From positions 1 to 64,000 of the forward strand of contig DASPIL010000036.1 of assembly GCA_035629175.1 (NCBI GenBank): a stretch of 64,000 nt of DNA, in the 5' to 3' direction. Shown here one piece after another: positions 1-64,000 of this stretch (the first letter of the stretch is position 1; every line of letters starts with the position of its first letter). Under the pieces are notes generated by a model, which saw nothing but the letters and a program-made list of their open reading frames with translations, ran no database searches and was not told the origin of the DNA. Source of the DNA: Verrucomicrobiia bacterium. GTDB taxonomy: Bacteria; Verrucomicrobiota; Verrucomicrobiia; Limisphaerales; DASXHY01. The translations under genes and the position numbers were made by a program.

Positions 1-74
1 TTGGTTTCATCGCCGAGCGCCTGAAATGAATCCGCCAGTACGCAGGCTTCAGCCTTATTCTTTGAGGTTTCCAT
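1..74 (-). CDS. Probable ArsR-family regulator, 5' end only
   Basis: An ATG on the minus strand (complement of 72-74) opens a frame with no stop to the window edge, giving 24 complete codons. The peptide ends in SFQALGDET, which resembles the conserved start of the winged-helix domain in ArsR-family repressors (usually FKALGDxTRLRIL). The DNA-binding and metal-binding parts lie outside the window, so no ligand can be proposed. There is no strong ribosome binding site upstream, only a weak GGTGG. It is transcribed in the same direction as the large CotH gene upstream of it. The call rests on one short motif. Confidence 0.4.
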   Translation of the reverse strand, partial: METSKNKAEACVLADSFQALGDET

Positions 75-161
75 GCCACCGAGCCTATGCAGCACCCTCG
101 GACATCCGCGGTCCAAGCGTTTGCTAAATATATAAGCCCGACGCCGTGCTGCCCCCGGCTT

Positions 162-3100
162 CTACTCCAGGATCCGCAGTCGGAAGAACCCGTGCAGGCT
201 TTCGTCAATGCCGTTGGTGAACGAGAGCGGCACTCCCGTGCCAAGAATCGGGGCGCCGATCTCGATCCATTCCTCGTCGCCAAGCGAGTCCTTGTATTCC
301 AACTGATAGGTTTGTCCCGCGAAGGTTTGCCAGCTGAAGCGGTATTCGCCATCGACCGCTGAATGGCCGCCCAAAGGTGGAACCGGCGCCACAACCACCG
401 TGAAGCTTTGCGTGGCCGAAAGGCTGGGAGTTCCGTTGTCGGTGACCACCACCTGAAAAGTGTTCGTCGCTGGCGCTGTGGCGGGGGTCCATGTGAACAC
501 GCCGCTCTGTAATCCAATTTCGGCGTCCGCCGTTCCGCCCAGCAGCGCAAAGGAAAGCGCCTGGGCAGGCAGGTCGCTATCACTCGCGTCGACCGCAAAA
601 CTCAACGAGTAGCCCAGTGTCACAAGCCGGCTGGGAATGAACTGCAGCACAGGGGTTGAATTCGGAACCACATTCGGCAGCCGCGGCGTCGGCGCCGGCA
701 TGAAATATATCGAAGCTGCGCCGTCCGGGAAGCGTCCCTGGCTGACATCGGTTTGCTGGCTGCCGAATACCACCACATCGATTGGCGTGCCATCGGGCGC
801 GAACAGCCCCAGCGCCTCGCCACCCTTGCCGAGCGCGAAGTCGGCATGCAGGTCAACGCGATTGGTGGAATTCTGCGTTGACTCGTTGTCCGCCCAAACC
901 AGCAGTCTCCCTCCTGCGGGAACGATGTAGTGACCGTTATTGGGAATTTGGAATTGCAGCGGATTGTTGAGGTTGTCGGTAAGGTAATAGCCGCCGAGGT
1001 TCACCGCAGCTTCACCAGGATTGTAGATTTCGAACCAATCCTCGTACTGGCCGTCTGCCGGATCCGGCAGCGTAATGGAGTTATCGGCGAGCCACTCGTT
1101 GATGAACACGGAAAGGGGTGCCGACGCCCCGTTGTTCGTGACGCCTGGTGTTGGATAGAACAGGGCGCGGCGGTAGAACGGCTGCGCGTCCGGGACATCG
1201 CCGAAGCTCCAGTTGGCTGTAAGGTTTGTGTAATTCAGGTAATCGACGACCTGCACCTGATTGCTGATGGCCCGGCTGAGAATGACGCGGCCGCTTCGTG
1301 CCGGCAACTGGAACGCGGCGTGCCATTGGTTCAGCGCGTTCTGGTTCACCTGGTTGTCGCACCAGACGAGGTTGAACCCGCCGGCGCCGAGCGTTGCGTT
1401 TGCCGGAAACACCCAGCGTGTGAGGTTGGTGTGGGAATCGGAAAGATAATAGCCCGCGAGGCTGAAGTTCGTCGGGGCGCTATGATGAATTTCGACCCAC
1501 GAATCGCGCTGGCTGAAGTTATCCACTGGCCCCGTGAGATTCTCTGGCTGCACTTCATTGAGCCACACGGGAGGAAAGGGAGCGAGAGTCCGCGCGATAA
1601 CATTCGGCACGCCGGGTGAAGCGGCGGCCTGCGCCAGGCTCACAATATTGGTGTATTCCGCCTCCAGCTTCACACCGAACACCACATCCGTGCTGTCGGG
1701 CGCGGCTTGATGAACCTCGGCCGCGATATAGTTCATGCCAGGAACAAGCAACGAAGCTGGCAGCGTGAGAATGGTGGGCGCAGTGGCATCGCCGCTCCCT
1801 GGCGTGCCTGAAGCCAGCGTTGAATTGATGACCGTGCCTGGGTTCATCCGGACGCGCGGATTCACTTCGCCGCCATTTATATAAAGCACCATGCCATCAT
1901 CAACGTAGGCGGAAACGCGAAGGCGATACCCCTGCAGATTATTCGTCAGGTTGAACGCGGTGCGAAAGTAATACGCATGTCCAGATCCCACGTTGTTGAT
2001 CGGGAGTCGAGGGTCTCTCAACACGGTGCGGGTGAGCGGGCCAATCACCGCGTTGTTCTCGAAGGCCAGCAATCCGCCGCCCGCGGGCCAGTTGGCGTCG
2101 TTGTATCCGTTGGCTGTCCAGTTGACGCCATCGAGGTTGGACACCTGCATGAAGCGCCATGCATTGGTGTAATCGAGGAAAACGATTGAAGCGGGTGGTT
2201 GCGAAACAAAGTTGGAGTGACCGACGCTCCAGTTTCCAACCCGGCTGTTGTCCTGTGCAGTGTCCAGCAACTGCAATGAGAATCCATTGGTAACAATCGG
2301 CCAGGGCGGGACATTCTCGAACCTCACCCGATTCACGACCACCCAGTTCGTGCCGAGGTCCGGACGTTGCAGCGTGAGGGTTTCGCCGTCGTGATCGAGA
2401 ACACCGCTGTATTGGTCAAACGCAATGGCATTTGGACCGTACGTCTGATTAAACACCGCCAGGTTCTCAGCAAGCACAACAAACCCGCGGGGTGGAATGA
2501 AGGACCCAGGGGGAAACGTATAACCGAGACCATTCACGTTCCAACCTGAGACATCGAATGCGAAATTGGAATGTGTGTTGAACAGTTCCACGTAAGCCGC
2601 ACCCGGCGCTGCCGGGTCATGCATGATCTCGTTGAACACGACCTTGCCAGAGGGATCAACATCGACACCTGTATAATTCACCACCTTCGATCCGACAGCG
2701 GTCGGCAGCGGTTCGCCTTTCCGGTTCGAAGCCGAGATGCTGAGCGCATTGGTCCCGCTCAAAAGTGGCATGACGACGCTCCAATTCGATATTGTCGTCC
2801 AGCGGATCGGATAGGCGATGCCATTGATATTGATGAACTCAGCGGCGAGCGGCGCCGTACCCATGAGCGTCATCATGTTACTTCCCGCGATCACCTGGTA
2901 GGCGGGGCCGGCAACGCTGAACGCCACGTTCGGCAGAATCGATTGAAGGTAACTGCGGCGCTGGTTGATGAAATTCTTGATGAACTGCGGCGACGTCATC
3001 GGGATGCCATTCTGTTGGAACGCGGCATAACGCTGATCCAGCGCAACATCAGCGACACCCGGCATCAACGGGCCATCGACGGCTTCCTGAAATCCGCGGA

Positions 3101-6100
3101 GGTATTCGCGATGGAAGACCGGGTAGTTCAGAATCATCTGCCGCAATGAGGTGTCGAAGATTGTGTAGATGCTGTCGTTCGGCGCGTTGCCGCCGGCGCC
3201 GAGCGCAATCTCAATGTCCCACATCATCAGCCGCCAGCCCGCGTTGTCGGGTTTGTAGGCGAACATATTCTTGCCTCGGGCATAGGCGTAGCTGTCCCAG
3301 CTGCCGCAGATGTGATGCGTGATGACGGGCCGCAGGAAGTTGGGAACATCCATCCAGGTGCGAACCAGCGCCTCGTAATTTGCCGCACCCGTGTTGTTTA
3401 CGGCTGCAACGAGGTTCGTGAAGGGCGTCCAGTCGTTCGGATTTGCAGTGGCTCGCGGACGCCAGTTCCAACGATAGAATTTCGTATCGATCTCCCCGTT
3501 GCTTTTGTTCACGCGGTTGAGCGTTGCGTAGATGCTGCCCTGGTCCTGGCCGTTGTTCGCAAATTCAAACCAGCTCTCAATCTTCCGCAATTGCCCCGCT
3601 TCGTCGTCTGGAAAATATTCCCCGATCAACTCGCTGTTCGGCTGCTGAGTATCGTCGTAAATGGTCCCGCGCCGCTGTCCGTTGACGAACATATGCACGT
3701 GGCGGCGATGGTTGTAGGGCTGCCCCAGCTTGCGTGCGATCCAGTTCCCTGTGATGTCCACCTGTCCCGAGTCGTCATTGAAGAAGAAATTGCCCGAGAC
3801 CACATCGTAGGCCGTGAGCACGAACGGCTCGGATCCAAGGAACCGCTGATCGGGCGGAAAGTTGACTTCGTAATCGCAAGCAAAACCAAGCGGGCTGTCG
3901 TACTGGGGCGAATGAAACGGGCTGCCGCTGTACATCGTGTCGACATTGTAAACCGCACGGATGTTGTTGTAGACGAAGGTCGCATCGATCGTGTCGTTTG
4001 CGTTTTTCTCGCGGGATGCCCAGAACGCAATGTTGTTCGAGGTCACCCACAAACGATATGCACCGAAACTGCCGGTTTGCACTGCCTCCCCCCAGCGCAC
4101 GTGACATTCACGTTCCGGGTAACCTGCGGGAAACAGGCTTGATGCGCCGGCGCCGTCAGCAGCCGATATGTGGAACGCGGCCAGCCGGTTCGCTGGCTGC
4201 CCTGGGATGGTTGCTGAATAGAGACCATCTCCCGCCACCGCGTCTCCGCCCATTCCGTTGTCACGCATCTGCACGGTTGCAACTGTCGCACTTGGATCGA
4301 GACGGTAATTCAGCGAAACGGAACCGATGGTGTCGGGATCAATGACGCGTGCGGAAACCACGACCGCCTGGTTCAGCGCCGGCAGGACTGGGGAATGGCT
4401 GACGTCGAAAAGCGCCGGAGCGGCATTGGCAACGCGCCGTGAATTCACAAGGCCGGGCGTGCCGAGATTTGCGGGAATATCGAGGCGGCGCGACACCTCC
4501 ATCCAATTGCCGCGCACACGCAAAAGGACATATGGCGAACCTTTGAGCCACCGAACCTGCGCCCGAATAGTGCCCGTGTTCGCTCCGCCGACAGACATGG
4601 TTTGTGACAGCCCGCGCAGCACCTTGTTCGGGCCAGTGTCCCCACGGGCGGCTGAAATCAAATGCAGTCCGCTGCTCCCGCCGATTCCCGTGCCCGCTTC
4701 AATGAACGACTTCCGTGTGACACCGCCGAAGATCCATCCAAGGCCGCTGTTAAAATCGCCATTCGAAATCAGGTTCGCCCCGCCGTTGTTCCGAACTTCA
4801 ACGTTGTCAACGAGGGCTTCGCCATGGTCCTGCAAAAACATTTCGAAACGATTTGCCACCCCATAATCTGAGGGGCCTTCATGGGAGAACGATTGGCCGT
4901 TCTGGAGTACGTCCGTGACATCAATGCTGGTCCAGGTCGATTTTGTGCTTTCCTCGCTGTCCGCCCAATTGTAGGCGAGCCTGTTGTCAGCGCGGGGATC
5001 GATGAGTTCCAGAGAACTGCCGCCGCCGTCGCTCCACCTGCCCCACCGTCCGCCGTCCGCATAAGTGACTTCGTCCATCGTGATCTGGATGATGGTTGTG
5101 ACTCCATCAGCCACCACGTCATCGGGCATGACGAGTGCGATCCGTTCGCCGCTGTTGCGGAGCGATCCGCTGTAATTTCCAAAGGTGTTCGCCGCGTGGA
5201 GCTGCGGATATTTTGCCATCAAATGGGCTGCGTTTTTGGCAACAACCACGAACCCGCCAGCAACAATCACGGCGCCCAGGGGAAAGGTGAATTGGATGCC
5301 ATCCTGGATTTGCCAGCCGGCAAGCGAAACCGGAGCACCGCTGCGATTGTGCAACTCCAGATACTCGTCGTCGTCGAGTTCCGAAATCGGGTGATACATG
5401 ATTTCATTGATTCGCACCGAACTGATGTTCGGAGCGGCGTTGGGCGTGCCAACGGTCTGACCTGCAAGCCGCTGGAAATAGGGGCTGCCGTCAGGATGCC
5501 GGCCGGTCGGCACTCCATTTTCCTGGCCGCCGAACGTCACCGCATCCAGGACCCGCGTGCGATTGGAGTTCACGAGAAGGATCGTTTCGCCCGCCGACGA
5601 CAAGGAGAAGCCGAGCTGCGCATCCGTGAAAGCAAGAAATCCTCCGGCTGGAATCATGGTGCCGTTTGGGATGCGGAACTTGTTCGTGTCCACATCGTCG
5701 CTTAACCACAGCCCGGAAACATTCACGGGCTGGGTGGACGTATTGAAAAGCTCGATGTAATCACGCTGCGGCAGATCCGTGTGCGCGAGGTATTCATTGA
5801 TGACGATGGCCCCGGCAGGATCAGCAACGGCGACATCCAGGCTGCCTGGCGATCCGCCGATCACGGCGCTTGCAGACCACGCGCGCGGATCGTTCTCGCC
5901 ATAACTCGGGTGACTCAGGACGAGCGAATGTCCCGCGCCGTCGGCTGCGGCCGGCCAGGGAGAGGTGCTGCTGTAGTTGATTTCGAGGAGCCGCCCGCCG
6001 AGTTCGTTCAGCAGGATAATCTCACCCCCGGCGTTGTTCAATCGTTGCGAAAAGGGCCCCAGGCAACTCACGCCATAAAAACTCTGGGCCGCTGCCGGAT

Positions 6101-6422
6101 TGCGGGCGATTACGAGGATCTGGCCCGGCGTGATCTGCGTGCCAGCGGGAAATGAATACGAAATTTCACCCTCGATTTTGTGTCCTGTCAGGTCTTCCGT
6201 GATGACCCCTGTGTTCCGCAATTCGATAAACTCGAGATCGTCGCCCCCTGTCCAGGACACGTGCGGATGATACATGATTTCGGTGATCACGAGTGCGGTC
6301 CTGCGGCTGGAGGGGCCAGGCGGCTCCGCGGCGCGCACGGCCTCGCGCGGCAACATGAATGCGGCAACGAGCGCGATGAGATGAAGGAAGGACCATGGCC
6401 TGGAACCGCTGAATCGGAACAT
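162..6422 (-). CDS. Giant secreted lamin-tail-domain / CotH-kinase protein
   Basis: This codes for about 2,087 residues. I chose the ATG at 6422 over one 36 bases upstream because it places a signal peptide (MFRFSG, then a hydrophobic stretch ending LPREAVRA) at the N terminus. About six lamin-tail-like repeats can be seen, each opening with a (I/V)NEIMxxP-type strand followed by (D/E)xxELxN and GWxL-type motifs. They begin near residues 45, 205, 335, 1260, 1615 and 1775. A CotH-kinase-like domain lies at about 775-1160, with SWDSYAYARGKNMF and MMWDIEIALG as candidate catalytic and metal-binding segments. An Ig/cadherin-like segment and a C-terminal YQLEYKDSL-type domain common in verrucomicrobial surface proteins follow. 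CotH proteins are known as atypical protein kinases in spore coats; here the protein is probably exported and cell-surface. Substrate unknown. Confidence 0.85.
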   Translation of the reverse strand: MFRFSGSRPWSFLHLIALVAAFMLPREAVRAAEPPGPSSRRTALVITEIMYHPHVSWTGGDDLEFIELRNTGVITEDLTGHKIEGEISYSFPAGTQITPGQILVIARNPAAAQSFYGVSCLGPFSQRLNNAGGEIILLNELGGRLLEINYSSTSPWPAAADGAGHSLVLSHPSYGENDPRAWSASAVIGGSPGSLDVAVADPAGAIVINEYLAHTDLPQRDYIELFNTSTQPVNVSGLWLSDDVDTNKFRIPNGTMIPAGGFLAFTDAQLGFSLSSAGETILLVNSNRTRVLDAVTFGGQENGVPTGRHPDGSPYFQRLAGQTVGTPNAAPNISSVRINEIMYHPISELDDDEYLELHNRSGAPVSLAGWQIQDGIQFTFPLGAVIVAGGFVVVAKNAAHLMAKYPQLHAANTFGNYSGSLRNSGERIALVMPDDVVADGVTTIIQITMDEVTYADGGRWGRWSDGGGSSLELIDPRADNRLAYNWADSEESTKSTWTSIDVTDVLQNGQSFSHEGPSDYGVANRFEMFLQDHGEALVDNVEVRNNGGANLISNGDFNSGLGWIFGGVTRKSFIEAGTGIGGSSGLHLISAARGDTGPNKVLRGLSQTMSVGGANTGTIRAQVRWLKGSPYVLLRVRGNWMEVSRRLDIPANLGTPGLVNSRRVANAAPALFDVSHSPVLPALNQAVVVSARVIDPDTIGSVSLNYRLDPSATVATVQMRDNGMGGDAVAGDGLYSATIPGQPANRLAAFHISAADGAGASSLFPAGYPERECHVRWGEAVQTGSFGAYRLWVTSNNIAFWASREKNANDTIDATFVYNNIRAVYNVDTMYSGSPFHSPQYDSPLGFACDYEVNFPPDQRFLGSEPFVLTAYDVVSGNFFFNDDSGQVDITGNWIARKLGQPYNHRRHVHMFVNGQRRGTIYDDTQQPNSELIGEYFPDDEAGQLRKIESWFEFANNGQDQGSIYATLNRVNKSNGEIDTKFYRWNWRPRATANPNDWTPFTNLVAAVNNTGAANYEALVRTWMDVPNFLRPVITHHICGSWDSYAYARGKNMFAYKPDNAGWRLMMWDIEIALGAGGNAPNDSIYTIFDTSLRQMILNYPVFHREYLRGFQEAVDGPLMPGVADVALDQRYAAFQQNGIPMTSPQFIKNFINQRRSYLQSILPNVAFSVAGPAYQVIAGSNMMTLMGTAPLAAEFININGIAYPIRWTTISNWSVVMPLLSGTNALSISASNRKGEPLPTAVGSKVVNYTGVDVDPSGKVVFNEIMHDPAAPGAAYVELFNTHSNFAFDVSGWNVNGLGYTFPPGSFIPPRGFVVLAENLAVFNQTYGPNAIAFDQYSGVLDHDGETLTLQRPDLGTNWVVVNRVRFENVPPWPIVTNGFSLQLLDTAQDNSRVGNWSVGHSNFVSQPPASIVFLDYTNAWRFMQVSNLDGVNWTANGYNDANWPAGGGLLAFENNAVIGPLTRTVLRDPRLPINNVGSGHAYYFRTAFNLTNNLQGYRLRVSAYVDDGMVLYINGGEVNPRVRMNPGTVINSTLASGTPGSGDATAPTILTLPASLLVPGMNYIAAEVHQAAPDSTDVVFGVKLEAEYTNIVSLAQAAASPGVPNVIARTLAPFPPVWLNEVQPENLTGPVDNFSQRDSWVEIHHSAPTNFSLAGYYLSDSHTNLTRWVFPANATLGAGGFNLVWCDNQVNQNALNQWHAAFQLPARSGRVILSRAISNQVQVVDYLNYTNLTANWSFGDVPDAQPFYRRALFYPTPGVTNNGASAPLSVFINEWLADNSITLPDPADGQYEDWFEIYNPGEAAVNLGGYYLTDNLNNPLQFQIPNNGHYIVPAGGRLLVWADNESTQNSTNRVDLHADFALGKGGEALGLFAPDGTPIDVVVFGSQQTDVSQGRFPDGAASIYFMPAPTPRLPNVVPNSTPVLQFIPSRLVTLGYSLSFAVDASDSDLPAQALSFALLGGTADAEIGLQSGVFTWTPATAPATNTFQVVVTDNGTPSLSATQSFTVVVAPVPPLGGHSAVDGEYRFSWQTFAGQTYQLEYKDSLGDEEWIEIGAPILGTGVPLSFTNGIDESLHGFFRLRILE

Positions 6423-6613
6423 CGAGACCCCGGATTGAGGAACGCTTGGCAGATACATCTTGAAACGCTGTGACTGTATCTGGCGCGAGGGTCACTGAAA
6501 ACCTCTAATCCTTGGCTCGAACCAAAAAACTTTTCTTTCTGATTGACCCAAGCGGGGCAACTATGACGAGATGTTAGGCCGCTAGTTGTTGAGGCCGGTT
6601 AGCTTTACTCAGA

Positions 6614-9600
6614 ATGGCTAAAACCTTGATCAGAAATAGAAACGGCTCGCGCGCGGGAAGCACCAAATACGATGCGAACCAGAAGGTTTTATCACAAACC
6701 TATGGCGCGCTGGCTGATCTCCGCCGCGAGCTTTCAGACTCGAAATCCGCCGTTGCCGAGCGGGAGGAGCTGCTTCGCAGTTTTTCCGTATGCCCGGATT
6801 CCCAGCGCGCCTGGCTGCTGCTCGAAGATTACTTCGAGAAGCTTTCGCTTTCGCGCAAGGACTTCCCTGCGAATGACTGGTGGCCGAGATTGCTGGCAGC
6901 CCAGGGCAGCAGCCGCCTTGAGGAACTCGCATTCCTGTTCCTGCGCGCCCACCGCTCGCCGCCTTCTGAACTTGCGCCCCATGCGAATCTCAGCCGGTTC
7001 GCGGAGGTCGAAGAGGCCGAGCAGGAGCAACGCCTGGTGCGCGAACTCGAGGGGTGGCTCTTCCCGCAACGGCCGGTGCATCTCGACACGCCCCGCGCCT
7101 CGTTGCGCGTGCTGTGCCAGCCTCAAGCCGATACCGAACTTCTCTCGCGCAACCGCCTGGCAGTCCAGTTTCATCTGACCCGCCCGCGCACGGGCGAAAA
7201 GGTGCGCTCACTGCACGACATCCTGGAACTGACCACACGCGCCGCGCACGAACAGGAATTGTTTCCGCCGCAGGATTGGGAATTCATCCAATGGCTTGCC
7301 GAAACGCATCATCACCGCAAGGACGGCGATGCCACCCTGCTTCTCTCAAACAGCGAACTGATGCATTGGCTGGCGCGCTGGGGACACACGGGACGGCTCG
7401 TTCAGGCGACGGATCACAAGCCGCTGGTATTCCATGGCCAGCTCGCGGAACTCGTGCCGCACCTGCAAAACGGCGGACCGGATCTTTCCTTCACGCACCA
7501 GCTTGTGTTGCCCGACCGGCAGGTCTGCTCGCTCGAACAGGTGCATTTCTTTTCGTCGCAGCCGCCGCTCGTGCTGGCGGGGAGCACATTTTACCTGTTG
7601 CGCAACGCGCCGCCGCATTCCGTCATTGATCTCTGGAAAAACCGGCCGGCGGTACCTGTTCGCAAGCTCAGCCATCGCCTGCTCACGCACCTGCGCCGCA
7701 CGCAGGCGAACAATGGCCTGGACTGGGAGGAACTCTGCATCGCGCATCCGGCCACGCCGCAATTTGTTTTCGAACTGCTCGATGACACGGTGCGCCTTCG
7801 CCTGCTCGCCACGAGCAAGCGGGACGAGAGCCACTGGATTTGGAATGGCCACGAATGGCAGTTGAATGAGCCTCGTCGGAGGCCGCTGGACAAACCGGAG
7901 ATTCTGGATGATCCACGCCTGGAGCCCGCCACCCAGTGGCTGCGAAAGCTCGACTGGTTTACGCCCGAGCCAGGCCTCTGGGTCGGCGACGCGAATGAAA
8001 ATTTCCTTGGGACGCTTGCCTATGCGTGGACGGATCGCCCGCCCGATGCCGAGTTCCTTGGCAATCCTTCGTTCCAGCGCCTGTTCCTTGCGCCGCGCCA
8101 GCTCAAGCCGCGGCTGATCGTGAAGGGCAGCGGCATTGATTGGCTGTCCGTCTCAGCTGAATGGGAACAGGAAGGCCTGAAGCTGACATCCGCCGACCTG
8201 CAGCGCCTGGCGGTCGCCACAAGCCGTTTCGTGAAGCTGCCTGATTCAGGGTGGGTGGAACTCGACACTGCCGCTGTTCAATCGGCTCATGAAGCCATGG
8301 CGGATCTGGGTGTGGACGGCCTGGTGCCGATTGCGCAAAAGATTGGCCTTGAGCAGGCTGCGCATCTCGATGACGAGGGGCTTAAGCGATTTGCGGATTC
8401 GCCCGCGGCGAAGACCCTGCGCGAAAATCTCAAGAACTTCAAAGGCGTGCCATCGGCCGAAGTGCCTTCGACCGTGCAGGCCGAGCTGCGTCCGTACCAA
8501 AAGGATGGATTCGATTTCCTTTGCCATCTAACCCAAATCCGGCTGGGTGGCGTGCTTGCCGACGACATGGGACTTGGGAAAACGCTGCAGACATTGTCCT
8601 GGATGTCATGGCTTCACGCCCGTCACAAAAAGAATTCCAAACCATGCCTGGTGATTTGCCCCGCTTCAGTTCTCTACAACTGGCGTCGGGAAGCGGAACG
8701 TTTCACCCCGCATCTCAAGGTGCTCGTGCTCGAGAGCGGTTCCGCCCGCCACGTGTTGCGCAAACAAATTCCACAGCATGACATCATCGTCACCAATTAC
8801 GCGCTGTTGCGCCGCGACCTGGAGGAGCTGCAGAAGTTCCAGTTCCGCGCGATCATTCTCGATGAGGCGCAGTTCATCAAGAATCCCGGCGCGCAGGTCA
8901 CCCAATCCGTCAAGCAACTGAAGTCAGAGCACCGCCTCGCCTTGACGGGAACACCGCTGGAAAATCGCCTGCTCGATTTGTGGAGCATCGTGGATTTCGT
9001 CCAGCCAGGGTATCTCAACACGCAGGAACACTTTCTTGAAACGTACGAACCGCGCGGCGGTGACAACGCCGATTCTGCGCAACGCATCGCGCGCCGGCGT
9101 CTCTCTGCCAAGCTGCGCCCGCTGTTGCTGCGCCGCTTGAAGAAGCATGTCGCGAAGGATCTGCCCGATCGCATCGAACAGCGGCGCGATTGCGAGCTGG
9201 GAGAGGAACAGCGGAAACTGTACCTTGCGGAACTGCGTCGCAGCCGCGACCAGGTGATGCAGGCGGTCGCGGAGAAGGGCATCAACAAAAGCAAGATGCA
9301 CGTCCTGGCGGCTCTCACGCGCCTTCGCCAGATTTGCTGCCATCCGCGCCTCGTCGGCAACGATTCGCTTTCAGGCAAAACGGAAACGCTGTTCGAATTG
9401 CTGGATGCGCTGCTGATGGAAGGCCAGAAGGTTCTCGTGTTCAGCCAGTTTGTGCAGATGCTTGAACTGCTCGAGAGTGAATGCCGCGTTCGCAATATCA
9501 GCACGCACATCTTGACCGGCCAGACGAAGGATCGCCAGCAGGTGGTGTCCTCATTCCAGGAAGACCCGAATCCCGCCGTATTCCTGTTGAGCCTGCGGGC

Positions 9601-9880
9601 AGCGGGAACGGGCTTGAATCTCACGACCGCGAGCTACGTGGTGCTCTACGATCCGTGGTGGAATCCCGCCGTTGAAGCGCAGGCGATCGATCGCTCGCAT
9701 CGCATCGGGCAAACGCAGACGGTAAACGCCTATCGCCTCATCTCGCCGGGAACGGTGGAAGAAAAGATCTGGGAACTGCAACAGAGCAAGGCCCAGACCA
9801 TTGCCGACGTGCTTGGGGAGGAAGGTTTCGCCCGCAGCCTTTCGCAGGCGGATCTGGAATACCTGTTCTCGGAGGACTGA
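6614..9880 (+). CDS. SNF2/SWI2-family DEAD-like helicase
   Basis: This 1,088-residue protein has the complete SNF2 ATPase set in its C-terminal half: DDMGLGKTLQTLSW (motif I, about residue 650), DEAQFIKN (motif II, about 750), LTGTPLENRLLDLWS (motif III, about 777), VLVFSQFVQMLELL (motif IV), and RAAGTGLNL with AIDRSHRIGQ (motifs V and VI, about 1000-1034). The first 640 residues have no motif I recognise and may hold a SNF2-associated or SWIM-like region. Bacterial members are assumed to remodel protein-nucleic-acid complexes or act with RNA polymerase (RapA-like); the exact role is unknown. It stands alone: the upstream gene is divergent and the downstream gene converges with a 10-base gap. 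No phage-defence genes adjoin it, so a housekeeping role is more likely than a DISARM-type one. Confidence 0.9.
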   Translation: MAKTLIRNRNGSRAGSTKYDANQKVLSQTYGALADLRRELSDSKSAVAEREELLRSFSVCPDSQRAWLLLEDYFEKLSLSRKDFPANDWWPRLLAAQGSSRLEELAFLFLRAHRSPPSELAPHANLSRFAEVEEAEQEQRLVRELEGWLFPQRPVHLDTPRASLRVLCQPQADTELLSRNRLAVQFHLTRPRTGEKVRSLHDILELTTRAAHEQELFPPQDWEFIQWLAETHHHRKDGDATLLLSNSELMHWLARWGHTGRLVQATDHKPLVFHGQLAELVPHLQNGGPDLSFTHQLVLPDRQVCSLEQVHFFSSQPPLVLAGSTFYLLRNAPPHSVIDLWKNRPAVPVRKLSHRLLTHLRRTQANNGLDWEELCIAHPATPQFVFELLDDTVRLRLLATSKRDESHWIWNGHEWQLNEPRRRPLDKPEILDDPRLEPATQWLRKLDWFTPEPGLWVGDANENFLGTLAYAWTDRPPDAEFLGNPSFQRLFLAPRQLKPRLIVKGSGIDWLSVSAEWEQEGLKLTSADLQRLAVATSRFVKLPDSGWVELDTAAVQSAHEAMADLGVDGLVPIAQKIGLEQAAHLDDEGLKRFADSPAAKTLRENLKNFKGVPSAEVPSTVQAELRPYQKDGFDFLCHLTQIRLGGVLADDMGLGKTLQTLSWMSWLHARHKKNSKPCLVICPASVLYNWRREAERFTPHLKVLVLESGSARHVLRKQIPQHDIIVTNYALLRRDLEELQKFQFRAIILDEAQFIKNPGAQVTQSVKQLKSEHRLALTGTPLENRLLDLWSIVDFVQPGYLNTQEHFLETYEPRGGDNADSAQRIARRRLSAKLRPLLLRRLKKHVAKDLPDRIEQRRDCELGEEQRKLYLAELRRSRDQVMQAVAEKGINKSKMHVLAALTRLRQICCHPRLVGNDSLSGKTETLFELLDALLMEGQKVLVFSQFVQMLELLESECRVRNISTHILTGQTKDRQQVVSSFQEDPNPAVFLLSLRAAGTGLNLTTASYVVLYDPWWNPAVEAQAIDRSHRIGQTQTVNAYRLISPGTVEEKIWELQQSKAQTIADVLGEEGFARSLSQADLEYLFSED

Positions 9881-9890
9881 TCCTAAAGAG

Positions 9891-10496
9891 TCACAGCGCG
9901 CGGCGGCGTCCCCGCGCTTCGATGCGTCGCCGCAGTTGCACAACTCCGCCGCCACCCAGGGCGCCGAGAACAATGCCAGCCAGCGCTCCAATGCCTGTGT
10001 TGCGCGGCTTGTTCGGGCGTACCCGCACAGGCTCTCTTCGATCCACAATGCGGAACGAAACTTTGCGACCGGCTTGCGCCGTTCGGTCTGACGCATCCAT
10101 GCAGGCTTGCGCCCACATCTCACAAAGTTCCGCAGCTTCCGAGGCACGGTGTCCATAAGCTTGCAGTTCGATCAAAGACTCGTCGCGTGTTGCAGATGAA
10201 ACCCTCAGCCGCAAATCGTGCGCGCTCATTCGTTCGCGGCTTGTGCCATTGGCGAGTTCCGCAAGGCGTGTCATGACTGAATCCGACGTTGTGAACTCCA
10301 AAGCGAGTGCGGCATTGGTGGACGGATCTCCCCCGCCGCCCAGCCAGCTCAATAGAATGCGGGTGCTGTAGGTGACAGGCATCGCGTAGCTGATCAACAC
10401 GCTCACCGCGATCGAGAGGAAGAAGATCGCAAAAAAGACCCGCAGGAATACGGGCAGCTTGGGTGAGATTTCAATCAGTTGCGTTTCGTTCTTCAT
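9891..10496 (-). CDS. Wzz-like polysaccharide chain-length protein (short)
   Basis: This codes for 201 residues. A membrane segment lies at about residues 17-40 and another near the C terminus (about 167-186, IGALAGIVLGALGGGGVV), flanking a periplasmic region. A PNKPRNTGIG motif precedes the second helix, the proline-rich signature seen before TM2 in Wzz/polysaccharide co-polymerase proteins. It lacks the long coiled coil of its neighbour and any cytoplasmic kinase domain. Its ATG overlaps the stop of the upstream gene as ATGA at 10493-10496, so the two are probably translationally coupled. It is the last gene of the cysC operon. The likely role is helping set the length of, or export, an extracellular polysaccharide. 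Confidence 0.7.
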   Translation of the reverse strand: MKNETQLIEISPKLPVFLRVFFAIFFLSIAVSVLISYAMPVTYSTRILLSWLGGGGDPSTNAALALEFTTSDSVMTRLAELANGTSRERMSAHDLRLRVSSATRDESLIELQAYGHRASEAAELCEMWAQACMDASDRTAQAGRKVSFRIVDRREPVRVRPNKPRNTGIGALAGIVLGALGGGGVVQLRRRIEARGRRRAL

Positions 10497-11371
10497 GCGG
10501 ATCCCCGCGGCCGCGCCGCAGTATTTTCCCGCATGCGGGATCGGCGAATCAATATTCCAGCAATTCCGCCGATGGAGCCGAGAACGGTGCCCACGACAAT
10601 TCCCAAGGCGAGGCTCTGTCGTTTTGCTGAAGGCAGCCGGCGGGTGCCCGCGGCTGCTCGATCGAGGATCACCGCCTGCATCGTATTATCGACGCGAGAG
10701 TTCTCCGTCGCATTCGCCAGCTTGCGATCCAGGTCCGCCAATTCCTCCCGCATTTCCCCGAGTGTTTGCGTCTGCGCCTGTAACTGCTCTTCTGAACCTT
10801 CCTGAAGCCTGAGGCGTTGGAGTTCCACTTCCGCATTGTGAATATTCAGCGCGACCTCCGTCCGTTGCGCCTCCAATTGCACGATGGGTTCGGACAACTG
10901 CTGCATCACGCGTTTGAGCAGGTTCCGCCTGTAAGACTCAGCAATGGCGTTTGCCACATCAGCCGCCTGCGCTGAATTCTCTTCGCTCACTTCAATCTCA
11001 ACAATCGTTGAATTTCGAACAGGACGCAGGCTCGTCCGTTCACGCAATAATGCCACCGCGTCATTGGTGGACAGCGCAGCAGCACTCCCAGCGGCGCGCC
11101 ATGCTTGATCCAATGCCAATTGTTCCACGACATCCTGCAGGACGGAATCGGAACGCATGACTTCGATTTCTTTGTGGAACCGTTCCGCGTCGAAACCCTT
11201 TTCCATCCACTTGAAATTCAACATCAGCCGGGTCGTGCTGCGAAAAGTGGTGGCATTGTGCGCTGGAAGCAGCGCGGCGATCGCAACTGTGGCGACCAAA
11301 ACGCAGACAAAGATCACCGCGAACAACGTCCCGTCGCCCAGCGGGCTCTCCATTCCCGCGGCCGGTTTCAT
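10493..11371 (-). CDS. Wzz-like polysaccharide co-polymerase with coiled coil
   Basis: The start at 11371 (MKPAAGM) gives 292 residues and overlaps the cysC stop as ATGA; an ATG 51 bases upstream is open but would overlap cysC more deeply. TM1 lies at about residues 16-37 ([20 protein letters not shown]). A Wzz-like beta segment follows (FRSTTRLML), then a heptad-rich helical region at about 150-230 ([27 protein letters not shown]), a proline segment (RRLPSAKRQ), and TM2 near 258-280 with glycine-rich packing. This is the usual polysaccharide co-polymerase plan without a fused tyrosine kinase. Together with the shorter downstream paralogue it resembles two-component Wzz systems. Confidence 0.75.
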
Positions 11372-11973
11372 GCCAGCCCGATGCGTTTGAGAATCGTGGC
11401 GACGCACTCGGAAACCGAACACTGTTCCGTGTTCAACTCCAGTTCAGGATGGAACGGCGCCTCGTACGGAGCGGAGATGCCGGTAAAGTCCTTGATCTTC
11501 CCGGTGCGCGCCTTCACATAGAGGCCCTTGGGATCGCGCTTCTCACAAACCGTCAGCGGCGTGTCCAGGTAAACTTCAATAAAGCGGCCCTCGGGAACAA
11601 TGTTGCGGGCCAGTTCACGATCGGAACGGTAGGGTGAAATAAACGCGGTGATGCAGATCATTCCCGCATCGGCGAACAGCTTCGACACCTCCCCAATCCT
11701 GCGGATGTTTTCTTTGCGGTCATCTGGCGAAAAACCGAGATCCGAGCAAAGGCCATGGCGGACGTTGTCGCCGTCAAGGACGTAGGCATTCTTGCCGCGC
11801 TTGAACAATTCGCGCTCGAGTTCCGTCGCGAGGGTGGATTTCCCGGAGCCGCTCAGCCCCGTGAACCAGACGACGCAGCCTGAGTGTCCCATTCGCTGTT
11901 CCCGTTCCGCGTGCGTAACTTTTCCCGGAGACCATGTGATATTCTCGCTTTTATGAGTCAGATGACCAGCCAT
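11368..11973 (-). CDS. cysC: Adenylylsulfate (APS) kinase
   Basis: This enzyme phosphorylates APS to PAPS, the sulfate donor for sulfotransferases and for PAPS reductase. With the ATG at 11973 the protein has 201 residues, matching the family's usual length; an ATG at 12069 would add an unsupported leader. The Walker A motif GLSGSGKST is at residues 39-47, followed by DGDNVRHGL (APS binding), FISPYRSDR, and KGLYVKAR in the lid region. No sulfate adenylyltransferase or reductase genes adjoin it. It instead leads an operon with two Wzz-like genes through ATGA overlaps, which suggests that PAPS is made for polysaccharide sulfation rather than cysteine synthesis. That last point is inference. Confidence 0.93.
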
Positions 11974-12074
11974 GCGAAAGTGAATCGCGCCCGGCCGAGC
12001 GTTGTCCAGCACGAACATTGCAAAAGCCGAGTTCATCCTTGGCATTATACACAGCCGCAGGTAATACACTGAAC

Positions 12075-14345
12075 ATGAGTCGTTTTCGAAAGCTGCTGGC
12101 GGTGAGCTTTCGCGCCAAGGTGCTGGTGCCGGTCATCGCAGTGATGGTTCTGTTACTGGCGACCATGGCTGCCGTGATTAACGATCGCATCACGGATCAA
12201 TTCGAACGCGATGCGCGCCGAACGCTGGCCGCTGCCGAGGACAGTTTCCAGCAGATTCAACGCAGCCGCACCCGCAGCCTGCTGATCCGTTTTCGGGACC
12301 TCAAAAATGAACCCCGCTTTCGCGAGGCCTTCCAAAGTGGCGACCCCTCGCGGGTTCGCAACCAGCTGCCCGCCCTGATGGGTGCCGTTGGTGAAGACGT
12401 GGACATCGTCGTGTTTTCCGGACCGGAGGAACTGATCGCCAGCGCGAAGCGGGATCCGTTGATGTCGATCGCAAATTTTGAATCGGCAAGCGAAAGCCTG
12501 ATCGCACAGGCTTTGCGGGCAGCGAGTCCTTCACGCGGCGAAGCGACCGCGGACACGGTTTTTGTGGACGGGTTGCTTTACGACGTCGTGTCGTTCCCTG
12601 TCTTCGGCAGCAACGGAAGACTTGTGGGCGCGCTCACGCTGGGATCGCAAATCAACCGGACCGTGCTTGAGGAGTTCAGCCGCGCCACCCACAGCCGCAT
12701 CGTTTTGCTTGGGAATGAACGGGTGATCGTTTCGACACTTCCCGGACCTGAATCCAGTCTCGATCTGGTTCGGCTGTTTCGCGACGTGACTGCCGAAGCA
12801 CAGAAGAAGGGATCTGGATTTCGAATCCGGAAACATGTGTTGAACGGCGAACATCATTTTTGCGCTGCAGGCCGTTTCGAGACTCCCAGGAACGATGGCG
12901 ACCTCGGCTATCTCCTGCTTTATTCCTACGAGCAGCCGCTGCAGGATCTCGCCGCAACCCAGCGGAATCTGATTGTCATGAGCGGCGTGGCGATAGTCCT
13001 CGGGTCGCTGGTGGTCTGCTTCCTGGTGGGCAAGGTTACAAAACCACTGCGCGAACTGCGGGATAGCGCCGAGGCCGTTGGACGAGGCGACTTCTCGCGC
13101 CGGGTTCCCGTCCGCTCGCAGGATGAATGCGGCGAACTTGCGCGCGTGTTCAACCAGATGACGGAAAATCTGAAGACGTCGCGCGAGCAGCTGGAAACGA
13201 CAGTGGCAACCCTGAAAAGCACGCAGGCGCAGCTGATTCAGAGCGAGAAGCTTTCGGGCATCGGCCAGTTTATCGCTGGAGTGGCGCATGAGTTGAACAA
13301 CCCCCTGACTTCCGTCCTTGGGTTTTCCGAGTTGATGAAGCACGCCGTTGTCGCGCCGAAGGACAAGCATTACCTGGATGTGTTGAACAAGAGCGCGCTG
13401 CGGTGCCAGAAAATTGTCCAGGCTCTGCTCAGCTTTGCCCGGCGGCAATCCCCCGAACGAAAACCAACCCTGGTTAACGAGCTCATCGAAGCCTCTGTGG
13501 ACCTGCTGCAATACCAGCTGCGCAAAGGCAGCGTGAAGGTCATCACGAGGTTTGATGGAGAGCTGCCAGAGATTTTGGTGGATCCACACCAGATGCAGCA
13601 GGTCTTCGTCAACCTTCTCAACAACGCACGACAGGCAATCGAAGCCAGCCAGACCGAGGGGTGGATTCGGATCAGGACAGAAACGGATTCGCGACGAGTT
13701 CGCATTATTTTTCAGGACAATGGACCCGGCATCTCTCCTGAGAATCTAGCCCGGATCTTCGATCCCTTCTTCACCACGAAGGGAGTCGGGGAAGGCACTG
13801 GGCTGGGACTAAGCCTCTGTTACGGGATTGTGAAGGAGCACGGCGGCGTCATCACGGCGAACAGCCGGCCAGGCGAAGGAGCCACATTTTCGATCGAGCT
13901 GCCGCTCACAGAACGTCCAGCCCAGGATGGGGCGGCGGCGGCGCGGCGCGCCGAGATGCCGGCGGCGCGACTCGGGCGCGGCAAGCGCATCCTCGTTGTG
14001 GACGATGAGGAACCGATCCGCGTTCTATTGCGCGAATCCCTGACGCCCGAGGGATACGAAGTGGATGTTGCGGCGGACGGTGAAAGCGGACTGCGCCAGC
14101 TGAGCGGGAAGCATTACGACCTAATGCTGTGCGACTGGAAGATGCCGGGCTTGAACGGCGAGCAGGTTTACGAACGTATCCGCGCCATCGATCCCGATTT
14201 CTGCCGGCGAATCATCTTCATTACAGGCGACATCGTGAGCGAGCAAACCCGGCGATTCCTCGATGAGCAGCATCGCATCTGCCTTTCAAAGCCATTCAGC
14301 CTCTCCGAGATTCACGCAGCCCTGAGACGGGTGATGTCCAATTGA
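12075..14345 (+). CDS. Membrane hybrid histidine kinase with receiver domain
   Basis: This codes for 756 residues from the ATG at 12075 (MSRFRKLL), chosen because TM1 follows directly ([20 protein letters not shown]). The order is TM1, a periplasmic Cache-like sensor (about 45-295), TM2 (about 300-323, [17 protein letters not shown]), HAMP (about 325-375), HisKA with phospho-acceptor His about 405 in VAHELNNPL, HATPase_c (DNGPGI, then [12 protein letters not shown]), and a C-terminal receiver with acidic pair DDEE near 642 and phospho-Asp about 687 in LCDWKMPG. No DNA-binding domain is fused and no response regulator gene adjoins, so output may go through a phosphorelay or the attached receiver. 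It is divergent from cysC (101 bases between starts) and lies 286 bases before the VTC gene, which may be its regulatory target. Confidence 0.92.
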
Positions 14346-14631
14346 TCCCAGGAAATTTTGGAGGATCCAGGCGTGGTTCAACACATTCGTTTTTCACGCC
14401 GCCTTCGATATCTTGAATGCCGGTTCTTCTGCGGGACTCGCCTCGACAAACCGTTTCCTGTCCTTCATGATGCCCCCCGGTCGCACGCGTGGACAACGAC
14501 TGAAAGCTGCTGGCTGCAATGTTCCGAAGTAACGGCATACAAACTCATCGAAGTTCAGTGACGGATGTCTCTGGGTTGTTCCTTGGCAAACACCCTGTTC
14601 TCCCGCAACGCTCAGCCTGATCGGATCTGCC
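14346..14631. other. Intergenic stretch with no recognised feature
   Basis: These 286 bases separate the hybrid kinase from the VTC gene. Short open frames exist on both strands (67 and 79 codons), but neither has recognisable motifs or a good ribosome binding site. I see no hairpin with a T-run and no convincing -35/-10 pair. The gap is long enough to hold the promoter of the VTC-DUF4956-HlyD operon. Confidence 0.5.
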
Positions 14632-15489
14632 ATGCCTCAGGACCATCGACTTCAAGCCCAGCGATTCGAACTGAAATACCTGGTGCCTGAAGAAATGGTT
14701 GCGGGCATCCGCGACTTTGTCCGCTGCTACCTCGAGCTGGACGACTTCTCAGCGGGGCGCGCCAACAACTCGTATGATATCCACAGTGTTTACCTGGATT
14801 CGGCGGACCTGCATACGTGCCAGGCGACGCGGAATGGCGACAAGAACCGGTTCAAGCTCAGGCTGCGCTACTACAATGACGACCCGCAGACGCCAGTGTT
14901 CTTCGAGATCAAGCAGCGCGTTGACAATGCGATTCTGAAGCAGCGCTGTCCGGTGCGCCGTGAAGCGGTTCCGCTTCTGATGTCAGGACAACTGCCGGAT
15001 CCCGAACATCTTTTTTCCGAGGAACCACGGCACCTGGTTGCGCTGCAGCGTTTCCAATATTTGCAATATCAATTGGGCGCTGTTCCACGGATGCATAACA
15101 ATTACCTCCGGGAAGCATGGGTTCCGGTTTCAGGAAATGCAGTTCGGGTGACTTTTGACCGGAACATCCGCATAGAACCGTATTTCGCCTACCAGGCCCC
15201 AGTCGCGATGGCTCGTCCCCGGCGGATTTACGAGGATGTGGTGGTTCTCGAGTTGAAATTCACAGGCCGGTTTCCAAACTGGTTGCGCGAGCTTGCAGAC
15301 TCTTTCAATCTCTCACGCGGAACGGCGTCCAAATATTGCGGCGGCGTTGATGTCCTTGGCGATTTCCATTTCCGGCCGCGTGTCGAAGACTTGATCCAAG
15401 CCGGAACCGCCAGGCAGGAACATTATGTCGGCGCCTCATCTGGAACAACGATGACCGAACTCGGACAAACCGCCGTTGCGCGGGTGTGA
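14632..15489 (+). CDS. VTC-domain protein (polyphosphate-polymerase-like)
   Basis: This codes for 285 residues with the tunnel motifs of the VTC/triphosphate-tunnel superfamily. These are FELKYLV (E13, K15), RFKLRLRYY (R73 to R79), FFEIKQR (E92, K94), VTFDRNIR (D176, R177, R180) and LELKF (E207, K209). In yeast Vtc4 this fold makes polyphosphate from ATP. Bacterial homologues of this size are often annotated as polyphosphate polymerase domain proteins, but their activity is largely inferred. No signal peptide or membrane helix is visible, so it is probably cytoplasmic and may work against the DUF4956 membrane protein that follows after 17 bases. The ATG at 14632 gives the usual family start (a short leader, then RFELKY). 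Confidence 0.9.
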   Translation: MPQDHRLQAQRFELKYLVPEEMVAGIRDFVRCYLELDDFSAGRANNSYDIHSVYLDSADLHTCQATRNGDKNRFKLRLRYYNDDPQTPVFFEIKQRVDNAILKQRCPVRREAVPLLMSGQLPDPEHLFSEEPRHLVALQRFQYLQYQLGAVPRMHNNYLREAWVPVSGNAVRVTFDRNIRIEPYFAYQAPVAMARPRRIYEDVVVLELKFTGRFPNWLRELADSFNLSRGTASKYCGGVDVLGDFHFRPRVEDLIQAGTARQEHYVGASSGTTMTELGQTAVARV

Positions 15490-15506
15490 AATGTGGATGA
15501 CAAACT

Positions 15507-16193
15507 ATGACTGACTGGCTCTTTCGTGGTGATTACGGAATCGCGCCCACCAATTTTGCCGCCCTGTTTCTGTCGCTGTTGCTGGCGTTCGTCTGCGGCC
15601 ATGCTGTGGCCTGGGCCTATATCTGGACCCACACAGGTCTGTCTTATTCGCGTTCCTATGTCAGCACGTTAATTCTGATCCCGGTGATCGTTGCGCTCGT
15701 CATGCTCGTGCTGGCCAACAACATCGTCATTGCATTTGGGTTGATGGCGATTTTCGCGATGGTCCGTTTCCGAAGCGTTTTGCGCGACACCCTCGACACC
15801 ACCTACGTGCTGGCCGTGATTGTCATTGGGCTCGCCTGCGGAACCTTGAAATACAGTTCGGCCATTATCGGCTGTCTCATGACCGTCGGCCTAATGTTCT
15901 ATTTCTGGCTCACAGGCTTTGGCACGCGGCAGCGATACGATCTGATCTTGAACGTCCAATGGGCGCGGCCTCCGTCCGAACTTCCCGAACTGCTGCGGCT
16001 GCTCCATCGGCACAGCCGGTCCGTTCAATGCGCCAGCCAGCGCACCAGTGAAGCGTTTCCCGGCATGGATGTTTCGTATCGATTGCTGCTCCGCAATCCC
16101 GCTGCGACGCATCATTTGATGGAAGAACTGAAGGCTATTCCAGGCGTGACGCGAGCCTCAAGCCTGGGCGCGAGCGATGAATCCGAACTATGA
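15507..16193 (+). CDS. DUF4956 membrane protein
   Basis: This codes for 228 residues. About four hydrophobic segments lie in the first 140 residues (from FAALFLSLLLAFVCGHAVA through YVLAVIVIGLACGT and IIGCLMTVGLMFYFWL). The conserved cytoplasmic loop MAIFAMVRFRSVLRDTLDTT is the hallmark of DUF4956. A soluble C-terminal domain of about 80 residues follows. From memory, DUF4956 genes repeatedly neighbour VTC-domain genes in many phyla, and this one lies 17 bases after one. Its stop overlaps the next start as ATGA (16190-16193). The function is unknown; a membrane channel or anchor for the VTC protein is a reasonable inference. Confidence 0.9.
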   Translation: MTDWLFRGDYGIAPTNFAALFLSLLLAFVCGHAVAWAYIWTHTGLSYSRSYVSTLILIPVIVALVMLVLANNIVIAFGLMAIFAMVRFRSVLRDTLDTTYVLAVIVIGLACGTLKYSSAIIGCLMTVGLMFYFWLTGFGTRQRYDLILNVQWARPPSELPELLRLLHRHSRSVQCASQRTSEAFPGMDVSYRLLLRNPAATHHLMEELKAIPGVTRASSLGASDESEL

Positions 16194-17272
16194 AGCTCGA
16201 GCCACTCAAGCCGGTTCCCACACCGCTTCCCCAGCGCCTTCGCGATCTGCGCATGCGGTTCATTCCACCGATTGTCTGCATCGGGGCGATGTTGGTGATT
16301 GGCCTGGTTTGGAAAGACACCGTCAGCCCGCCCACCATGGTCGGCCAGGCAGAACCGATCGTTTCCAACATCAGCTCGTATCAACCCGGCATTCTCGCCG
16401 AACTGACAGTGCGGCGGTTCGAGCGGGTCCGCGCGGGTCAGGTGATTGGCAAAGTGCTCGTCGCGCACCCCGAACTTCTAAGCGCCTCACTCGACGTCAT
16501 CCGCTCGGAAATTGAGGAGCTTCAGACCGATCCCCAGAGGCTCTACACCGAGCGACGGTACGCCGTGGACTTCGCGCAACTGCGGCAGAACTGGATGCGC
16601 CATCGGGTCGACCTCGCCAGTGCCAAGGCCAACCTGCAGTTTGCCGAGGCCGAATTATTGCGGCACGAAAAATTGCTGGCGGCCAAAATGGTTTCGCAAA
16701 CCGAATACGATCTGGCGAAATCCAATCGCGACTCCCTTGTGGAAGAGGTGAACGAGCTCACGCAATTGGTGAACGACGGCCAAATTGCATTCGACTCCAT
16801 GCAGGGCACCAACTGGGCGGGCAATGCGACAGAGTCCGGGGTCGCCGCCTGGCAGGAGGCACGTCTTCGACTCGCCGCGGCCGAGTTGCAACCGATCATC
16901 CTCACAGCACCGATCGACGGGATCATCACGGTTGTTTCAAACCACCCTGGCGAATCGGTATCTGCCGGAACCACCATCGTAACGATTGCCAGTCTCAGCC
17001 CGGTCCGAATCGTGGGCTATTTGAAAACACCTTTCAGCGCAGACCCACAGCCTGGCGCGCGCGTTGCAGTTCGCACACGCGGGATTCGCCGGCAGGTGGC
17101 GGAAACGATCATTACCGAGGTCGGCACGCAGTTGGAACTGCTCCCGATGCACATGCAGAGCGCGCTGCGATTTGCCAATCTTGAGATCGGACTCCCGGTG
17201 GAAATCGAGCTGCCTCCCGAGCTGAAACTTCGGGCCGGGGAACTGGTCGACATCAGCATTATCACGAATTAA
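16190..17272 (+). CDS. HlyD-type membrane-fusion/adaptor protein
   Basis: This codes for 360 residues. There is a single N-terminal membrane helix (about 24-43, FIPPIVCIGAMLVIGLVW), then a biotinyl-lipoyl half motif (YQPGILAELTVRRFERVRAG), a long helical hairpin (about 95-190, with LRHEKLLAAKMVSQTEYDLA), the second lipoyl half (LTAPIDGIITVVSNHPGESV) and a beta-barrel region. These are features of HlyD/EmrA adaptors that bridge inner-membrane exporters to the outer membrane. No ABC, MFS or RND transporter lies in the operon: the only membrane partner is DUF4956, translationally coupled through ATGA. This suggests that the DUF4956-VTC pair itself might be the exporter or synthase it serves. Confidence 0.85.
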   Translation: MKLEPLKPVPTPLPQRLRDLRMRFIPPIVCIGAMLVIGLVWKDTVSPPTMVGQAEPIVSNISSYQPGILAELTVRRFERVRAGQVIGKVLVAHPELLSASLDVIRSEIEELQTDPQRLYTERRYAVDFAQLRQNWMRHRVDLASAKANLQFAEAELLRHEKLLAAKMVSQTEYDLAKSNRDSLVEEVNELTQLVNDGQIAFDSMQGTNWAGNATESGVAAWQEARLRLAAAELQPIILTAPIDGIITVVSNHPGESVSAGTTIVTIASLSPVRIVGYLKTPFSADPQPGARVAVRTRGIRRQVAETIITEVGTQLELLPMHMQSALRFANLEIGLPVEIELPPELKLRAGELVDISIITN

Positions 17273-17330
17273 TTCGGTTTCCGGTCCATTCCTCTTTTCA
17301 GTTCGCCGGGGTGGATTATCTTCTTCCCCT

Positions 17331-18398
17331 ATGCCTTGTCCGTCTGAACCGACGCCAACGCGCGGCACGTTGCTGAACCCGGTCAACCGATTTGAGCAGA
17401 TCGCGATGGAGCGGGATGAGAACTGGAATCCGGATGAAGATCCGCTTCCTCAGACGCGGTTCCTTCGGGACAAATCGCAGACGATCATTGCTTACAACGA
17501 CAGTCCCGACATCGGCTTCGAAGCCAGCATCAATCCTTATCGAGGATGCGAGCATGGCTGCATTTATTGCTACGCGCGGCCGTTCCATGAATACCTGGGT
17601 TTCTCGTCGGGCATCGATTTCGAAACGCGCATCATGGTGAAGGAAGACGCGCCGGAACTCCTTCGCAAGGAATTATCCTCCCGCAAATGGAAGCCGCAGG
17701 TGATCGCAATGAGTGGCGTCACGGACTGCTACCAACCGGTCGAGCGCAAGTTGAGGCTCACCCGTCGCTGCTTGGAAGTCCTTGCCGAATTTCGCAACCC
17801 CGCAGGCCTCATCACAAAAAATGCACTGGTCACCCGCGACATCGATGTTTTGTCCGAACTCGCGCGGCACCACGCGACTGCGGTGTTTATTTCGCTCACG
17901 ACCTTGCAACCCGGAATTCGAAAGGTGATGGAGCCGCGGACCTCGCCCCCCGCCGCGCGTCTGGATGCAATTCGTCAATTGTCCCAGGCAGGCATTCCGG
18001 TCGGTGTGATGCTGGCGCCGATGGTTCCCGGGCTTACTGATTGCGAGATCCCTTCGCTGATTCAGGCGGCGGTTGAGGCTGGAGCCAAATTCGCCGGATA
18101 TGTTGCCTTGCGCCTGCCCCATGCCGTGGCCCCCATGTTTGAAAACTGGCTGCAGGAGCATTTCCCCGATCGGAAAGAAAAGGTGCTGAATCAGGTTCGA
18201 TCAATGCGCGGTGGCAAGCTCTATCAATCACACTGGGGCGAGCGGATGCGCGGGGAAGGCATCATTGCGCAACAGATGGAGAAATTGTTCGAGGTCGCCT
18301 GTCGCAGATACGGAATCGCAGGTGGGCGTCCGCAGTTGTCCACAGCGGCGTTTCGTCGCATTGAAGGCGGGCAGGCTGAACTCAACCTTTCCCTTTGA
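17331..18398 (+). CDS. PA0069-type radical SAM protein
   Basis: This codes for 355 residues. The iron-sulfur motif CEHGCIYC places the cluster ligands at C73, C77 and C80 (CX3CX2C), within the INPYRGCEHGC context of the PA0069/SplB-related radical SAM family. Further family segments are GVTDCYQP, LITKNALVTRD, SLTTL and APMVPGLTD. The reaction is not established; these proteins resemble spore photoproduct lyase but lack its proven role. It is probably monocistronic: it begins 58 bases after the HlyD gene, and the next gene converges on it with a 17-base gap. Confidence 0.9.
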   Translation: MPCPSEPTPTRGTLLNPVNRFEQIAMERDENWNPDEDPLPQTRFLRDKSQTIIAYNDSPDIGFEASINPYRGCEHGCIYCYARPFHEYLGFSSGIDFETRIMVKEDAPELLRKELSSRKWKPQVIAMSGVTDCYQPVERKLRLTRRCLEVLAEFRNPAGLITKNALVTRDIDVLSELARHHATAVFISLTTLQPGIRKVMEPRTSPPAARLDAIRQLSQAGIPVGVMLAPMVPGLTDCEIPSLIQAAVEAGAKFAGYVALRLPHAVAPMFENWLQEHFPDRKEKVLNQVRSMRGGKLYQSHWGERMRGEGIIAQQMEKLFEVACRRYGIAGGRPQLSTAAFRRIEGGQAELNLSL

Positions 18399-18415
18399 TG
18401 CGGAACCCGGGCGCG

Positions 18416-20776
18416 TCAGCCTTTGCTTGCTTCGTTCTTGGCTGCCAGCAAGGAAGTGTCGCCCGTCATACGCGTTGTGTCTGACGGGCCCGCCGCGGGA
18501 ACCTGCGGGTGTTCTGCCGTTCGCCATGGGACTTCAAAGATTCGAACGGCATTTCGGATCCCCTTCACTTTTTCCGACGGCAGAGAAATGCACGTTGCTG
18601 CCAGGGCCGGGTCGTCCCGCCGGAGGCGCTCAAATGTGGCGCCACTGATCAAAATGCGTCCGCGTCCCGACAAGCTTTCCAAGCGGCTGGCGAGATTCAC
18701 CTCCCGCCCAAACACCGTGTAGTTGGAGATATGCGCTTCTGAACCCATCAACCCGACCGTGGCAATTCCAGTATTGATGCCGCTGCCGAGGGTAAGGACT
18801 GGCAAGAGAGTGAGGGCCGGCTGTCCTGCGGCCGCTCGAATGGCGTTCTCCGACTCTCGCTGCTGGTTTTCAATCTGCCGCCGCTGGTTCAATTCCGACA
18901 GGCATCTCTGCGCTTCAATAGCTGCTTTCACGCATGCGCACGCGTGCGACGGGTTCGGTGTAGGCGCTCCCCAAAAGGCCATGACACAGTCGCCAATATA
19001 CTTGTCCAGAGTGCCTTCATGCTTCTTGACGATGTCGGCGACGAGCGCCAGATAGGTGTTTACCGTGGCGAGCGTCTCACGCGCTTGTTCATCGTAGTAT
19101 TTTTCCAGTTCAGTCCCGGCCAGCCCAGCCGCCGCCGCGTAATTCTCAGCGCGCTCCTGGTGGGCATCGGTAAACTCAGTGAATCCACGTATGTCAGCGA
19201 ACAGCACTGTGACTTCCCTGCGAGCGCCCCCCAACGCCCAGTCCTTTCTGTCCAGCAACTCGTGCACGATGTTCGGCGATACGATCCGTGAAAAGATTGA
19301 TTTAACGCGTCGCTGTTCAGCCTGTTCAAACATGACTCGAAACGTCACCAACGAGACGTGACTCAGGAGCAACCCCCCTGCAACCGGCATCACGACGGGC
19401 AACCAAAGACGCTGGTCAATGAAAAGGATCCAGGAGATCGCCACGTACGCGACGATCATCAACACGATGCACGATGAGGCGATGAGAATGCGGCGCGTCC
19501 ATGTTACCCAGGCCGAAGCGGCGCCGAGCAGAATAATGATCGCGAGATCGACAGGGGTCGACGTTCGCTGAATGAACCGGCCCGTGAGAACCGAATTCGC
19601 AACGTTCCAATGGGCGCTGGGAAGAAACGTGTCCTTTTCGAGAGGCGTGGCGCCTCGATCGCTGAGATCGTTGCCGATGGCTGTGGATCCGACCAGGACA
19701 AGTTTGTCCGCCCAGGGACTCGGAAGATTCGTTTCGCCCCTGGCACGAGCGCGTTCCTGGATCAGCAGAGTCTCGATCGGTTGCTTGAAAAGGTATGGAT
19801 CCTTGAGCCTTACAGCCCAATCAATCGGGAAGCAGCCGTCTTCATCAACAAACAGGACCCGTTTGTCTCCCGCATCGTTTCGAAGGACAATTCTCCCGTG
19901 GCGGAGATCGACCTCAGCCTCTGCCAGGTTCAAATTGAGCTGACGTGCTGCGAGGACAATTCCCATGCTCCAGATGCGTTCTACGGTGAAGGGGCGGCTC
20001 GTTCGCGAGGTTCCTTCCGGCAGGGATTCCCCTACAAAGTCAGCGAGGTCAAACTCTCCCTTCAGGTTCAAGGGAATGCGGATCGCTTCGTGCGGATCGC
20101 GCGGCAGCACAATTTCGTTGGAACGGATTTGAGCGCGCCTAAGGTCCACTCCAAACTCTGGATCCGCTTCCACCTGCCTAAACAGAGAATGCCAATTGGT
20201 TCGAACATGAAATGCATTGGCGCGGCGCAGCACTCCGTCTGGATCCTTGGTCATGTCGGTCGAAATGTCGCCAAGGGCCAGAGCGTTCGTCGAAAACAGA
20301 TCGGGTGGCGTCAGGCCTTTGGCGTCAGCGAGCACGACGTTTCCCGCGTTCCGAAGTTGAAGGGCAAAATATTGATCAGAATCCAGGAGGGTGCCGTCAG
20401 GCATTTGCACCTGCGACGAAAAATGGTCCTCCCTCAGCTCTGCAAATATGACGTCGAAGGCGACCGCCTTTGCGTTCTGAGCCGCCAACTCCCGGACCAG
20501 CCGCCCATACACCTGCCGCGGCCAATACAGACCATAACGATATCCCAAGGTTCTGTTCGTGCGGACAAAATCGATGCTGCGGTCATCGATGTAGATAAAG
20601 CCCAGGTTCGTGGCGACCGGAGGTGAGAATCGGGCGGCATCGCGAACGCGATGATCGAAGGTCATGCGCTCGATGCGCTCGAGAAAGTCCAGTTCGAGCA
20701 CATATAGGACGCAGACAACCACCACTGCAGAGACTGCAATCAGCAGCGGCGCCGGCTTGGCGGCCTTAAGCTTCAC
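18416..20776 (-). CDS. CHASE2-domain adenylate cyclase (class III)
   Basis: This codes for 786 residues: TM1 at about 10-28, an extracytoplasmic CHASE2 domain at about 30-390, three clustered helices at about 405-480, then a class III cyclase domain at about 510-750. Metal-binding Asp residues sit in LFADIRGFTEF (about 523) and YIGDCVMAFWG (about 593). Purine specificity is set by Lys in LDKYIGD and Thr in NYTVFG, a pattern of adenylate rather than guanylate cyclases, and the transition-state Asn and Arg are in VNLASRLE. Two insertions enlarge the catalytic domain: an Ala-rich segment after the first metal motif and a Gln/Glu/Arg-rich one before LTLGSGINTG. It follows the FecR gene on the same strand but beyond a strong terminator. 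Confidence 0.92.
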   Translation of the reverse strand: MKLKAAKPAPLLIAVSAVVVVCVLYVLELDFLERIERMTFDHRVRDAARFSPPVATNLGFIYIDDRSIDFVRTNRTLGYRYGLYWPRQVYGRLVRELAAQNAKAVAFDVIFAELREDHFSSQVQMPDGTLLDSDQYFALQLRNAGNVVLADAKGLTPPDLFSTNALALGDISTDMTKDPDGVLRRANAFHVRTNWHSLFRQVEADPEFGVDLRRAQIRSNEIVLPRDPHEAIRIPLNLKGEFDLADFVGESLPEGTSRTSRPFTVERIWSMGIVLAARQLNLNLAEAEVDLRHGRIVLRNDAGDKRVLFVDEDGCFPIDWAVRLKDPYLFKQPIETLLIQERARARGETNLPSPWADKLVLVGSTAIGNDLSDRGATPLEKDTFLPSAHWNVANSVLTGRFIQRTSTPVDLAIIILLGAASAWVTWTRRILIASSCIVLMIVAYVAISWILFIDQRLWLPVVMPVAGGLLLSHVSLVTFRVMFEQAEQRRVKSIFSRIVSPNIVHELLDRKDWALGGARREVTVLFADIRGFTEFTDAHQERAENYAAAAGLAGTELEKYYDEQARETLATVNTYLALVADIVKKHEGTLDKYIGDCVMAFWGAPTPNPSHACACVKAAIEAQRCLSELNQRRQIENQQRESENAIRAAAGQPALTLLPVLTLGSGINTGIATVGLMGSEAHISNYTVFGREVNLASRLESLSGRGRILISGATFERLRRDDPALAATCISLPSEKVKGIRNAVRIFEVPWRTAEHPQVPAAGPSDTTRMTGDTSLLAAKNEASKG

Positions 20777-20790
20777 AAGGGCGAACTAAA

Positions 20791-20826
20791 CAAAAAACCC
20801 AGAGCAACACAAGGTCGCTCTGGGTT
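20791..20826 (-). terminator. Rho-independent terminator after the FecR gene
   Basis: A perfect 10-bp stem (AACCCAGAGC at 20796-20805 with GCTCTGGGTT at 20817-20826) closes an 11-base loop. Read on the minus strand it is followed by a run of T residues, the usual form of an intrinsic terminator. It lies 18 bases downstream of the FecR stop codon and 15 bases before the cyclase start, so it should end FecR transcripts or attenuate read-through into the cyclase. Confidence 0.9.
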
Positions 20827-20843
20827 AATGAAAGCGCTAACGC

Positions 20844-21683
20844 TTAAAAATCATCGGGAAAATCGGGGAATTCGAATCCATCATCGCCCTGGCCGCGGGT
20901 CGGCGAGACAACATAGATGGTGCGATCGATCGCGAAGGTCGTTCCTGGGGTTTCAGGTCCCATTCCGATGTCGCGAGCTTCCTTGATGCGCTGGCGCAGT
21001 TCGGATTCGGGAATGTTAGTGATCTGGCCAGTCTTAGCGTCATACTGCTGTCCAGCGCGAACTTCCTGGGTCGTGGGCGTGCCATCAGCTCCGACATACG
21101 CCATCACAACTGAACCTGTGAGCACGCTCAGGATGCCGTCAGCACTCAGTGTGTAGATCGTGCCGCGAACACCAGCCACACCGTTTGGAATCTTGACTTC
21201 GTAGCTGGAACCAGCGGAGAGCTTCTTGACCGTTCCAAGAATCCGGCCGGCTTTCAGGTCGAGCTGAGTTTCGGTGACCTTGTCGATGCCGGTTTGATTG
21301 GCGATCAGCTTGTCGAGACCGAGAACCGTGTTCTCATAAATGCGAACGGCGTCCTGGTCGGTCTTGGGTTGAACGTAGGCGACCGTCGAAGCGGAGGCAC
21401 TTGAATCCATTGCGCCGAGGGCTGCAGTTGTCGCTGCGCTGGCCTTCTGGTTGTTCAAGATGAGATCAACGTGCGAATCAGAAGCCGTCTGGATCACTGC
21501 ACCCTGCCGAAGCACGGTGCCGCTCTTCAGAGGGCGCCACGTGGAATTGTCAGCCGTAGTGTAACGGGCTGCACCTTTGATGTTTACCACTTTGGCAAGC
21601 CCCTGTTCTGCTGCCTGAGCAGAAAAAGCAGCGGCGATTACCAGAGCGACCAACCCACCTGAGAGACGTTTCATCAATTTCAT
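20844..21683 (-). CDS. Secreted FecR-domain protein
   Basis: I chose the ATG at 21683 (MKLMKRLSGG), which gives 279 residues with a clean signal peptide ending AAFSAQA; upstream ATGs would bury it. A FecR domain follows (GSSYEVKIPNGVAGVRGTIY, then a GSVVMAYVG strand), preceded by an iron-dicitrate-regulator-like segment (RQGAVIQTASDSHVDLILNN). No sigma-regulator helix or TonB receptor is nearby, so the classical iron-signalling role is unlikely. The C terminus is Asp- and Phe-rich (FEFPDFPDDF). From memory, FecR-domain secreted proteins often neighbour CHASE2 proteins, and this one precedes the CHASE2 cyclase; it may be a ligand or partner of CHASE2. It has its own promoter and terminator. 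Confidence 0.85.
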   Translation of the reverse strand: MKLMKRLSGGLVALVIAAAFSAQAAEQGLAKVVNIKGAARYTTADNSTWRPLKSGTVLRQGAVIQTASDSHVDLILNNQKASAATTAALGAMDSSASASTVAYVQPKTDQDAVRIYENTVLGLDKLIANQTGIDKVTETQLDLKAGRILGTVKKLSAGSSYEVKIPNGVAGVRGTIYTLSADGILSVLTGSVVMAYVGADGTPTTQEVRAGQQYDAKTGQITNIPESELRQRIKEARDIGMGPETPGTTFAIDRTIYVVSPTRGQGDDGFEFPDFPDDF

Positions 21684-21723
21684 AGACCTTTTTCTTGCAA
21701 TAGCGCTTTTACAGTCTGCGGCA

Positions 21724-21751
21724 ATCGTATGGATATGCCTTTTGTTGTCAA
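21724..21751 (-). promoter_or_regulatory. Sigma-70-type promoter for the FecR gene
   Basis: Read on the minus strand, TTGACA (21746-21751) and TACGAT (21724-21729) are separated by 16 bases. The -35 is a perfect consensus match and the -10 matches at four of six positions. The predicted start, near 21717, leaves a leader of about 34 bases before the ATG at 21683. An AAGG lies shortly before the ATG. Confidence 0.6.
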
Positions 21752-21810
21752 CCGAATATTCCCGACTAAACGGATAATTCGTCCACCCGGGTCGAAGCTT
21801 GAACAATTCC

Positions 21811-23694
21811 TCACTTCGCGACCCCACCGACCGCCCCAGCCTGCTGCAAAAGTCGCTGGTTCACAATGGGTAAATAGGAGTCCGCAATCTGGTTGTCGTT
21901 CCATTGCAACCGCTTGCTGCGTTCGAACCATGTCCGCGCGGCAGCAAGATTCCCAGTCTGCACATAATGCCATCCCACATGCGCGGCAGTGTAGTAGCCG
22001 TTCGGGTCCAACTCCACCGCCCGATCGTAATAGGGCCACGACTCGTCACTGCGCCCAATCCAATCCAGGCACATCCCGTACCGCAAGAACCCATATCCAT
22101 TGTAAGGATTCATCTTCATGCTGCGTTCGAACCATTCCATCGCTTTCCGAGCGTCGTCTTCATAGTCGGTATTTCCCTGCCAACTGCGGGCTCGCCATGC
22201 TTCCCCGAGCGCGTAGGCCGTCGCAAAATTCTTAGGCTCAACCTCAAATGCGGATTCCAGCGCTGCAATCTTCGCGGCTGATCCGGCAGGCGCTCGCTCG
22301 GCTTTCGCCAGCCTTTGGTATTCGCGGGCTGCCTGAACCTCATGCCACCCCAAAACTGTCAGACCCAATAGCAAGACGCACGTTAACGTTATTTTTGAAC
22401 CCGGGCGGAGCGACAGCCAGTAGTCGCTGGTCGCGAACCGAACCGTGCTGGCCAGAATCGCCATTAGCGTAATGGCGACGGTGGCGTTTGCCGGAATGTG
22501 CATATTGAAGTCGAGGAAGGAATGAATCAGGATTGCCACCAGGCCGAGCGACGCCCCAAGGACAACAGCAAACTTGTTACTTTTACCCCCTCCGAGATCC
22601 GCGGAGTTGCCCCTGACGCTGGACCAGGTCTTCATCACTCCCCATCCCAGCAAAGCCACCGCCGAAAGCACCAGGGCAAGGCCGGCGACGCCCCAGTCTG
22701 TAAGCGTGTTTAGGTAATCGTTATGAACGCGGTCGGGCTGCTGCTGTTCCAGCTGGGGACGATAGACACGAAAGCGATAGTCATAGTGATTGGGACCGAT
22801 GCCCCACCATGGGCTTTCCTGCCAAAGTCGATATGCGGGCTCCCAAAGATCGAACCGTGCGCTGTCATTCAGCCGATCGTGGGCGGTGATTTCCTGAACC
22901 CGCTTTTTAAGGAATCCGGCTTTTGGAATGAGCACCGCTCCACCAATCAGAAACAACACCAGCAACGCAGCTGCCGACAGGCGATAGCTCCGGTGGCGCA
23001 ACAGGACCGCAAAGAGCGCGAGCATGGCAATCCCGGTGGCGAGCCAGCCGCCCCGCGACAACGACACCGCCAACCCGCCCAAAATCACAAGCGCCGCGTA
23101 GCCGACGAATACCTTGAGAACAGGTTTTGCCCGGCTGACCAGGACCGTGGCGAGCGCCAAGGGAAGCACCATTTCGAGAAACCCGGCGAGGTTGTTGGGA
23201 GAGATGTAGGTCCCGGTGCCGCGTTTTTTGTATGGCGTTGTGAACATCCACACCTGATCCGAACCCGTCGCAAACTGATAGATTGCGTAACCGGCGATGC
23301 CCATCCCAAGGAACACCAGGACGACCATGATCCACTGGATGTGTTCCTGACGATGCAGATTGGACAGGATCGCGAGGAACAGAAACGCGTAGAGAAGCAC
23401 TTCGCCGCATTCCTTTCGTGCAGGGTATTCCAGCTCCGATGTGAAATACCGCACAACCGCGTAGACGGTGAATGCCAGGACGGCCCAACACACAGGAGGC
23501 CAGAGAATCTGTGGTTTCGGCTTCAGCCACACCCGCAAACCCCAGAGCAGCATGATTCCAAGGATCAGTCCCTGAATTACCAGAAAATCGGGCGTTCGAA
23601 CCGCCCCTGTCGCCAACGGGCCATAAATGAGAACCGCGAGCAGGAGGTAAAGAATTCCCCGCTCGCACCATTGATCCAAGGTTTCACGATTCAC
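21811..23694 (-). CDS. O-antigen ligase-family membrane protein with TPR tail
   Basis: This codes for 627 residues starting with GTG. At least ten hydrophobic segments fill residues 15-440, with the Wzy_C/O-antigen-ligase signatures SLSRGGWLA and a large periplasmic loop containing RFDLWEPAYRLWQESPWWG and RVHNDYLNTLTDWG. The last 170 residues hold TPR-like helices (FATAYALGEAWRA, WFERSMKMNPYNGYGFLRYG, YYDRAVELDPNGYY). Members transfer undecaprenyl-linked glycans to lipid A or proteins, or polymerise polysaccharide. The TPR tail suggests a protein partner. Which acceptor it uses cannot be read from sequence. It stands apart from the cysC-wzz operon but may act on the same polymer. Confidence 0.88.
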   Translation of the reverse strand: MNRETLDQWCERGILYLLLAVLIYGPLATGAVRTPDFLVIQGLILGIMLLWGLRVWLKPKPQILWPPVCWAVLAFTVYAVVRYFTSELEYPARKECGEVLLYAFLFLAILSNLHRQEHIQWIMVVLVFLGMGIAGYAIYQFATGSDQVWMFTTPYKKRGTGTYISPNNLAGFLEMVLPLALATVLVSRAKPVLKVFVGYAALVILGGLAVSLSRGGWLATGIAMLALFAVLLRHRSYRLSAAALLVLFLIGGAVLIPKAGFLKKRVQEITAHDRLNDSARFDLWEPAYRLWQESPWWGIGPNHYDYRFRVYRPQLEQQQPDRVHNDYLNTLTDWGVAGLALVLSAVALLGWGVMKTWSSVRGNSADLGGGKSNKFAVVLGASLGLVAILIHSFLDFNMHIPANATVAITLMAILASTVRFATSDYWLSLRPGSKITLTCVLLLGLTVLGWHEVQAAREYQRLAKAERAPAGSAAKIAALESAFEVEPKNFATAYALGEAWRARSWQGNTDYEDDARKAMEWFERSMKMNPYNGYGFLRYGMCLDWIGRSDESWPYYDRAVELDPNGYYTAAHVGWHYVQTGNLAAARTWFERSKRLQWNDNQIADSYLPIVNQRLLQQAGAVGGVAK

Positions 23695-23828
23695 AGGCCC
23701 AGATCTTCAGCACAACTGCTCGTCGCAGCGCAGTCCTTGCGTTGGGTTTCCGAACGTGCCCGGCGTTATCGCGCCCGGCAGGCGCGACGCCTGTGATACA
23801 GAGGTTCGGAGACCTGCGCTGCAACCCT

Positions 23829-25205
23829 TCAGTTCGACAGATATTCCCGGGGATCGGTGATCCGGCCAGCCAGGGCACTTGCCGCCACCGTTGCCGGGGA
23901 AGCAAGGAACACCTGCGATTCCTTGTCGCCCATGCGACCTGGGAAATTGCGGTTGGTGGCGCTGATGCATTTGATGCCGGATTTATTGATGCGTCCAAAC
24001 GTGTCCACGGGGCCGCCGAGGCAGGCAGCGCAACCGGCGTTTTCGGTCATCTGAACTCCCGCGCTCACGAGCACATCCCAAATGGTCTGGTTGCCCCAAT
24101 ACGTTGTTTGGAGATCGCGAACGATCTCCGGAGTGGCGGGCACGCCGAACGTGTCGATCTTCACGTGCTTCCCTCGCAGCACCCGCGCGAACTCCACGAA
24201 GTCGCTTGTTTTCCCCCCAGTGCACGAACCGACGTAAGCGCGATCCAACAAAACCGCACTCATTTCCTTCGCCTTCTTCCGCTGTCCGGGATCGGGGTGG
24301 CAGGCAACGGTGGGCTCGAGCTTGTCCAGATTCACGACGAGTTCGTAAACAAACTTCTGGTCCGCGTCCGCTTCAACAGGTTCGTAGGCCTGCTTCGTTC
24401 CATTGAGGCGCGTGCGTGCGTCGACAAATTCCGCCGTGCGCGAATCGAACGGGAAAATGCCGTTCTTGCCGCCAGCTTCAATCGCCATGTTCGCGATCGT
24501 CATTCGGTCATCCATCGAAAGCGATGCCACGCCTGGCCCGTCAAATTGCATTGCACGATAAGTGGCGCCGTCGAAGCCGATTTCGCCAATGCAATGAAGG
24601 ATGATGTCTTTGGCCATCACTCCGGGCTGCATCTTTCCTTCGAGGCGGAAATGCATTGTTTCAGGAACCTTGATCAGCAGCTTGCCCGTGCCCATCACGA
24701 ATCCTGCATCCGTGTTGCCAATGCCCGTGGCAAACTGATTGAACGCGCCTGCCATGCAGGTATGCGAATCCGTTCCGAAAAGAATCTCTCCCGGGCGTGT
24801 GTGCCCCTTCTGCGGTAGCGCTGTGTGGCAAACGCCGGCGTAACGGGAGCCATACTGGCGATTCAACGCCCCCTTGGCGGGATCGAAGACCCAATGCCCA
24901 TTCGGGTCGTCAATGACATCATAAAAATAAGTGATCCCCTGCTCCTTCACGAAGTCACGCAGAATGTCGACGTTGCGGTTCGATTTGGAATCAGCGGTGA
25001 AGATGTAATGGTCGGGAATAATAACGACGCGGTTGCGATCCCAGACTTTGGCGTCTTTGCCGAATTCGCGCTTGAACACCCCGATGGTGCCCGGGCCGCA
25101 CACGTCATGCGTCATGAGCACATCCGCATTCACCCAAACATTGTCTCCCGCCTGCACTCGCTCTTTTCCAGCGGCGCGGGCGAGAATCTTCTCAGTCAAA
25201 GTCAT
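23829..25205 (-). CDS. leuC: 3-isopropylmalate dehydratase large subunit family
   Basis: The ATG at 25205 (MTLTEKIL) gives 458 residues, the usual size; an ATG 39 bases upstream lacks support. Family motifs include THDVCGPGTIGVF, VVIIPDHYIF, GTDSHTCMAGAF, and the [4Fe-4S] ligands in YVGSCTGG and GCAACLGG. Sequences such as MTHDVCGPG and DSKSNRN fit the LeuC2/homoaconitase-like branch. The enzyme isomerises 2- to 3-isopropylmalate in leucine synthesis and needs a LeuD small subunit, which is absent from this window; neighbouring genes are unrelated. A homoaconitase or other hydro-lyase substrate therefore remains possible. Confidence 0.85.
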   Translation of the reverse strand: MTLTEKILARAAGKERVQAGDNVWVNADVLMTHDVCGPGTIGVFKREFGKDAKVWDRNRVVIIPDHYIFTADSKSNRNVDILRDFVKEQGITYFYDVIDDPNGHWVFDPAKGALNRQYGSRYAGVCHTALPQKGHTRPGEILFGTDSHTCMAGAFNQFATGIGNTDAGFVMGTGKLLIKVPETMHFRLEGKMQPGVMAKDIILHCIGEIGFDGATYRAMQFDGPGVASLSMDDRMTIANMAIEAGGKNGIFPFDSRTAEFVDARTRLNGTKQAYEPVEADADQKFVYELVVNLDKLEPTVACHPDPGQRKKAKEMSAVLLDRAYVGSCTGGKTSDFVEFARVLRGKHVKIDTFGVPATPEIVRDLQTTYWGNQTIWDVLVSAGVQMTENAGCAACLGGPVDTFGRINKSGIKCISATNRNFPGRMGDKESQVFLASPATVAASALAGRITDPREYLSN

Positions 25206-25339
25206 AAGAGCACGCAAAGTATCCGACCACCCGCTGCACTTCAACTGGGAAGACTCAATTGGGATGCGACTGAATTCAACGGCCGCATTGCGGTAAGCAA
25301 GCGCAGCAACATCGCAGGCGTCTGCCAGGCCAGCAGCCG

Positions 25340-26911
25340 TTACTTCTCCAATGGCTTCATCGTCATCGGATCCCGCAGCGGCAATTCTGTCAATTTTCCG
25401 CCGGCAAGTTCAGCGAGCTTTACGGGGTGGTCGGGATGTCCCAAAAGAATTTCTTCCTGGTTCCCCACCGCAAGAATGACGAGTTGATCGAGCTCAAGGC
25501 GCCGCTGGGCGACACGTTTGACGTCCTCAGCCGTCACTGCCTGGATCTTCGGGCGCACTTTCTTCCAGTATTCCGGGTCTTTCGCGTAACGGCCCGTGAA
25601 TTCGTCCAGCGCGAACTGGCTTGCGATCTGGCTTTTAGTCGCGAAGGTCCTCGGAAACCGCTCGATGAACCCGCGCTTCGCCACTTCCAATTCCTGTGCG
25701 CCGACCGCCTCATTCGCGATCCGCTTGAATTCCTCCAACACGATCGACGCAGCATAGGCAACCGTGCGCGACTTCGACTGAAACCCCGCCGTGACCGTGA
25801 GCGGATAATAAACCCCGCCAGGAATGCTCGAGAACGCGGAATACGCAAGTCCTTCATCAGAGCGAACCCGATTCATAATGCGCGAAGTGAATCCGCCTCC
25901 TCCAAGAACGTCGTTCATGATCGTAATGGTGAAATAATCCGGATCATCCCGCATGATCCCGGGAAGCATGATCGCAACACGCCCCTGGTTCACGTCAGGC
26001 TTGTTCACCACGTAAACGCCAGGTTTTGCAAAGCTCGTATTCGTTGGGATTGCGGGCGGGTTCTCGCCCTGGAAGGGCCAGTCCTTAAATAACGCTTCCA
26101 GCTTGGCCACCATCGCGTCCCGATCAAAATCGCCACTGGCAGCCACGACAAAGTTGGACGGATGAAACCAGCGGCGATGGAAATTCTCCAAGTCGGAACG
26201 CACGACGGATTCCACGGATGCAGCGGTGGAATATCGGTTCGCCCAGAAATCTTCGCCATAGGCGAGGAATGCCGCTTCACGCGATTCAATCGAACTGGAA
26301 TCGTCGTTGCGCTGCTTCATTGCCTGGAGTGTCTGCTGCTTGCGCAGGGCGAGCTTGTCCTCCTGGAATCGGGGAGTCGTTAGCACCTCACGCAGGATCT
26401 GCAGGCCTTCATCCAAATCCTTGGAAAGCAGATTGAGGCTGACTGTTCCCTGTGAATCTCCGATCCCGGAGTTCAGGTTGGCAGCAAGGAATGCCAGCCG
26501 TTCCTCGAGCTCTTCCGCAGTGCGAGTCTGGGTGCCTCCGCGCGCGAGCAAATATCCAGTGACGCTGGCCAAACCTTCCTTACCTTCGGGCTCAAGATAC
26601 GAACCCGTGCGCACGTAAACCTGGATCGTCGCAAGCGGCAGTTCCCGGTCGGGCACCACATACGCAACAGGTCCACTCCGCAACGGAACACGGTATTGGG
26701 CTGGCGAGGGCGGTTCGTAATCGAGAGGCGGGAATTCCAATTTTTCGGGACGGTCTGGAATCCCGGCCGACCTGGCGGCGATCGGCGAGGCAATGCCTTC
26801 AGCCGCCGCTGGGGGCCGGGCCGCGCCTGTGGCGGGCGTCTGCGTGCGGCTCTGGCAACCAGCCACTGCCGAGGCCAGGAGGATTGTGCTAAATACGGTT
26901 TTGAAGTTCAT
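25340..26911 (-). CDS. M16-family lipoprotein lacking the zinc motif
   Basis: This codes for 523 residues with a lipobox (AVAGC, Cys19), so it is probably anchored in the outer or inner membrane. The M16 fold is clear (WFHPSNFVVAASGDFD, IMNRVRSDEGLAYSAFSS), but where active members carry HXXEH this one reads GLASVTGYLL, so it cannot bind zinc in the usual way. The Arg/Tyr pair of the C-terminal half (RVRSDEGLAY) is kept, as in non-catalytic partners that help bind substrate. It lies 27 bases after the active M16 gene on the same strand, so the two probably form a heterodimeric peptidase. Confidence 0.92.
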   Translation of the reverse strand: MNFKTVFSTILLASAVAGCQSRTQTPATGAARPPAAAEGIASPIAARSAGIPDRPEKLEFPPLDYEPPSPAQYRVPLRSGPVAYVVPDRELPLATIQVYVRTGSYLEPEGKEGLASVTGYLLARGGTQTRTAEELEERLAFLAANLNSGIGDSQGTVSLNLLSKDLDEGLQILREVLTTPRFQEDKLALRKQQTLQAMKQRNDDSSSIESREAAFLAYGEDFWANRYSTAASVESVVRSDLENFHRRWFHPSNFVVAASGDFDRDAMVAKLEALFKDWPFQGENPPAIPTNTSFAKPGVYVVNKPDVNQGRVAIMLPGIMRDDPDYFTITIMNDVLGGGGFTSRIMNRVRSDEGLAYSAFSSIPGGVYYPLTVTAGFQSKSRTVAYAASIVLEEFKRIANEAVGAQELEVAKRGFIERFPRTFATKSQIASQFALDEFTGRYAKDPEYWKKVRPKIQAVTAEDVKRVAQRRLELDQLVILAVGNQEEILLGHPDHPVKLAELAGGKLTELPLRDPMTMKPLEK

Positions 26912-26938
26912 GCGACGAAAAACAGTGATTCTGCCGAG

Positions 26939-28492
26939 CTATTCAGATTTTTCTGCACTGGCCACAGCGCCGCTTCCGGCTTTGCGGGTGTAGATGGCAA
27001 CGGCGCGGTTCTCTTTCGTGAAGTAGCGATCGGCCACCCGCTTGACATCCTCCGCTGTGACGGCCTGGATTTTCGGGCCCGCTTCATTGATTTCCTTCCA
27101 ATCCCCGCTGCCTTCATTCCAAATCAAATGCATCAACACGGCCGAATTTGAAGTCAACCGCCGATACTCTGCCGCGGCGAAGTTGTTCTTTACCTTTTGA
27201 AGTTCTTCGGCCGGCACCTCTTCCTTTTTCAACCGCTCAATATTTTCGTAGATGCCTTTTTCCACCTCTTCCGGCGTGTGCCCCTCGCGCACCTCGCCGC
27301 CCGCATTGAAATAGCCTTCAAACTTCTGGGATCCCTGGGTGGCATATGCCTCGGTCGCGACACCTCTGCCCAAAACAAGATCCTTGTAAAGGCGGCCTGT
27401 GCGGGTCGAAAGCAGCTCCGAGAGGATGTCCAGCGCATACGAATCCTTGTGCCCGAACGGAACTGTGTGCCAGAGAATGTCGACCTGCGGATTCGTGTCG
27501 GCTTCGGCATACATTCGCTTCTCGGCAAGCTGCGGCACTTCCATCGTGACCACATCGGGCGGATTCCGGGTTCCACGCGGGATGCGCTCGAAATATTTGC
27601 GCGCGAAACGCTCCGCATCCGCCGACTTGAAGTCGCCCACCAGGATCAAGGTGATGTTCTGCGGCGAATAGTAGGTCGCATAGAATTCATCAGCCTGCGC
27701 CTTGGTGATGGCGGGAATATCCGACGGCCATCCAATCACCGGCCAGCCGTAGGGGGACGATTGCCAGAACAGCGCGCTGAACTGTTCCTGGAATTTTCCA
27801 AGCGGCGTGGAATCCGTTCGCATCCGCCGTTCCTCGAAGACCACGTCGCGTTCAGCATAAAACTCGCGGAACACAGGGTTCGCAAGGCGATCGGATTCCA
27901 TCCACATCCAGAGTTCCAGCTTATTCGCGGGCACCGTTTCGAAGTAAGCGGTCATGTCCTCCGACGTAAACGCGTTCATCCCTGAAGCGCCCTGCCCGCG
28001 CAACAGCTGGTCAAACTCGTTCTTTACCAGGACTTTGCGTTGTTCCTCGATAAGGCGTGCAAATTCCTTTTCCAGTTCGCGGTAGCGTTCGGTCTTGTTC
28101 TCCGGCTTGAGGAGGTCCTCCACTTCGCCACGCCGGTACATGCCGCGCATCTTCGCTTCCTCCTGCCGCATTGCGTCACGCACGCGTTCCTGTTCGGCGA
28201 TGATCTCGAGGTCACGTTTCAGGTCCTTGGTTCCAATCGTGTGCGTGCCCTTGAACATCATGTGCTCAAACAGATGCGCGATGCCGGTCATGCCCGGCTT
28301 CTCATTCACGCTGCCGACATGCGCGACCCAGCCGCCCGCGATCGTAGGCTCATCATGCCTCTCGACCATGAGCAGGTGCATGCCATTGGAGAGAGTGCGT
28401 TCGATGACAGGAACCTTCTGCGCAGGCAGCAGCGCAACGGTAAACAGCAACAAGGCGAGCGACAGAACAAAACGACTGGGATGTATTCTCAT
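26939..28492 (-). CDS. M16-family zinc metallopeptidase, active subunit
   Basis: This codes for 517 residues with a signal peptide (VLSLALLLFTVALLPAQ). The inverted zinc motif HLFEH is at H73, E76 and H77 within GIAHLFEHMMFKGT. A charged helical insertion of about 65 residues (RVRDAMRQEEAKMRGMY through RELEKEFARLIEEQRK) separates the zinc motif from the ASGMNAFTSEDMTAYF strand; the third zinc Glu lies in the helix following that. The family degrades peptides or processes secreted proteins. It is the first gene of a two-gene operon with its inactive partner. It faces the DUF4412 gene across about 208 bases. Confidence 0.94.
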   Translation of the reverse strand: MRIHPSRFVLSLALLLFTVALLPAQKVPVIERTLSNGMHLLMVERHDEPTIAGGWVAHVGSVNEKPGMTGIAHLFEHMMFKGTHTIGTKDLKRDLEIIAEQERVRDAMRQEEAKMRGMYRRGEVEDLLKPENKTERYRELEKEFARLIEEQRKVLVKNEFDQLLRGQGASGMNAFTSEDMTAYFETVPANKLELWMWMESDRLANPVFREFYAERDVVFEERRMRTDSTPLGKFQEQFSALFWQSSPYGWPVIGWPSDIPAITKAQADEFYATYYSPQNITLILVGDFKSADAERFARKYFERIPRGTRNPPDVVTMEVPQLAEKRMYAEADTNPQVDILWHTVPFGHKDSYALDILSELLSTRTGRLYKDLVLGRGVATEAYATQGSQKFEGYFNAGGEVREGHTPEEVEKGIYENIERLKKEEVPAEELQKVKNNFAAAEYRRLTSNSAVLMHLIWNEGSGDWKEINEAGPKIQAVTAEDVKRVADRYFTKENRAVAIYTRKAGSGAVASAEKSE

Positions 28493-28700
28493 ACCGGTTG
28501 ATACGGTTTGATTGATTGCAAAAACAAAGGCTTGAGCCGGGTTTGGTTCCTGATGGCGGGAAGCTGCGCCAAAAAGGCCGGACGGTCAATCCCGCAGGAA
28601 CGGGCCCGGCCAATCTCATACATCACGGGCTGGGTTGCACCCAAACGCCAAATTTCATTGGTGAATTCTTCCGCCCGGCCTATTGTGCCTCGACATTTGC

Positions 28701-29672
28701 ATGAAGTGCCCTGCTGCTTTCAAATTCGCCCTCGGGCTTCTGATGACATTCGCGTGCTGCGCGGCATCCGCGCAGTTTCTTGATTCCTCCGCCGGGCTCG
28801 GCGCTGGATTGATGCGTCTGTTCGGTGACACCAAGGCGTTCACAGCCCAAGTGGACGTCCGGGTCTATGGCAGCGATCGCAAGGAGACGCTGCGGGCGCC
28901 GATGAATTTTGAATTGCTCGATGGCCGCATGCGCATGGACTTCGACATGTCGTCGATGCAGGGTTCTCTGATCCAGCCGGGGGTTACAAAGATCATGAAC
29001 CAGGCGGGATTGAACCAGGTTGCGAGCATCATGCGGCTGGACAAGCGGCTGATCCACCTCGTGTTCAACCGCGCCCAAAGCTACATCAATCTCGAGATCC
29101 CCAGGCAGGAGGTGGAAGCGGCTGAAGCCAATGTGCAGGTCCAGCGGACGCCGCTTGGAAAGGAAACGATCGCCAATCGCTCCTGTTCAAAGAACAAGGT
29201 CGTTGTGAAGAATGCGAAGGGAGCGGCGTTGCTGGAAGCCACGACGTGGAACTCCGAGGAGATGCAGGGATTCCCGATCCAGATCATGGTGCAGACAAAG
29301 GAAGGCACCACCCTGCTCCGTTTTTCCCAGGTGAAGTTCACGCGCCCTGCTGCCAGCCGATTCGATCCGCCGCGCGGATTCACGAAATACGAGGACCAGG
29401 ATGCGCTGTTGCTTGCGGCCATGCAGAAACGTGTTCCGCCTGTGACCTCTGTTGCGCCCGCCGCGGGAACCCAACCCGCGCCATCCAACCAGGCGAGCGC
29501 AGCGCCTCCCAAATCATCAACGTCAAAGCCACCCGCAACCGCCGCACGGCCAGCCCCCAAAGCCGTTCCGGCCGCCCCTCCGCGGAAAGCACCCCCAACG
29601 GCCGCGAGCCGCACCAATTCCGCCGCCCGCCCCACGCCGCAGCCTGCGGCTCCCGCGAAAAAGAAGCCGTGA
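28701..29672 (+). CDS. Secreted DUF4412-type protein with Pro/Ala tail
   Basis: This codes for 323 residues from the ATG at 28701 (MKCPAAFK), chosen to expose a signal peptide ending CAASAQ; an in-frame TTG lies 18 bases upstream. The body (about 25-225) resembles DUF4412 in its layout: a beta-rich domain with MDFDMSSMQG, MRLDKRLIHLVF and QSYINLEIP strands. The last 90 residues are Pro/Ala/Lys rich (repeated PAPK, AAPP and PTA), ending AKKKP. Such tails often interact with peptidoglycan or acidic polymers, but no function is known. The gene is followed after 67 bases by the beta-CASP nuclease on the same strand, though a shared role is not obvious. Confidence 0.7.
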   Translation: MKCPAAFKFALGLLMTFACCAASAQFLDSSAGLGAGLMRLFGDTKAFTAQVDVRVYGSDRKETLRAPMNFELLDGRMRMDFDMSSMQGSLIQPGVTKIMNQAGLNQVASIMRLDKRLIHLVFNRAQSYINLEIPRQEVEAAEANVQVQRTPLGKETIANRSCSKNKVVVKNAKGAALLEATTWNSEEMQGFPIQIMVQTKEGTTLLRFSQVKFTRPAASRFDPPRGFTKYEDQDALLLAAMQKRVPPVTSVAPAAGTQPAPSNQASAAPPKSSTSKPPATAARPAPKAVPAAPPRKAPPTAASRTNSAARPTPQPAAPAKKKP

Positions 29673-29739
29673 GGCGGCACTTCGCGAACCGGGCAAATTC
29701 CCCGGCTTGGCCCGCCGGGCAACGCAGATAACTTGTCAT

Positions 29740-31113
29740 ATGCGCATTACGAACCTCAACCCGGACACCGACATTGGCGCCAGCAGCTGGCATCTCGAGA
29801 TCGATGGACACGGGCTGCTCATGGATGCTGGCACCCATCCGAAACGCGAAGGCCGTGCCAGCCTGCCGCTCTATAACACCATCACTCAGCGTCCCGTGGA
29901 TGCGATCGCGATCACACATTGCCATCACGATCATGTGGGTTCGCTCCCGGTTGCCGTCCGCCATTTTCCACGGGCGCATGTGTTGATGACTGAGTTGAGT
30001 TACTTCCTCGTCGAGCGGGTTCTGCACAACTCTGTAAACGTCATGACGCGGCAGCGTGACGAACTTGGCATTCGCGAATACCCGCTCTACAGCCACGACG
30101 AAGTCGATGACATCGCGCCACTCTTCCAAGGCTTCAAGATCAACCGCGAAATTGAATGGGCCGATTTCCAGAAGCTGCGTTCCGGGATGGAATCGCCCAC
30201 GCTCGAGTTTTTCGATGCGGGGCATGCGCTCGGTTCGGCGGGGGTGCTGGTGCGAGGGCAGAAGCAGTCGATGTTCTACACGGGGGACGTTTGTTTTCAC
30301 GATCAAACCATCCTCAAACGCGCCCGCTTCGAGGGCGTCAAGGCAGACGTCATGATCATGGAAACGACGCGAGGGAATCGAGCGGTCGAACCTGGATTCA
30401 CACGGGCCGCCGAGATCGAACGGCTGAGCGTGTCCATTCGGCGCGTGCTCGACCAGCGCGGCTCCGTGCTCATTCCCAGCTTCGCGCTCGGACGCACGCA
30501 GGAAATCCTCGCGTTGCTGGCGCTCCTGATGCGCGAGGGAAGGCTCAAGCCGCAACCGATTTACATTGGCGGGCTTGGACGTGTCTTCACCGAGATCTAC
30601 GATTTGGAATCCCACCGCACGAACCGCCAACTGCCCGACCTTCAACTGCACGAGGCATTGAACCTGATCGTTCTGGAGAAAGGCCAGGCCGAGGCGATGC
30701 GCCTGAACAGCCGCCTGTTCGTGCTCACCGCCGGGATGATGAGCGAGAAAACCGCGGCGCACGATCTTGCGCTGCGCATGATCGGCGACGAACGGATGGG
30801 CATTTTCCTTGTGGGTTACACAGATCCCGACACGCCAGGCGGACGATTGCGCCTCGCGAAACCCGGCGAACCGTTTCTGTTCAGTCCCAGCGGCGGCGAA
30901 GTTACCCGCCGCTGCCAGTTGGAGTCGTTCGATCTCACCGCGCATGCAAACCGCGACGAGCTGCTCGATTTCGTCGGTGAGGTCGATCCGCGCGTTGTGC
31001 TTTTGGGCCATGGCGACGCGGCTTCGCGGGCGTGGTTTGAAGAACAGATTCGATCGCGCTATCCGAAAATCCAGGTGGTCCAGCCGGAACCAGGAAAGGT
31101 CGTGGAGGTGTGA
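29740..31113 (+). CDS. Beta-CASP metallo-beta-lactamase-fold ribonuclease
   Basis: The start at 29740 (MRITNLNPD) gives 457 residues, the usual length of single-chain bacterial beta-CASP nucleases; the open frame extends 288 bases upstream into the DUF4412 gene and is not used. The zinc motif THCHHDHVGS is near residues 59-68, with further ligands in DAGHALGSAG and YTGDVC. Beta-CASP motifs follow: A (METTRG), B (LTAHAN) and C (LLGHGD). Members cleave RNA endo- or exonucleolytically (TTHA0252/CPSF73-like). It lies 54 bases before addB on the same strand. Unlike RNase J it lacks a long C-terminal domain. Confidence 0.92.
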   Translation: MRITNLNPDTDIGASSWHLEIDGHGLLMDAGTHPKREGRASLPLYNTITQRPVDAIAITHCHHDHVGSLPVAVRHFPRAHVLMTELSYFLVERVLHNSVNVMTRQRDELGIREYPLYSHDEVDDIAPLFQGFKINREIEWADFQKLRSGMESPTLEFFDAGHALGSAGVLVRGQKQSMFYTGDVCFHDQTILKRARFEGVKADVMIMETTRGNRAVEPGFTRAAEIERLSVSIRRVLDQRGSVLIPSFALGRTQEILALLALLMREGRLKPQPIYIGGLGRVFTEIYDLESHRTNRQLPDLQLHEALNLIVLEKGQAEAMRLNSRLFVLTAGMMSEKTAAHDLALRMIGDERMGIFLVGYTDPDTPGGRLRLAKPGEPFLFSPSGGEVTRRCQLESFDLTAHANRDELLDFVGEVDPRVVLLGHGDAASRAWFEEQIRSRYPKIQVVQPEPGKVVEV

Positions 31114-31167
31114 AGCTGCCAAGAAATTCCTTTGATCCGGACCGTGTTTGAAGGAAAACATTGAGCC

Positions 31168-34100
31168 GTGCAAATTCGTTTCCTTCTCGGACCTGCTGGC
31201 ACAGGCAAGACATTCCGCTGCCTGGCAGAGATCCGCGAAGTCCTGCACCAGAATCCGGCCGGACCCGCCCTGATTCTCCTCGCGCCCAAGCAGGCCACGT
31301 TTCAACTGGAACGCCAGCTTCTCGCTGACCCGCATCTGCCGGGCTTCACGCGACTGCATATCCTGTCATTTGAACGGCTGGCCCGCTTTGTTTTTCAGCA
31401 ACTCGATCAGCCGGAACCCGAGCTCCTCGCGGAGGAAGGACGCGTCATGGTGCTGCGCGCGTTATTGGAACAACACCGCGACCAGCTTCACGTGTTTCGT
31501 GCCACGGCGCGGCTTCCAGGCTTTGCGCGCCAGCTCAGCCAGTTGCTCCGCGAATTGCATCGATCGCATCTGAGCTCCGCGCGGCTGGACGAGCTCGCGT
31601 CTCGCCTTGCGGATCGCGAGCGGCTTCCCGCAAAGCTTCAGGATATCGCGATCATTTCACGCGCCTATTCAGAATGGCTGAAGGCTCACCAACTCGAAGA
31701 TGCGGACACGCTGCTTGATCTTGCAACGGCCGCCCTGCGCAACGCTCAAGGCACGGCAAAAGCATTTCGATTGGAGGCGCTCTGGCTCGACGGCTTCGCG
31801 CAAATGACGCCACAGGAGCATGCGTTGCTCACCGCGCTGATCATGAGCAGCCAGCGCGCGACGCTCGCGTTCTGTCTGGATGCGGAGCCTTCGGAAACTC
31901 CGCCGTGGCATTCGCCGTGGGCGGAAGTCGCCCAGACGTTCCTGCGCTGTCGCGATGCCTTGCGCAGCCTTCCCCAGGCTCACGTCACGGTTGAAGTTCT
32001 GCGCAGGGATTCAAGCCGCAGCCGCTTCATTGGCGGCTCAGCGCTGGAACATATGGAAAAGCATTGCGGATTCGCCCGGCAGAACGCGTGCCCGCCGGAT
32101 GGGGATCGCAGCATCCGAATCATTGCCTGCTCCCAACCGGAAGCGGAAGCGGAATGGATCGCCCGGCAGATCCGCCATCACGCCCGCGCAGGAGGCCGAT
32201 ACAGGGATGTCGCAGTGGTCCTGCGCAGCCTGGAAAGTCATAGCGACGTGTTCCGCACAGTATTTGCGCGATACGAAATTCCGTTCTTCCTCGATCGCCG
32301 CGAACCTGTTGCGCATCACCCGCTCGCCGAGCTGACGCGTCATGCGTTGCGCATCGCTGCGTACGGTTGGGAACACGACGATTGGTTTGCCGCGTTGAAA
32401 ACGGGACTCGTCAGCCGCGATCAGGGCGGTATGGATTGGCTCGAGAATGAGGCCCTCGCGCGTGGATGGCATGGTGCGGCGTTCTGGTCGCAGCCGATTC
32501 AATTGGATGCCCCTGAGGGGATCGTTCAGCGTCTCGAACTTCTTCGTCAACACATCACGCCGCCATTCGTGCAGTTCATCGCGCATTTGAATTCAAGCGA
32601 TCAGCGCATTTCAGGAATGCAGCTGGCATCCGCCCTTCAGTCGCTGTGGTCGGCACTGCGCGTGGACCGCCAACTGCAGGAGTGGAGCGATGCCGCCGAA
32701 GCCGGCGGACGGCTTCCCAATCCCGCCCTTCATAAAACCGTTTGGGACCAGATGCTCGCGTGGCTGGATAACATCCAACTTGCTTTCGGAGACGACGCGT
32801 TTCGCGCGACAGAGTGGTTGCCGATTGTGGAAGCCGGCCTTGGCAACCTGACGGTAGGCGCCGTTCCGCCCGCATTGGACCAGGTGCTCGTTGGCGCGGT
32901 CGACCGTTCCCGCAATCCCGAACTGCAAATGGTCTTCGTGCCGGGAATGAATGAAGGAATTTTTCCCGCGCCGCCGCCCGCGCCCAACCTTCTGAGCCAC
33001 TCGGAAAGAGACACGCTCGCGGAGCACCACGCGTCGCTCGGCCCCGGGTTGCTGCACCAGCTTGGGCTGGAACGCTATTACGCTTACGTCGCCTGCACGC
33101 GCGCACGCGAACAACTTGTCATCACGTATGCCGAGCGGGACGGCCGTGGCCGCGAACTGAATCCGTCAGTGATTGTTACCGACCTTCAGCGCCAGCTTCC
33201 TTCAATTGCATTTGAATCGTTTGCAGGCGTCACGCAACTGCTCGACACCGTCGGCAACACTGAGGAACCGCCCCTGGAGCATTGGACGGAAGCGGTGGTG
33301 CACCTCCTGCGCAATCCATGGGCGGGCGCCACAGCCGGGCCTGGCGGCATCAACGCCGCAATGGACGCGGCGATCGCCAAATGGAATGCCTTGTCGCGCG
33401 CTGCCGCAGAGCATCAGCTCGCGCCTGACCTCGTCAGCCGCATTCATGGCGCTGAACTGCGGACCTCGGTGAGCGCCCTCGAAGATTTTGCGGCCTGTCC
33501 TTTTCGGTTCTTCGTCGGGCACGGATTGCGCGCTGGCGAACGGTTGGAATTCGAGATCGATGCCCGCGAGAAGGGAAGTTTCCAGCACGAGATCCTGCAG
33601 GAGTTTCATCACCGCGTGGCCCGCAGCGGCCGGCGATGGCGCGATGTCCCGCCTTCCGAGGCGCGCGCCATGGTCCGCGAAATTGGGGATCAACTGGTGG
33701 GCAGTTTCAAGGACGGCCTGTTCACCGCGGCTCAAACACGCCGCTTCACTGCGAGAATGTTGATCGAAGGACTCGAGCGCCTCGTGGAAACCCTCGTCAC
33801 CTGGAACGCCCAGTATCAATTTGACCCTGCCATGGTCGAAGCGGGTTTCGGCCTGAAGGAATCGGAACTGCCCGGCTGGCGCATTGACCTCGATGACCAG
33901 CACGCCCTCATTCTCCGTGGCCGCATCGATCGCATCGACCTCTGTCCCATTCCCGAAACCGGCGCGACGCTCGCGGTCGTCATTGACTACAAATCGAGCC
34001 AGCGCGAACTCGATTCCGTGTTGCTCGATCACGGCCTGCAACTACAGTTGCTCGCTTACCTCGGAGCGCTGGAGCAATTCCGCAATTTGGATTCCCTGAA

Positions 34101-34551
34101 CGCTCCGCGCCTGATCCCCGCGGGCGCTTTTTACGTGGCACTGAACGGCGGAATACAGTCCGCGAAAAATCGAAACGAGGAACGAGCCCAACGCGACCAG
34201 GCGCGGCAGGCGGCGTCGCAGCATCGCGGCCGCTTTGATGGCGGCTACCTGGCTCACTTTGATGCAAGCGGGCGGAATCGCGGCGAACAGTTTCGTTTCT
34301 CACGCAAACGAAATGGCGAATTCGCGCGCACGGCCAACGAAGCGCTCAGTTCGGCCGAGTTCCAGGCGCTCGTTCGCAAGGTCGAAGACTTCCTGCGCCG
34401 GCATGGCCAGGAAATTTATTCCGGCCACGCAGCCATCTCCCCGTTTCGGTACCGTGGCCAGATTGCCTGCACCTATTGCGATTACCAGCCAGTCTGCCGG
34501 TTCGATCCATGGACGCAGCCTTTTCGCGTCCTGCGCCCGGTCGCTTCATGA
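31168..34551 (+). CDS. addB: AddB, helicase-nuclease subunit B
   Basis: This codes for 1,127 residues starting at GTG (31168), with AAGGAA about 12 bases upstream. Walker A is GPAGTGKT near residues 8-15, and the helicase half otherwise resembles the degenerate AddB helicase. The C-terminal RecB-type nuclease contains VVIDYKSSQ with catalytic Asp and Lys. The four cysteines of the iron-sulfur staple are present: the first in ACPFRFF (about 777) and the rest in CTYCDYQPVC (about 1099-1108). AddAB resects double-strand breaks and loads RecA, replacing RecBCD. Its stop overlaps the addA start as ATGA. Confidence 0.94.
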   Translation: MQIRFLLGPAGTGKTFRCLAEIREVLHQNPAGPALILLAPKQATFQLERQLLADPHLPGFTRLHILSFERLARFVFQQLDQPEPELLAEEGRVMVLRALLEQHRDQLHVFRATARLPGFARQLSQLLRELHRSHLSSARLDELASRLADRERLPAKLQDIAIISRAYSEWLKAHQLEDADTLLDLATAALRNAQGTAKAFRLEALWLDGFAQMTPQEHALLTALIMSSQRATLAFCLDAEPSETPPWHSPWAEVAQTFLRCRDALRSLPQAHVTVEVLRRDSSRSRFIGGSALEHMEKHCGFARQNACPPDGDRSIRIIACSQPEAEAEWIARQIRHHARAGGRYRDVAVVLRSLESHSDVFRTVFARYEIPFFLDRREPVAHHPLAELTRHALRIAAYGWEHDDWFAALKTGLVSRDQGGMDWLENEALARGWHGAAFWSQPIQLDAPEGIVQRLELLRQHITPPFVQFIAHLNSSDQRISGMQLASALQSLWSALRVDRQLQEWSDAAEAGGRLPNPALHKTVWDQMLAWLDNIQLAFGDDAFRATEWLPIVEAGLGNLTVGAVPPALDQVLVGAVDRSRNPELQMVFVPGMNEGIFPAPPPAPNLLSHSERDTLAEHHASLGPGLLHQLGLERYYAYVACTRAREQLVITYAERDGRGRELNPSVIVTDLQRQLPSIAFESFAGVTQLLDTVGNTEEPPLEHWTEAVVHLLRNPWAGATAGPGGINAAMDAAIAKWNALSRAAAEHQLAPDLVSRIHGAELRTSVSALEDFAACPFRFFVGHGLRAGERLEFEIDAREKGSFQHEILQEFHHRVARSGRRWRDVPPSEARAMVREIGDQLVGSFKDGLFTAAQTRRFTARMLIEGLERLVETLVTWNAQYQFDPAMVEAGFGLKESELPGWRIDLDDQHALILRGRIDRIDLCPIPETGATLAVVIDYKSSQRELDSVLLDHGLQLQLLAYLGALEQFRNLDSLNAPRLIPAGAFYVALNGGIQSAKNRNEERAQRDQARQAASQHRGRFDGGYLAHFDASGRNRGEQFRFSRKRNGEFARTANEALSSAEFQALVRKVEDFLRRHGQEIYSGHAAISPFRYRGQIACTYCDYQPVCRFDPWTQPFRVLRPVAS

Positions 34552-37500
34552 AGGACGTGCTCACCCCCAGCCAGCAACAGGCAATCGCTGCACGAGGCAA
34601 CGTGCTCGTTGTCGCGGGGGCCGGCACTGGAAAAACCAGCACGCTGGTGCAGCGATGCATGAAGCTCCTGGCCGAGGGGGCCTCGCTGGAAAACATCCTG
34701 ATGGTCACGTTCACGGAAGCCGCCGCCGTGGAAATGCGCGGCAGGATCCGCGACGCCATTCTCGCAAGGCTGGATGCATCCAGCGATGGGGGCAGCGAAA
34801 CATTGCTTCATTTTCAAAGACAGATCGCCCTGCTCGACTCAGCGTGGATCTGCACCCTTCACAGTTTCTGTCTGCAACTGGTGCGCGAGCATTTTGACGA
34901 AATCGGAATCGATCCCGACGTTGCAATCCTGGACGAACAGCAGGCCCGCCCGTTGTCTCAGCAAATTCTTGATGCGCAGTTCGAGGCGCATTACGCGGGA
35001 AGCGACCCGGCGAGTCTGCAGGTGCAGCGGTTGGTGCGGATTCAGGGACGCGGATCAGACGAGAGAATACGAACGCTGGTCCTGAAGCTGCATCGCTATG
35101 CGTTATCGCTCGCACAGCCCGGGCTGTGGTTCGCACAACAACGCACAGCGTTTGAATCTTCACAACCTCTCCAATGGCGCGAATGGTTCAAGCAGGGTTT
35201 CATGGAATGGAGGCAATGGTGGCTGCCCGTGCTCAGCGACTTCAGCGCCACCCCTGCCGTTGCGATGGCGGTAAACTCGCTTGAGGAACTGCCCGTTCAG
35301 CCGCAACTGACCGAGGTCGGGTCCACCCTTCGCACGATCATTGCTGCCGACGAAAACGACGAGAACTGGCCGCTCGGCTCGAAGAAGGAAGTGCGCAGCC
35401 AACTGAAACAGTTCTTCACGGAAGCCGAGTTCCTTGCGTCGCTTTCTCCTGTCGATGGCACCGACGCCCTCGGCGAGGATTGGGAACTGGTGCGTCACGA
35501 CATGCACACGCTGCTTGAGCTTGCTGAAGAATTTGGAGTGAAATTCAGCGAGGCGAAGCGCGACATGGGAGGGATCGACTTCGCCGACCTCGAACAGTTC
35601 GCATTGCGTATTTTGCGTGATGCCGATGGCCAGCCGAGCCCTGCCGCGCAGGAATGGCGCCGCCGCCTGAGCCATGTGTTCGTTGATGAGTATCAGGATA
35701 TCAACGCGGCACAGGACTCGATCCTGAGCGCCCTCAGCCGCGAAGGCGCGGATGCGAATCGCTTTCTTGTAGGCGACGTGAAGCAGAGCATCTACCGCTT
35801 TCGGCTCGCAGATCCCTCCATCTTCCGGCGTTATGAGCGGCTCTGGTCTGCCGAGACGGGGTCATGGCGCATTTCACTCGCGGAGAATTTTCGAAGTCGC
35901 AAGGGCATCCTGCAATTCGTCAACGAATGGTGCAGCGCCCTGATGCGTGACGAGGTGGGCGGCGTCAGTTATGAGCCGCTCGTTTTTGGCGGCCCCGATG
36001 CGCGCGGTGTTCTTGCGTCGAGTGAATCCGGCCCGCGCGTTGAACTGCATCTGATCACGCGCAGCGACGGCAGCAATGGTGAATCCGCCGAAAGCCCTGA
36101 AGCCGGCGAGGTGGCGGACTTGCTGGGAACGGAGCGCGAGGCGCGCCTCGTCGGGTTGCGACTGCGGGCACTGCATCAGGCGCAGCACGCGGTCTGGGAC
36201 AAGGTGCAGGGGCAGTTCCGAGCGGTGCGCTGGAGCGACATTGCGGTGCTGCTGCGTTCCCCAAGAAGCCGTGTGGAGGCATTTGCCAAGGAATTTGCGG
36301 CGCTTGGAATTCCGCTCGAGGCGGCCCGCGGCGGATTTCTCGAGAGCACGGAAGTCAGCGACGTCGTTGCGCTATTGAAGCTGCTTGATAATCCATTGCA
36401 GGACATTCCGCTGCTGGCAGTGCTGCACTCGCCGTTCGTTGGAATGTCGGTTTCGGAACTGGCAGAGATTCGCGCCGCGGAACAGCCGGAGAATCGTGCG
36501 AAGTATTTCTGGCAGGCGGCCCGCCATTTTCTCGAGTCGGCCGATCGCACCTGCACTGCCTGGCAGAAGCTGGACAGGTTCCTTCAGCAGTTGAGCGGCT
36601 GGCGCGAACTCATCCGCCAGAGCTCGCTCTCTCACTGTATTGAAACCGCGCTCGCCGACACGCATTACGAACTTCTGTTGCGAGCGGCGCCGCGCGGGGA
36701 ACAACAGGCCGCGAACGTCCGCCGCCTTCTGGACCTGGCTCGCGAGTATGATCCCTTCCAGCGGCAGGGCCTCTTTCGGTTTCTTCGTTTTTTGGCGGCG
36801 CAGGAGGACGATCCCATGGAACTCGAGCCCGGCGCGGTTTCGCTCGATGCCGTCCAGTTGACGAGCATTCATCGCAGCAAGGGTCTTGAGTTTCCAGTCG
36901 TCGTGCTCGCGTGCATGGGTTCGCGCTTCAACGAACGCGACCTGAACGAAAGCATCATTCTCGACGACCGCTACGGCGTGTGCGCGAAGGTTGCGCCGCC
37001 CGACAGTGACCAGCGATATCCAAGCCTTCCGCAATGGCTCGCCCGCAGGCGGCAGCGGGTTGAATTGCTTGGCGAGGAATTGCGCCTGCTCTACGTAGCA
37101 CTGACCCGCGCGCGGGACACCATTTTGCTGGTCGGTTCGGAATCGCGCAAGGGGAACGGCCGCTGGGAGTCGGAAGAGCTTTCAGCCTTGTCGGACCAGG
37201 AGATCGTGTGCGCGCGCAGCTGCCTGGACTGGCTGCGGCTCTGGCTGCCGCACGTCACGCGGGATGGCGATTGGACCGATGAACATGCGGGCCGCAACGC
37301 GCTGCTGACGTGGTCACTTTACGATGAGTGCGATCCACGCTTTGTTCTCGCGCCCCCCGATTCAGCCAAGCCGCCGGATGCGCAATCGGAACAGGTTTTC
37401 CACGGGTTGGATCCGCGGGTGCATGAACGTCTCACCTGGAATTACCCGCACGCGGCGGCGGCATCGCAACTCGCGAAGAACAGCGTCACGGAATTGCGTC

Positions 37501-38141
37501 GCGGGGCTGCCGATGACGACTCCGCGGCGGTGCCGTATGCACGACCGCGATCCTTTCAATTCCCCGCACAAAAAGCACGGCGCCTCAGCGCGACTGACAC
37601 TGGAAACGCCCACCACCTTTTTCTCCAGCGCGTTTCGCTGGCCGCCGGGGCCGCGGAAAAAAATTTGCGAAACGAGGCGAAACGCCTGAAGGACAGCGGA
37701 TGGCTTACGGCGGAACAAGCCGCGGCACTTGATTTCTCTGGCCTGGCTGCGTTCTGGCAATCTGGCTACGGACGCGAAATCGCGATGCATTCGGCAGAGG
37801 TGCACCGTGAGCTTGCCTTCACCGCGCGCCTCAACCCCACGGATCTCGCATCGCTGGGATTGGCAGCGGGAAGCGCGCTTGACCCGCAGGAGTTCATCGT
37901 TGTCCAGGGAGTAGCCGACCTTGTCGTGATCCGTCCGAACGAACTGTGGATTGTGGATTTCAAAACGGATGCGGTGACGGAACTTGAGATTCCGGCGAAG
38001 TTGCGGGCTTATCAACCACAGCTGCGCCTCTACGGGCTGGCCTTGTCGCGCATTTACGCGCGGCCGGTGACGCGTTGTGCACTATATTTCCTGGCCACAC
38101 GGGACCTGGTGAACGTGCCGCTGCCGCCTGTATCCGTCTGA
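34548..38141 (+). CDS. addA: AddA, helicase-nuclease subunit A
   Basis: The ATG at 34548 overlaps the addB stop (ATGA), giving 1,197 residues; an ATG 72 bases upstream would lie inside addB. UvrD-type motifs are complete: AGAGTGKTST (about 23-32), VDEYQDINAAQ (about 379), SIHRSKGLEFPVV and LYVALTRARD. The C-terminal RecB-type nuclease shows GVADLVV and WIVDFKTD, with the catalytic Asp and Lys near residue 1137. AddA supplies the 3'-5' translocation motor and one nuclease of the AddAB double-strand-break repair enzyme. No recC or recD genes are present, consistent with an AddAB-type organism. Confidence 0.95.
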   Translation: MKDVLTPSQQQAIAARGNVLVVAGAGTGKTSTLVQRCMKLLAEGASLENILMVTFTEAAAVEMRGRIRDAILARLDASSDGGSETLLHFQRQIALLDSAWICTLHSFCLQLVREHFDEIGIDPDVAILDEQQARPLSQQILDAQFEAHYAGSDPASLQVQRLVRIQGRGSDERIRTLVLKLHRYALSLAQPGLWFAQQRTAFESSQPLQWREWFKQGFMEWRQWWLPVLSDFSATPAVAMAVNSLEELPVQPQLTEVGSTLRTIIAADENDENWPLGSKKEVRSQLKQFFTEAEFLASLSPVDGTDALGEDWELVRHDMHTLLELAEEFGVKFSEAKRDMGGIDFADLEQFALRILRDADGQPSPAAQEWRRRLSHVFVDEYQDINAAQDSILSALSREGADANRFLVGDVKQSIYRFRLADPSIFRRYERLWSAETGSWRISLAENFRSRKGILQFVNEWCSALMRDEVGGVSYEPLVFGGPDARGVLASSESGPRVELHLITRSDGSNGESAESPEAGEVADLLGTEREARLVGLRLRALHQAQHAVWDKVQGQFRAVRWSDIAVLLRSPRSRVEAFAKEFAALGIPLEAARGGFLESTEVSDVVALLKLLDNPLQDIPLLAVLHSPFVGMSVSELAEIRAAEQPENRAKYFWQAARHFLESADRTCTAWQKLDRFLQQLSGWRELIRQSSLSHCIETALADTHYELLLRAAPRGEQQAANVRRLLDLAREYDPFQRQGLFRFLRFLAAQEDDPMELEPGAVSLDAVQLTSIHRSKGLEFPVVVLACMGSRFNERDLNESIILDDRYGVCAKVAPPDSDQRYPSLPQWLARRRQRVELLGEELRLLYVALTRARDTILLVGSESRKGNGRWESEELSALSDQEIVCARSCLDWLRLWLPHVTRDGDWTDEHAGRNALLTWSLYDECDPRFVLAPPDSAKPPDAQSEQVFHGLDPRVHERLTWNYPHAAAASQLAKNSVTELRRGAADDDSAAVPYARPRSFQFPAQKARRLSATDTGNAHHLFLQRVSLAAGAAEKNLRNEAKRLKDSGWLTAEQAAALDFSGLAAFWQSGYGREIAMHSAEVHRELAFTARLNPTDLASLGLAAGSALDPQEFIVVQGVADLVVIRPNELWIVDFKTDAVTELEIPAKLRAYQPQLRLYGLALSRIYARPVTRCALYFLATRDLVNVPLPPVSV

Positions 38142-38185
38142 GAAAACCTTCGCCTTGGCGGGGGAGTTGTTCTAAACAAGTCCGC

Positions 38186-39247
38186 ATGCCTCCCGTTCGC
38201 GATCTGATCCGTGGTGTGAAGCGCCGTCTGAAAGCGTTTCGAACGGCAGGGCGTCCCGACCTCGACCAACTCCTGAATGGTTATCGCCACACGGCCATGC
38301 TTTACGTTGCGGCGAAGCTTCGCCTGCCTGACCGTCTCTCTGATCTTCCAAGAAGCAGCGCAGAGCTCGCCGCGCAACTTCCAGCCCATGAACCATCGCT
38401 AAATCGCTTGCTGCGCGGATTGGTGGCGCTCGGGATCTGTGCCCAGGATTCCGCGGGAAAATTTCATCTCACAGCAATTGGAAAACGGTTGCAGAGCACT
38501 TATGGCGGATCCCATTTCCGGCTCGCGTTGCTCAATGGCGAAGAATACGCGCCCGCATGGAATCACCTGCTCCACAGTGTCCGCACGGGCGAGGCCGCGT
38601 TTGATCACGCATTCGGCCAAAGTCCGTGGGAACATCGGCGTGCAAATCCCGAGTTGAATGAGTCGTTCAACCAATGGCTGGAACACGGCGCAACAGCCGC
38701 AGGCCGAGCGCTGGTCAAGGCCCTCGACTTCTCCAGATACCCCACGGTGGCGGACGTCGGGGGCGGCAACGGGTGGCTCCTCGCCGAAGTTCTGAGAGCG
38801 CATTCCACTGTGCGCGCGATGCTGGTGGACCAGCCGCACGTCATCGAAGCGGCGCAGCCGGCGTTGACACAGGCTGGACTCGCGGGACGCATCCAGTTTC
38901 ACGCCGTTGACTTTTTCGAAGCGATTCCAGCAGGCGCTGATCTCTACATCCTGAAAAGCATTTTGCATGACTGGAACGATCTTCAATGCCTGACGATATT
39001 GAAGCGTTGTCATGCCGCCATGCGTGCAGGCCAGCCGCTGCTCGTCATTGAACGGCTCCTTCCGCGCGACGCGACGGAAAACAGTCCTGTCATTCTTGGC
39101 GATCTCCACATGCTCGCTGTGACGGGCGGGCAGGAACGCACGCTTCAAGCGTATGAATCTCTTCTCGTGAGCGCGGGGTTTCGGATGGAAAACGTGACGC
39201 ACCTTCGAACCGGCCACGCCCTGGTCAAAGTCACCCGCGCTCCATGA
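38186..39247 (+). CDS. O-methyltransferase-like SAM-dependent methyltransferase
   Basis: The ATG at 38186 gives 353 residues with the layout of class I O-methyltransferases (HIOMT/CrtF family). There is an N-terminal helical dimerisation and winged-helix region (LYVAAKLRLPDRLSDLP, SLNRLLRGLVALGI), then the SAM fold with motif I VADVGGGNGWLL (about 188-199), and LKSILHDWNDLQC, where the family's catalytic His sits in the HDW motif. Substrates in this family are phenols, indoles and polyketides, so a small secondary metabolite or quinone-like compound is plausible. It starts 44 bases after addA and overlaps the next methyltransferase by ATGA, so it probably belongs with that gene. Confidence 0.85.
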   Translation: MPPVRDLIRGVKRRLKAFRTAGRPDLDQLLNGYRHTAMLYVAAKLRLPDRLSDLPRSSAELAAQLPAHEPSLNRLLRGLVALGICAQDSAGKFHLTAIGKRLQSTYGGSHFRLALLNGEEYAPAWNHLLHSVRTGEAAFDHAFGQSPWEHRRANPELNESFNQWLEHGATAAGRALVKALDFSRYPTVADVGGGNGWLLAEVLRAHSTVRAMLVDQPHVIEAAQPALTQAGLAGRIQFHAVDFFEAIPAGADLYILKSILHDWNDLQCLTILKRCHAAMRAGQPLLVIERLLPRDATENSPVILGDLHMLAVTGGQERTLQAYESLLVSAGFRMENVTHLRTGHALVKVTRAP

Positions 39248-40101
39248 ACCCTGCAACCGTTCCAGCCTATTGGGATCTCATGGCTCTGCAATTCCGGCAT
39301 CAACAGCCGCCGTTGCGCCCCTGCGCTGAGGACGTTCGCATCCATGAGGAAACCCTGAGATCGTGGATCCGGCATCATCCCAACCGCCGCATGAATGCCC
39401 TGCTGCTCGGAGTCACGCCCGAGCTGGCGGACATGAATTGGCCCGACAGCAGCCAGCTCCTGGCGATGGAAAGGTCACAACGCATGATTGAGCACGTCTG
39501 GCCTGGCGACATCGAGGGACACCGCCGCGTGATCTGCGACAACTGGTTTTCAGCTGAGCTGCCAGAGCAATCCTTTGACGTTGTGATTGGGGACGGCGTG
39601 CTGACCGGCCTTTCCTATCCACTGCGGTACCGCGAGATTGCACACAGGGTCTCGCGCTGGCTAAGGCCTGACGGCCTGCTGCTGCTCCGCGCATTCATCC
39701 GCCCTTCGGTTCCTGAAACGCTCGAACGCATCGCGGCCGATCTCGTGGCGAATCGAATTCCGCGGTTTGATATCCTGAAGTGGCGGCTTGCAATGTCGCA
39801 GCAGGAAACGGCTGAGCGCGGGGTCGAATTGAACGCGATCCACTCAGCCTGGCTGCAACTCGCGGAGCGATTCGAAACGGCAATCAAAGCGGCACGCTGG
39901 CCGCAACCCACGATCGAGACCATCGAGCTTTATGCGGGCCGCGCAGAGCGTTACTCGTTTCCGTCACTCGCCGAACTGGATAACGCGTTCGCGGATGCAT
40001 TCACACCCGTGTCGATGACATTGCCGCGATACGCATTTGGGGAGCAGTGTCCCATTCGCGTTTATGCGCCGCGCCACTGGGGGTCTAGAAGAAGGAATTG
40101 A
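39244..40101 (+). CDS. Class I SAM-dependent methyltransferase
   Basis: This codes for 285 residues, overlapping the upstream methyltransferase stop as ATGA. A degenerate motif I (ALLLGVTPELADM) replaces the usual glycine-rich loop, followed by an acidic-free LLAMERSQRMI segment and a DVVIGDGVLTGL strand that resembles motif IV. It belongs with methyltransferase-11/25-like proteins with a weak SAM site, so activity is uncertain. The substrate is unknown. Its last 17 bases overlap the convergent ATP-grasp gene. Confidence 0.75.
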   Translation: MNPATVPAYWDLMALQFRHQQPPLRPCAEDVRIHEETLRSWIRHHPNRRMNALLLGVTPELADMNWPDSSQLLAMERSQRMIEHVWPGDIEGHRRVICDNWFSAELPEQSFDVVIGDGVLTGLSYPLRYREIAHRVSRWLRPDGLLLLRAFIRPSVPETLERIAADLVANRIPRFDILKWRLAMSQQETAERGVELNAIHSAWLQLAERFETAIKAARWPQPTIETIELYAGRAERYSFPSLAELDNAFADAFTPVSMTLPRYAFGEQCPIRVYAPRHWGSRRRN

Positions 40102-40954
40102 TTCCTGGCGCTAGCTTGCTGGCGCTGGCCCGCAACCGCGCCGGGGGCTGAATCAAGCCAGGAGTGCGATTCACATCAAACAGCACCACGCGGCCATCAC
40201 GCATTACAAAATCCATTTTTCCGTAATCGATTCCAAGCTCCCGCCGCAGGGCCACGATTTCGTCGGGAACGGGAATCTCTTCGCGTGTCACGACGCTTTT
40301 CATTTTCACAATGGGTTCGCGCGACCCGAGTCGCGCACAATACCCGCAGTCGCCAAGGAACTGGTAAATGCGCAGGTAATAAAAGCCGTTCTCGACCTCA
40401 GGCAGAAACTTTTCAACCACCAAAGCCGGGTTCCCAAACACCGCGGCCGGAACATCACAGCGCGATTTGAAGATGCGGTATTCAGTCGTCGGCAAGGTCT
40501 TTAACCCTGACCAATCAGGTTCGGTGCCTGACGGTTTTCCGAAGAGCGATTGCCACCAACGCCTCCGGGTCGGGCGCACTGACGTTCCACAAAGCCGCGC
40601 TTCCGGCATCCCGCCATAGTTCAGGTTCGTCTTCACAATGACGGGACCCTCATAGGCATCCTTCGAATCAATAAGATTCCGACTGATCACCCGCTTGGAA
40701 ATATCGGAAAGGTTCCGGTTAGCCACCCGGGGGAAGCGCTCCATTGCCTTCGCGTATTCGTGCGGCAGGACTGTGAGATCAATATGCGGGATCAGCAGGT
40801 CCGCATCAGCCTTCCCGTCCGGCCCTTTCAAGACCCGGATTTCGATCCCTTCACTTCGCCAGACGTCGCACAGTGCCCAGATGAAGTAGCGCTGCCTGCG
40901 CGGATAGGAATCCGTCTCGTGCAGGAGAATGGCGATCGCGCGCTTTTGTGCCAT
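40085..40954 (-). CDS. ATP-grasp-like protein of unknown ligase activity
   Basis: This codes for 289 residues with an ATP-grasp-like arrangement: EGPVIVKTNLNYGG (nucleotide-binding Lys and Gly-rich loop), PALVVEKFLPE (E-x-F hinge), and metal-ligand segment DFVMRDGRVVLFDVNRTPG. This family joins carboxylates to amines or thiols through acyl-phosphates. The N-terminal half is atypical (LLHETDSYPRRQRYF) and short for ribosomal-protein or glutathione ligases. It is the last gene of an operon: dehydrogenase upstream after 7 bases, GrpE-like protein before that. The substrate cannot be inferred. The C terminus ends 17 bases inside the convergent methyltransferase gene. Confidence 0.7.
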   Translation of the reverse strand: MAQKRAIAILLHETDSYPRRQRYFIWALCDVWRSEGIEIRVLKGPDGKADADLLIPHIDLTVLPHEYAKAMERFPRVANRNLSDISKRVISRNLIDSKDAYEGPVIVKTNLNYGGMPEARLCGTSVRPTRRRWWQSLFGKPSGTEPDWSGLKTLPTTEYRIFKSRCDVPAAVFGNPALVVEKFLPEVENGFYYLRIYQFLGDCGYCARLGSREPIVKMKSVVTREEIPVPDEIVALRRELGIDYGKMDFVMRDGRVVLFDVNRTPGLIQPPARLRASASKLAPGINSFF

Positions 40955-40961
40955 GCGACAA

Positions 40962-41984
40962 TCAGGTTTTGCCCAGTGTGAAGTCGATCAGCATCTTCCT
41001 GACTCCCGCTCCGGAGACGGCAAGTTCAAAAGCCTCCTGGACCGCGGCAAGGCTGAATCGATGCGAGATGAGTGGAGAGAGATCGATCGCGCCGCTCGCA
41101 ATCAGTTGCAGCGCCATTTCAAAATCCGCGCGCGTGTATGCGCGGATGCCTGTGAGGGAAAGCTCGCGAAAGAACACCTGGAAAAGGTCGACCGCCGTTT
41201 GCTGCGATTGTATTCCAACGACGATGAGCCGGCCGTGAACGGCTGCAAGGCGCGTCATGATCAAGGCGGCATCCGCGGATCCCGACGCTTCGATCACAAC
41301 GTCAGCTCCCGCCCCGCCCGCCCAATGGTTGACCCGTTCCACGACGTTTCCGGTGGGATCGCAGGTGTCCAGTCCGAGCGTCGTGGCGAATTCCCGCCGT
41401 GCACGATTGGTTTCTAGCAACACAACTCGCCCGCCTGCTCGCTGCGCAAGCAAGCCGATCAGACTCCCAATGGTTCCCGCACCCAACACCACCACGGATT
41501 CTTTCACAGAAATTTGTGCAACACGTGTGGCATGAACGGCAACCGCGAGCGGCTCAACCATTGCGGCGTGATCGTCTGAAATTGAATCAGGAACGCGATG
41601 CAGCCGGCCGCCTGGAACGGCCCAGAACTCCTGCAGCGCTCCATTCGCATCGATGCCAAGAAACCGCAGGTTTTCGCACACATGCGTCAACCCGCGTTTG
41701 CATGCATCACAGGTGTGGCAGGAAAGGGTTGGCTCCACCACCACGCGATCGCCCGGGCCGAAGCGTCCATCGGCAGCGGGAATGGCAATGATACCCACCA
41801 TTTCATGACCCAGGATGCGTCCCGGTTTTGCGCGATGCGGCATGCCGCCGCGAAAGATCAGGAGGTCGGTGCCGCAGATGCCGACGCGCCGCAGTTGCAA
41901 CAAGGCCTGACCAGGCGCAATCGCGGGAACGTGTGTGTCAATGACTTCGAACCTGCCCGTTCCCCGGAAGATGGCGGCCTTCAC
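40962..41984 (-). CDS. Zinc-dependent medium-chain dehydrogenase
   Basis: This codes for 340 residues starting at GTG. Catalytic zinc ligands are C37 (ICGTD), H60 and E61 (GHE). The structural zinc lobe is complete with C89, C92, C95 and C103 (SCHTCDACKRGLTHVC). The Rossmann nucleotide site is VVVLGAGTIGSLIGLL, followed by an acidic residue in LLETNRA that suggests NAD preference. It resembles sorbitol/threonine/L-gulonate-type dehydrogenases; the substrate is not identifiable. It lies 12 bases after the GrpE-like gene and 7 bases before the ATP-grasp gene, so the three are probably one transcript. Confidence 0.9.
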   Translation of the reverse strand: MKAAIFRGTGRFEVIDTHVPAIAPGQALLQLRRVGICGTDLLIFRGGMPHRAKPGRILGHEMVGIIAIPAADGRFGPGDRVVVEPTLSCHTCDACKRGLTHVCENLRFLGIDANGALQEFWAVPGGRLHRVPDSISDDHAAMVEPLAVAVHATRVAQISVKESVVVLGAGTIGSLIGLLAQRAGGRVVLLETNRARREFATTLGLDTCDPTGNVVERVNHWAGGAGADVVIEASGSADAALIMTRLAAVHGRLIVVGIQSQQTAVDLFQVFFRELSLTGIRAYTRADFEMALQLIASGAIDLSPLISHRFSLAAVQEAFELAVSGAGVRKMLIDFTLGKT

Positions 41985-41996
41985 GGGATCGCGCGA

Positions 41997-42872
41997 TCAG
42001 AGAAGGTTGGATTGGCCGCGCTCTGCCGCTTCGACGGGAGCCGCGGGTTCCACCGCGCCGGCATCGGGCGTGGCCGTGTCTTCCATCGCCGGGTTGGCAG
42101 CGGATTCCAATTGAACCACTGCGGGCCTGATCATGCGGCCCTGGAAAGTGTATCCGGCAGCCACTGTGCTCGCGATCTTTGATCCCTCAGGGACAGGAGC
42201 GTTGCTGTCGAGCACTTGATGCTTCTGCCCGTCGAACAACTCCAAAGGCGCCGCCGAGAAAGGAACCAGTCCGATGCGCCGCGCTGCGTCCACGCAAGCC
42301 GCCTGGAAACGGTTGATCTGTTCGGTCACACCGGGCTGCCGCGCACGTTGTGCCGCCTGATGCAGGGCGAAGATATGATCCAGCATCCGCACGATCACCT
42401 GGAGCGACTCGACCTCGCCACGCCGCAACTTGTCGATCTCAAGCCGCAACGTTGCCTTCTCGCCGTCGTTTGTCTTCTCGATGAATTGGTTGAACGCCTT
42501 CACTTCGGCGGCCATTCCGTCGGCGATACCCTTTGCGGCCGCCGCGGTCTTGTCAGCCGCGTCGCGAATCGAAAGCCATTGTCCAGTGGCATCGCTAATC
42601 TGGCCTGAGAGCTTTTCCAGGTTCTCCAATTGAGAAGCGGTTGAAATGAGTTTTTCCGTCTCAGCGAACTTTAGTTCCGCCTGATAGTCCTTGAGAAAGG
42701 GCGTGATGCTGATCCAGGCGCCGATTGCGACGCACGCAACGTACGCAAACACTTCAATCCCGCCGGTCGGGTGGGCACTGCGGCTGTGGATGAACCAGGC
42801 GAGCGCGATCAAAAGGGCATCAGCGAGGAAGAACGGCCATTTGGAAATCTTCGGGGCAGTGACTGCAGTCAT
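41997..42872 (-). CDS. Membrane-anchored GrpE-like protein
   Basis: This codes for 291 residues. Two membrane segments lie at about 13-30 and 38-57, followed by an Ala/Glu-rich coiled coil (about 63-165). The region from about 170 to 255 reads like the GrpE C-terminal head: a helical RMLDHIFALHQA segment, then the diagnostic GYTFQGRMIRPAVVQL at 240-255 (in E. coli GrpE the matching stretch is GYTLNGRTIRAAMVTV). GrpE is the nucleotide exchange factor of DnaK. No dnaK or dnaJ adjoins, so this is an accessory, membrane-tethered variant. The last 36 residues are Pro/Ala/Glu-rich and disordered-looking. It leads the operon with the dehydrogenase and ATP-grasp genes. Confidence 0.72.
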   Translation of the reverse strand: MTAVTAPKISKWPFFLADALLIALAWFIHSRSAHPTGGIEVFAYVACVAIGAWISITPFLKDYQAELKFAETEKLISTASQLENLEKLSGQISDATGQWLSIRDAADKTAAAAKGIADGMAAEVKAFNQFIEKTNDGEKATLRLEIDKLRRGEVESLQVIVRMLDHIFALHQAAQRARQPGVTEQINRFQAACVDAARRIGLVPFSAAPLELFDGQKHQVLDSNAPVPEGSKIASTVAAGYTFQGRMIRPAVVQLESAANPAMEDTATPDAGAVEPAAPVEAAERGQSNLL

Positions 42873-42952
42873 TGCGGCATGGTGTAACGGAACGGCCTTG
42901 GCACTTCAAGTTTTCCTCGACTCGCCCCGCCTGAGCCTCGCAAGTTTCGGCC

Positions 42953-43891
42953 ATGCGGACCTGCGTCATCTTCAATCCCACCGCCCGCGGCGACAAGGCG
43001 CGGCATTTCCGGCGGCACCTGGATGAAATCGGAGCGGACGCAACGCTGATGCAAACCACCGGTCCAGGTGCGGCGCGAACTCTCGCGCAGGAAGCTGTCG
43101 CGGCGGGATTCGAAGTCGTGGTGGCAGCGGGCGGCGACGGCACCGTCAACGAGGTGCTCAATGGGATTGGCGATGTGCCGGACGGATTTGCCCGTGCTGC
43201 GCTGGGCGTTCTTCCGCTGGGAACGGTAAATGTATTTGCGCGTGAGCTGAAGATCCCGCGCGGGCTCACCCAGGCGTGGCAGACGATCCAGGGACAGCGC
43301 CGCCTCTGCATTGATTTGCCCTGTGCGGAGTTCACGTCCGGATCGCGGCGCGTCACGCGCCATTTCGCACAACTCGCCGGCGCAGGTCTCGACGCCCGCG
43401 CCATCGAACTCGTGCACTGGCCCTTGAAGAAAAAAATCGGGCCGCTCGCATATGTCGTCGCGGGCATTCATGCACTGCGCCAGCGCCAGGCCAGTCTCGT
43501 TTGGAATGATGGAAAGAGGTCCATCTCCGGCGAATTAATCCTGGTGGGAAATGGACGGCTCTATGGGGGTGGGTTCGCGTTGTTTCCCGAGGCAGACCTC
43601 GGAGACGCATTGTTGGAGGTCTCGATTTTTCCGAAGGTGAATTGGATGGTCCTTGCCCGATGCGGCCCCTCACTCCTGTTAAAGCGCCGCGTTCCCCCGG
43701 GAGTTATCATCAACGTCCGGGAATCGTCTTTCTCAATCGAGTGCACTGGCAAGGCAGCGGTCGAACTGGATGGCGAATTGGCGGGGCACCTGCCGGCAAA
43801 ATTCAGTATTGCGCGGCGCCGGCTGCAGGTGGTGGTGCCTGAATGGGTGCTGCACCCTATTTCAGTTCGCACCCTGCTGGACAAAGTTTAA
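42953..43891 (+). CDS. Diacylglycerol-kinase-family lipid kinase
   Basis: This codes for 312 residues. The N-terminal domain has IFNPTARGDKARHF and the nucleotide site AAGGDGTVNEVLNGI (GGDGT at 60-64), then GVLPLGTVNVFARE; these are the family signatures. The C-terminal beta-sandwich includes GELILVGNGRLYGGGF and the VELDGELAGHLPAKFSI segment. Members phosphorylate diacylglycerol, sphingosine or related lipids (DgkB/YegS/BmrU-like). The next gene, 22 bases on, looks like a phospholipid methyltransferase, so lipid metabolism at the membrane is likely. It is divergent from the GrpE-like gene across about 80 bases. Confidence 0.92.
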   Translation: MRTCVIFNPTARGDKARHFRRHLDEIGADATLMQTTGPGAARTLAQEAVAAGFEVVVAAGGDGTVNEVLNGIGDVPDGFARAALGVLPLGTVNVFARELKIPRGLTQAWQTIQGQRRLCIDLPCAEFTSGSRRVTRHFAQLAGAGLDARAIELVHWPLKKKIGPLAYVVAGIHALRQRQASLVWNDGKRSISGELILVGNGRLYGGGFALFPEADLGDALLEVSIFPKVNWMVLARCGPSLLLKRRVPPGVIINVRESSFSIECTGKAAVELDGELAGHLPAKFSIARRRLQVVVPEWVLHPISVRTLLDKV

Positions 43892-43913
43892 CCGCAATCT
43901 CGGGTTCCAAGTT

Positions 43914-44528
43914 ATGGCACATCAATCTTCTTCCGCTCGCGCGCCGCAGCCGGCCCGCCACGCGCCCTGGCACACGCAACTGTTCCTCTTTGCGAAGAAT
44001 TTTGCCAAGCACCCAACGAATATTGGGTGGATGTTCCCAAGTTCACGCTTTGTCGTGGGGCAGGTGTTGAAACAAATCGATTGGGAAACCGCTCGCGTTA
44101 TCGTGGAGTACGGCCCGGGTGTGGGAACGTTCACCAATGACATTCTGCAGCGAATGCATCCCGACGCCAGATTGGTCGCCTTTGAGACCAACGACGAGTT
44201 TTGCAGTTATCTGCGCGGCGCAATCAACGACCCGCGTTTCATCCTGCTCCACGAATCGGCAACCGAAGTCGCCACTGCTCTGGACCGCCTGGGCCTGCCG
44301 CTTGCCGACTACGTGATTTCCGGCATCCCGTTCAAAACCATCCCGGAGAAGCTCCGCGGCGAAATCGTTCGCAAGACACATGCGGCTCTGCGTCCGGAAG
44401 GGCGCTTTCTTGTTTATCAGCTTTCCGGGGCGGTTCGTCCGTATCTTGAAAGCGTCTTCGGACAGGTTCGGCAGGATTTCGAATTGCTGAGCATCCCGCC
44501 GGGGCGCTTGTTTTACTGCGCCCGCTAA
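43914..44528 (+). CDS. PmtA-like phospholipid N-methyltransferase
   Basis: The ATG at 43914 (MAHQSSSARA) gives 204 residues; the frame is open upstream into the lipid kinase gene but unneeded. The fold is class I SAM with motif I VIVEYGPGVGTFTNDIL, and LVAFETNDEF and ISGIPFKTIPEKLR follow the pattern of PmtA/rRNA-dimethyladenosine-like enzymes. The N-terminal amphipathic segment (LFLFAKNFAKHPTNIG) resembles the membrane-docking helix of phosphatidylethanolamine N-methyltransferases. Its place directly after a lipid kinase supports a phospholipid substrate, but the NxPF/Y-like NIPF motif of DNA/rRNA enzymes reads GIPF here. Function inferred. Confidence 0.78.
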   Translation: MAHQSSSARAPQPARHAPWHTQLFLFAKNFAKHPTNIGWMFPSSRFVVGQVLKQIDWETARVIVEYGPGVGTFTNDILQRMHPDARLVAFETNDEFCSYLRGAINDPRFILLHESATEVATALDRLGLPLADYVISGIPFKTIPEKLRGEIVRKTHAALRPEGRFLVYQLSGAVRPYLESVFGQVRQDFELLSIPPGRLFYCAR

Positions 44529-44648
44529 CCGCGACAAACGCTCGCTGGCGCGGTCCCCTCGAAGGCGAATTCCGGGGAGAAATCAAGAAATTCCGGATTG
44601 CGCATTGAAATTCTCTGCGTCCTTTGGTTCATTAGATCGCAGCCAGAT

Positions 44649-45518
44649 ATGATCTCCTCGGCTCCTATCGCATCGCGACGCTCGCTTTCCGCCGAACAAA
44701 GCGCGTTGCTGACCCTGCTTGCGGACGAGGATTCGGCAGTTTACGGCTTGGTGCGTCAGAAGATTATTTCCGGAGGAGAGGCAGCGCGAGCATGGCTGCA
44801 GCCGTATTCCCTCAGCAACGATGCGGTCCTGCGGCGCCATGTCCTCGAGATCCTCGCCTACTTCGAACGTCAGCAGGCCGATACGGAGTTCCTCTCGTTT
44901 TGTTTGAAGTCTGGGGAGGATTTCGAGCTTGAGACCGCGGCGTGGCTCCTTGCGCGGAGCACGTTTCCCACGATCAACCGTGAAGGATACGCGGCGTTGC
45001 TGGATGAGTTCGCACACGAAGCCGCGGAACGCATGGCACTGGAAACCAGCGTCGAAGAGAAACTCAGCGCGTTCAATAACTATCTTTTCTCAGAACTCGG
45101 CTTCGTCGGCAACGTGGCGAACTACTACGACCCGGACAACAGTTACCTGAATCGCGTGCTCGATCGGCGCACGGGGAATCCCATCACGCTGACGCTTTTG
45201 TACATCCTCGTGGCCCGCCGGTCGGGAATGCCAGTCACCGGAATCGGCCTCCCGGGCCATTTTATTTGCCGCTACCAAAGCAGCTCGGACGAGCTTTACA
45301 TCGATCCGTTCAATCGAGGCCAGCTTCTGAGCAAGGCTGATTGCGTGAAATATTTGCAGCGGGGGAATTACAGCCTCACCGACGATTTCCTGGCTCCCGC
45401 CAGCCCGCGCCGGATGCTGCTCCGCATCTGCAGCAATCTGCATCAGATCTACACGGAAGTGGGTCGCGGCGGCGAAGTCACGCGGTTCCAGCGTTATCTC
45501 GTGGCGCTCGCGCGGTGA
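44649..45518 (+). CDS. SirB1/transglutaminase-like protein
   Basis: The ATG at 44649 (MISSAPIASR) gives 289 residues. An N-terminal HEAT-like helical part is followed by the transglutaminase-like core with LFSELGFVGNVANYYDPDN, LDRRTGNPITLTLLYILVA, GIGLPGHFICRY and IDPFNRGQLL. In the SirB1 family (UPF0162) the catalytic Cys is generally absent; here the key His is kept in GHFICRY. The function in bacteria is unknown; it may bind or process a protein partner. The downstream cardiolipin synthase-like gene converges with a 6-base gap. Confidence 0.88.
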   Translation: MISSAPIASRRSLSAEQSALLTLLADEDSAVYGLVRQKIISGGEAARAWLQPYSLSNDAVLRRHVLEILAYFERQQADTEFLSFCLKSGEDFELETAAWLLARSTFPTINREGYAALLDEFAHEAAERMALETSVEEKLSAFNNYLFSELGFVGNVANYYDPDNSYLNRVLDRRTGNPITLTLLYILVARRSGMPVTGIGLPGHFICRYQSSSDELYIDPFNRGQLLSKADCVKYLQRGNYSLTDDFLAPASPRRMLLRICSNLHQIYTEVGRGGEVTRFQRYLVALAR

Positions 45519-45524
45519 CGCTTC

Positions 45525-46700
45525 TCAGTCGGGAAGCGTGCGCCATTGCCACCGCGCAATGAAGGGGTCGACCCTCACCAGGAGAAAATAAGCCCATCGC
45601 TGCTTGATTCGACGCCAGAGCGTGCGTGTTTTTCGCCACTCCTCGAGCGTGATTGCCTGGCTGTGATTCAGGTTATTCGCAAACGCAGCCCGCGCCTGTT
45701 CAGAAATTTCCGGCGAATCAAAACGGATCATCAGTTCATAATTGATCTGCAAACTGCGCTGGTCGAGATTCGCCGACCCAATGTAAACCACGTCGTCGAC
45801 AATGATCAGCTTGGCATGCAGGATCTGCGGCTGGTATTCAAAGATTTCCACACCAGCGTTGAGGAATCGGCGATACAGCGACCGGCCGGCGAGCTGTGAC
45901 ACCACAACATCCGACTTCCCCGCGAGGATCAACTGCACGCGCCCGCCTCGACGGACAACACGAGCCAGCGCGCGCCGCAAAGCCCAGGTGGGGAGAAAAT
46001 AGGCCGCGATGATTTTAACGTCGCGCGCCTGGGCGATGTCCTTCGTGAGCGCGCGTTTGATTGGACTTCGGCCGCGGCCAGGCCCGCTGAGGAGGATCTG
46101 CTCAGCCCGCCCGGGCACCGCCCGTTTTGCGTTGAACCGCCGCAGCCGCATGAAGGGTTTGTGCCGAAACGCTGCGCGGTCGAACATCTCATCGAATGAC
46201 GCGGCGAGACGCACCGCAAGCGGCCCTTTCATTTTCAGGCCGAGGTCGCACCAGCCGCAACGAACTCCATCGCCCTCGTACTTTGTGGATATGTTGAACC
46301 CACCCACATAAGCCGTGTGATCGTCGCACACCAGAAGTTTGCGATGGTTGCGAATCGACATACGCCGGAGCACGACCGGATTGAACACGCGCACTTCGCC
46401 TCCACAAGCCTGGAGCGGCGCCCAGAACTCGGCAGGCACTGCAAGGGAACCCAACCCGTCCACCAGGACCTTCACCGACACGCCGCGCTCGCAGGCGCGC
46501 GCCAAGGCGTCGCGGAACCGCTGTCCAAGTGCATCGGCGGCGTAAATGTAGGTCTCAAGCCGCACCGAAGTGCGCGCTGCATCGATCGCCTCGAGCATGC
46601 TGGGAAAAACTTCATCACCGGTGCAAAGCCAGTTGCATGTGGTGTCTTCCTGAACGGCTGACATCGACGGGAGACTAGGAGGAACAGGGTTGGAATTCAA
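45525..46700 (-). CDS. Cardiolipin synthase / phospholipase D-like protein
   Basis: This codes for 391 residues from a TTG at 46700 preceded by AAGGA; the ATG at 46664 (MSAVQEDTT) would give 379 residues and is a reasonable alternative. Two HKD motifs are present: NHRKLLVCDD with H119, K121 and D126, and LHAKLIIVDDVVYIGSANLD (about 294-313), so the two-fold catalytic site is intact. No N-terminal membrane segments are seen, which favours a ClsB-like rather than ClsA-like architecture. It probably makes cardiolipin from phosphatidylglycerol and another lipid. It fits with the lipid kinase and PmtA-like genes nearby. Confidence 0.9.
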   Translation of the reverse strand: MNSNPVPPSLPSMSAVQEDTTCNWLCTGDEVFPSMLEAIDAARTSVRLETYIYAADALGQRFRDALARACERGVSVKVLVDGLGSLAVPAEFWAPLQACGGEVRVFNPVVLRRMSIRNHRKLLVCDDHTAYVGGFNISTKYEGDGVRCGWCDLGLKMKGPLAVRLAASFDEMFDRAAFRHKPFMRLRRFNAKRAVPGRAEQILLSGPGRGRSPIKRALTKDIAQARDVKIIAAYFLPTWALRRALARVVRRGGRVQLILAGKSDVVVSQLAGRSLYRRFLNAGVEIFEYQPQILHAKLIIVDDVVYIGSANLDQRSLQINYELMIRFDSPEISEQARAAFANNLNHSQAITLEEWRKTRTLWRRIKQRWAYFLLVRVDPFIARWQWRTLPD

Positions 46701-46776
46701 TGGGTCCTTCGCCGGGTGCCCTTGCCTACCCGGTGAAACAGCCCATGGCTCTCAAACCGCCTGAAATCGAGGATGA

Positions 46777-47025
46777 ATGATGAAGTTGATCGCCACGGGC
46801 ACGATTGATTACGTCGTTGTCGGGCATCGCGGCATTGGCGCCATATACCGCCTGACGAATGGAATGGTTTATCGCCAGTGTCACCGCGCCGCACAGCGAA
46901 TGGAACCGGGCAGCCCCGTGCGAATCTGGTCGCGCGGCGCTCAACTTCTGATCCAGTTCGAGGAGCAAGGCGGTTTGATCAGCGTTGAACAGGTTGTTTG
47001 CGCCCCTTCCCGATTGATGGCCTGA
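46777..47025 (+). CDS. Small protein of unknown function
   Basis: This codes for 82 residues starting MMKLIATGTID. A GAGG sits 5 to 8 bases before the ATG, a reasonable ribosome binding site, and it fills an otherwise empty stretch between two divergent genes. The peptide is beta-rich in appearance with many Val, Ile and Gly residues, and contains single Cys residues at positions 35 and 75. I do not recognise a family. An overlapping reverse-strand open frame of 118 codons is less convincing. Treat as a possible gene only. Confidence 0.45.
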   Translation: MMKLIATGTIDYVVVGHRGIGAIYRLTNGMVYRQCHRAAQRMEPGSPVRIWSRGAQLLIQFEEQGGLISVEQVVCAPSRLMA

Positions 47026-47102
47026 CCTCCTCGCGCTGCGCGCTCCTGCAGGCAAAGCGAAATTATTTCCAACCTTTTCCAAGTTAAGGCATCTATACCT
47101 TT

Positions 47103-49208
47103 GTGCGCACCCTTCTGAGTCTCATTACGTTTGTCCTTTGCCTGGTCGCGAGTCATACGCAGGCGGCCCATACCCAGGCCCGTCTGCTTCTCTCGGCGAC
47201 CTCTGCAAAACCTGGAGACACTGTGACCGCTGGGATTCACCTGCAGATGGATCCGCACTGGCACACGTATTGGAAGAATCCCGGGGCGTCAGGCATTGCC
47301 ACTGAAATCAAATGGTCGCTGCCTGCCGGAATTACGGCAGGCGAAATCGAATGGCCTGCACCACAGAAACTGCCGCCCGACGACCTCCTTACCTATATTT
47401 ACGAAGGTGAAGTTGTTCTGGTCGTTTCGTTGCAGTTGTCCCCCGACCTGCCGGCAGGCGAGCATTCCATCCAGGCAAATGTTTCCTGGCTGGAGTGCAA
47501 GGAACAATGCATCCCCGGCAGCGCCCAGGTCTCGGGCTCCTTGAAGATTGGTGAGGCTGCCATCGCCTCTGCGGACAGCACTGTTTTGAAAGCGTGGCGG
47601 CAGCGAGTTCCGTCGAACTTCGCGGGAACCGTCGCAGCCCATTGGGAAGAGGCGGTTTCCGAGAAGATCCGGCCTGTCGTGCTGGAATGGAGTGCGACGG
47701 GCACCGGACCTGCGGATTTCTTTCCATTCGCGTTTGAAGACTTCGAGGTCCAGGGCTCCGTGGAAAATCTAAAGGCGCCCTCGGGCAAGATTCGCATTCG
47801 CAAGCTGGTGAAGCGATTTGAAGGCGAATGGCCGCAACAGATTGCCGGACTTGTCGTCGAGGGCGCGGGTGGATCTCAGAAAGCCTGGCGTGCGTCCATT
47901 TCGATAAGCGACGCCGCACCCGCAGACGCGTCCGCCACATCAGCGACGCCGGGCCTGTGGCAAATGTTGCTGTATGCCTTCCTGGGCGGAATGATCCTCA
48001 ACATCATGCCCTGTGTGCTGCCCGTCATCGCGCTGAAGATCCTCGGGTTCGTGAGCGAGTCGCAAAGCCACCCGGGCCATGTGCGGAAACTGGGATTGAT
48101 TTACGGACTCGGTGTTCTTTGTTCCTTCCTCGTACTCGCCGCAATCGTGATCGGCTTCAATGCGGCTGGCAAACAAGCGGGTTGGGGCATGCAGTTTGGC
48201 AGCGGTCCCTTCGTCGTCGGGCTCACGATCCTCGTCACTCTGGTCGCCCTGAGCTTGTTCGGTGTTTTCGAAATCAATCTCGGATCGCGTGTCATGGGCA
48301 GCGCGGGAACGCTGGCGTCGAAGCAAGGATCCGCGGGCGCCTTCTTCAATGGCGTGCTCGCAACGATCCTTGCGACCCCGTGCACGGCCCCGTTTCTCGG
48401 CCTCGCGCTGGGATTCGCGTTCGCGCAACCTCCCGCCATCATCGTGCTGATGTTCCTCACGATCGGAGCCGGGCTGGCATTTCCTTATGTGTTGCTGGCG
48501 TTTCAACCGGGATGGTTGCGATTTCTTCCGCGACCCGGCGCCTGGATGGAACGATTCAAAATAGGCATGGGATTTCCAACGCTCGCGACTGCGGTGTGGC
48601 TGTTCAGCCTTACTCAAGCGCACTATGGAAACGGGGTTTTATGGATCGCCATGTTCCTGGTGATCGTTTCGATGGCGGCGTGGATATATGGGGAATTTGT
48701 GCAACGCGGACGACAGCATCGTGGCCTCGCGGCCGGGGTTGCATTGGGCGTGCTGGCGCTGGGTTATGCATTCACCCTTGAATCGCAACTTCAATGGCGC
48801 CAACCCGCCGCCGCGGGCAATCGCACGATCGAGCAAAAAAGTGGGGGGCTCGCGTGGGAACCCTGGAGCCCTGAGGCCGTCGCCGAAGCCCAGGCTGCAG
48901 GGCGTCCGGTACTCGTGGATTTCACGGCTGATTGGTGCCTCACGTGCCAGGCCAACAAGAAGTTTGCCATCGAGGTTCCGTCGGTTGAGGCGAAGTTGCG
49001 TGAGATCAATGGCCTGGCGTTGATGGGCGATTACACTTTGTTTCCGCCTGCCATTCGCGAGGAATTGCGGCGATACAACCGCGCGGGAGTTCCACTCGTC
49101 CTGGTTTATCCCGGGACCTCGGGCGCACAACCGGAAGTCTTGCCTGAGGCCCTCACACCCGGACGCGTTTTGAAGGCGCTGGAATCGGCTCACGCAAAGA
49201 AATCCTGA
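47103..49208 (+). CDS. DsbD-family thiol:disulfide reductase
   Basis: This codes for 701 residues from a GTG at 47103 with a signal peptide (LLSLITFVLCLVASHTQA). A periplasmic DsbC/ScsB-like N-terminal domain contains WLECKEQCIPG. The membrane core has the paired cysteines NIMPCVLPV (about 306) and ATPCTAPF (about 427), followed by a C-terminal thioredoxin domain with WCLTC near residue 611. DsbD passes electrons from cytoplasmic thioredoxin to periplasmic proteins. It lies 60 bases before the redoxin gene on the same strand, which may be its periplasmic client. Confidence 0.93.
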   Translation: MRTLLSLITFVLCLVASHTQAAHTQARLLLSATSAKPGDTVTAGIHLQMDPHWHTYWKNPGASGIATEIKWSLPAGITAGEIEWPAPQKLPPDDLLTYIYEGEVVLVVSLQLSPDLPAGEHSIQANVSWLECKEQCIPGSAQVSGSLKIGEAAIASADSTVLKAWRQRVPSNFAGTVAAHWEEAVSEKIRPVVLEWSATGTGPADFFPFAFEDFEVQGSVENLKAPSGKIRIRKLVKRFEGEWPQQIAGLVVEGAGGSQKAWRASISISDAAPADASATSATPGLWQMLLYAFLGGMILNIMPCVLPVIALKILGFVSESQSHPGHVRKLGLIYGLGVLCSFLVLAAIVIGFNAAGKQAGWGMQFGSGPFVVGLTILVTLVALSLFGVFEINLGSRVMGSAGTLASKQGSAGAFFNGVLATILATPCTAPFLGLALGFAFAQPPAIIVLMFLTIGAGLAFPYVLLAFQPGWLRFLPRPGAWMERFKIGMGFPTLATAVWLFSLTQAHYGNGVLWIAMFLVIVSMAAWIYGEFVQRGRQHRGLAAGVALGVLALGYAFTLESQLQWRQPAAAGNRTIEQKSGGLAWEPWSPEAVAEAQAAGRPVLVDFTADWCLTCQANKKFAIEVPSVEAKLREINGLALMGDYTLFPPAIREELRRYNRAGVPLVLVYPGTSGAQPEVLPEALTPGRVLKALESAHAKKS

Positions 49209-49268
49209 AACCTCCCGAATGTGCGTGCGTCTTATCGCTTGCTTAACCCAAGTTAACCGAAAGGAAAT

Positions 49269-49862
49269 ATGAGACGCGCTATTGCATTGCTGGCATTTGT
49301 CGGACTTTCAACCGCAGCCTTCGCGGGCGCCGAAATCGGCAAACCCGCTCCCGAGTTTGAGGCCAAGGATATCAACGGCAAAACTCACAAGCTTAGTGAT
49401 TACAAGGGAAAGATTGTCGTGCTTGAATCGTACAATCTGGATTGTCCCTTCTGCGCCAATCATTTCAAGACAGGCGCCATGCAGGAACTGCAGAAAGACG
49501 TGACTTCGAAGGGCGGCGTCTGGCTGGTCGTGAATTCTGTTAATCCGAAAAACGGCAGTTATCGCGCCCCTGAAAAAGCGCGCGCCGAATGGGAAAAGCA
49601 AAAGATGAACGCGACCGCATGGCTGGATGACAGTTCAGGCACGATCGGGAAAGCGTATAACATGCAGACCACGCCGCACATGTATGTGATCGACGCGTCT
49701 GGAACGCTTGTCTATAACGGCGCCATCGACGATAAGCGTGCTACCAACCACGACCCGCGCGCTGCCAAGAATTACGTCAAGGAAGTTTTTGGCAAGCTGC
49801 AGGCCGGCGAGAAGGTCGAACCATTCGAAACCAAACCTTACGGCTGCAATGTGAAGTATTGA
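49269..49862 (+). CDS. Periplasmic redoxin (AhpC/TSA-type)
   Basis: This codes for 197 residues with a signal peptide (LAFVGLSTAAFAGA). The fold is thioredoxin-like with FEAKDINGKTHKLSDYKGK and active-site CPFC at C59 and C62 (LDCPFCANHF). It ends KPYGCNVKY, where a third Cys may be structural. This resembles peroxiredoxin-like or thioredoxin-like proteins exported in many Verrucomicrobia and Planctomycetes. A good ribosome binding site (AAAGGA) precedes the ATG. A strong terminator lies 30 bases beyond the stop. Its neighbour is a DsbD-type reductase that can supply electrons. Confidence 0.9.
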   Translation: MRRAIALLAFVGLSTAAFAGAEIGKPAPEFEAKDINGKTHKLSDYKGKIVVLESYNLDCPFCANHFKTGAMQELQKDVTSKGGVWLVVNSVNPKNGSYRAPEKARAEWEKQKMNATAWLDDSSGTIGKAYNMQTTPHMYVIDASGTLVYNGAIDDKRATNHDPRAAKNYVKEVFGKLQAGEKVEPFETKPYGCNVKY

Positions 49863-49891
49863 TTGCGGAAAAAAAGATCGAGTCCCCCACG

Positions 49892-49921
49892 GCGGCGCCT
49901 TCAAGGCGCCGCTTGTTTTTT
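49892..49921 (+). terminator. Rho-independent terminator after the redoxin gene
   Basis: An 8-bp perfect stem (GCGGCGCC at 49892-49899 with GGCGCCGC at 49905-49912) encloses a 5-base loop (TTCAA), followed by TTG and a run of six T residues. It is oriented to end the DsbD-redoxin transcripts and lies in the gap to the convergent FmdB-like gene. Confidence 0.93.
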
Positions 49922-49937
49922 GCGAGATAATCGTTGC

Positions 49938-50171
49938 TCAATGCGAGTGGGGTCCGCCACCGCAGCAACGTCCGCAACCACCCCCTCCGCCCTTGCGCGG
50001 GGCAGGCGATGCGGCCTGGGAACCGCCGGCACTCGACGCAAAGATTGAAAATTTCTTCGCCAGCCTGGTTGAACCGCAGTGAGGGCAGGCGGTGCCTTCC
50101 CAATCGTTGGAGCGAACAAGGATTTCGCTGTCCCGATCGCATTTCTCACAATGGAATTCGTAAATCGGCAT
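49938..50171 (-). CDS. FmdB-type zinc-ribbon protein with Gly/Cys/His tail
   Basis: The ATG at 50171 (MPIYEFHCEKC) is the family's typical start and gives 77 residues. The zinc-ribbon uses C8 and C11 (HCEKC) and C29 and C32 (ACPHCGS). The C terminus is remarkable for a Gly-rich tail with three Cys and two His (GGCGRCCGGGPHSH), which could bind another metal. FmdB homologues are regulators or accessory proteins of unknown role. An earlier in-frame ATG (24 codons upstream) does not fit the family. Confidence 0.85.
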   Translation of the reverse strand: MPIYEFHCEKCDRDSEILVRSNDWEGTACPHCGSTRLAKKFSIFASSAGGSQAASPAPRKGGGGGCGRCCGGGPHSH

Positions 50172-50349
50172 GAGTGAAAAATAACCGGACCGGCGCTGAA
50201 GCTCAAGTGGGCCCCGTTCGCATCCCGCACATCCGAGTAGCAAGGCGCCCTATTCAGCCCGGGAAGGCGGTACCGTATGTTCCCCGCACAACCACTCGTG
50301 AAATCCCGGGAATGCCTGGAGCAGGCTCCCAAAACATCGGAGAATCGCC

Positions 50350-50697
50350 ATGCGAAAGAGACTTGTTAGCCCGCTTCTCAGCGTCGTCATCGGATCTGTG
50401 CTCACTGCCGGCTGTATCAACTCGCATCGCGACCCGGACCGCGTTGTTATCGTTCCTGGCCAACGAATCGTAGTCACCGAAGAACCACCGCCCACGCGAA
50501 TGGAAGTGATGAGCACAGCGCCGGGATCAGAGCACGTGTGGATCGCAGGTCATTGGATGCGCGCAAACCAGCGTTGGGTATGGGTGCCAGGACATTGGGA
50601 AATGCGCCCGAAGGTGGGTGCAACCTGGACTCCGGGACGCTGGGACAAAGATCCTGACGGCAAAGGCTGGGTCTGGGTGCCCGGCCATTGGGATTGA
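50350..50697 (+). CDS. YXWGXW-repeat lipoprotein
   Basis: This codes for 115 residues with a lipoprotein signal (LTAGC, Cys at about 22). The C-terminal half has four copies of the WxxG(H/R)W motif (WIAGHW, WVPGHW, WTPGRW, WVPGHW), the YXWGXW/BcpO family signature. A GGAG lies 8 bases before the ATG. Such proteins are thought to sit in the outer membrane and may interact with sugars or membranes, but no activity is known. It converges on the prepilin gene with a 3-base gap. Confidence 0.85.
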   Translation: MRKRLVSPLLSVVIGSVLTAGCINSHRDPDRVVIVPGQRIVVTEEPPPTRMEVMSTAPGSEHVWIAGHWMRANQRWVWVPGHWEMRPKVGATWTPGRWDKDPDGKGWVWVPGHWD

Positions 50698-50700
50698 ATC

Positions 50701-51492
50701 TCAGAAGAAATGATAGGGCTGTCTGCTGCTGCCGGCCCGGTAACCAACTTTCAGGTCCTGCAATTTGCGCCAGGACACATGCGAATCGAGAAACAAGCTG
50801 TTCACGCCCGCGGGAGTGCTGCCATCCCGATGAGGCGGGCGGTAAGCCCCGCCGTATTGAGGCGGTACGTTCTCGCTGGGAACAACGAAGTTGTAGGGGC
50901 GCGTGTTGTTCAACGATAGCAGATCGTCACTTAAAATGACCGTGTCGCTCGGCCGATTTGTTTCCGTCGTGGCCCCGATAAAACGGAACCCGTTTTCTCC
51001 TGTGCGCTGATCGGCTGCATAACGTTTGGTATAAAGGCTCATTCCAATGATGCGACGATCCGGCGTGAAATCCCACCAACTCCAGCTTTGGCCGGGAAGA
51101 GGCTTAAATGCGTCGATTTCGTTCACGCTGTTCATCAAGCCCGCGCAGTAGAAAAGCTGACGCGTCGAGCCGTTTGCCAGGAACAGATCGATATAGCGTC
51201 TCGTGACGTCATGTGCCCAGTCGCCAAACCCCGGGGGGCGGGCATCAGCTGTCGCCGTCGGTTCCTGTGGCAGCTTGTCGCGGCTTTCCGAAGCGTACAT
51301 GAACATCGTCACCCCAAGCTGCTTCATGTTGTTCATGCACTTGATCCGGCGTGCCTTCTCCTTGGTTTTTGCCAAGGCCGGCAAGAGGAGGGCAGCGAGG
51401 ATCGCTATGATCGCGATGACAACCAGGAGTTCAATGAGTGTGAAACCGCTTTTATGGCGGGGAAACGACGGGGGGTGAATCGTGTTCTTCAT
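50701..51492 (-). CDS. Prepilin-like protein (type II/IV secretion pseudopilin)
   Basis: The ATG at 51492 gives 263 residues. The type IV prepilin signature is [17 protein letters not shown], with cleavage between G16 and F17 and Glu at +5 (E21). The body carries the usual C-terminal H-X9-DG segment of planctomycete/verrucomicrobial prepilins ([23 protein letters not shown]) and [16 protein letters not shown] near the start. These are abundant in this phylum and probably form pseudopili or display exported proteins; an exact role is unknown. Upstream lies a promoter-like region with two inverted repeats. Confidence 0.9.
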
Positions 51493-51493
51493 G

Positions 51494-51512
51494 GCTGGGT
51501 AGCAAACCCAGC
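51494..51512. repeat. Short inverted repeat beside the prepilin start
   Basis: A perfect 7-bp inverted repeat (GCTGGGT at 51494-51500 and ACCCAGC at 51506-51512) with a 5-base spacer ends 2 bases before the prepilin ATG at 51492. As RNA it would form a hairpin over the ribosome-binding region; no Shine-Dalgarno sequence is visible there. Confidence 0.6.
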
Positions 51513-51537
51513 ATAGGCAGCACGATAATCGTGTCAA
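51510..51537 (-). promoter_or_regulatory. Promoter-like site with embedded palindrome, prepilin gene
   Basis: Read on the minus strand, a perfect TTGACA (51532-51537) and TATGCT (51510-51515) are 16 bases apart. A 13-base inverted repeat (CACGAT-A-ATCGTG, 51521-51533) sits across the end of the -35 and the spacer, where an operator would block polymerase. The predicted start, near 51503, leaves only about 11 bases before the ATG, so either the message is nearly leaderless or the promoter is not the real one. Confidence 0.45.
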
Positions 51538-51590
51538 CGTGAGCGGGCCGCCGCAGGATAACCAATAATGGTTACATCAAATGGTGGAGT

Positions 51591-52274
51591 TTATCGGCTC
51601 CGCCGCCGCGTCGCGAAAACGGCTGCCACTGTGAGCAGTGCGATGGCCGTCGGCTCGGGGATTACGCTGATCACAACATTGTCCAGAATAACCCGGTTGC
51701 CTGCAGCCAGCGGAAAACCCGTGCTGTTGAAACTCACGCTGTTAATGCTGATCGCCAGAGTCGGATCCCACACCCATGCACCCGTCAGGGTGCCCTGCCC
51801 CAGGTTGAGATCGAGGTGCGTGAAGCTCCCGTCAGCCGGCAGAACTGGATTGAAACGCGTTTCCCAAACCTTGTCGCCCGAAAACTGAGTGACAAAGAGT
51901 CCGAGATCGGGAGCGACAGTCGCGCCAAACAAGGCGATGTCGAGCGACAAGGTGATGTCGCCGGGCGCGAATGCAGCCAGCGAGCCAGCTGGGACGATGT
52001 CGGATCGGCCGACGCCCGCGTAGAAATACCAGTCCGTTCCAAACGCGCCTGACGCGTCCACATTCATCTCGAGAGCCTGAGAACCGCCGATGCCGCTGGA
52101 CTGTACTGTTAGCGAAGCCGTGACGCTGCCGGGTCCATGAAATGACCACCAATCGGCAGGGTTCACGGTTCCGGTTGCAAACGATTGAAAGTCCTCGCTG
52201 TAGAGAGTTGCTGCCGAAGCAGGCAATACACTGCCCGCCAGGGCTGCCACGGCGATCAAAAAAATCAAATTCAT
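51591..52274 (-). CDS. PEP-CTERM-sorted secreted protein
   Basis: The ATG at 52274 (MNLIFLIAV) gives 227 residues with a signal peptide ending VLPASA. The C terminus is VIPEPTAIALLTVAAVFATRRRSR in layout: a PEP motif, a hydrophobic helix and an Arg-rich tail, which is the PEP-CTERM exosortase sorting signal. The body is a beta-rich domain of LamG/PEP-CTERM type with many Asp/Gly/Ser residues. Exosortase systems sort proteins to the cell surface along with exopolysaccharide. The exosortase gene is not in this window. Confidence 0.85.
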   Translation of the reverse strand: MNLIFLIAVAALAGSVLPASAATLYSEDFQSFATGTVNPADWWSFHGPGSVTASLTVQSSGIGGSQALEMNVDASGAFGTDWYFYAGVGRSDIVPAGSLAAFAPGDITLSLDIALFGATVAPDLGLFVTQFSGDKVWETRFNPVLPADGSFTHLDLNLGQGTLTGAWVWDPTLAISINSVSFNSTGFPLAAGNRVILDNVVISVIPEPTAIALLTVAAVFATRRRSR

Positions 52275-52453
52275 AACTGGTTTCGCTTCACTTCGACGGC
52301 ATGGATTCGCGGCGGACTGGACCGGGGTGATTTTACTTCCGGAAGCCGTGAGGCCCTGCATTCGTCGAATCTGAGTATCGGAGTTTGGCGTTCCAGCTGA
52401 AGGCCGGGATAAAAAAGATTCGACAGAATGCCGGACGAACTGAAGATTTCAGG

Positions 52454-52699
52454 GTGCCGATTTACGAATACGAATTGTGCGAAGGCGACTGCAAGGCCTG
52501 CGGCGGCCGCTTCACCTTGAGACGCCCCCTTTCGGCCGCCCCGCTCACGCAGTGTCCTGCCTGCAAAAAGCCGGTTCGCAAGGTGATTTCCAGTTTCAAC
52601 TCTCCGATAAAGCTGAAGCCACTTTCCGTTACCGACGCGAAGAAAGCAGGCTTTACCGTATTAAAGCGGGTGAACAAAGGGGAATACGAACGGCAATAA
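52454..52699 (+). CDS. FmdB-type zinc-ribbon protein
   Basis: The GTG at 52454 gives 81 residues starting (V)PIYEYELC, the usual FmdB opening; an upstream ATG at 52385 adds 23 residues that do not fit. Zinc ligands are the clustered cysteines in CEGDCKACGG and CPACKKP. The C terminus ends KRVNKGEYERQ. It resembles the second zinc-ribbon protein about 2.3 kb upstream on the opposite strand but has no Gly-rich tail. Function unknown. Confidence 0.82.
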   Translation: MPIYEYELCEGDCKACGGRFTLRRPLSAAPLTQCPACKKPVRKVISSFNSPIKLKPLSVTDAKKAGFTVLKRVNKGEYERQ

Positions 52700-52835
52700 G
52701 CAGCAAACTCCTGCGGGGAAAAACGTTGCGCCGGTCGGCGGTTTTTGGCTTTATCAGGCGGTTTTCGGGCGGCAGACGCGTGCAGGAGCCGGATTCCAGC
52801 GGTTTGCGGCCGGGTTCCGACGCTGGTGCGCAGTC

Positions 52836-53114
52836 ATGAAACGAAGCCGGATGCAGATTTTTTACTCGGGGCACGTGCAGGGAGTCGGCTTTCGCTATAC
52901 CGTGAAAACTGTCGCCGCCGGGTTTGAGGTCGTTGGATCGGTCCGCAATCTCGCCGATGGCCGCGTGGAACTCGTGGCTGAGGGATTGAGGGAGGAATTG
53001 GACGCCTTCCGGGAAGCCATACCCGATGCCGGGCTGGCGCGTTTCATCCGAAATGAAGACGTTAGCTGGGGAGAAGCTGCGGGCGGGTTCCGCGGGTTTG
53101 AGATTTTAAGATAA
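52836..53114 (+). CDS. acyP: Acylphosphatase
   Basis: This codes for 92 residues with the family motifs: GHVQGVGFRYTV, where R20 binds phosphate, and VRNLADGRVELVAEG with the catalytic Asn38. It hydrolyses acyl-phosphate bonds in small metabolites. The stop lies 2 bases before the metallophosphoesterase start, so they are likely co-transcribed. A second in-frame ATG at 52851 would shorten the protein by five residues and fits the usual family start (MQIFYSGHVQG) equally well. Confidence 0.93.
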   Translation: MKRSRMQIFYSGHVQGVGFRYTVKTVAAGFEVVGSVRNLADGRVELVAEGLREELDAFREAIPDAGLARFIRNEDVSWGEAAGGFRGFEILR

Positions 53115-53116
53115 CA

Positions 53117-53839
53117 ATGAAGTTCGCGATAATAGCCGACATTCACGCCAATCTGGAGGCGTTTCAGGCCGTTTTGGAAGACATCAAAACGCAGAAATGC
53201 ACGCACTACGCCTGCCTCGGCGATGTCATCGGCTACAATGCCGACCCGAAGGAATGCCTCGATATTGTCCGCAGCATGAACATTCCCTGTGTGAAGGGGA
53301 ATCACGATGAATACTGCTCGACTGACGGCGCACTCGATGGCTTCAATCCCGCCGCTGCGGAAGCAGTGAATTGGACGCGGCAACAATTGACCGAGGAAGA
53401 CCGGCAGTGGTTGCGCGATCTTAAGTATGTCCGGATGGTCACCAATTTCTCGATCGTGCATGCCACCCTCGACGGCCCCCAGCGCTGGGGTTATGTGTTC
53501 GACAAGCTGGCTGCTGCAGCCAGCTTCACCTACCAGAACACTTCGGTCTGTTTCTTCGGCCACACGCACGTTCCCGTGGCGTTCATGCGGGACAGCGTTG
53601 TGCGCGGCGGCACGTATTCAAAGTTCAAAATCGAACCAGGCAAAAAATACTTTGTGAACGTTGGCGCTGTTGGACAGCCCCGTGACAACAATCCCAAGGC
53701 AGCTTACGTGGTTTACGATGTGGATGAAGGAACCATCGAACTGCGCCGCCTGGATTACGACATTGCGGCCGCCCAGCGGAAGATTCTTGCCGCAGGTTTG
53801 CCTGAGAGGCTGGCAGAACGCCTTGCCTACGGGCGTTAA
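53117..53839 (+). CDS. Calcineurin-type metallophosphoesterase
   Basis: This codes for 240 residues with the dinuclear metal motifs in order: ADIHANLEA (D8, H10), CLGDVIGYN (D36), KGNHDEYC (N62, H63) and FFGHTHVPVAF (the last His pair). These make it a YfcE/MJ0936-like phosphodiesterase. The substrate is unknown; it may be a nucleotide or phosphoprotein. It follows the acylphosphatase by 2 bases and is 50 bases before the heptosyltransferase-like gene on the same strand. Confidence 0.92.
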   Translation: MKFAIIADIHANLEAFQAVLEDIKTQKCTHYACLGDVIGYNADPKECLDIVRSMNIPCVKGNHDEYCSTDGALDGFNPAAAEAVNWTRQQLTEEDRQWLRDLKYVRMVTNFSIVHATLDGPQRWGYVFDKLAAAASFTYQNTSVCFFGHTHVPVAFMRDSVVRGGTYSKFKIEPGKKYFVNVGAVGQPRDNNPKAAYVVYDVDEGTIELRRLDYDIAAAQRKILAAGLPERLAERLAYGR

Positions 53840-53889
53840 CCCGCCGACCCGCCCACGTCTGACCGTGCGATGGGCAACCCGGCTGCGCG

Positions 53890-54909
53890 TTGAAAATTCT
53901 CATTCTCAAGCCGAGTTCCCTCGGTGATGTCATTCAAGCGCTGCCAGTTCTTCGGCTCCTCAAGCTGCACTGGCCGAAGAGCGAAATCTACTGGTGGATT
54001 GATTCCAGCCTCGCGCCGCTTCTTGAGAGTGATCCAGATCTTAAAGGCGTTGTCCGGTTCCATCGCCGCCGCTGGGGATCACCCATTCGTTGGCCGGAAA
54101 TGCTGCGAAGCATTCTCTGGCTTCGCGAGCAGCGCTTCGACTACGTCATCGACCTGCAATGTCTTGCCCGCAGCGGGGCCTTTGCGTGGCTGTCACGCGG
54201 CGAGTCGTTGATCGGGCTGGATGAAGTCCGGGAGGGCGCGCGTGGATTCTATGATTTTGCCGCGCAGCGGCCCTCGTATTTCACGCACGCCGTCGATTGG
54301 TATCTTGAGACGCTCAGGAAGATCGGAGTTCCCGTTCACTTCAATTTTGAGTGGCTGCCGATTCGGGCGCAGGTTTTGCAATCGCTGCAGGAGCGCTGGC
54401 AAACAGATCAGTTTCGCTGGATCGTTCTTCAGCCCGGCGCCCGCTGGCGGAACAAACGCTGGCCCGCGGAGAACTTTGCCGAAGTAACCCGGCAACTCGC
54501 GTCCGCAAATCCTGAATTGCGCTTTGCGGTTCTCGGAGGTTCCGACGACGCCGAAATGGGACGTCAGATCGCTCTGGCTGCTCCGGATCGCTGCCTGGAT
54601 CTTACGGGGAAATTGTCGCTGCCGGAAATGATCGAGTGGATTCGCGCCTGTGAACTCATGATCAGCAACGACACGGGACCCATGCATGTTGCGGCCGCGC
54701 TTGGCAAACCGGTGATTGGAATATTTGGCCCCACGGAACCGCGGCGCACCGGGCCGTACGGTCAACTCGATCGGGCGCTGCAAACCGAACTGCATTGCGT
54801 GCCCTGCATGAAACCGTTCTGCGTCAATCCGGTGCAACTCGAATGCCTGCATCGCATCACGCCCGCCGCAGTCCTGGCGCAAGCTAGGCCGCTTCTCGAA
54901 TCGCGCTGA
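53890..54909 (+). CDS. Glycosyltransferase family 9 (heptosyltransferase-like)
   Basis: This codes for 339 residues from a TTG at 53890 (MKILILKPSSLGDVIQALPV is the usual GT9 opening). Family signatures include the N-terminal SSLGDVIQALP loop, GARWRNKRWP and the C-terminal ISNDTGPMHVAAALGKPVIGIFGPTEP, which binds the ADP-sugar. GT9 enzymes add heptose to the lipopolysaccharide core. This supports an outer membrane with a core oligosaccharide and fits the GmhB-like HAD gene 2.5 kb away. It could also be a WaaF/WaaC or a related surface-glycan transferase. Confidence 0.9.
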   Translation: MKILILKPSSLGDVIQALPVLRLLKLHWPKSEIYWWIDSSLAPLLESDPDLKGVVRFHRRRWGSPIRWPEMLRSILWLREQRFDYVIDLQCLARSGAFAWLSRGESLIGLDEVREGARGFYDFAAQRPSYFTHAVDWYLETLRKIGVPVHFNFEWLPIRAQVLQSLQERWQTDQFRWIVLQPGARWRNKRWPAENFAEVTRQLASANPELRFAVLGGSDDAEMGRQIALAAPDRCLDLTGKLSLPEMIEWIRACELMISNDTGPMHVAAALGKPVIGIFGPTEPRRTGPYGQLDRALQTELHCVPCMKPFCVNPVQLECLHRITPAAVLAQARPLLESR

Positions 54910-55023
54910 ATAAATTCCGCGCTGCTGGCGTCGGTTCAACTTGCGATGCCTGGCCAGTGCACGGCGGAAAATGTTTCCGGTTTTGCGGCTTGCCAGTTTG
55001 GTGCCCGCACCTAGAGTGATCCA

Positions 55024-55893
55024 ATGAAAAAATTAGGGTTGTTGCTTTGCGCACTACTCGCCGTCACGCCTCTGCTGCAAGCGCAGGTGACTGTGGACCT
55101 CTCCCTGACGCAGGAACAATTCCTCGCGGGCCAGGCCATCCCTCTTTCCGTGCGCGTCGTGAATCGCTCCGGCCAAACGCTCCAACTGGGCGATGATCAG
55201 GATTGGCTGTCATTCGTGGTGGAATCGAAGGATGGTTACGTGATCACGAAAAAAGGGGACGTGCCCGTGGACGATGAAGCCTTTTTGCTGCCCTCGGCCA
55301 AGCAGGCAAAAAAGGAAGTCGATCTGGGACCTTATTTTGGATTTTCCAAGCCCGGCCGTTATACGGTGACTGCAACCGTTTTCATCAAGGCTTGGAACCA
55401 GCAGATCAGCAGCGCGCCGAAGGCGTTCGACATTATTTCAGGGTCGAAAATGTGGGAACAGGAAGTCGGGCTTCCGCGGCCGCCCGCCGCAGGGGATGCT
55501 CCTCCGGAGATTCGACGGTACGCCCTGCACCAGGCCAATTATCTTAAACGCGGAATGACCTTGTTTCTGCAGATCAGTGATGCCACCGGCAAAATTCACA
55601 AGGTGTTCCCTGTGGGCCAGATGGTATCGTTCGCACGGCCCGAACCCCAGGTGGACGGCTTGAGCAACCTGCATCTGCTCTACCAGGACGGCAAGCGCAG
55701 CTACAATTACACGGTGGTCGATCCCAGCGGGTTGGTGCTGACGCGCCAGACCTACGAATTAACCAGCCGGCCCAGGCTCAAGCGCGAAGAAAATGGCGAG
55801 TTAAAAGTCGAAGGCGGCATCCGCCGGGTCAAGGCGACAGACATTCCGCCGCCCGCTTCTGCTGAAAATCATGCTGCGACTGCGACGCCCTGA
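55024..55893 (+). CDS. Secreted protein of unknown function
   Basis: This codes for 289 residues with a signal peptide (LLLCALLAVTPLLQAQ). The mature part looks beta-rich, with an Ig-like FRVVNRSGQTLQLG-type first domain and a second region around TLFLQISDATGKIHKVFPVG. I do not recognise a family. Its last 23 bases overlap the start of the DUF481 gene, so the two are probably coupled, and a shared role at the cell envelope is plausible. Confidence that it is a real gene is high; its function is unknown. Confidence 0.75.
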   Translation: MKKLGLLLCALLAVTPLLQAQVTVDLSLTQEQFLAGQAIPLSVRVVNRSGQTLQLGDDQDWLSFVVESKDGYVITKKGDVPVDDEAFLLPSAKQAKKEVDLGPYFGFSKPGRYTVTATVFIKAWNQQISSAPKAFDIISGSKMWEQEVGLPRPPAAGDAPPEIRRYALHQANYLKRGMTLFLQISDATGKIHKVFPVGQMVSFARPEPQVDGLSNLHLLYQDGKRSYNYTVVDPSGLVLTRQTYELTSRPRLKREENGELKVEGGIRRVKATDIPPPASAENHAATATP

Positions 55894-56893
55894 ACTCATT
55901 TTTTGGCTCGCGGTTTTGCTCAGTTCGCTCGCACCCGCTGGCGTCCACGGCGCGGAAAATGTCACCCTGCAACTTTCAAACGGGGATCGCATTTCAGGGG
56001 CCCTGATCCTCCACTCCACGAATCGCGTCGTTCTCTCAAACAGCTGGAACGCCCGCCTGAGCGTTCCGCTCAACCGCATCGTGTCGGGACTTCCGAAACG
56101 CGAAGGCGAAGTCATATCCGATGCGACGGAACTGGTCGTCTACGAAGCCGCCAAACCACTGACCGCCGCAGTTCAAACCACGAACGACGGTCCCTGGAAA
56201 GGGGAGGCGCAACTCGGGCTCGACCTGATGTTCGGCGCGCGGGACAGGCGCGGACTCTATGGCCGATTCAAACTGGGTTATCAAAAGCCTTACGAGTCCG
56301 ATCCCAAAAAATTCTTCCGCAACGTTTTCGATTATTCAATCGATTACGCCACCACCGAATCATTCCGCACCCGCAGTGACGGGACGACGGTGAGCACGAT
56401 GGAAACAACATCCGATCGAATGCGCGCCAGCAACAAGACATCATTCGACCTTGCAGGACCATGGTACGTCTACAACCTGGTCGGCGGCGGCTTCGATCAC
56501 GTCCTGAGAATCAACGCGCAATATGAGGCAGGCCCGGGCGTCGGTTACCACGTGATTGAGGAGAAACATCTCACGCTCAACCTGGAATTTGGTCTGAACT
56601 ATCAGGCCCAGTATCGCTCGGACGGCACTGACGTGCAGGACGTTTACTATCGGCTTGGGCAGGAACTGACCTGGAAACTATCGGACAAGCTCAGCGTGGT
56701 GGAACGGCTGGAATATTTTCCCCGAATTAATTTCGACGGACATCGCATGCGATTCGAGACGACGCTCAAGTATGAGCTTTGGAAGAATATTTCCTTGAAC
56801 CTGACGCTGCTGGACCTTTTCGACACGCATCCTGCCGAGGACGTGGATGAGAACGAACTGCAGGTGCGGTCTTCGCTGGGCTTGAAATTTTGA
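55871..56893 (+). CDS. DUF481-type outer-membrane barrel protein
   Basis: This codes for 340 residues with a signal peptide (LAVLLSSLAPAGVHG). A small beta domain (VTLQLSNGDRISGAL) precedes alternating beta strands of the DUF481 barrel (YGRFKLGYQKPYE, YVYNLVGGGFDHVLRIN, ITLNLEFGLNY-like, ENELQVRSSLGLKF), ending in the terminal Phe typical of outer-membrane proteins. DUF481 proteins are outer-membrane barrels of poorly known role. It overlaps the upstream gene by 23 bases and the convergent HAD gene's C-terminal tail by 128 bases. Confidence 0.85.
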   Translation: MLRLRRPELIFWLAVLLSSLAPAGVHGAENVTLQLSNGDRISGALILHSTNRVVLSNSWNARLSVPLNRIVSGLPKREGEVISDATELVVYEAAKPLTAAVQTTNDGPWKGEAQLGLDLMFGARDRRGLYGRFKLGYQKPYESDPKKFFRNVFDYSIDYATTESFRTRSDGTTVSTMETTSDRMRASNKTSFDLAGPWYVYNLVGGGFDHVLRINAQYEAGPGVGYHVIEEKHLTLNLEFGLNYQAQYRSDGTDVQDVYYRLGQELTWKLSDKLSVVERLEYFPRINFDGHRMRFETTLKYELWKNISLNLTLLDLFDTHPAEDVDENELQVRSSLGLKF

Positions 56894-57452
56894 GCGCCTC
56901 GGCTGAAGGAGGCTGACTGGGTGCTTGAGGCGGCTGGAGGCTGAGTATTTTTTCCACGACGCTGCCAAAATCCTGCAGGATCAGATCGGGATGCGCTGCT
57001 CCGTTCCACGCGGACCGGATCAGGATGGAAGTGCACCCCGCAGATCGCGCGGCTTCGACATCCTGCCATTTGTCGCTGACCACGAACGAGGCGTTCATGT
57101 TGAGCTGCCACTTGCACCGGGCTTCTTGAAACAATCCCGGCCTGGGCTTGCGACAGGGGCAACGGTCGGGATCATCGTGCGGGCAGATGAAAATGTCGTC
57201 GACAGGAATGAGGCGGCGCAATTGGTCGTGCATGCGGTCCAACTCGCGTCGTGAGAGATCGCCCCTTGCTATGCCCGGTTGATTGGTCGTCACGAGCAAA
57301 AGGAATCCCGCCTCCTTCAGGCGCGCCAGCAATGGGAGGACGCCCTCCTGCAATCGGAACTCGGCCAGACTTGCCGGGCCGACCTGTTGCCGGCCGTTAA
57401 CAAATGCCTGGTTCAGGACACCGTCACGCTCAATGAACACGGCTTTCTTCAT
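56766..57452 (-). CDS. GmhB-like HAD protein with Glu for the nucleophile Asp
   Basis: This codes for 228 residues. It has the HAD-IIIA/GmhB plan: FIERDGVLN (motif I), VTTNQPG (motif II), the zinc loop C90, H92, C98 and C100 (ICPHDDPDRCPC), KPRPG with K102, and VVSDKWQDVEAA (motif IV). GmhB removes the 7-phosphate of heptose-1,7-bisphosphate in the heptose pathway. The first motif Asp, the usual phospho-acceptor, is Glu8 (GAG), while the acid-base Asp10 remains. About 55 residues beyond the family end run through the convergent DUF481 gene, and may be a non-native tail. The heptosyltransferase-like gene 2.5 kb away is a possible pathway partner. Confidence 0.85.
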   Translation of the reverse strand: MKKAVFIERDGVLNQAFVNGRQQVGPASLAEFRLQEGVLPLLARLKEAGFLLLVTTNQPGIARGDLSRRELDRMHDQLRRLIPVDDIFICPHDDPDRCPCRKPRPGLFQEARCKWQLNMNASFVVSDKWQDVEAARSAGCTSILIRSAWNGAAHPDLILQDFGSVVEKILSLQPPQAPSQPPSAEALKISSPAKTAPAVRSHPRPRQDACRKGPAASGSRKYSSKAHT

Positions 57453-57492
57453 AATGGCGCAACACAGCAGGAACCCGGCCGGGTCCTAACCG

Positions 57493-58503
57493 TTATTCCA
57501 ACAATTCCTCCAGCGTTTGCGCCCGCCCTTCCATCGCTTTTACAATCGGCTGCGCGCGAATGACCGCGTTGTCTTCGGTCTGGCCGGGGAAGGCCTTCAT
57601 CCGGACCCGGACGGCTGCCATGGGATCCCCATTTCGATCACGCAATGGCAGAACCACGATCACCGCGTCCTTGCTGCGGCCGAAATATCGATTTCCCGTC
57701 TTGATCGTTTCCGCTTCCGAGACCGAGCCAGGTGTTCCGATCTGATCGACCTGCTTGCTGGCAATGATCACGGGCATTGTCTCCTCGGCGCGCCGGGCAA
57801 AGATCGAAAGGTCCAGGACACGGGGATAATCCCGCAACGCATCCCGCACCAGCGCCTTCGCGATCGGCTCGTGCGGCGTGTAGTTCATCCGGAGGCTGGC
57901 GAACTGCGCAATCGTATCGGACTTCGTCCACAAGCCGATCCTCCCGGTGCGGCGCGCGGTGCTATCGATCAGCTTTACGAGCTCTTGTCCATTCAGGGCG
58001 CACAGGATTCGCGTGCCTTCAGACTGCACCACCAGCGTGTGCCATTCGTTCTTTGTCACCGGAACTTCGGGCCCTATTGCCGGTTTCACCAGCCCGTTCT
58101 CGACCTTGAAGCATCGAAAGCTGTTTGCCAAAGCGTCGGCGCGAACGACGAAATAATTGGAGGGGTTTTGATACCGGAATACGAGCCCGGCGCTTTGCTC
58201 GAGCGTGCCGGCGACAATTTTGAAACGGATTGATAATTTGAAGTCAGCCACCACCTCGTCCATCAGCAAAACCGGAAACCGTTGCCCAAGCAACTCCCGC
58301 GACATCTGCGCCACTATCTCCTTTTCCGGTCCCCCGTCTTCCGCAATGACGCGCCACTCCCCTGCTTTGCCGTGTCCCAGCAGGACGCTGCTGAACCCTT
58401 TTGGCAGACCGCCTGCCGAATCGGCTTCGAACGAAATGCTTCGTCCAGCTCCGACCACGGCGCATGTCCACAGCGCAACCGCCAAGACCAAAACAACTCG
58501 CAT
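57493..58503 (-). CDS. Secreted LamG/DUF1080-like protein
   Basis: This codes for 336 residues with a signal peptide (LVLAVALWTCAVVGA). The N-terminal 200 residues resemble the beta-sandwich of LamG or DUF1080 (3-keto-disaccharide-hydrolase-like): VADFKLSIRFKI, AGLVFRYQNPSNYFVVRADA, WHTLVVQSEG and GRIGLWTKSD. The C-terminal part (RVLDLSIFARRAEE onwards) contains PVIIASKQVDQIGT and RVRMKAFPG strands and is unfamiliar. The sandwich may bind sugars or protein. It lies 45 bases downstream of the second permease on the same strand, so it could be a late member of the export operon. Confidence 0.7.
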   Translation of the reverse strand: MRVVLVLAVALWTCAVVGAGRSISFEADSAGGLPKGFSSVLLGHGKAGEWRVIAEDGGPEKEIVAQMSRELLGQRFPVLLMDEVVADFKLSIRFKIVAGTLEQSAGLVFRYQNPSNYFVVRADALANSFRCFKVENGLVKPAIGPEVPVTKNEWHTLVVQSEGTRILCALNGQELVKLIDSTARRTGRIGLWTKSDTIAQFASLRMNYTPHEPIAKALVRDALRDYPRVLDLSIFARRAEETMPVIIASKQVDQIGTPGSVSEAETIKTGNRYFGRSKDAVIVVLPLRDRNGDPMAAVRVRMKAFPGQTEDNAVIRAQPIVKAMEGRAQTLEELLE

Positions 58504-58548
58504 GGGCGGCAGCCTAGCAGAACGATTAACCGCGACAAGTTCTACAGG

Positions 58549-59811
58549 CTATTCGTAACGCAGCGATTCAATGGGATCGAGGTGGGCTGCCTTGTAGGCG
58601 GGATACGTGCCGAAGATGATGCCGACGGCGGAACAGATCGCGAGGCCTAGAATTACCCAGTCGAAAGGAATCACAGGAGTGAGCTTGAGCGCGAGCGCCA
58701 GGCTGTTTCCACCCAGAATGCCGAGGCCGACGCCGATGATCCCGCCAATCTCACAAAGAACGATGGCTTCCAAAATAAACTGAGTCATGATCGTTCTCCG
58801 TTTCGCGCCGATCGCCCGGCGGATGCCGATCTCCCGGGTGCGTTCTGTCACCGAAACCAGCATGATGTTCATGATCCCGATCCCGGATGCCAGCAATGCA
58901 ATGGAACTCACCACCGCAACGCCCAGCCGGACGGCGCGCGTGAAGTTCTCAAACTGTTCAATCATGGAGTCATTCGAGAAGAGTTCGAAGTCGTCGTCGG
59001 CTCCGGGTGGCACCTTGCGGATGACACGCAGCAGCCCTCGCGTCTGTTCCACGGCCGCCGCGTAACCCGCCTGATCGGCGGCCTGCACAAGAATTGCCAC
59101 ACTGCGATCGCGCCGTCCGTATCGATCCAAACCTGTTGTGATCGGGATGACTGCGAAGTTGTCCTGATCACCTCCGAGGGAAGTTCCCTTTTTTTCGAGC
59201 ACGCCAATCACCGTATAGTTGATGCCATCGAGCTTGACCCGTTCGCCCACGGCGCCGCCAAACGGGAAAACGCTTTGGGCCAGGCCGCCGCCAAGAACAC
59301 AGACGTCCCGCGCATTATCGACATCGCCTTCTGCAAGCAGGCGGCCTTCAGCAAGATTCCAATTTCGAGCGGCGAAGCTCCCCGGCGTTTCGCCGAACAG
59401 GCGAACGTTCGGCGCGCTCGAACCATTGCGGCTGCTGACTTCCCCCGCCCAAAACGAAGTCTCCACGCCGATGCTCGCGGGAAGAGTCGCCTTGTCCTGC
59501 AATCGCCTGGCCTGGGCGTATGTGATGTTCTTGCGCCGCCAAAACTTCTCAAAGCCGTCGGGTCCGCCAAAGTAAACGCCTGGCCATTTCTGGATCATGA
59601 ACGTGTGGCCGCCGAGCTGGCTGAGGTTGGATTCCACGTCGGCCTGCAGCACGCGCATCGCAGTCATCACCACAATGATGGAGAACACGCCGATGAGAAC
59701 GCCCAACAAGGTCAGCGCTGAACGCAGCTTGTGGGCGACGAGGGCCCCGAGCGCCATGCGGAAGCTTTCGCGTGTCTCTGCCATCAGGACCCATAGAGTG
59801 CGTTTTTTCAT
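58549..59811 (-). CDS. MacB-type ABC permease (second of pair)
   Basis: This codes for 420 residues with the FtsX/MacB permease layout. TM1 (ALTLLGVLIGVFSIIVVMT) precedes a periplasmic domain with many Gly/Asp residues. Three C-terminal helices follow, including the signature [20 protein letters not shown] and [15 protein letters not shown]. It lacks an ATPase domain, unlike fused MacB. Its ATG overlaps the stop of the upstream permease as ATGA at 59808-59811. It is the fourth gene of the operon. Confidence 0.92.
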   Translation of the reverse strand: MKKRTLWVLMAETRESFRMALGALVAHKLRSALTLLGVLIGVFSIIVVMTAMRVLQADVESNLSQLGGHTFMIQKWPGVYFGGPDGFEKFWRRKNITYAQARRLQDKATLPASIGVETSFWAGEVSSRNGSSAPNVRLFGETPGSFAARNWNLAEGRLLAEGDVDNARDVCVLGGGLAQSVFPFGGAVGERVKLDGINYTVIGVLEKKGTSLGGDQDNFAVIPITTGLDRYGRRDRSVAILVQAADQAGYAAAVEQTRGLLRVIRKVPPGADDDFELFSNDSMIEQFENFTRAVRLGVAVVSSIALLASGIGIMNIMLVSVTERTREIGIRRAIGAKRRTIMTQFILEAIVLCEIGGIIGVGLGILGGNSLALALKLTPVIPFDWVILGLAICSAVGIIFGTYPAYKAAHLDPIESLRYE

Positions 59812-61043
59812 TCGCTGCGCAGTGCATCCACGGGGTTCATGCGCGCGGCGCGCCAGGCAGGAAAGAATCCCGAAAGCAGCCCCGTAACCAGCGACACAAC
59901 CAGTGCGATGGTCACGACAAGGGGCGACAGTTCAGCGGGAAAATAACGCTTCATCGCGAGGGTAATCGGCCACGCGATCGCGAGCGCCACAAGCCCGCCG
60001 AGCAGGCAAATGCTCGATGCCTCAAGCAGGAATTGAAGCAGGATGGTCCTGCGCTTGGCTCCAATCGCTTTGCGGATCCCGATCTCGCGCGTCCTTTCAG
60101 CGACGGAGACAAACATAATGTTCATGATTCCGATGCCACCAACAAACAGTGACAGGCCAGTAACGAAGAGGCCGATGGCAGCGATCGTCCCGGCGACGCG
60201 ATGAAACATCTCGAGGACCTGGTCCTGCTGATTGATTGAAAAATCATCGTCCTCGGCCGGCCCCAGGCGCCGCACCTTGCGCATGACGCTGCGCAGTTCC
60301 TCCCGCGCCTCCTCGATTTGTTCCACCTGCTTGATCTTCACCTGGATGTCAAAGTCCGGATTGCTGACAAACGCAGAACGAAATTGCGGGAGAGGGATGA
60401 TGACCTGATTATCAAGACCGCCTCCGCCGTCGCCAAACAAGCCGCCTTTCTTTTCCAGCACGCCAACCACTTCAAACTGCGTCTGCCCGATGGTGACACG
60501 CGCCCCGAGGGGAGAGTTCTCCCGGAACAGATTCGTCGCCACTGTTGCCCCTATAACGCACACAGGCCTGCCGCCCTCAGCCTCCGCGTGTGAAAGGACT
60601 CGCCCGTGTGAAACCATCAGGCCGCTGATCTGGAAATACGACGCTGTCGTGCCGATCACAGGGACCCCGTCGGAACTGCGCTTGCCGAATCGCACTGGCC
60701 TTCGCGACTGAGCCACGGGGGCAATGGCGACGGCGCTCGTGAACTGCCGCTCCAGCTCATTGACCTCGGCGAGGGTCAACTGCTTGCGCTTTTGCATCTT
60801 CATCCAATCGTCGTGCGAATTCACAAACCAGGCGCTGCGCTGAACGTAAAGCGTGTCGCCGCCAATGAACGAAATACTATCGACAAATGCGCGATTCAAT
60901 CCCTGGATCGCCGTGCCCATCAGGGTGACTGTCACCACCCCGATCACGACCCCCAGGGTTGTGAGAATCGATCGCAGCTTGTTTGCGCGGATGGCATCCC
61001 ACGCGATGCTGAGGCCTTCCTTCAGTTCAGCGAGCAGGTTCAT
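59808..61043 (-). CDS. MacB-type ABC permease (first of pair)
   Basis: This codes for 411 residues: TM1 ([19 protein letters not shown]), a periplasmic core with [17 protein letters not shown] and [12 protein letters not shown], then three C-terminal helices with [20 protein letters not shown] and [15 protein letters not shown]. It is a paralogue of the next gene, so the two probably form a heterodimer in the transporter. The ATG at 61043 overlaps the ATPase stop as ATGA. A single-ATPase, two-permease arrangement is common in this phylum. Confidence 0.92.
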
Positions 61044-61783
61044 TGCGCGCGTTGCGCCTGCGGAATGATGGGAGGCAGGCCGCTGCCGGTTTCCGGATTC
61101 ACCGCAAGAGACTCGTCACTCGCAAGAAGGCCGTCACGAATCCTCAAAACCCGGCGCGCCTGCCGCGCCACGGCTTCTTCATGCGTGACAAGAATGATCG
61201 TGTGTCCCTGCTTCCACAATTGATCGAACAACGCAAGAATCTCCGCGCCGGTGCGTGAGTCGAGGTTGCCCGTCGGTTCATCCGCCAGCAGGATCGAAGG
61301 GTTGTTGACGAGCGCCCGCGCGATCGCGACCCGCTGACGCTGTCCTCCCGACAGTTCGTTTGGCCGATGATGCACCCGGTCCGCAAGGCCCACGTGTGAC
61401 AACGCATCGAGCGCGACCCGCCGGCGTTCCTCGGCTGACATGCCGGAGTAAATGAGAGGCAACTCGACATTCCGCAGCGCGTCTGAACGGGGCAGCAGAT
61501 TGAATGTTTGGAAGACGAACCCGATCTCACGATTGCGGATCTCGGCCAGCTGATTGTCCTCCATCATGCTCACGTCGACTCCGTTCAGGACGTAACTGCC
61601 AGCACTCGGGGTGTCCAGGCAGCCGATCAGGTTCATCAGTGTGGACTTGCCCGAACCCGACGGTCCCATGATCGCGACGTATTCGCCGCGTTTGATTTCC
61701 ACAGTCACCTCGCGCAACGCATGGACCGTTTCGTTACCCATCTGGTACCGGCGGGAAATTTTGTCGAGGCGAATGAGTGTCAT
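61040..61783 (-). CDS. MacB-type ABC transporter ATPase
   Basis: The ATG at 61783 ([10 protein letters not shown]) gives 247 residues, the usual size; the open frame extends 213 bases upstream without family similarity. Walker A is GPSGSGKST (40-48), then the Q-loop FQTFNLL, the signature [15 protein letters not shown] and Walker [12 protein letters not shown]. It is the LolD/MacB-type ATPase of the operon. It lies 109 bases after the adaptor gene and couples to the first permease by ATGA overlap. Confidence 0.94.
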
Positions 61784-61892
61784 GGACGCTCCTTCCGGCG
61801 GGCGACCCTGCACAGGCGCGGCGATCCATGAAACACAGCAATCAGGCTCAGTAACCGCGGCAGATCTTTTCCAAGGTAGCGATTCATGACGC

Positions 61893-63212
61893 TCACTTTT
61901 TGTCCGCGGTGGCGGCTTCGGGTGAGCCCCGTACAACTTTGTGGCCATCCTGGAGATCACGAATCGCGCGGTAATTCCCCGACACCACCTCATCACCTTC
62001 CTTCAAGCCGTCGAGAATCTCGTAATAATTGTCGTCACTGATGCCGCTCTTGACCGGAACCATGCGCACCGCGTCGCCATTCACAACAAATACAACCTCC
62101 TGCTGCTTCACCGTTTCCTTCAGGCGTCGATCGCCCGATGCCGGATCATTGGTAGTCTGAGCAACGGCATTCGTGCCGGTGTTCTCCTTTTTGTCCTTCG
62201 TTTCCTTCGGCGGCCGAGTGGTAAGGCTGGCGATCGGAACAGTGAGCACATTCGTGCGGTACCGCGTTTCAATCTCAGCTGTCACCGACATTCCTGGCCG
62301 CAGCACTTCCTTCTCCTGGACGCGGACGTGCACCTCAAACTTGGCCGCTTCCTGGCTGCTGCTGCTGCCTGACATTCCCAGGGCCGACGTGCCGCTGCCT
62401 TTGGCTGAATTCGCGATTTCGGTGACCACCCCGGAGAACTTCCGGTCGCGGAACGCATCCACTTCCAGCCGCGCGATCTGTCCTGGCTCGATCAGAATCA
62501 CGTCCATCTCGCCAATATCAACGCGTGCTTCCATTTCGTTGAGATCTGCGATTGTCATGATTTCCGTCCCCTTGTTGAATGATGTGCCCAGCACGCGTTC
62601 GCCAAGTTGCGATTGCAACCGAACAACGGTTCCATCCATCGGTGCTGAAATGGTCGTCTTGCTCAGATCATCCACCGCCTTGTCGAGACCGAAGCGCGCC
62701 TGGTCCTCCTGGTGAACGGCGTTCTCATATTGAAGCCGGGCCACCTCGTAACTTGTTTTGAACTCCAGGAAAATGGAGTCGGACACCAGCTTGTTCTGGA
62801 ACAACTCCAGGTTGCGCTTGTATTCGGCCTCAGCCATTTCCAGTTGCGCCTTTGCAAGATTGCGGCTGCCGGTCGACGACCGATAGTTCGCTTCGGCAGA
62901 ATTGCGCGTGGCAATGTAGTTGTCCGGTTTGATCTGAACCAGCAAGTCGCCCTTCTTCACGCGATCTCCCTCGCGCACCGGCAACTTCACAATCTCGCCC
63001 GCAACCTCCGGGCTGATCACCACCTGCTTGACGGGCTGGATCTTTCCGTTCGCAACAACTATCTCCGTGATGTTGCGTCGGGACACTTTTTCAGTTTGAA
63101 CCGTCGTCGCCGGCGGTTTCCGGTTGGCGAGGGCAAACACAACGAGCCCGCCGACCACGACGATGGCGGCCAGTATGAAAATCCAACGTTTGCGCCGTTT
63201 GGGAGTTGTCAT
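61893..63212 (-). CDS. MacA-like efflux adaptor (HlyD/RND periplasmic type)
   Basis: This codes for 439 residues with an N-terminal membrane anchor (about 10-28, [19 protein letters not shown]). The order is lipoyl half ([22 protein letters not shown]), coiled hairpin with [20 protein letters not shown], second lipoyl half ([21 protein letters not shown]), barrel and C-terminal MP domain. There is an extra segment rich in Lys/Thr/Asn/Gln (about 340-370) within the barrel region. It is the adaptor of the MacAB-type transporter that follows. Substrates in this family include antibiotics, lipoproteins and surface peptides; none can be assigned. Confidence 0.9.
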
Positions 63213-63248
63213 GATGACTTTCTATTTTCTGTGCCCGATTGTTTTTTC

Positions 63249-63974
63249 CTAGCCCGACAATGAAGCCAGGCCGAGGCCGAGGATCGCGATCGCAAGCTGG
63301 ACGGCGAGCCACGTTCCCATCACGAGGAGCAATGTTTGTGAAAGCCGCACCCCGGCCAGGCGAGCGAGGCCTGTCGCAAGCAATGTCACGAACCAGATGT
63401 TGAACACGTTCGCCTGGACAATGAAGGGGGTTGATTTGGTGCGGGCGTCGATCTGCGACAGCAACGAGCCTGACGGGTCAGGCCTGGCAAAGCCCGTCGT
63501 CAGAGCCACGGCAACGATGCTGCCAACGACGGTGACCATTGTCGCGAGGCCGGCAACCTCGAGCGTCTTGAGAAAATTCAGCCGAACCTTCAAAAACAGT
63601 ACCGCGAGAAGCCAGAGTAGAAACGCCCATCCAAACATTCGCAATGTGGTGACACCGCCTGCCATGGCAACCGACAGCACGCGCGCAACGGCCGGTTGTG
63701 TCATCCAGTGCACCACCCGCAGATGTTGGTCGGCCTCAGCCTGCTCCACCTTTCCTCCCGCGACCAGTTTAGTGAAGTTTTCCTGCTGAACTTTGCGGAA
63801 CTCATTGAGCGCGGCGGGCTGGCACAACGTCAGCCAGAATGCAGTGACTCCTGCGACGAGCGACAGTATGCCAGGAACAATCCATGTGCCGGCCGAGTGA
63901 ACCGAGGCCCGCACATCCTCGAACGTGGCGCTCGGAACCGCGAACACATTCAACACTCGCGCGGCGACCGACAT
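63249..63974 (-). CDS. YIP1-family membrane protein, probably 5' truncated
   Basis: This codes for at least 241 residues. Four or five hydrophobic segments can be seen (TWIVPGILSLVAGVTAFWL, TTLRMFGWAFLLWLLAVLFL, VAGLATMVTVVGSIVAVAL, TLLLVMGTWLAVQLAIAI). The N-terminal VLNVFAVPSATFEDV matches the opening of bacterial YIP1-domain proteins. Upstream of the ATG at 63974 the frame stays open to the window edge (with a Pro-rich GPELQPPQ), so the true start is likely outside the window. Function unknown; it lies 36 bases before the MacA-like gene on the same strand. Confidence 0.78.
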   Translation of the reverse strand: MSVAARVLNVFAVPSATFEDVRASVHSAGTWIVPGILSLVAGVTAFWLTLCQPAALNEFRKVQQENFTKLVAGGKVEQAEADQHLRVVHWMTQPAVARVLSVAMAGGVTTLRMFGWAFLLWLLAVLFLKVRLNFLKTLEVAGLATMVTVVGSIVAVALTTGFARPDPSGSLLSQIDARTKSTPFIVQANVFNIWFVTLLATGLARLAGVRLSQTLLLVMGTWLAVQLAIAILGLGLASLSG

Positions 63975-64000
63975 CTGCGGCGGTTGAAGTTCTGGCCCCG

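Follow-up and report, generated by a model that had tools for sequence, protein, structure and literature searches.

The DNA analysed here (referred to as the window) comprises 64,000 nucleotides of contig DASPIL010000036.1 from a Verrucomicrobiia bacterium and carries three consecutive genes on its forward strand. These specify a soluble VTC (triphosphate-tunnel) polymerase domain protein of 285 aa (positions 14632 to 15489; PF09359, E 1.3e-36), a 228 aa MgtC-like membrane protein of the DUF4956 family (15507 to 16193; PF16316, E 1.5e-11) and a HlyD/EmrA-type periplasmic adaptor of 360 aa (16190 to 17272; HlyD_3, 1.7e-6; RND_mfp, 4.6e-20). The order of this triad, its coordinates, the 17 nt separating VTC from DUF4956 and the ATGA overlap at the DUF4956/HlyD junction were all reproduced from open reading frames and Pfam matches, as given in an initial annotation of this DNA. 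VTC and DUF4956 are each present as a single copy in the genome. The same annotation had described the adaptor as lacking a transporter, and its annotated neighbours in the window bear this out: no ABC, MFS or RND inner-membrane transporter was found beside the adaptor, either here or in the loci of relatives, where the neighbouring genes were scanned with Pfam. An outer-membrane channel gene is likewise not adjacent to the window triad, several OEP genes being located elsewhere in the genome.

The triad is flanked by Wzz-like and O-antigen-ligase-like genes. Recurrence beside the triad was found for none of the Wzz-like, CysC, radical-SAM and cyclase neighbours in the phylum and order loci of relatives. 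A promoter and terminator scan returned two promoter-like sites and one terminator-like site, and shuffled sequences give as many.

The VTC and DUF4956 proteins

The VTC protein scores 126.8 bits on PF09359 (cut-off 23) and its profile matches that of yeast Vtc4 (3g3q) with an E value of 1.5e-17. Eighteen residues are invariant in 40 of 40 aligned VTC proteins, namely R11, E13, K15, R73, K75, R77, R79, E92, K94, K103 and R105, together with Y158, R160, R172, D176, E207, K209 and K234; as read off the alignment, R77/R79 correspond to R264/R266 of Vtc4 and E207 to E426. The tunnel residues previously proposed for this protein were therefore upheld for E13, K15, R73, R77, R79 and D176, with K75 also invariant, and not for R177, which lies outside the invariant columns. 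Judged by this alignment, the catalytic tunnel residues of Vtc4 are kept in the bacterial VTC proteins. Pfam assigns the VTC domain alone, with no SPX domain, and hydropathy indicates no TM segment. A Vtc1-type TM domain is absent, and the DUF4956 members match DUF4956/MgtC instead. Counted from the genome lists, Ppk1 is present in 46 of 57 VTC genomes and in 171 of 232 others; this co-occurrence rules out VTC as a substitute for Ppk1, and VTC thus does not replace storage polyphosphate synthesis.

The DUF4956 protein scores 44.7 bits on PF16316 (cut-off 30.6), and its AF2 model (pLDDT 85) consists of five TM helices followed by a C-terminal ACT-like domain. A comparison with MgtC by hhalign gave a probability of 97.5 and an E value of 7.5e-12 over 200 columns (0.1 for the reversed control), while the MgtC Pfam model matches 31 of 54 DUF4956 members at E<=1, with a best value of 4e-6. 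The curated cut-off of the MgtC family proper (PF02308) is not reached (10.4 versus 31.4 bits). These profile matches support DUF4956 as an MgtC-like protein, probably a distant homologue. The C-terminal ACT/ferredoxin-like domain (residues 144-223, positions 15936 to 16175), assigned by structure comparison, aligns over about 80 residues to ACT/S6-like folds (VIA-align Z about 10). The MgtC C-terminal domain 2lqj is within the Foldseek top ten, as a weak match (E 6.5e-3); this list is dominated by the ACT-like domain and says little on the TM part. A Vtc1-like fold was discarded, Vtc1 being missing from the PDB profile matches of the DUF4956 alignment. The motif RFRxxxRDxxD (residues 87-97, positions 15765 to 15797), in which R87 and R89 are invariant, is placed by the positive-inside rule on the AF2 model in what would be the cytoplasmic TM3-TM4 loop. 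Salmonella MgtC has been described as a regulator and not as a pore. The MgtC-like architecture had been overlooked in the initial annotation of this locus; an MgtC-plus-ACT reading of DUF4956 is in print for SIR_1592 (PMC12345266).

Gene order in relatives and the HlyD-type adaptor

Recurrence of the gene order was assessed in 68 loci of the phylum, 40 loci of the order of the window organism, and the best 80 loci from a profile search of genome contigs that used an alignment of closely related DUF4956 proteins as query. HlyD lies directly 3' of VTC-DUF4956 in 31 of 55 pairs of the Verrucomicrobiota sample and in 22 of 29 pairs of the order, being thus present, and not missing, beside most pairs, and the full triad occurs in 69 of the 80 best genome matches, MAGs labelled Balneolales included. 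This repetition is far beyond chance. VTC-DUF4956-HlyD is therefore a conserved module, as had been suspected from the window alone, found across the order, the phylum and the Balneolales-labelled MAGs. Within the order, triads mostly stand alone, and about a quarter of the VTC genes are without DUF4956. The closest relative (L159/L204) is without HlyD, and tblastn revealed no frameshifted copy there.

A hybrid histidine kinase gene (dCache_3-HAMP-HisKA-HATPase-receiver), extending from 12018 (TTG) or 12075 (ATG) to 14345 on the forward strand, precedes VTC by 286 nt; this gap and the common strand would agree with the earlier proposal that the kinase and the triad are regulated as a single unit. 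Such a unit is highly improbable, since no close relative of the kinase was found beside the triad in any of the 68 phylum, 40 order or 80 genome-contig loci. Synteny thus rules out the kinase as a module member and lends no support to it as the regulator.

The adaptor contains the parts expected of the HlyD/MFP class, these being an N-terminal TM helix, a lipoyl domain, an alpha-hairpin and a beta-barrel. Its profile matches EmrA (4tko, E 1e-28), and its AF2 model (pLDDT 92.5) aligns to EmrA 8zar with a VIA-align Z of 14. Adaptors of this type normally connect the inner membrane with an outer-membrane channel, and EmrA is the adaptor of an MFS pump. The sequence R158-x3-L162-x6-S169 (positions 16661 to 16696) conforms to the TolC-docking RLS motif RxxxLxxxxxxS (PMC3391258) and is located at the hairpin tip, the turn of which is at residues 165-169 of the AF2 model. 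As such a string arises in about 19% of shuffled sequences, the argument rests on this position and on column conservation (R in 43, L in 40 and S in 31 of 45), from which the adaptor carries a putative TolC-docking site. This motif had escaped the initial annotation.

It could be argued that the adaptor works for a separate ABC, MFS or RND transporter encoded elsewhere and is merely co-regulated with VTC-DUF4956, its nearest fold being that of an MFS-pump adaptor and the 15-43% identity of the triad HlyDs to the window copy representing ordinary adaptor divergence. Against this very unlikely arrangement stand the specific adjacency and the coupling overlaps at triad junctions, which recur in several classes as well as in the Balneolales-labelled MAGs. 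The DUF4956 tree, whose branches sort by third-gene partner, and the TolC-type genes directly after HlyD speak against it too. A TolC-type channel gene is next after HlyD in 17 of 31 phylum triads (11 OEP and 6 divergent OEP, the latter by hhalign at 98%), a Hymenobacter plasmid carries DUF4956 followed by TolC, and in 6 loci HlyD is replaced as third gene by Porin_O_P, a phosphate-selective porin family. The frequent addition of a TolC-type gene, or the occurrence of Porin_O_P as third gene instead, fits a trans-envelope path for an anionic cargo.

The porin loci and the MgtC homology would also agree with a function in phosphate/Mg2+ homeostasis, in which DUF4956 would affect phosphate uptake or ATP synthase as MgtC does, VTC would buffer cytosolic phosphate as internal polyphosphate, and HlyD or the porin would serve uptake or envelope integrity and not export; in a report cited in PMC12345266, as relayed there, MgtC is said to promote phosphate uptake through PhoR. 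This function appears unlikely, however, given the outward direction implied by an RLS-bearing adaptor followed by TolC-type genes, the Ppk1 that is already there, and the association with secreted CotH proteins.

Secreted CotH proteins and a proposed export route

Outside the operon, a reverse-strand gene (positions 162 to 6458) specifies a secreted 2098-aa protein with a CotH-kinase domain (PF08757, E 4.4e-16) and six LTD domains (PF00932), the N-terminus of which resembles a signal peptide; it is a possible partner of the triad. CotH is present in 54 of 57 VTC genomes and in 21 of 232 others (p 3e-37; at genus level p 2e-23), and in five Balneolales-labelled MAGs a CotH with a T9SS export tail is the fourth gene, after HlyD. 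This co-occurrence with the VTC-DUF4956 pair was not remarked upon in the initial annotation.

In streptococci, clostridia and bifidobacteria, VTC, DUF4956 and CotH genes adjoin pel operons (PMC7112168), and VTC-DUF4956(-CotH) has already been published as a Pel accessory set (PMC7112168, PMC12345266), defined by a contiguous pelDEADAFG. A 2025 study reported no such trio outside Pel loci among its findings (PMC12345266). No pel genes were found among the annotated window genes, based on general annotation and not on dedicated pel models. In contrast to the 2025 report, the VTC-DUF4956-CotH association extends to HlyD loci, which may lack pel genes.

These Pel data invite a further explanation, namely that DUF4956 and VTC tune phosphate or nucleotide supply or signalling while CotH phosphorylates matrix or glycan-export proteins, so that the genes control a surface polysaccharide. 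Such a role has been suggested for the Pel accessory genes, Pel level and aggregation are changed in DUF4956 and CotH mutants (PMC12345266), Planococcus and Pseudobutyrivibrio have glycosyltransferases close to the pair, and the window triad has its Wzz-like and O-antigen-ligase-like flanks. We regard this control as conceivable though not probable, because the Wzz-like, CysC and other flanking genes of the window do not recur beside the triad in relatives, triads of the order mostly stand alone, and regulation needs no dedicated HlyD/TolC route. In S. intermedius, an effect on aggregation or Pel was reported for deletion of DUF4956 but not for deletion of VTC (SIR_1593) (PMC12345266), so that DUF4956 may act apart from VTC.

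The reading favoured in the current work, to which we assign nearly even chances, is that of a polymerisation-driven envelope export operon. VTC, positioned at the cytoplasmic face, would build an inorganic phosphate chain in its basic tunnel, most likely polyphosphate from ATP. DUF4956 would take this chain via its conserved cytoplasmic-side arginine cluster and move it across the inner membrane, a role equivalent to that of the membrane helices of Vtc1/Vtc3/Vtc4 in yeast. The adaptor would dock onto the VTC/DUF4956 inner-membrane unit, its RLS hairpin tip meeting a TolC-type channel (the gene for which adjoins the triad in many relatives and would lie elsewhere in this genome), and the exported polymer would then serve surface CotH-kinase proteins or join the matrix. 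Points against this reading are the regulator role described for Salmonella MgtC, the S. intermedius deletions, the absence of a channel gene next to the window triad and the VTC genes of the order that lack DUF4956. The more far-reaching version, according to which the triad represents a new category of tripartite exporter, driven by polymerisation, with VTC and an MgtC-like conduit as its inner-membrane engine and with secreted CotH kinases, which have no ATP at the surface, using polyphosphate as phosphate donor or substrate, is rather improbable. In the literature searched, neither a biochemical demonstration of a bacterial VTC-DUF4956 making or moving polyphosphate nor a HlyD/TolC form of the locus was found. 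Since the triad couples a polymerase with an adaptor that spans the envelope, and goes along with secreted CotH genome by genome, the placement of bacterial extracellular polyphosphate and the roles of VTC, DUF4956 and secreted CotH become jointly testable.

Comparison with known systems

The yeast VTC complex (Vtc1/Vtc3/Vtc4; 3g3q, 8i6v, 7ytj) has a homologous polymerase domain with tunnel residues common to both systems, and couples cytosolic synthesis with membrane translocation (PMC9911596), a coupling known for yeast and proposed here for the triad. Unlike the yeast complex, the triad is without SPX and Vtc1-type helices, has the MgtC-like DUF4956 as partner, and is extended by HlyD and, in many loci, by a TolC-type gene. 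The Gram-positive Pel accessory set cotH-PPP(VTC)-DUF4956 has the same VTC-DUF4956 pair and the same CotH tie, whereas the triad has HlyD (and OEP or a porin) as third partner, occurs in diderm hosts and, in the window, has annotated neighbours without pel genes. The MgtC family (PF02308) shares with DUF4956 a TM bundle, a C-terminal ACT-like domain and a profile match of about 200 columns, but DUF4956 falls below the curated cut-off, constitutes its own Pfam family and has another genomic partner. Finally, EmrAB-TolC and HlyBD-TolC have in common with the triad the adaptor fold, the N-terminal TM, the RLS motif and, in many loci, a TolC-type partner, the difference being that VTC-DUF4956 stands where an ABC, MFS or RND transporter would.

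The VTC-DUF4956-HlyD order in the window and in relatives

The initial annotation had proposed a module composed of a hybrid kinase, a VTC protein, a DUF4956 protein and an HlyD-type adaptor, of which the last three ORFs were borne out in coordinates, spacing and Pfam/TIGR matches: VTC at 14632-15489 (PF09359, E 1.3e-36), followed after a 17-nt gap by DUF4956 at 15507-16193 (PF16316, E 1.5e-11), and the HlyD-type adaptor at 16190-17272 (HlyD_3; TIGR01730 at 4.6e-20), joined to the latter by an ATGA overlap. The genome carries one VTC gene and one DUF4956 gene. The kinase ORF (dCache_3-HAMP-HisKA-HATPase-receiver) lies upstream of VTC and is separated from it by 286 nt.

Of the 289 Verrucomicrobiota genomes sampled, 57 carry VTC and 57 carry DUF4956, the two occurring together in 56. 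Neighbours were mapped at 68 loci of this sample with profiles built for this analysis; DUF4956 directly follows 55 of the 66 VTC genes and is located directly upstream in 4 further cases. HlyD comes directly after 31 of the 55 pairs at operon-like spacing (-20 to +36 nt in nearly every case), and a TolC-type gene is next after HlyD in 17 of these 31 triads (11 OEP; the other 6 come from a divergent group linked to OEP by hhalign at 98.1%). Within the Limisphaerales, HlyD accompanies 22 of 29 pairs, and OEP adjoins 0 of these 22. A profile search of genome contigs retrieved 332 DUF4956 relatives, among the best 80 of which VTC neighbours 77, HlyD 71 and both 69, in MAGs labelled Verrucomicrobia, Pedosphaera, Limisphaera, Balneolales and, once, Omnitrophota; this gene order is found in Verrucomicrobiota and in Balneolales-labelled MAGs. 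Of the genes flanking the triad in the window, neither the kinase nor the Wzz-like, CysC, radical-SAM and cyclase genes reappear next to it at the phylum, order or best-80 loci; the module is therefore VTC-DUF4956-HlyD, the kinase being ruled out as a member.

Alternative third genes at the phylum loci encode CotH-kinase proteins or Porin_O_P, of the phosphate-selective porin family (6 loci with it in place of HlyD: L065, L069, L074, L076, L079 and L093, whose DUF4956 forms a separate group in the tree). Nine VTC genes of the Limisphaerales have no DUF4956 neighbour (L164, L166, L169, L174, L177, L180, L191, L195 and L196), that of L196 adjoining UVR-motif and ATP:guanido phosphotransferase (McsA/McsB-like) genes. 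Triads of MAGs titled Akkermansia muciniphila (L216, L227, L229 and similar) are close to those of Limisphaerales/Pedosphaera MAGs, and this label looks doubtful.

In the window, two overlapping proteins (9891-11422 and 11368-12069, -), one of them weakly EpsF/Wzz chain-length-determinant-like, adjoin an adenylylsulfate kinase (CysC); this cluster, not conserved beside the triad, may be polysaccharide-linked. Both an ordinary PA0069-family radical SAM protein (17331-18398, +), immediately adjacent, and an ordinary CHASE2-adenylate cyclase (18416-20776, -) lie 3' of the triad, and an O-antigen-ligase (Wzy_C) protein with TPRs (21811-23694, -) overlaps a FecR-domain protein (20844-21827, -).

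A candidate export route and its components

We infer all steps from VTC catalysis onward: phosphate would likely be polymerised by VTC in the cytoplasm, the chain probably passing the inner membrane via DUF4956, its export likely proceeding through HlyD and a TolC-type channel, and its probable users being surface CotH proteins or matrix.

A profile of 40 triad VTCs matched yeast Vtc4 (3g3q) at E 1.5e-17. The tunnel residues are invariant among these 40 sequences; R77/R79 align with R264/R266 of Vtc4, and E207 with E426, positions substituted in order to inactivate the yeast enzyme, in whose complex synthesis is coupled to translocation (PMC9911596).

In the AlphaFold2 model of DUF4956 (pLDDT 85), five TM helices are followed by an ACT-like domain at the C-terminus. 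When the DUF4956 profile was compared with that of MgtC proteins from this genome and its relatives, the probability was 97.5% (E 7.5e-12, 200 columns, both domains covered) against 0.1% for the reversed control. The Pfam MgtC model reaches 31 of 54 DUF4956 members at E<=1 (best 4e-6), and independently matched the gene immediately 3' of a VTC gene in genome G291. Across 54 sequences R87 and R89 never vary and, by the positive-inside rule, would face the cytoplasm. The tree groups DUF4956 by third partner (HlyD, HlyD-OEP, porin and CotH separate), which fits partner-specific adaptation. The MgtC-plus-ACT reading is already in print for the streptococcal homologue SIR_1592 (PMC12345266). In S. 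intermedius, DUF4956 and CotH mutants were altered in aggregation and Pel level, and no phenotype was reported for the VTC mutant (PMC12345266); as MgtC is moreover described as a regulator, a regulatory or polysaccharide-linked role of the module is the main rival to export.

Regarding export, the AlphaFold2 model of HlyD (pLDDT 92.5) shows a TM helix together with a lipoyl domain, a hairpin and a barrel, and EmrA is its nearest match. The hairpin tip carries R158-x3-L162-x6-S169, an exact RxxxLxxxxxxS motif for adaptor docking on TolC (PMC3391258), conserved by column in 43/45 (R), 40/45 (L) and 31/45 (S); the string by itself is weak evidence, because 19% of shuffled sequences show it. The TolC-type channel adjoins the triad in many relatives and is unlinked to it in this genome, where OEP genes are located on six other contigs.

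Association with CotH and comparison with known systems

In Gram-positives, CotH-kinase proteins are already known to be encoded next to VTC-DUF4956 (PMC7112168). Without correction for genome size or full phylogeny, CotH occurs in 54/57 VTC genomes versus 21/232 others (p 3e-37) and, by genus, in 39/42 with VTC versus 10/111 others (p 2e-23); the corresponding values for Ppk1 are 46/57 and 171/232. Near HlyD triads, CotH was observed at 10 of 50 loci versus 1.9 expected from each genome's own CotH density (p 1e-5). In five Balneolales-labelled MAGs the gene directly after HlyD encodes a CotH protein with a T9SS sorting domain, which marks it as extracellular. One of the 8 CotH genes of the window's genome, at 162-6458 (-), encodes a putatively secreted protein of 2098 aa with a signal-peptide-like start and six lamin-tail (LTD) domains; it lies about 8 kb away from the triad, a proximity that would arise by chance at a few percent and is therefore only suggestive of a link. 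At L123, a locus of a genome (G238) with no VTC match, CotH adjoins a DUF4956 that is very divergent in the tree.

For the HlyD/TolC form of VTC-DUF4956, as for polyphosphate export by VTC-DUF4956-type genes, no paper was found in the literature searched, which left out most subscription journals; VTC-DUF4956-CotH is already known as a Pel accessory set.
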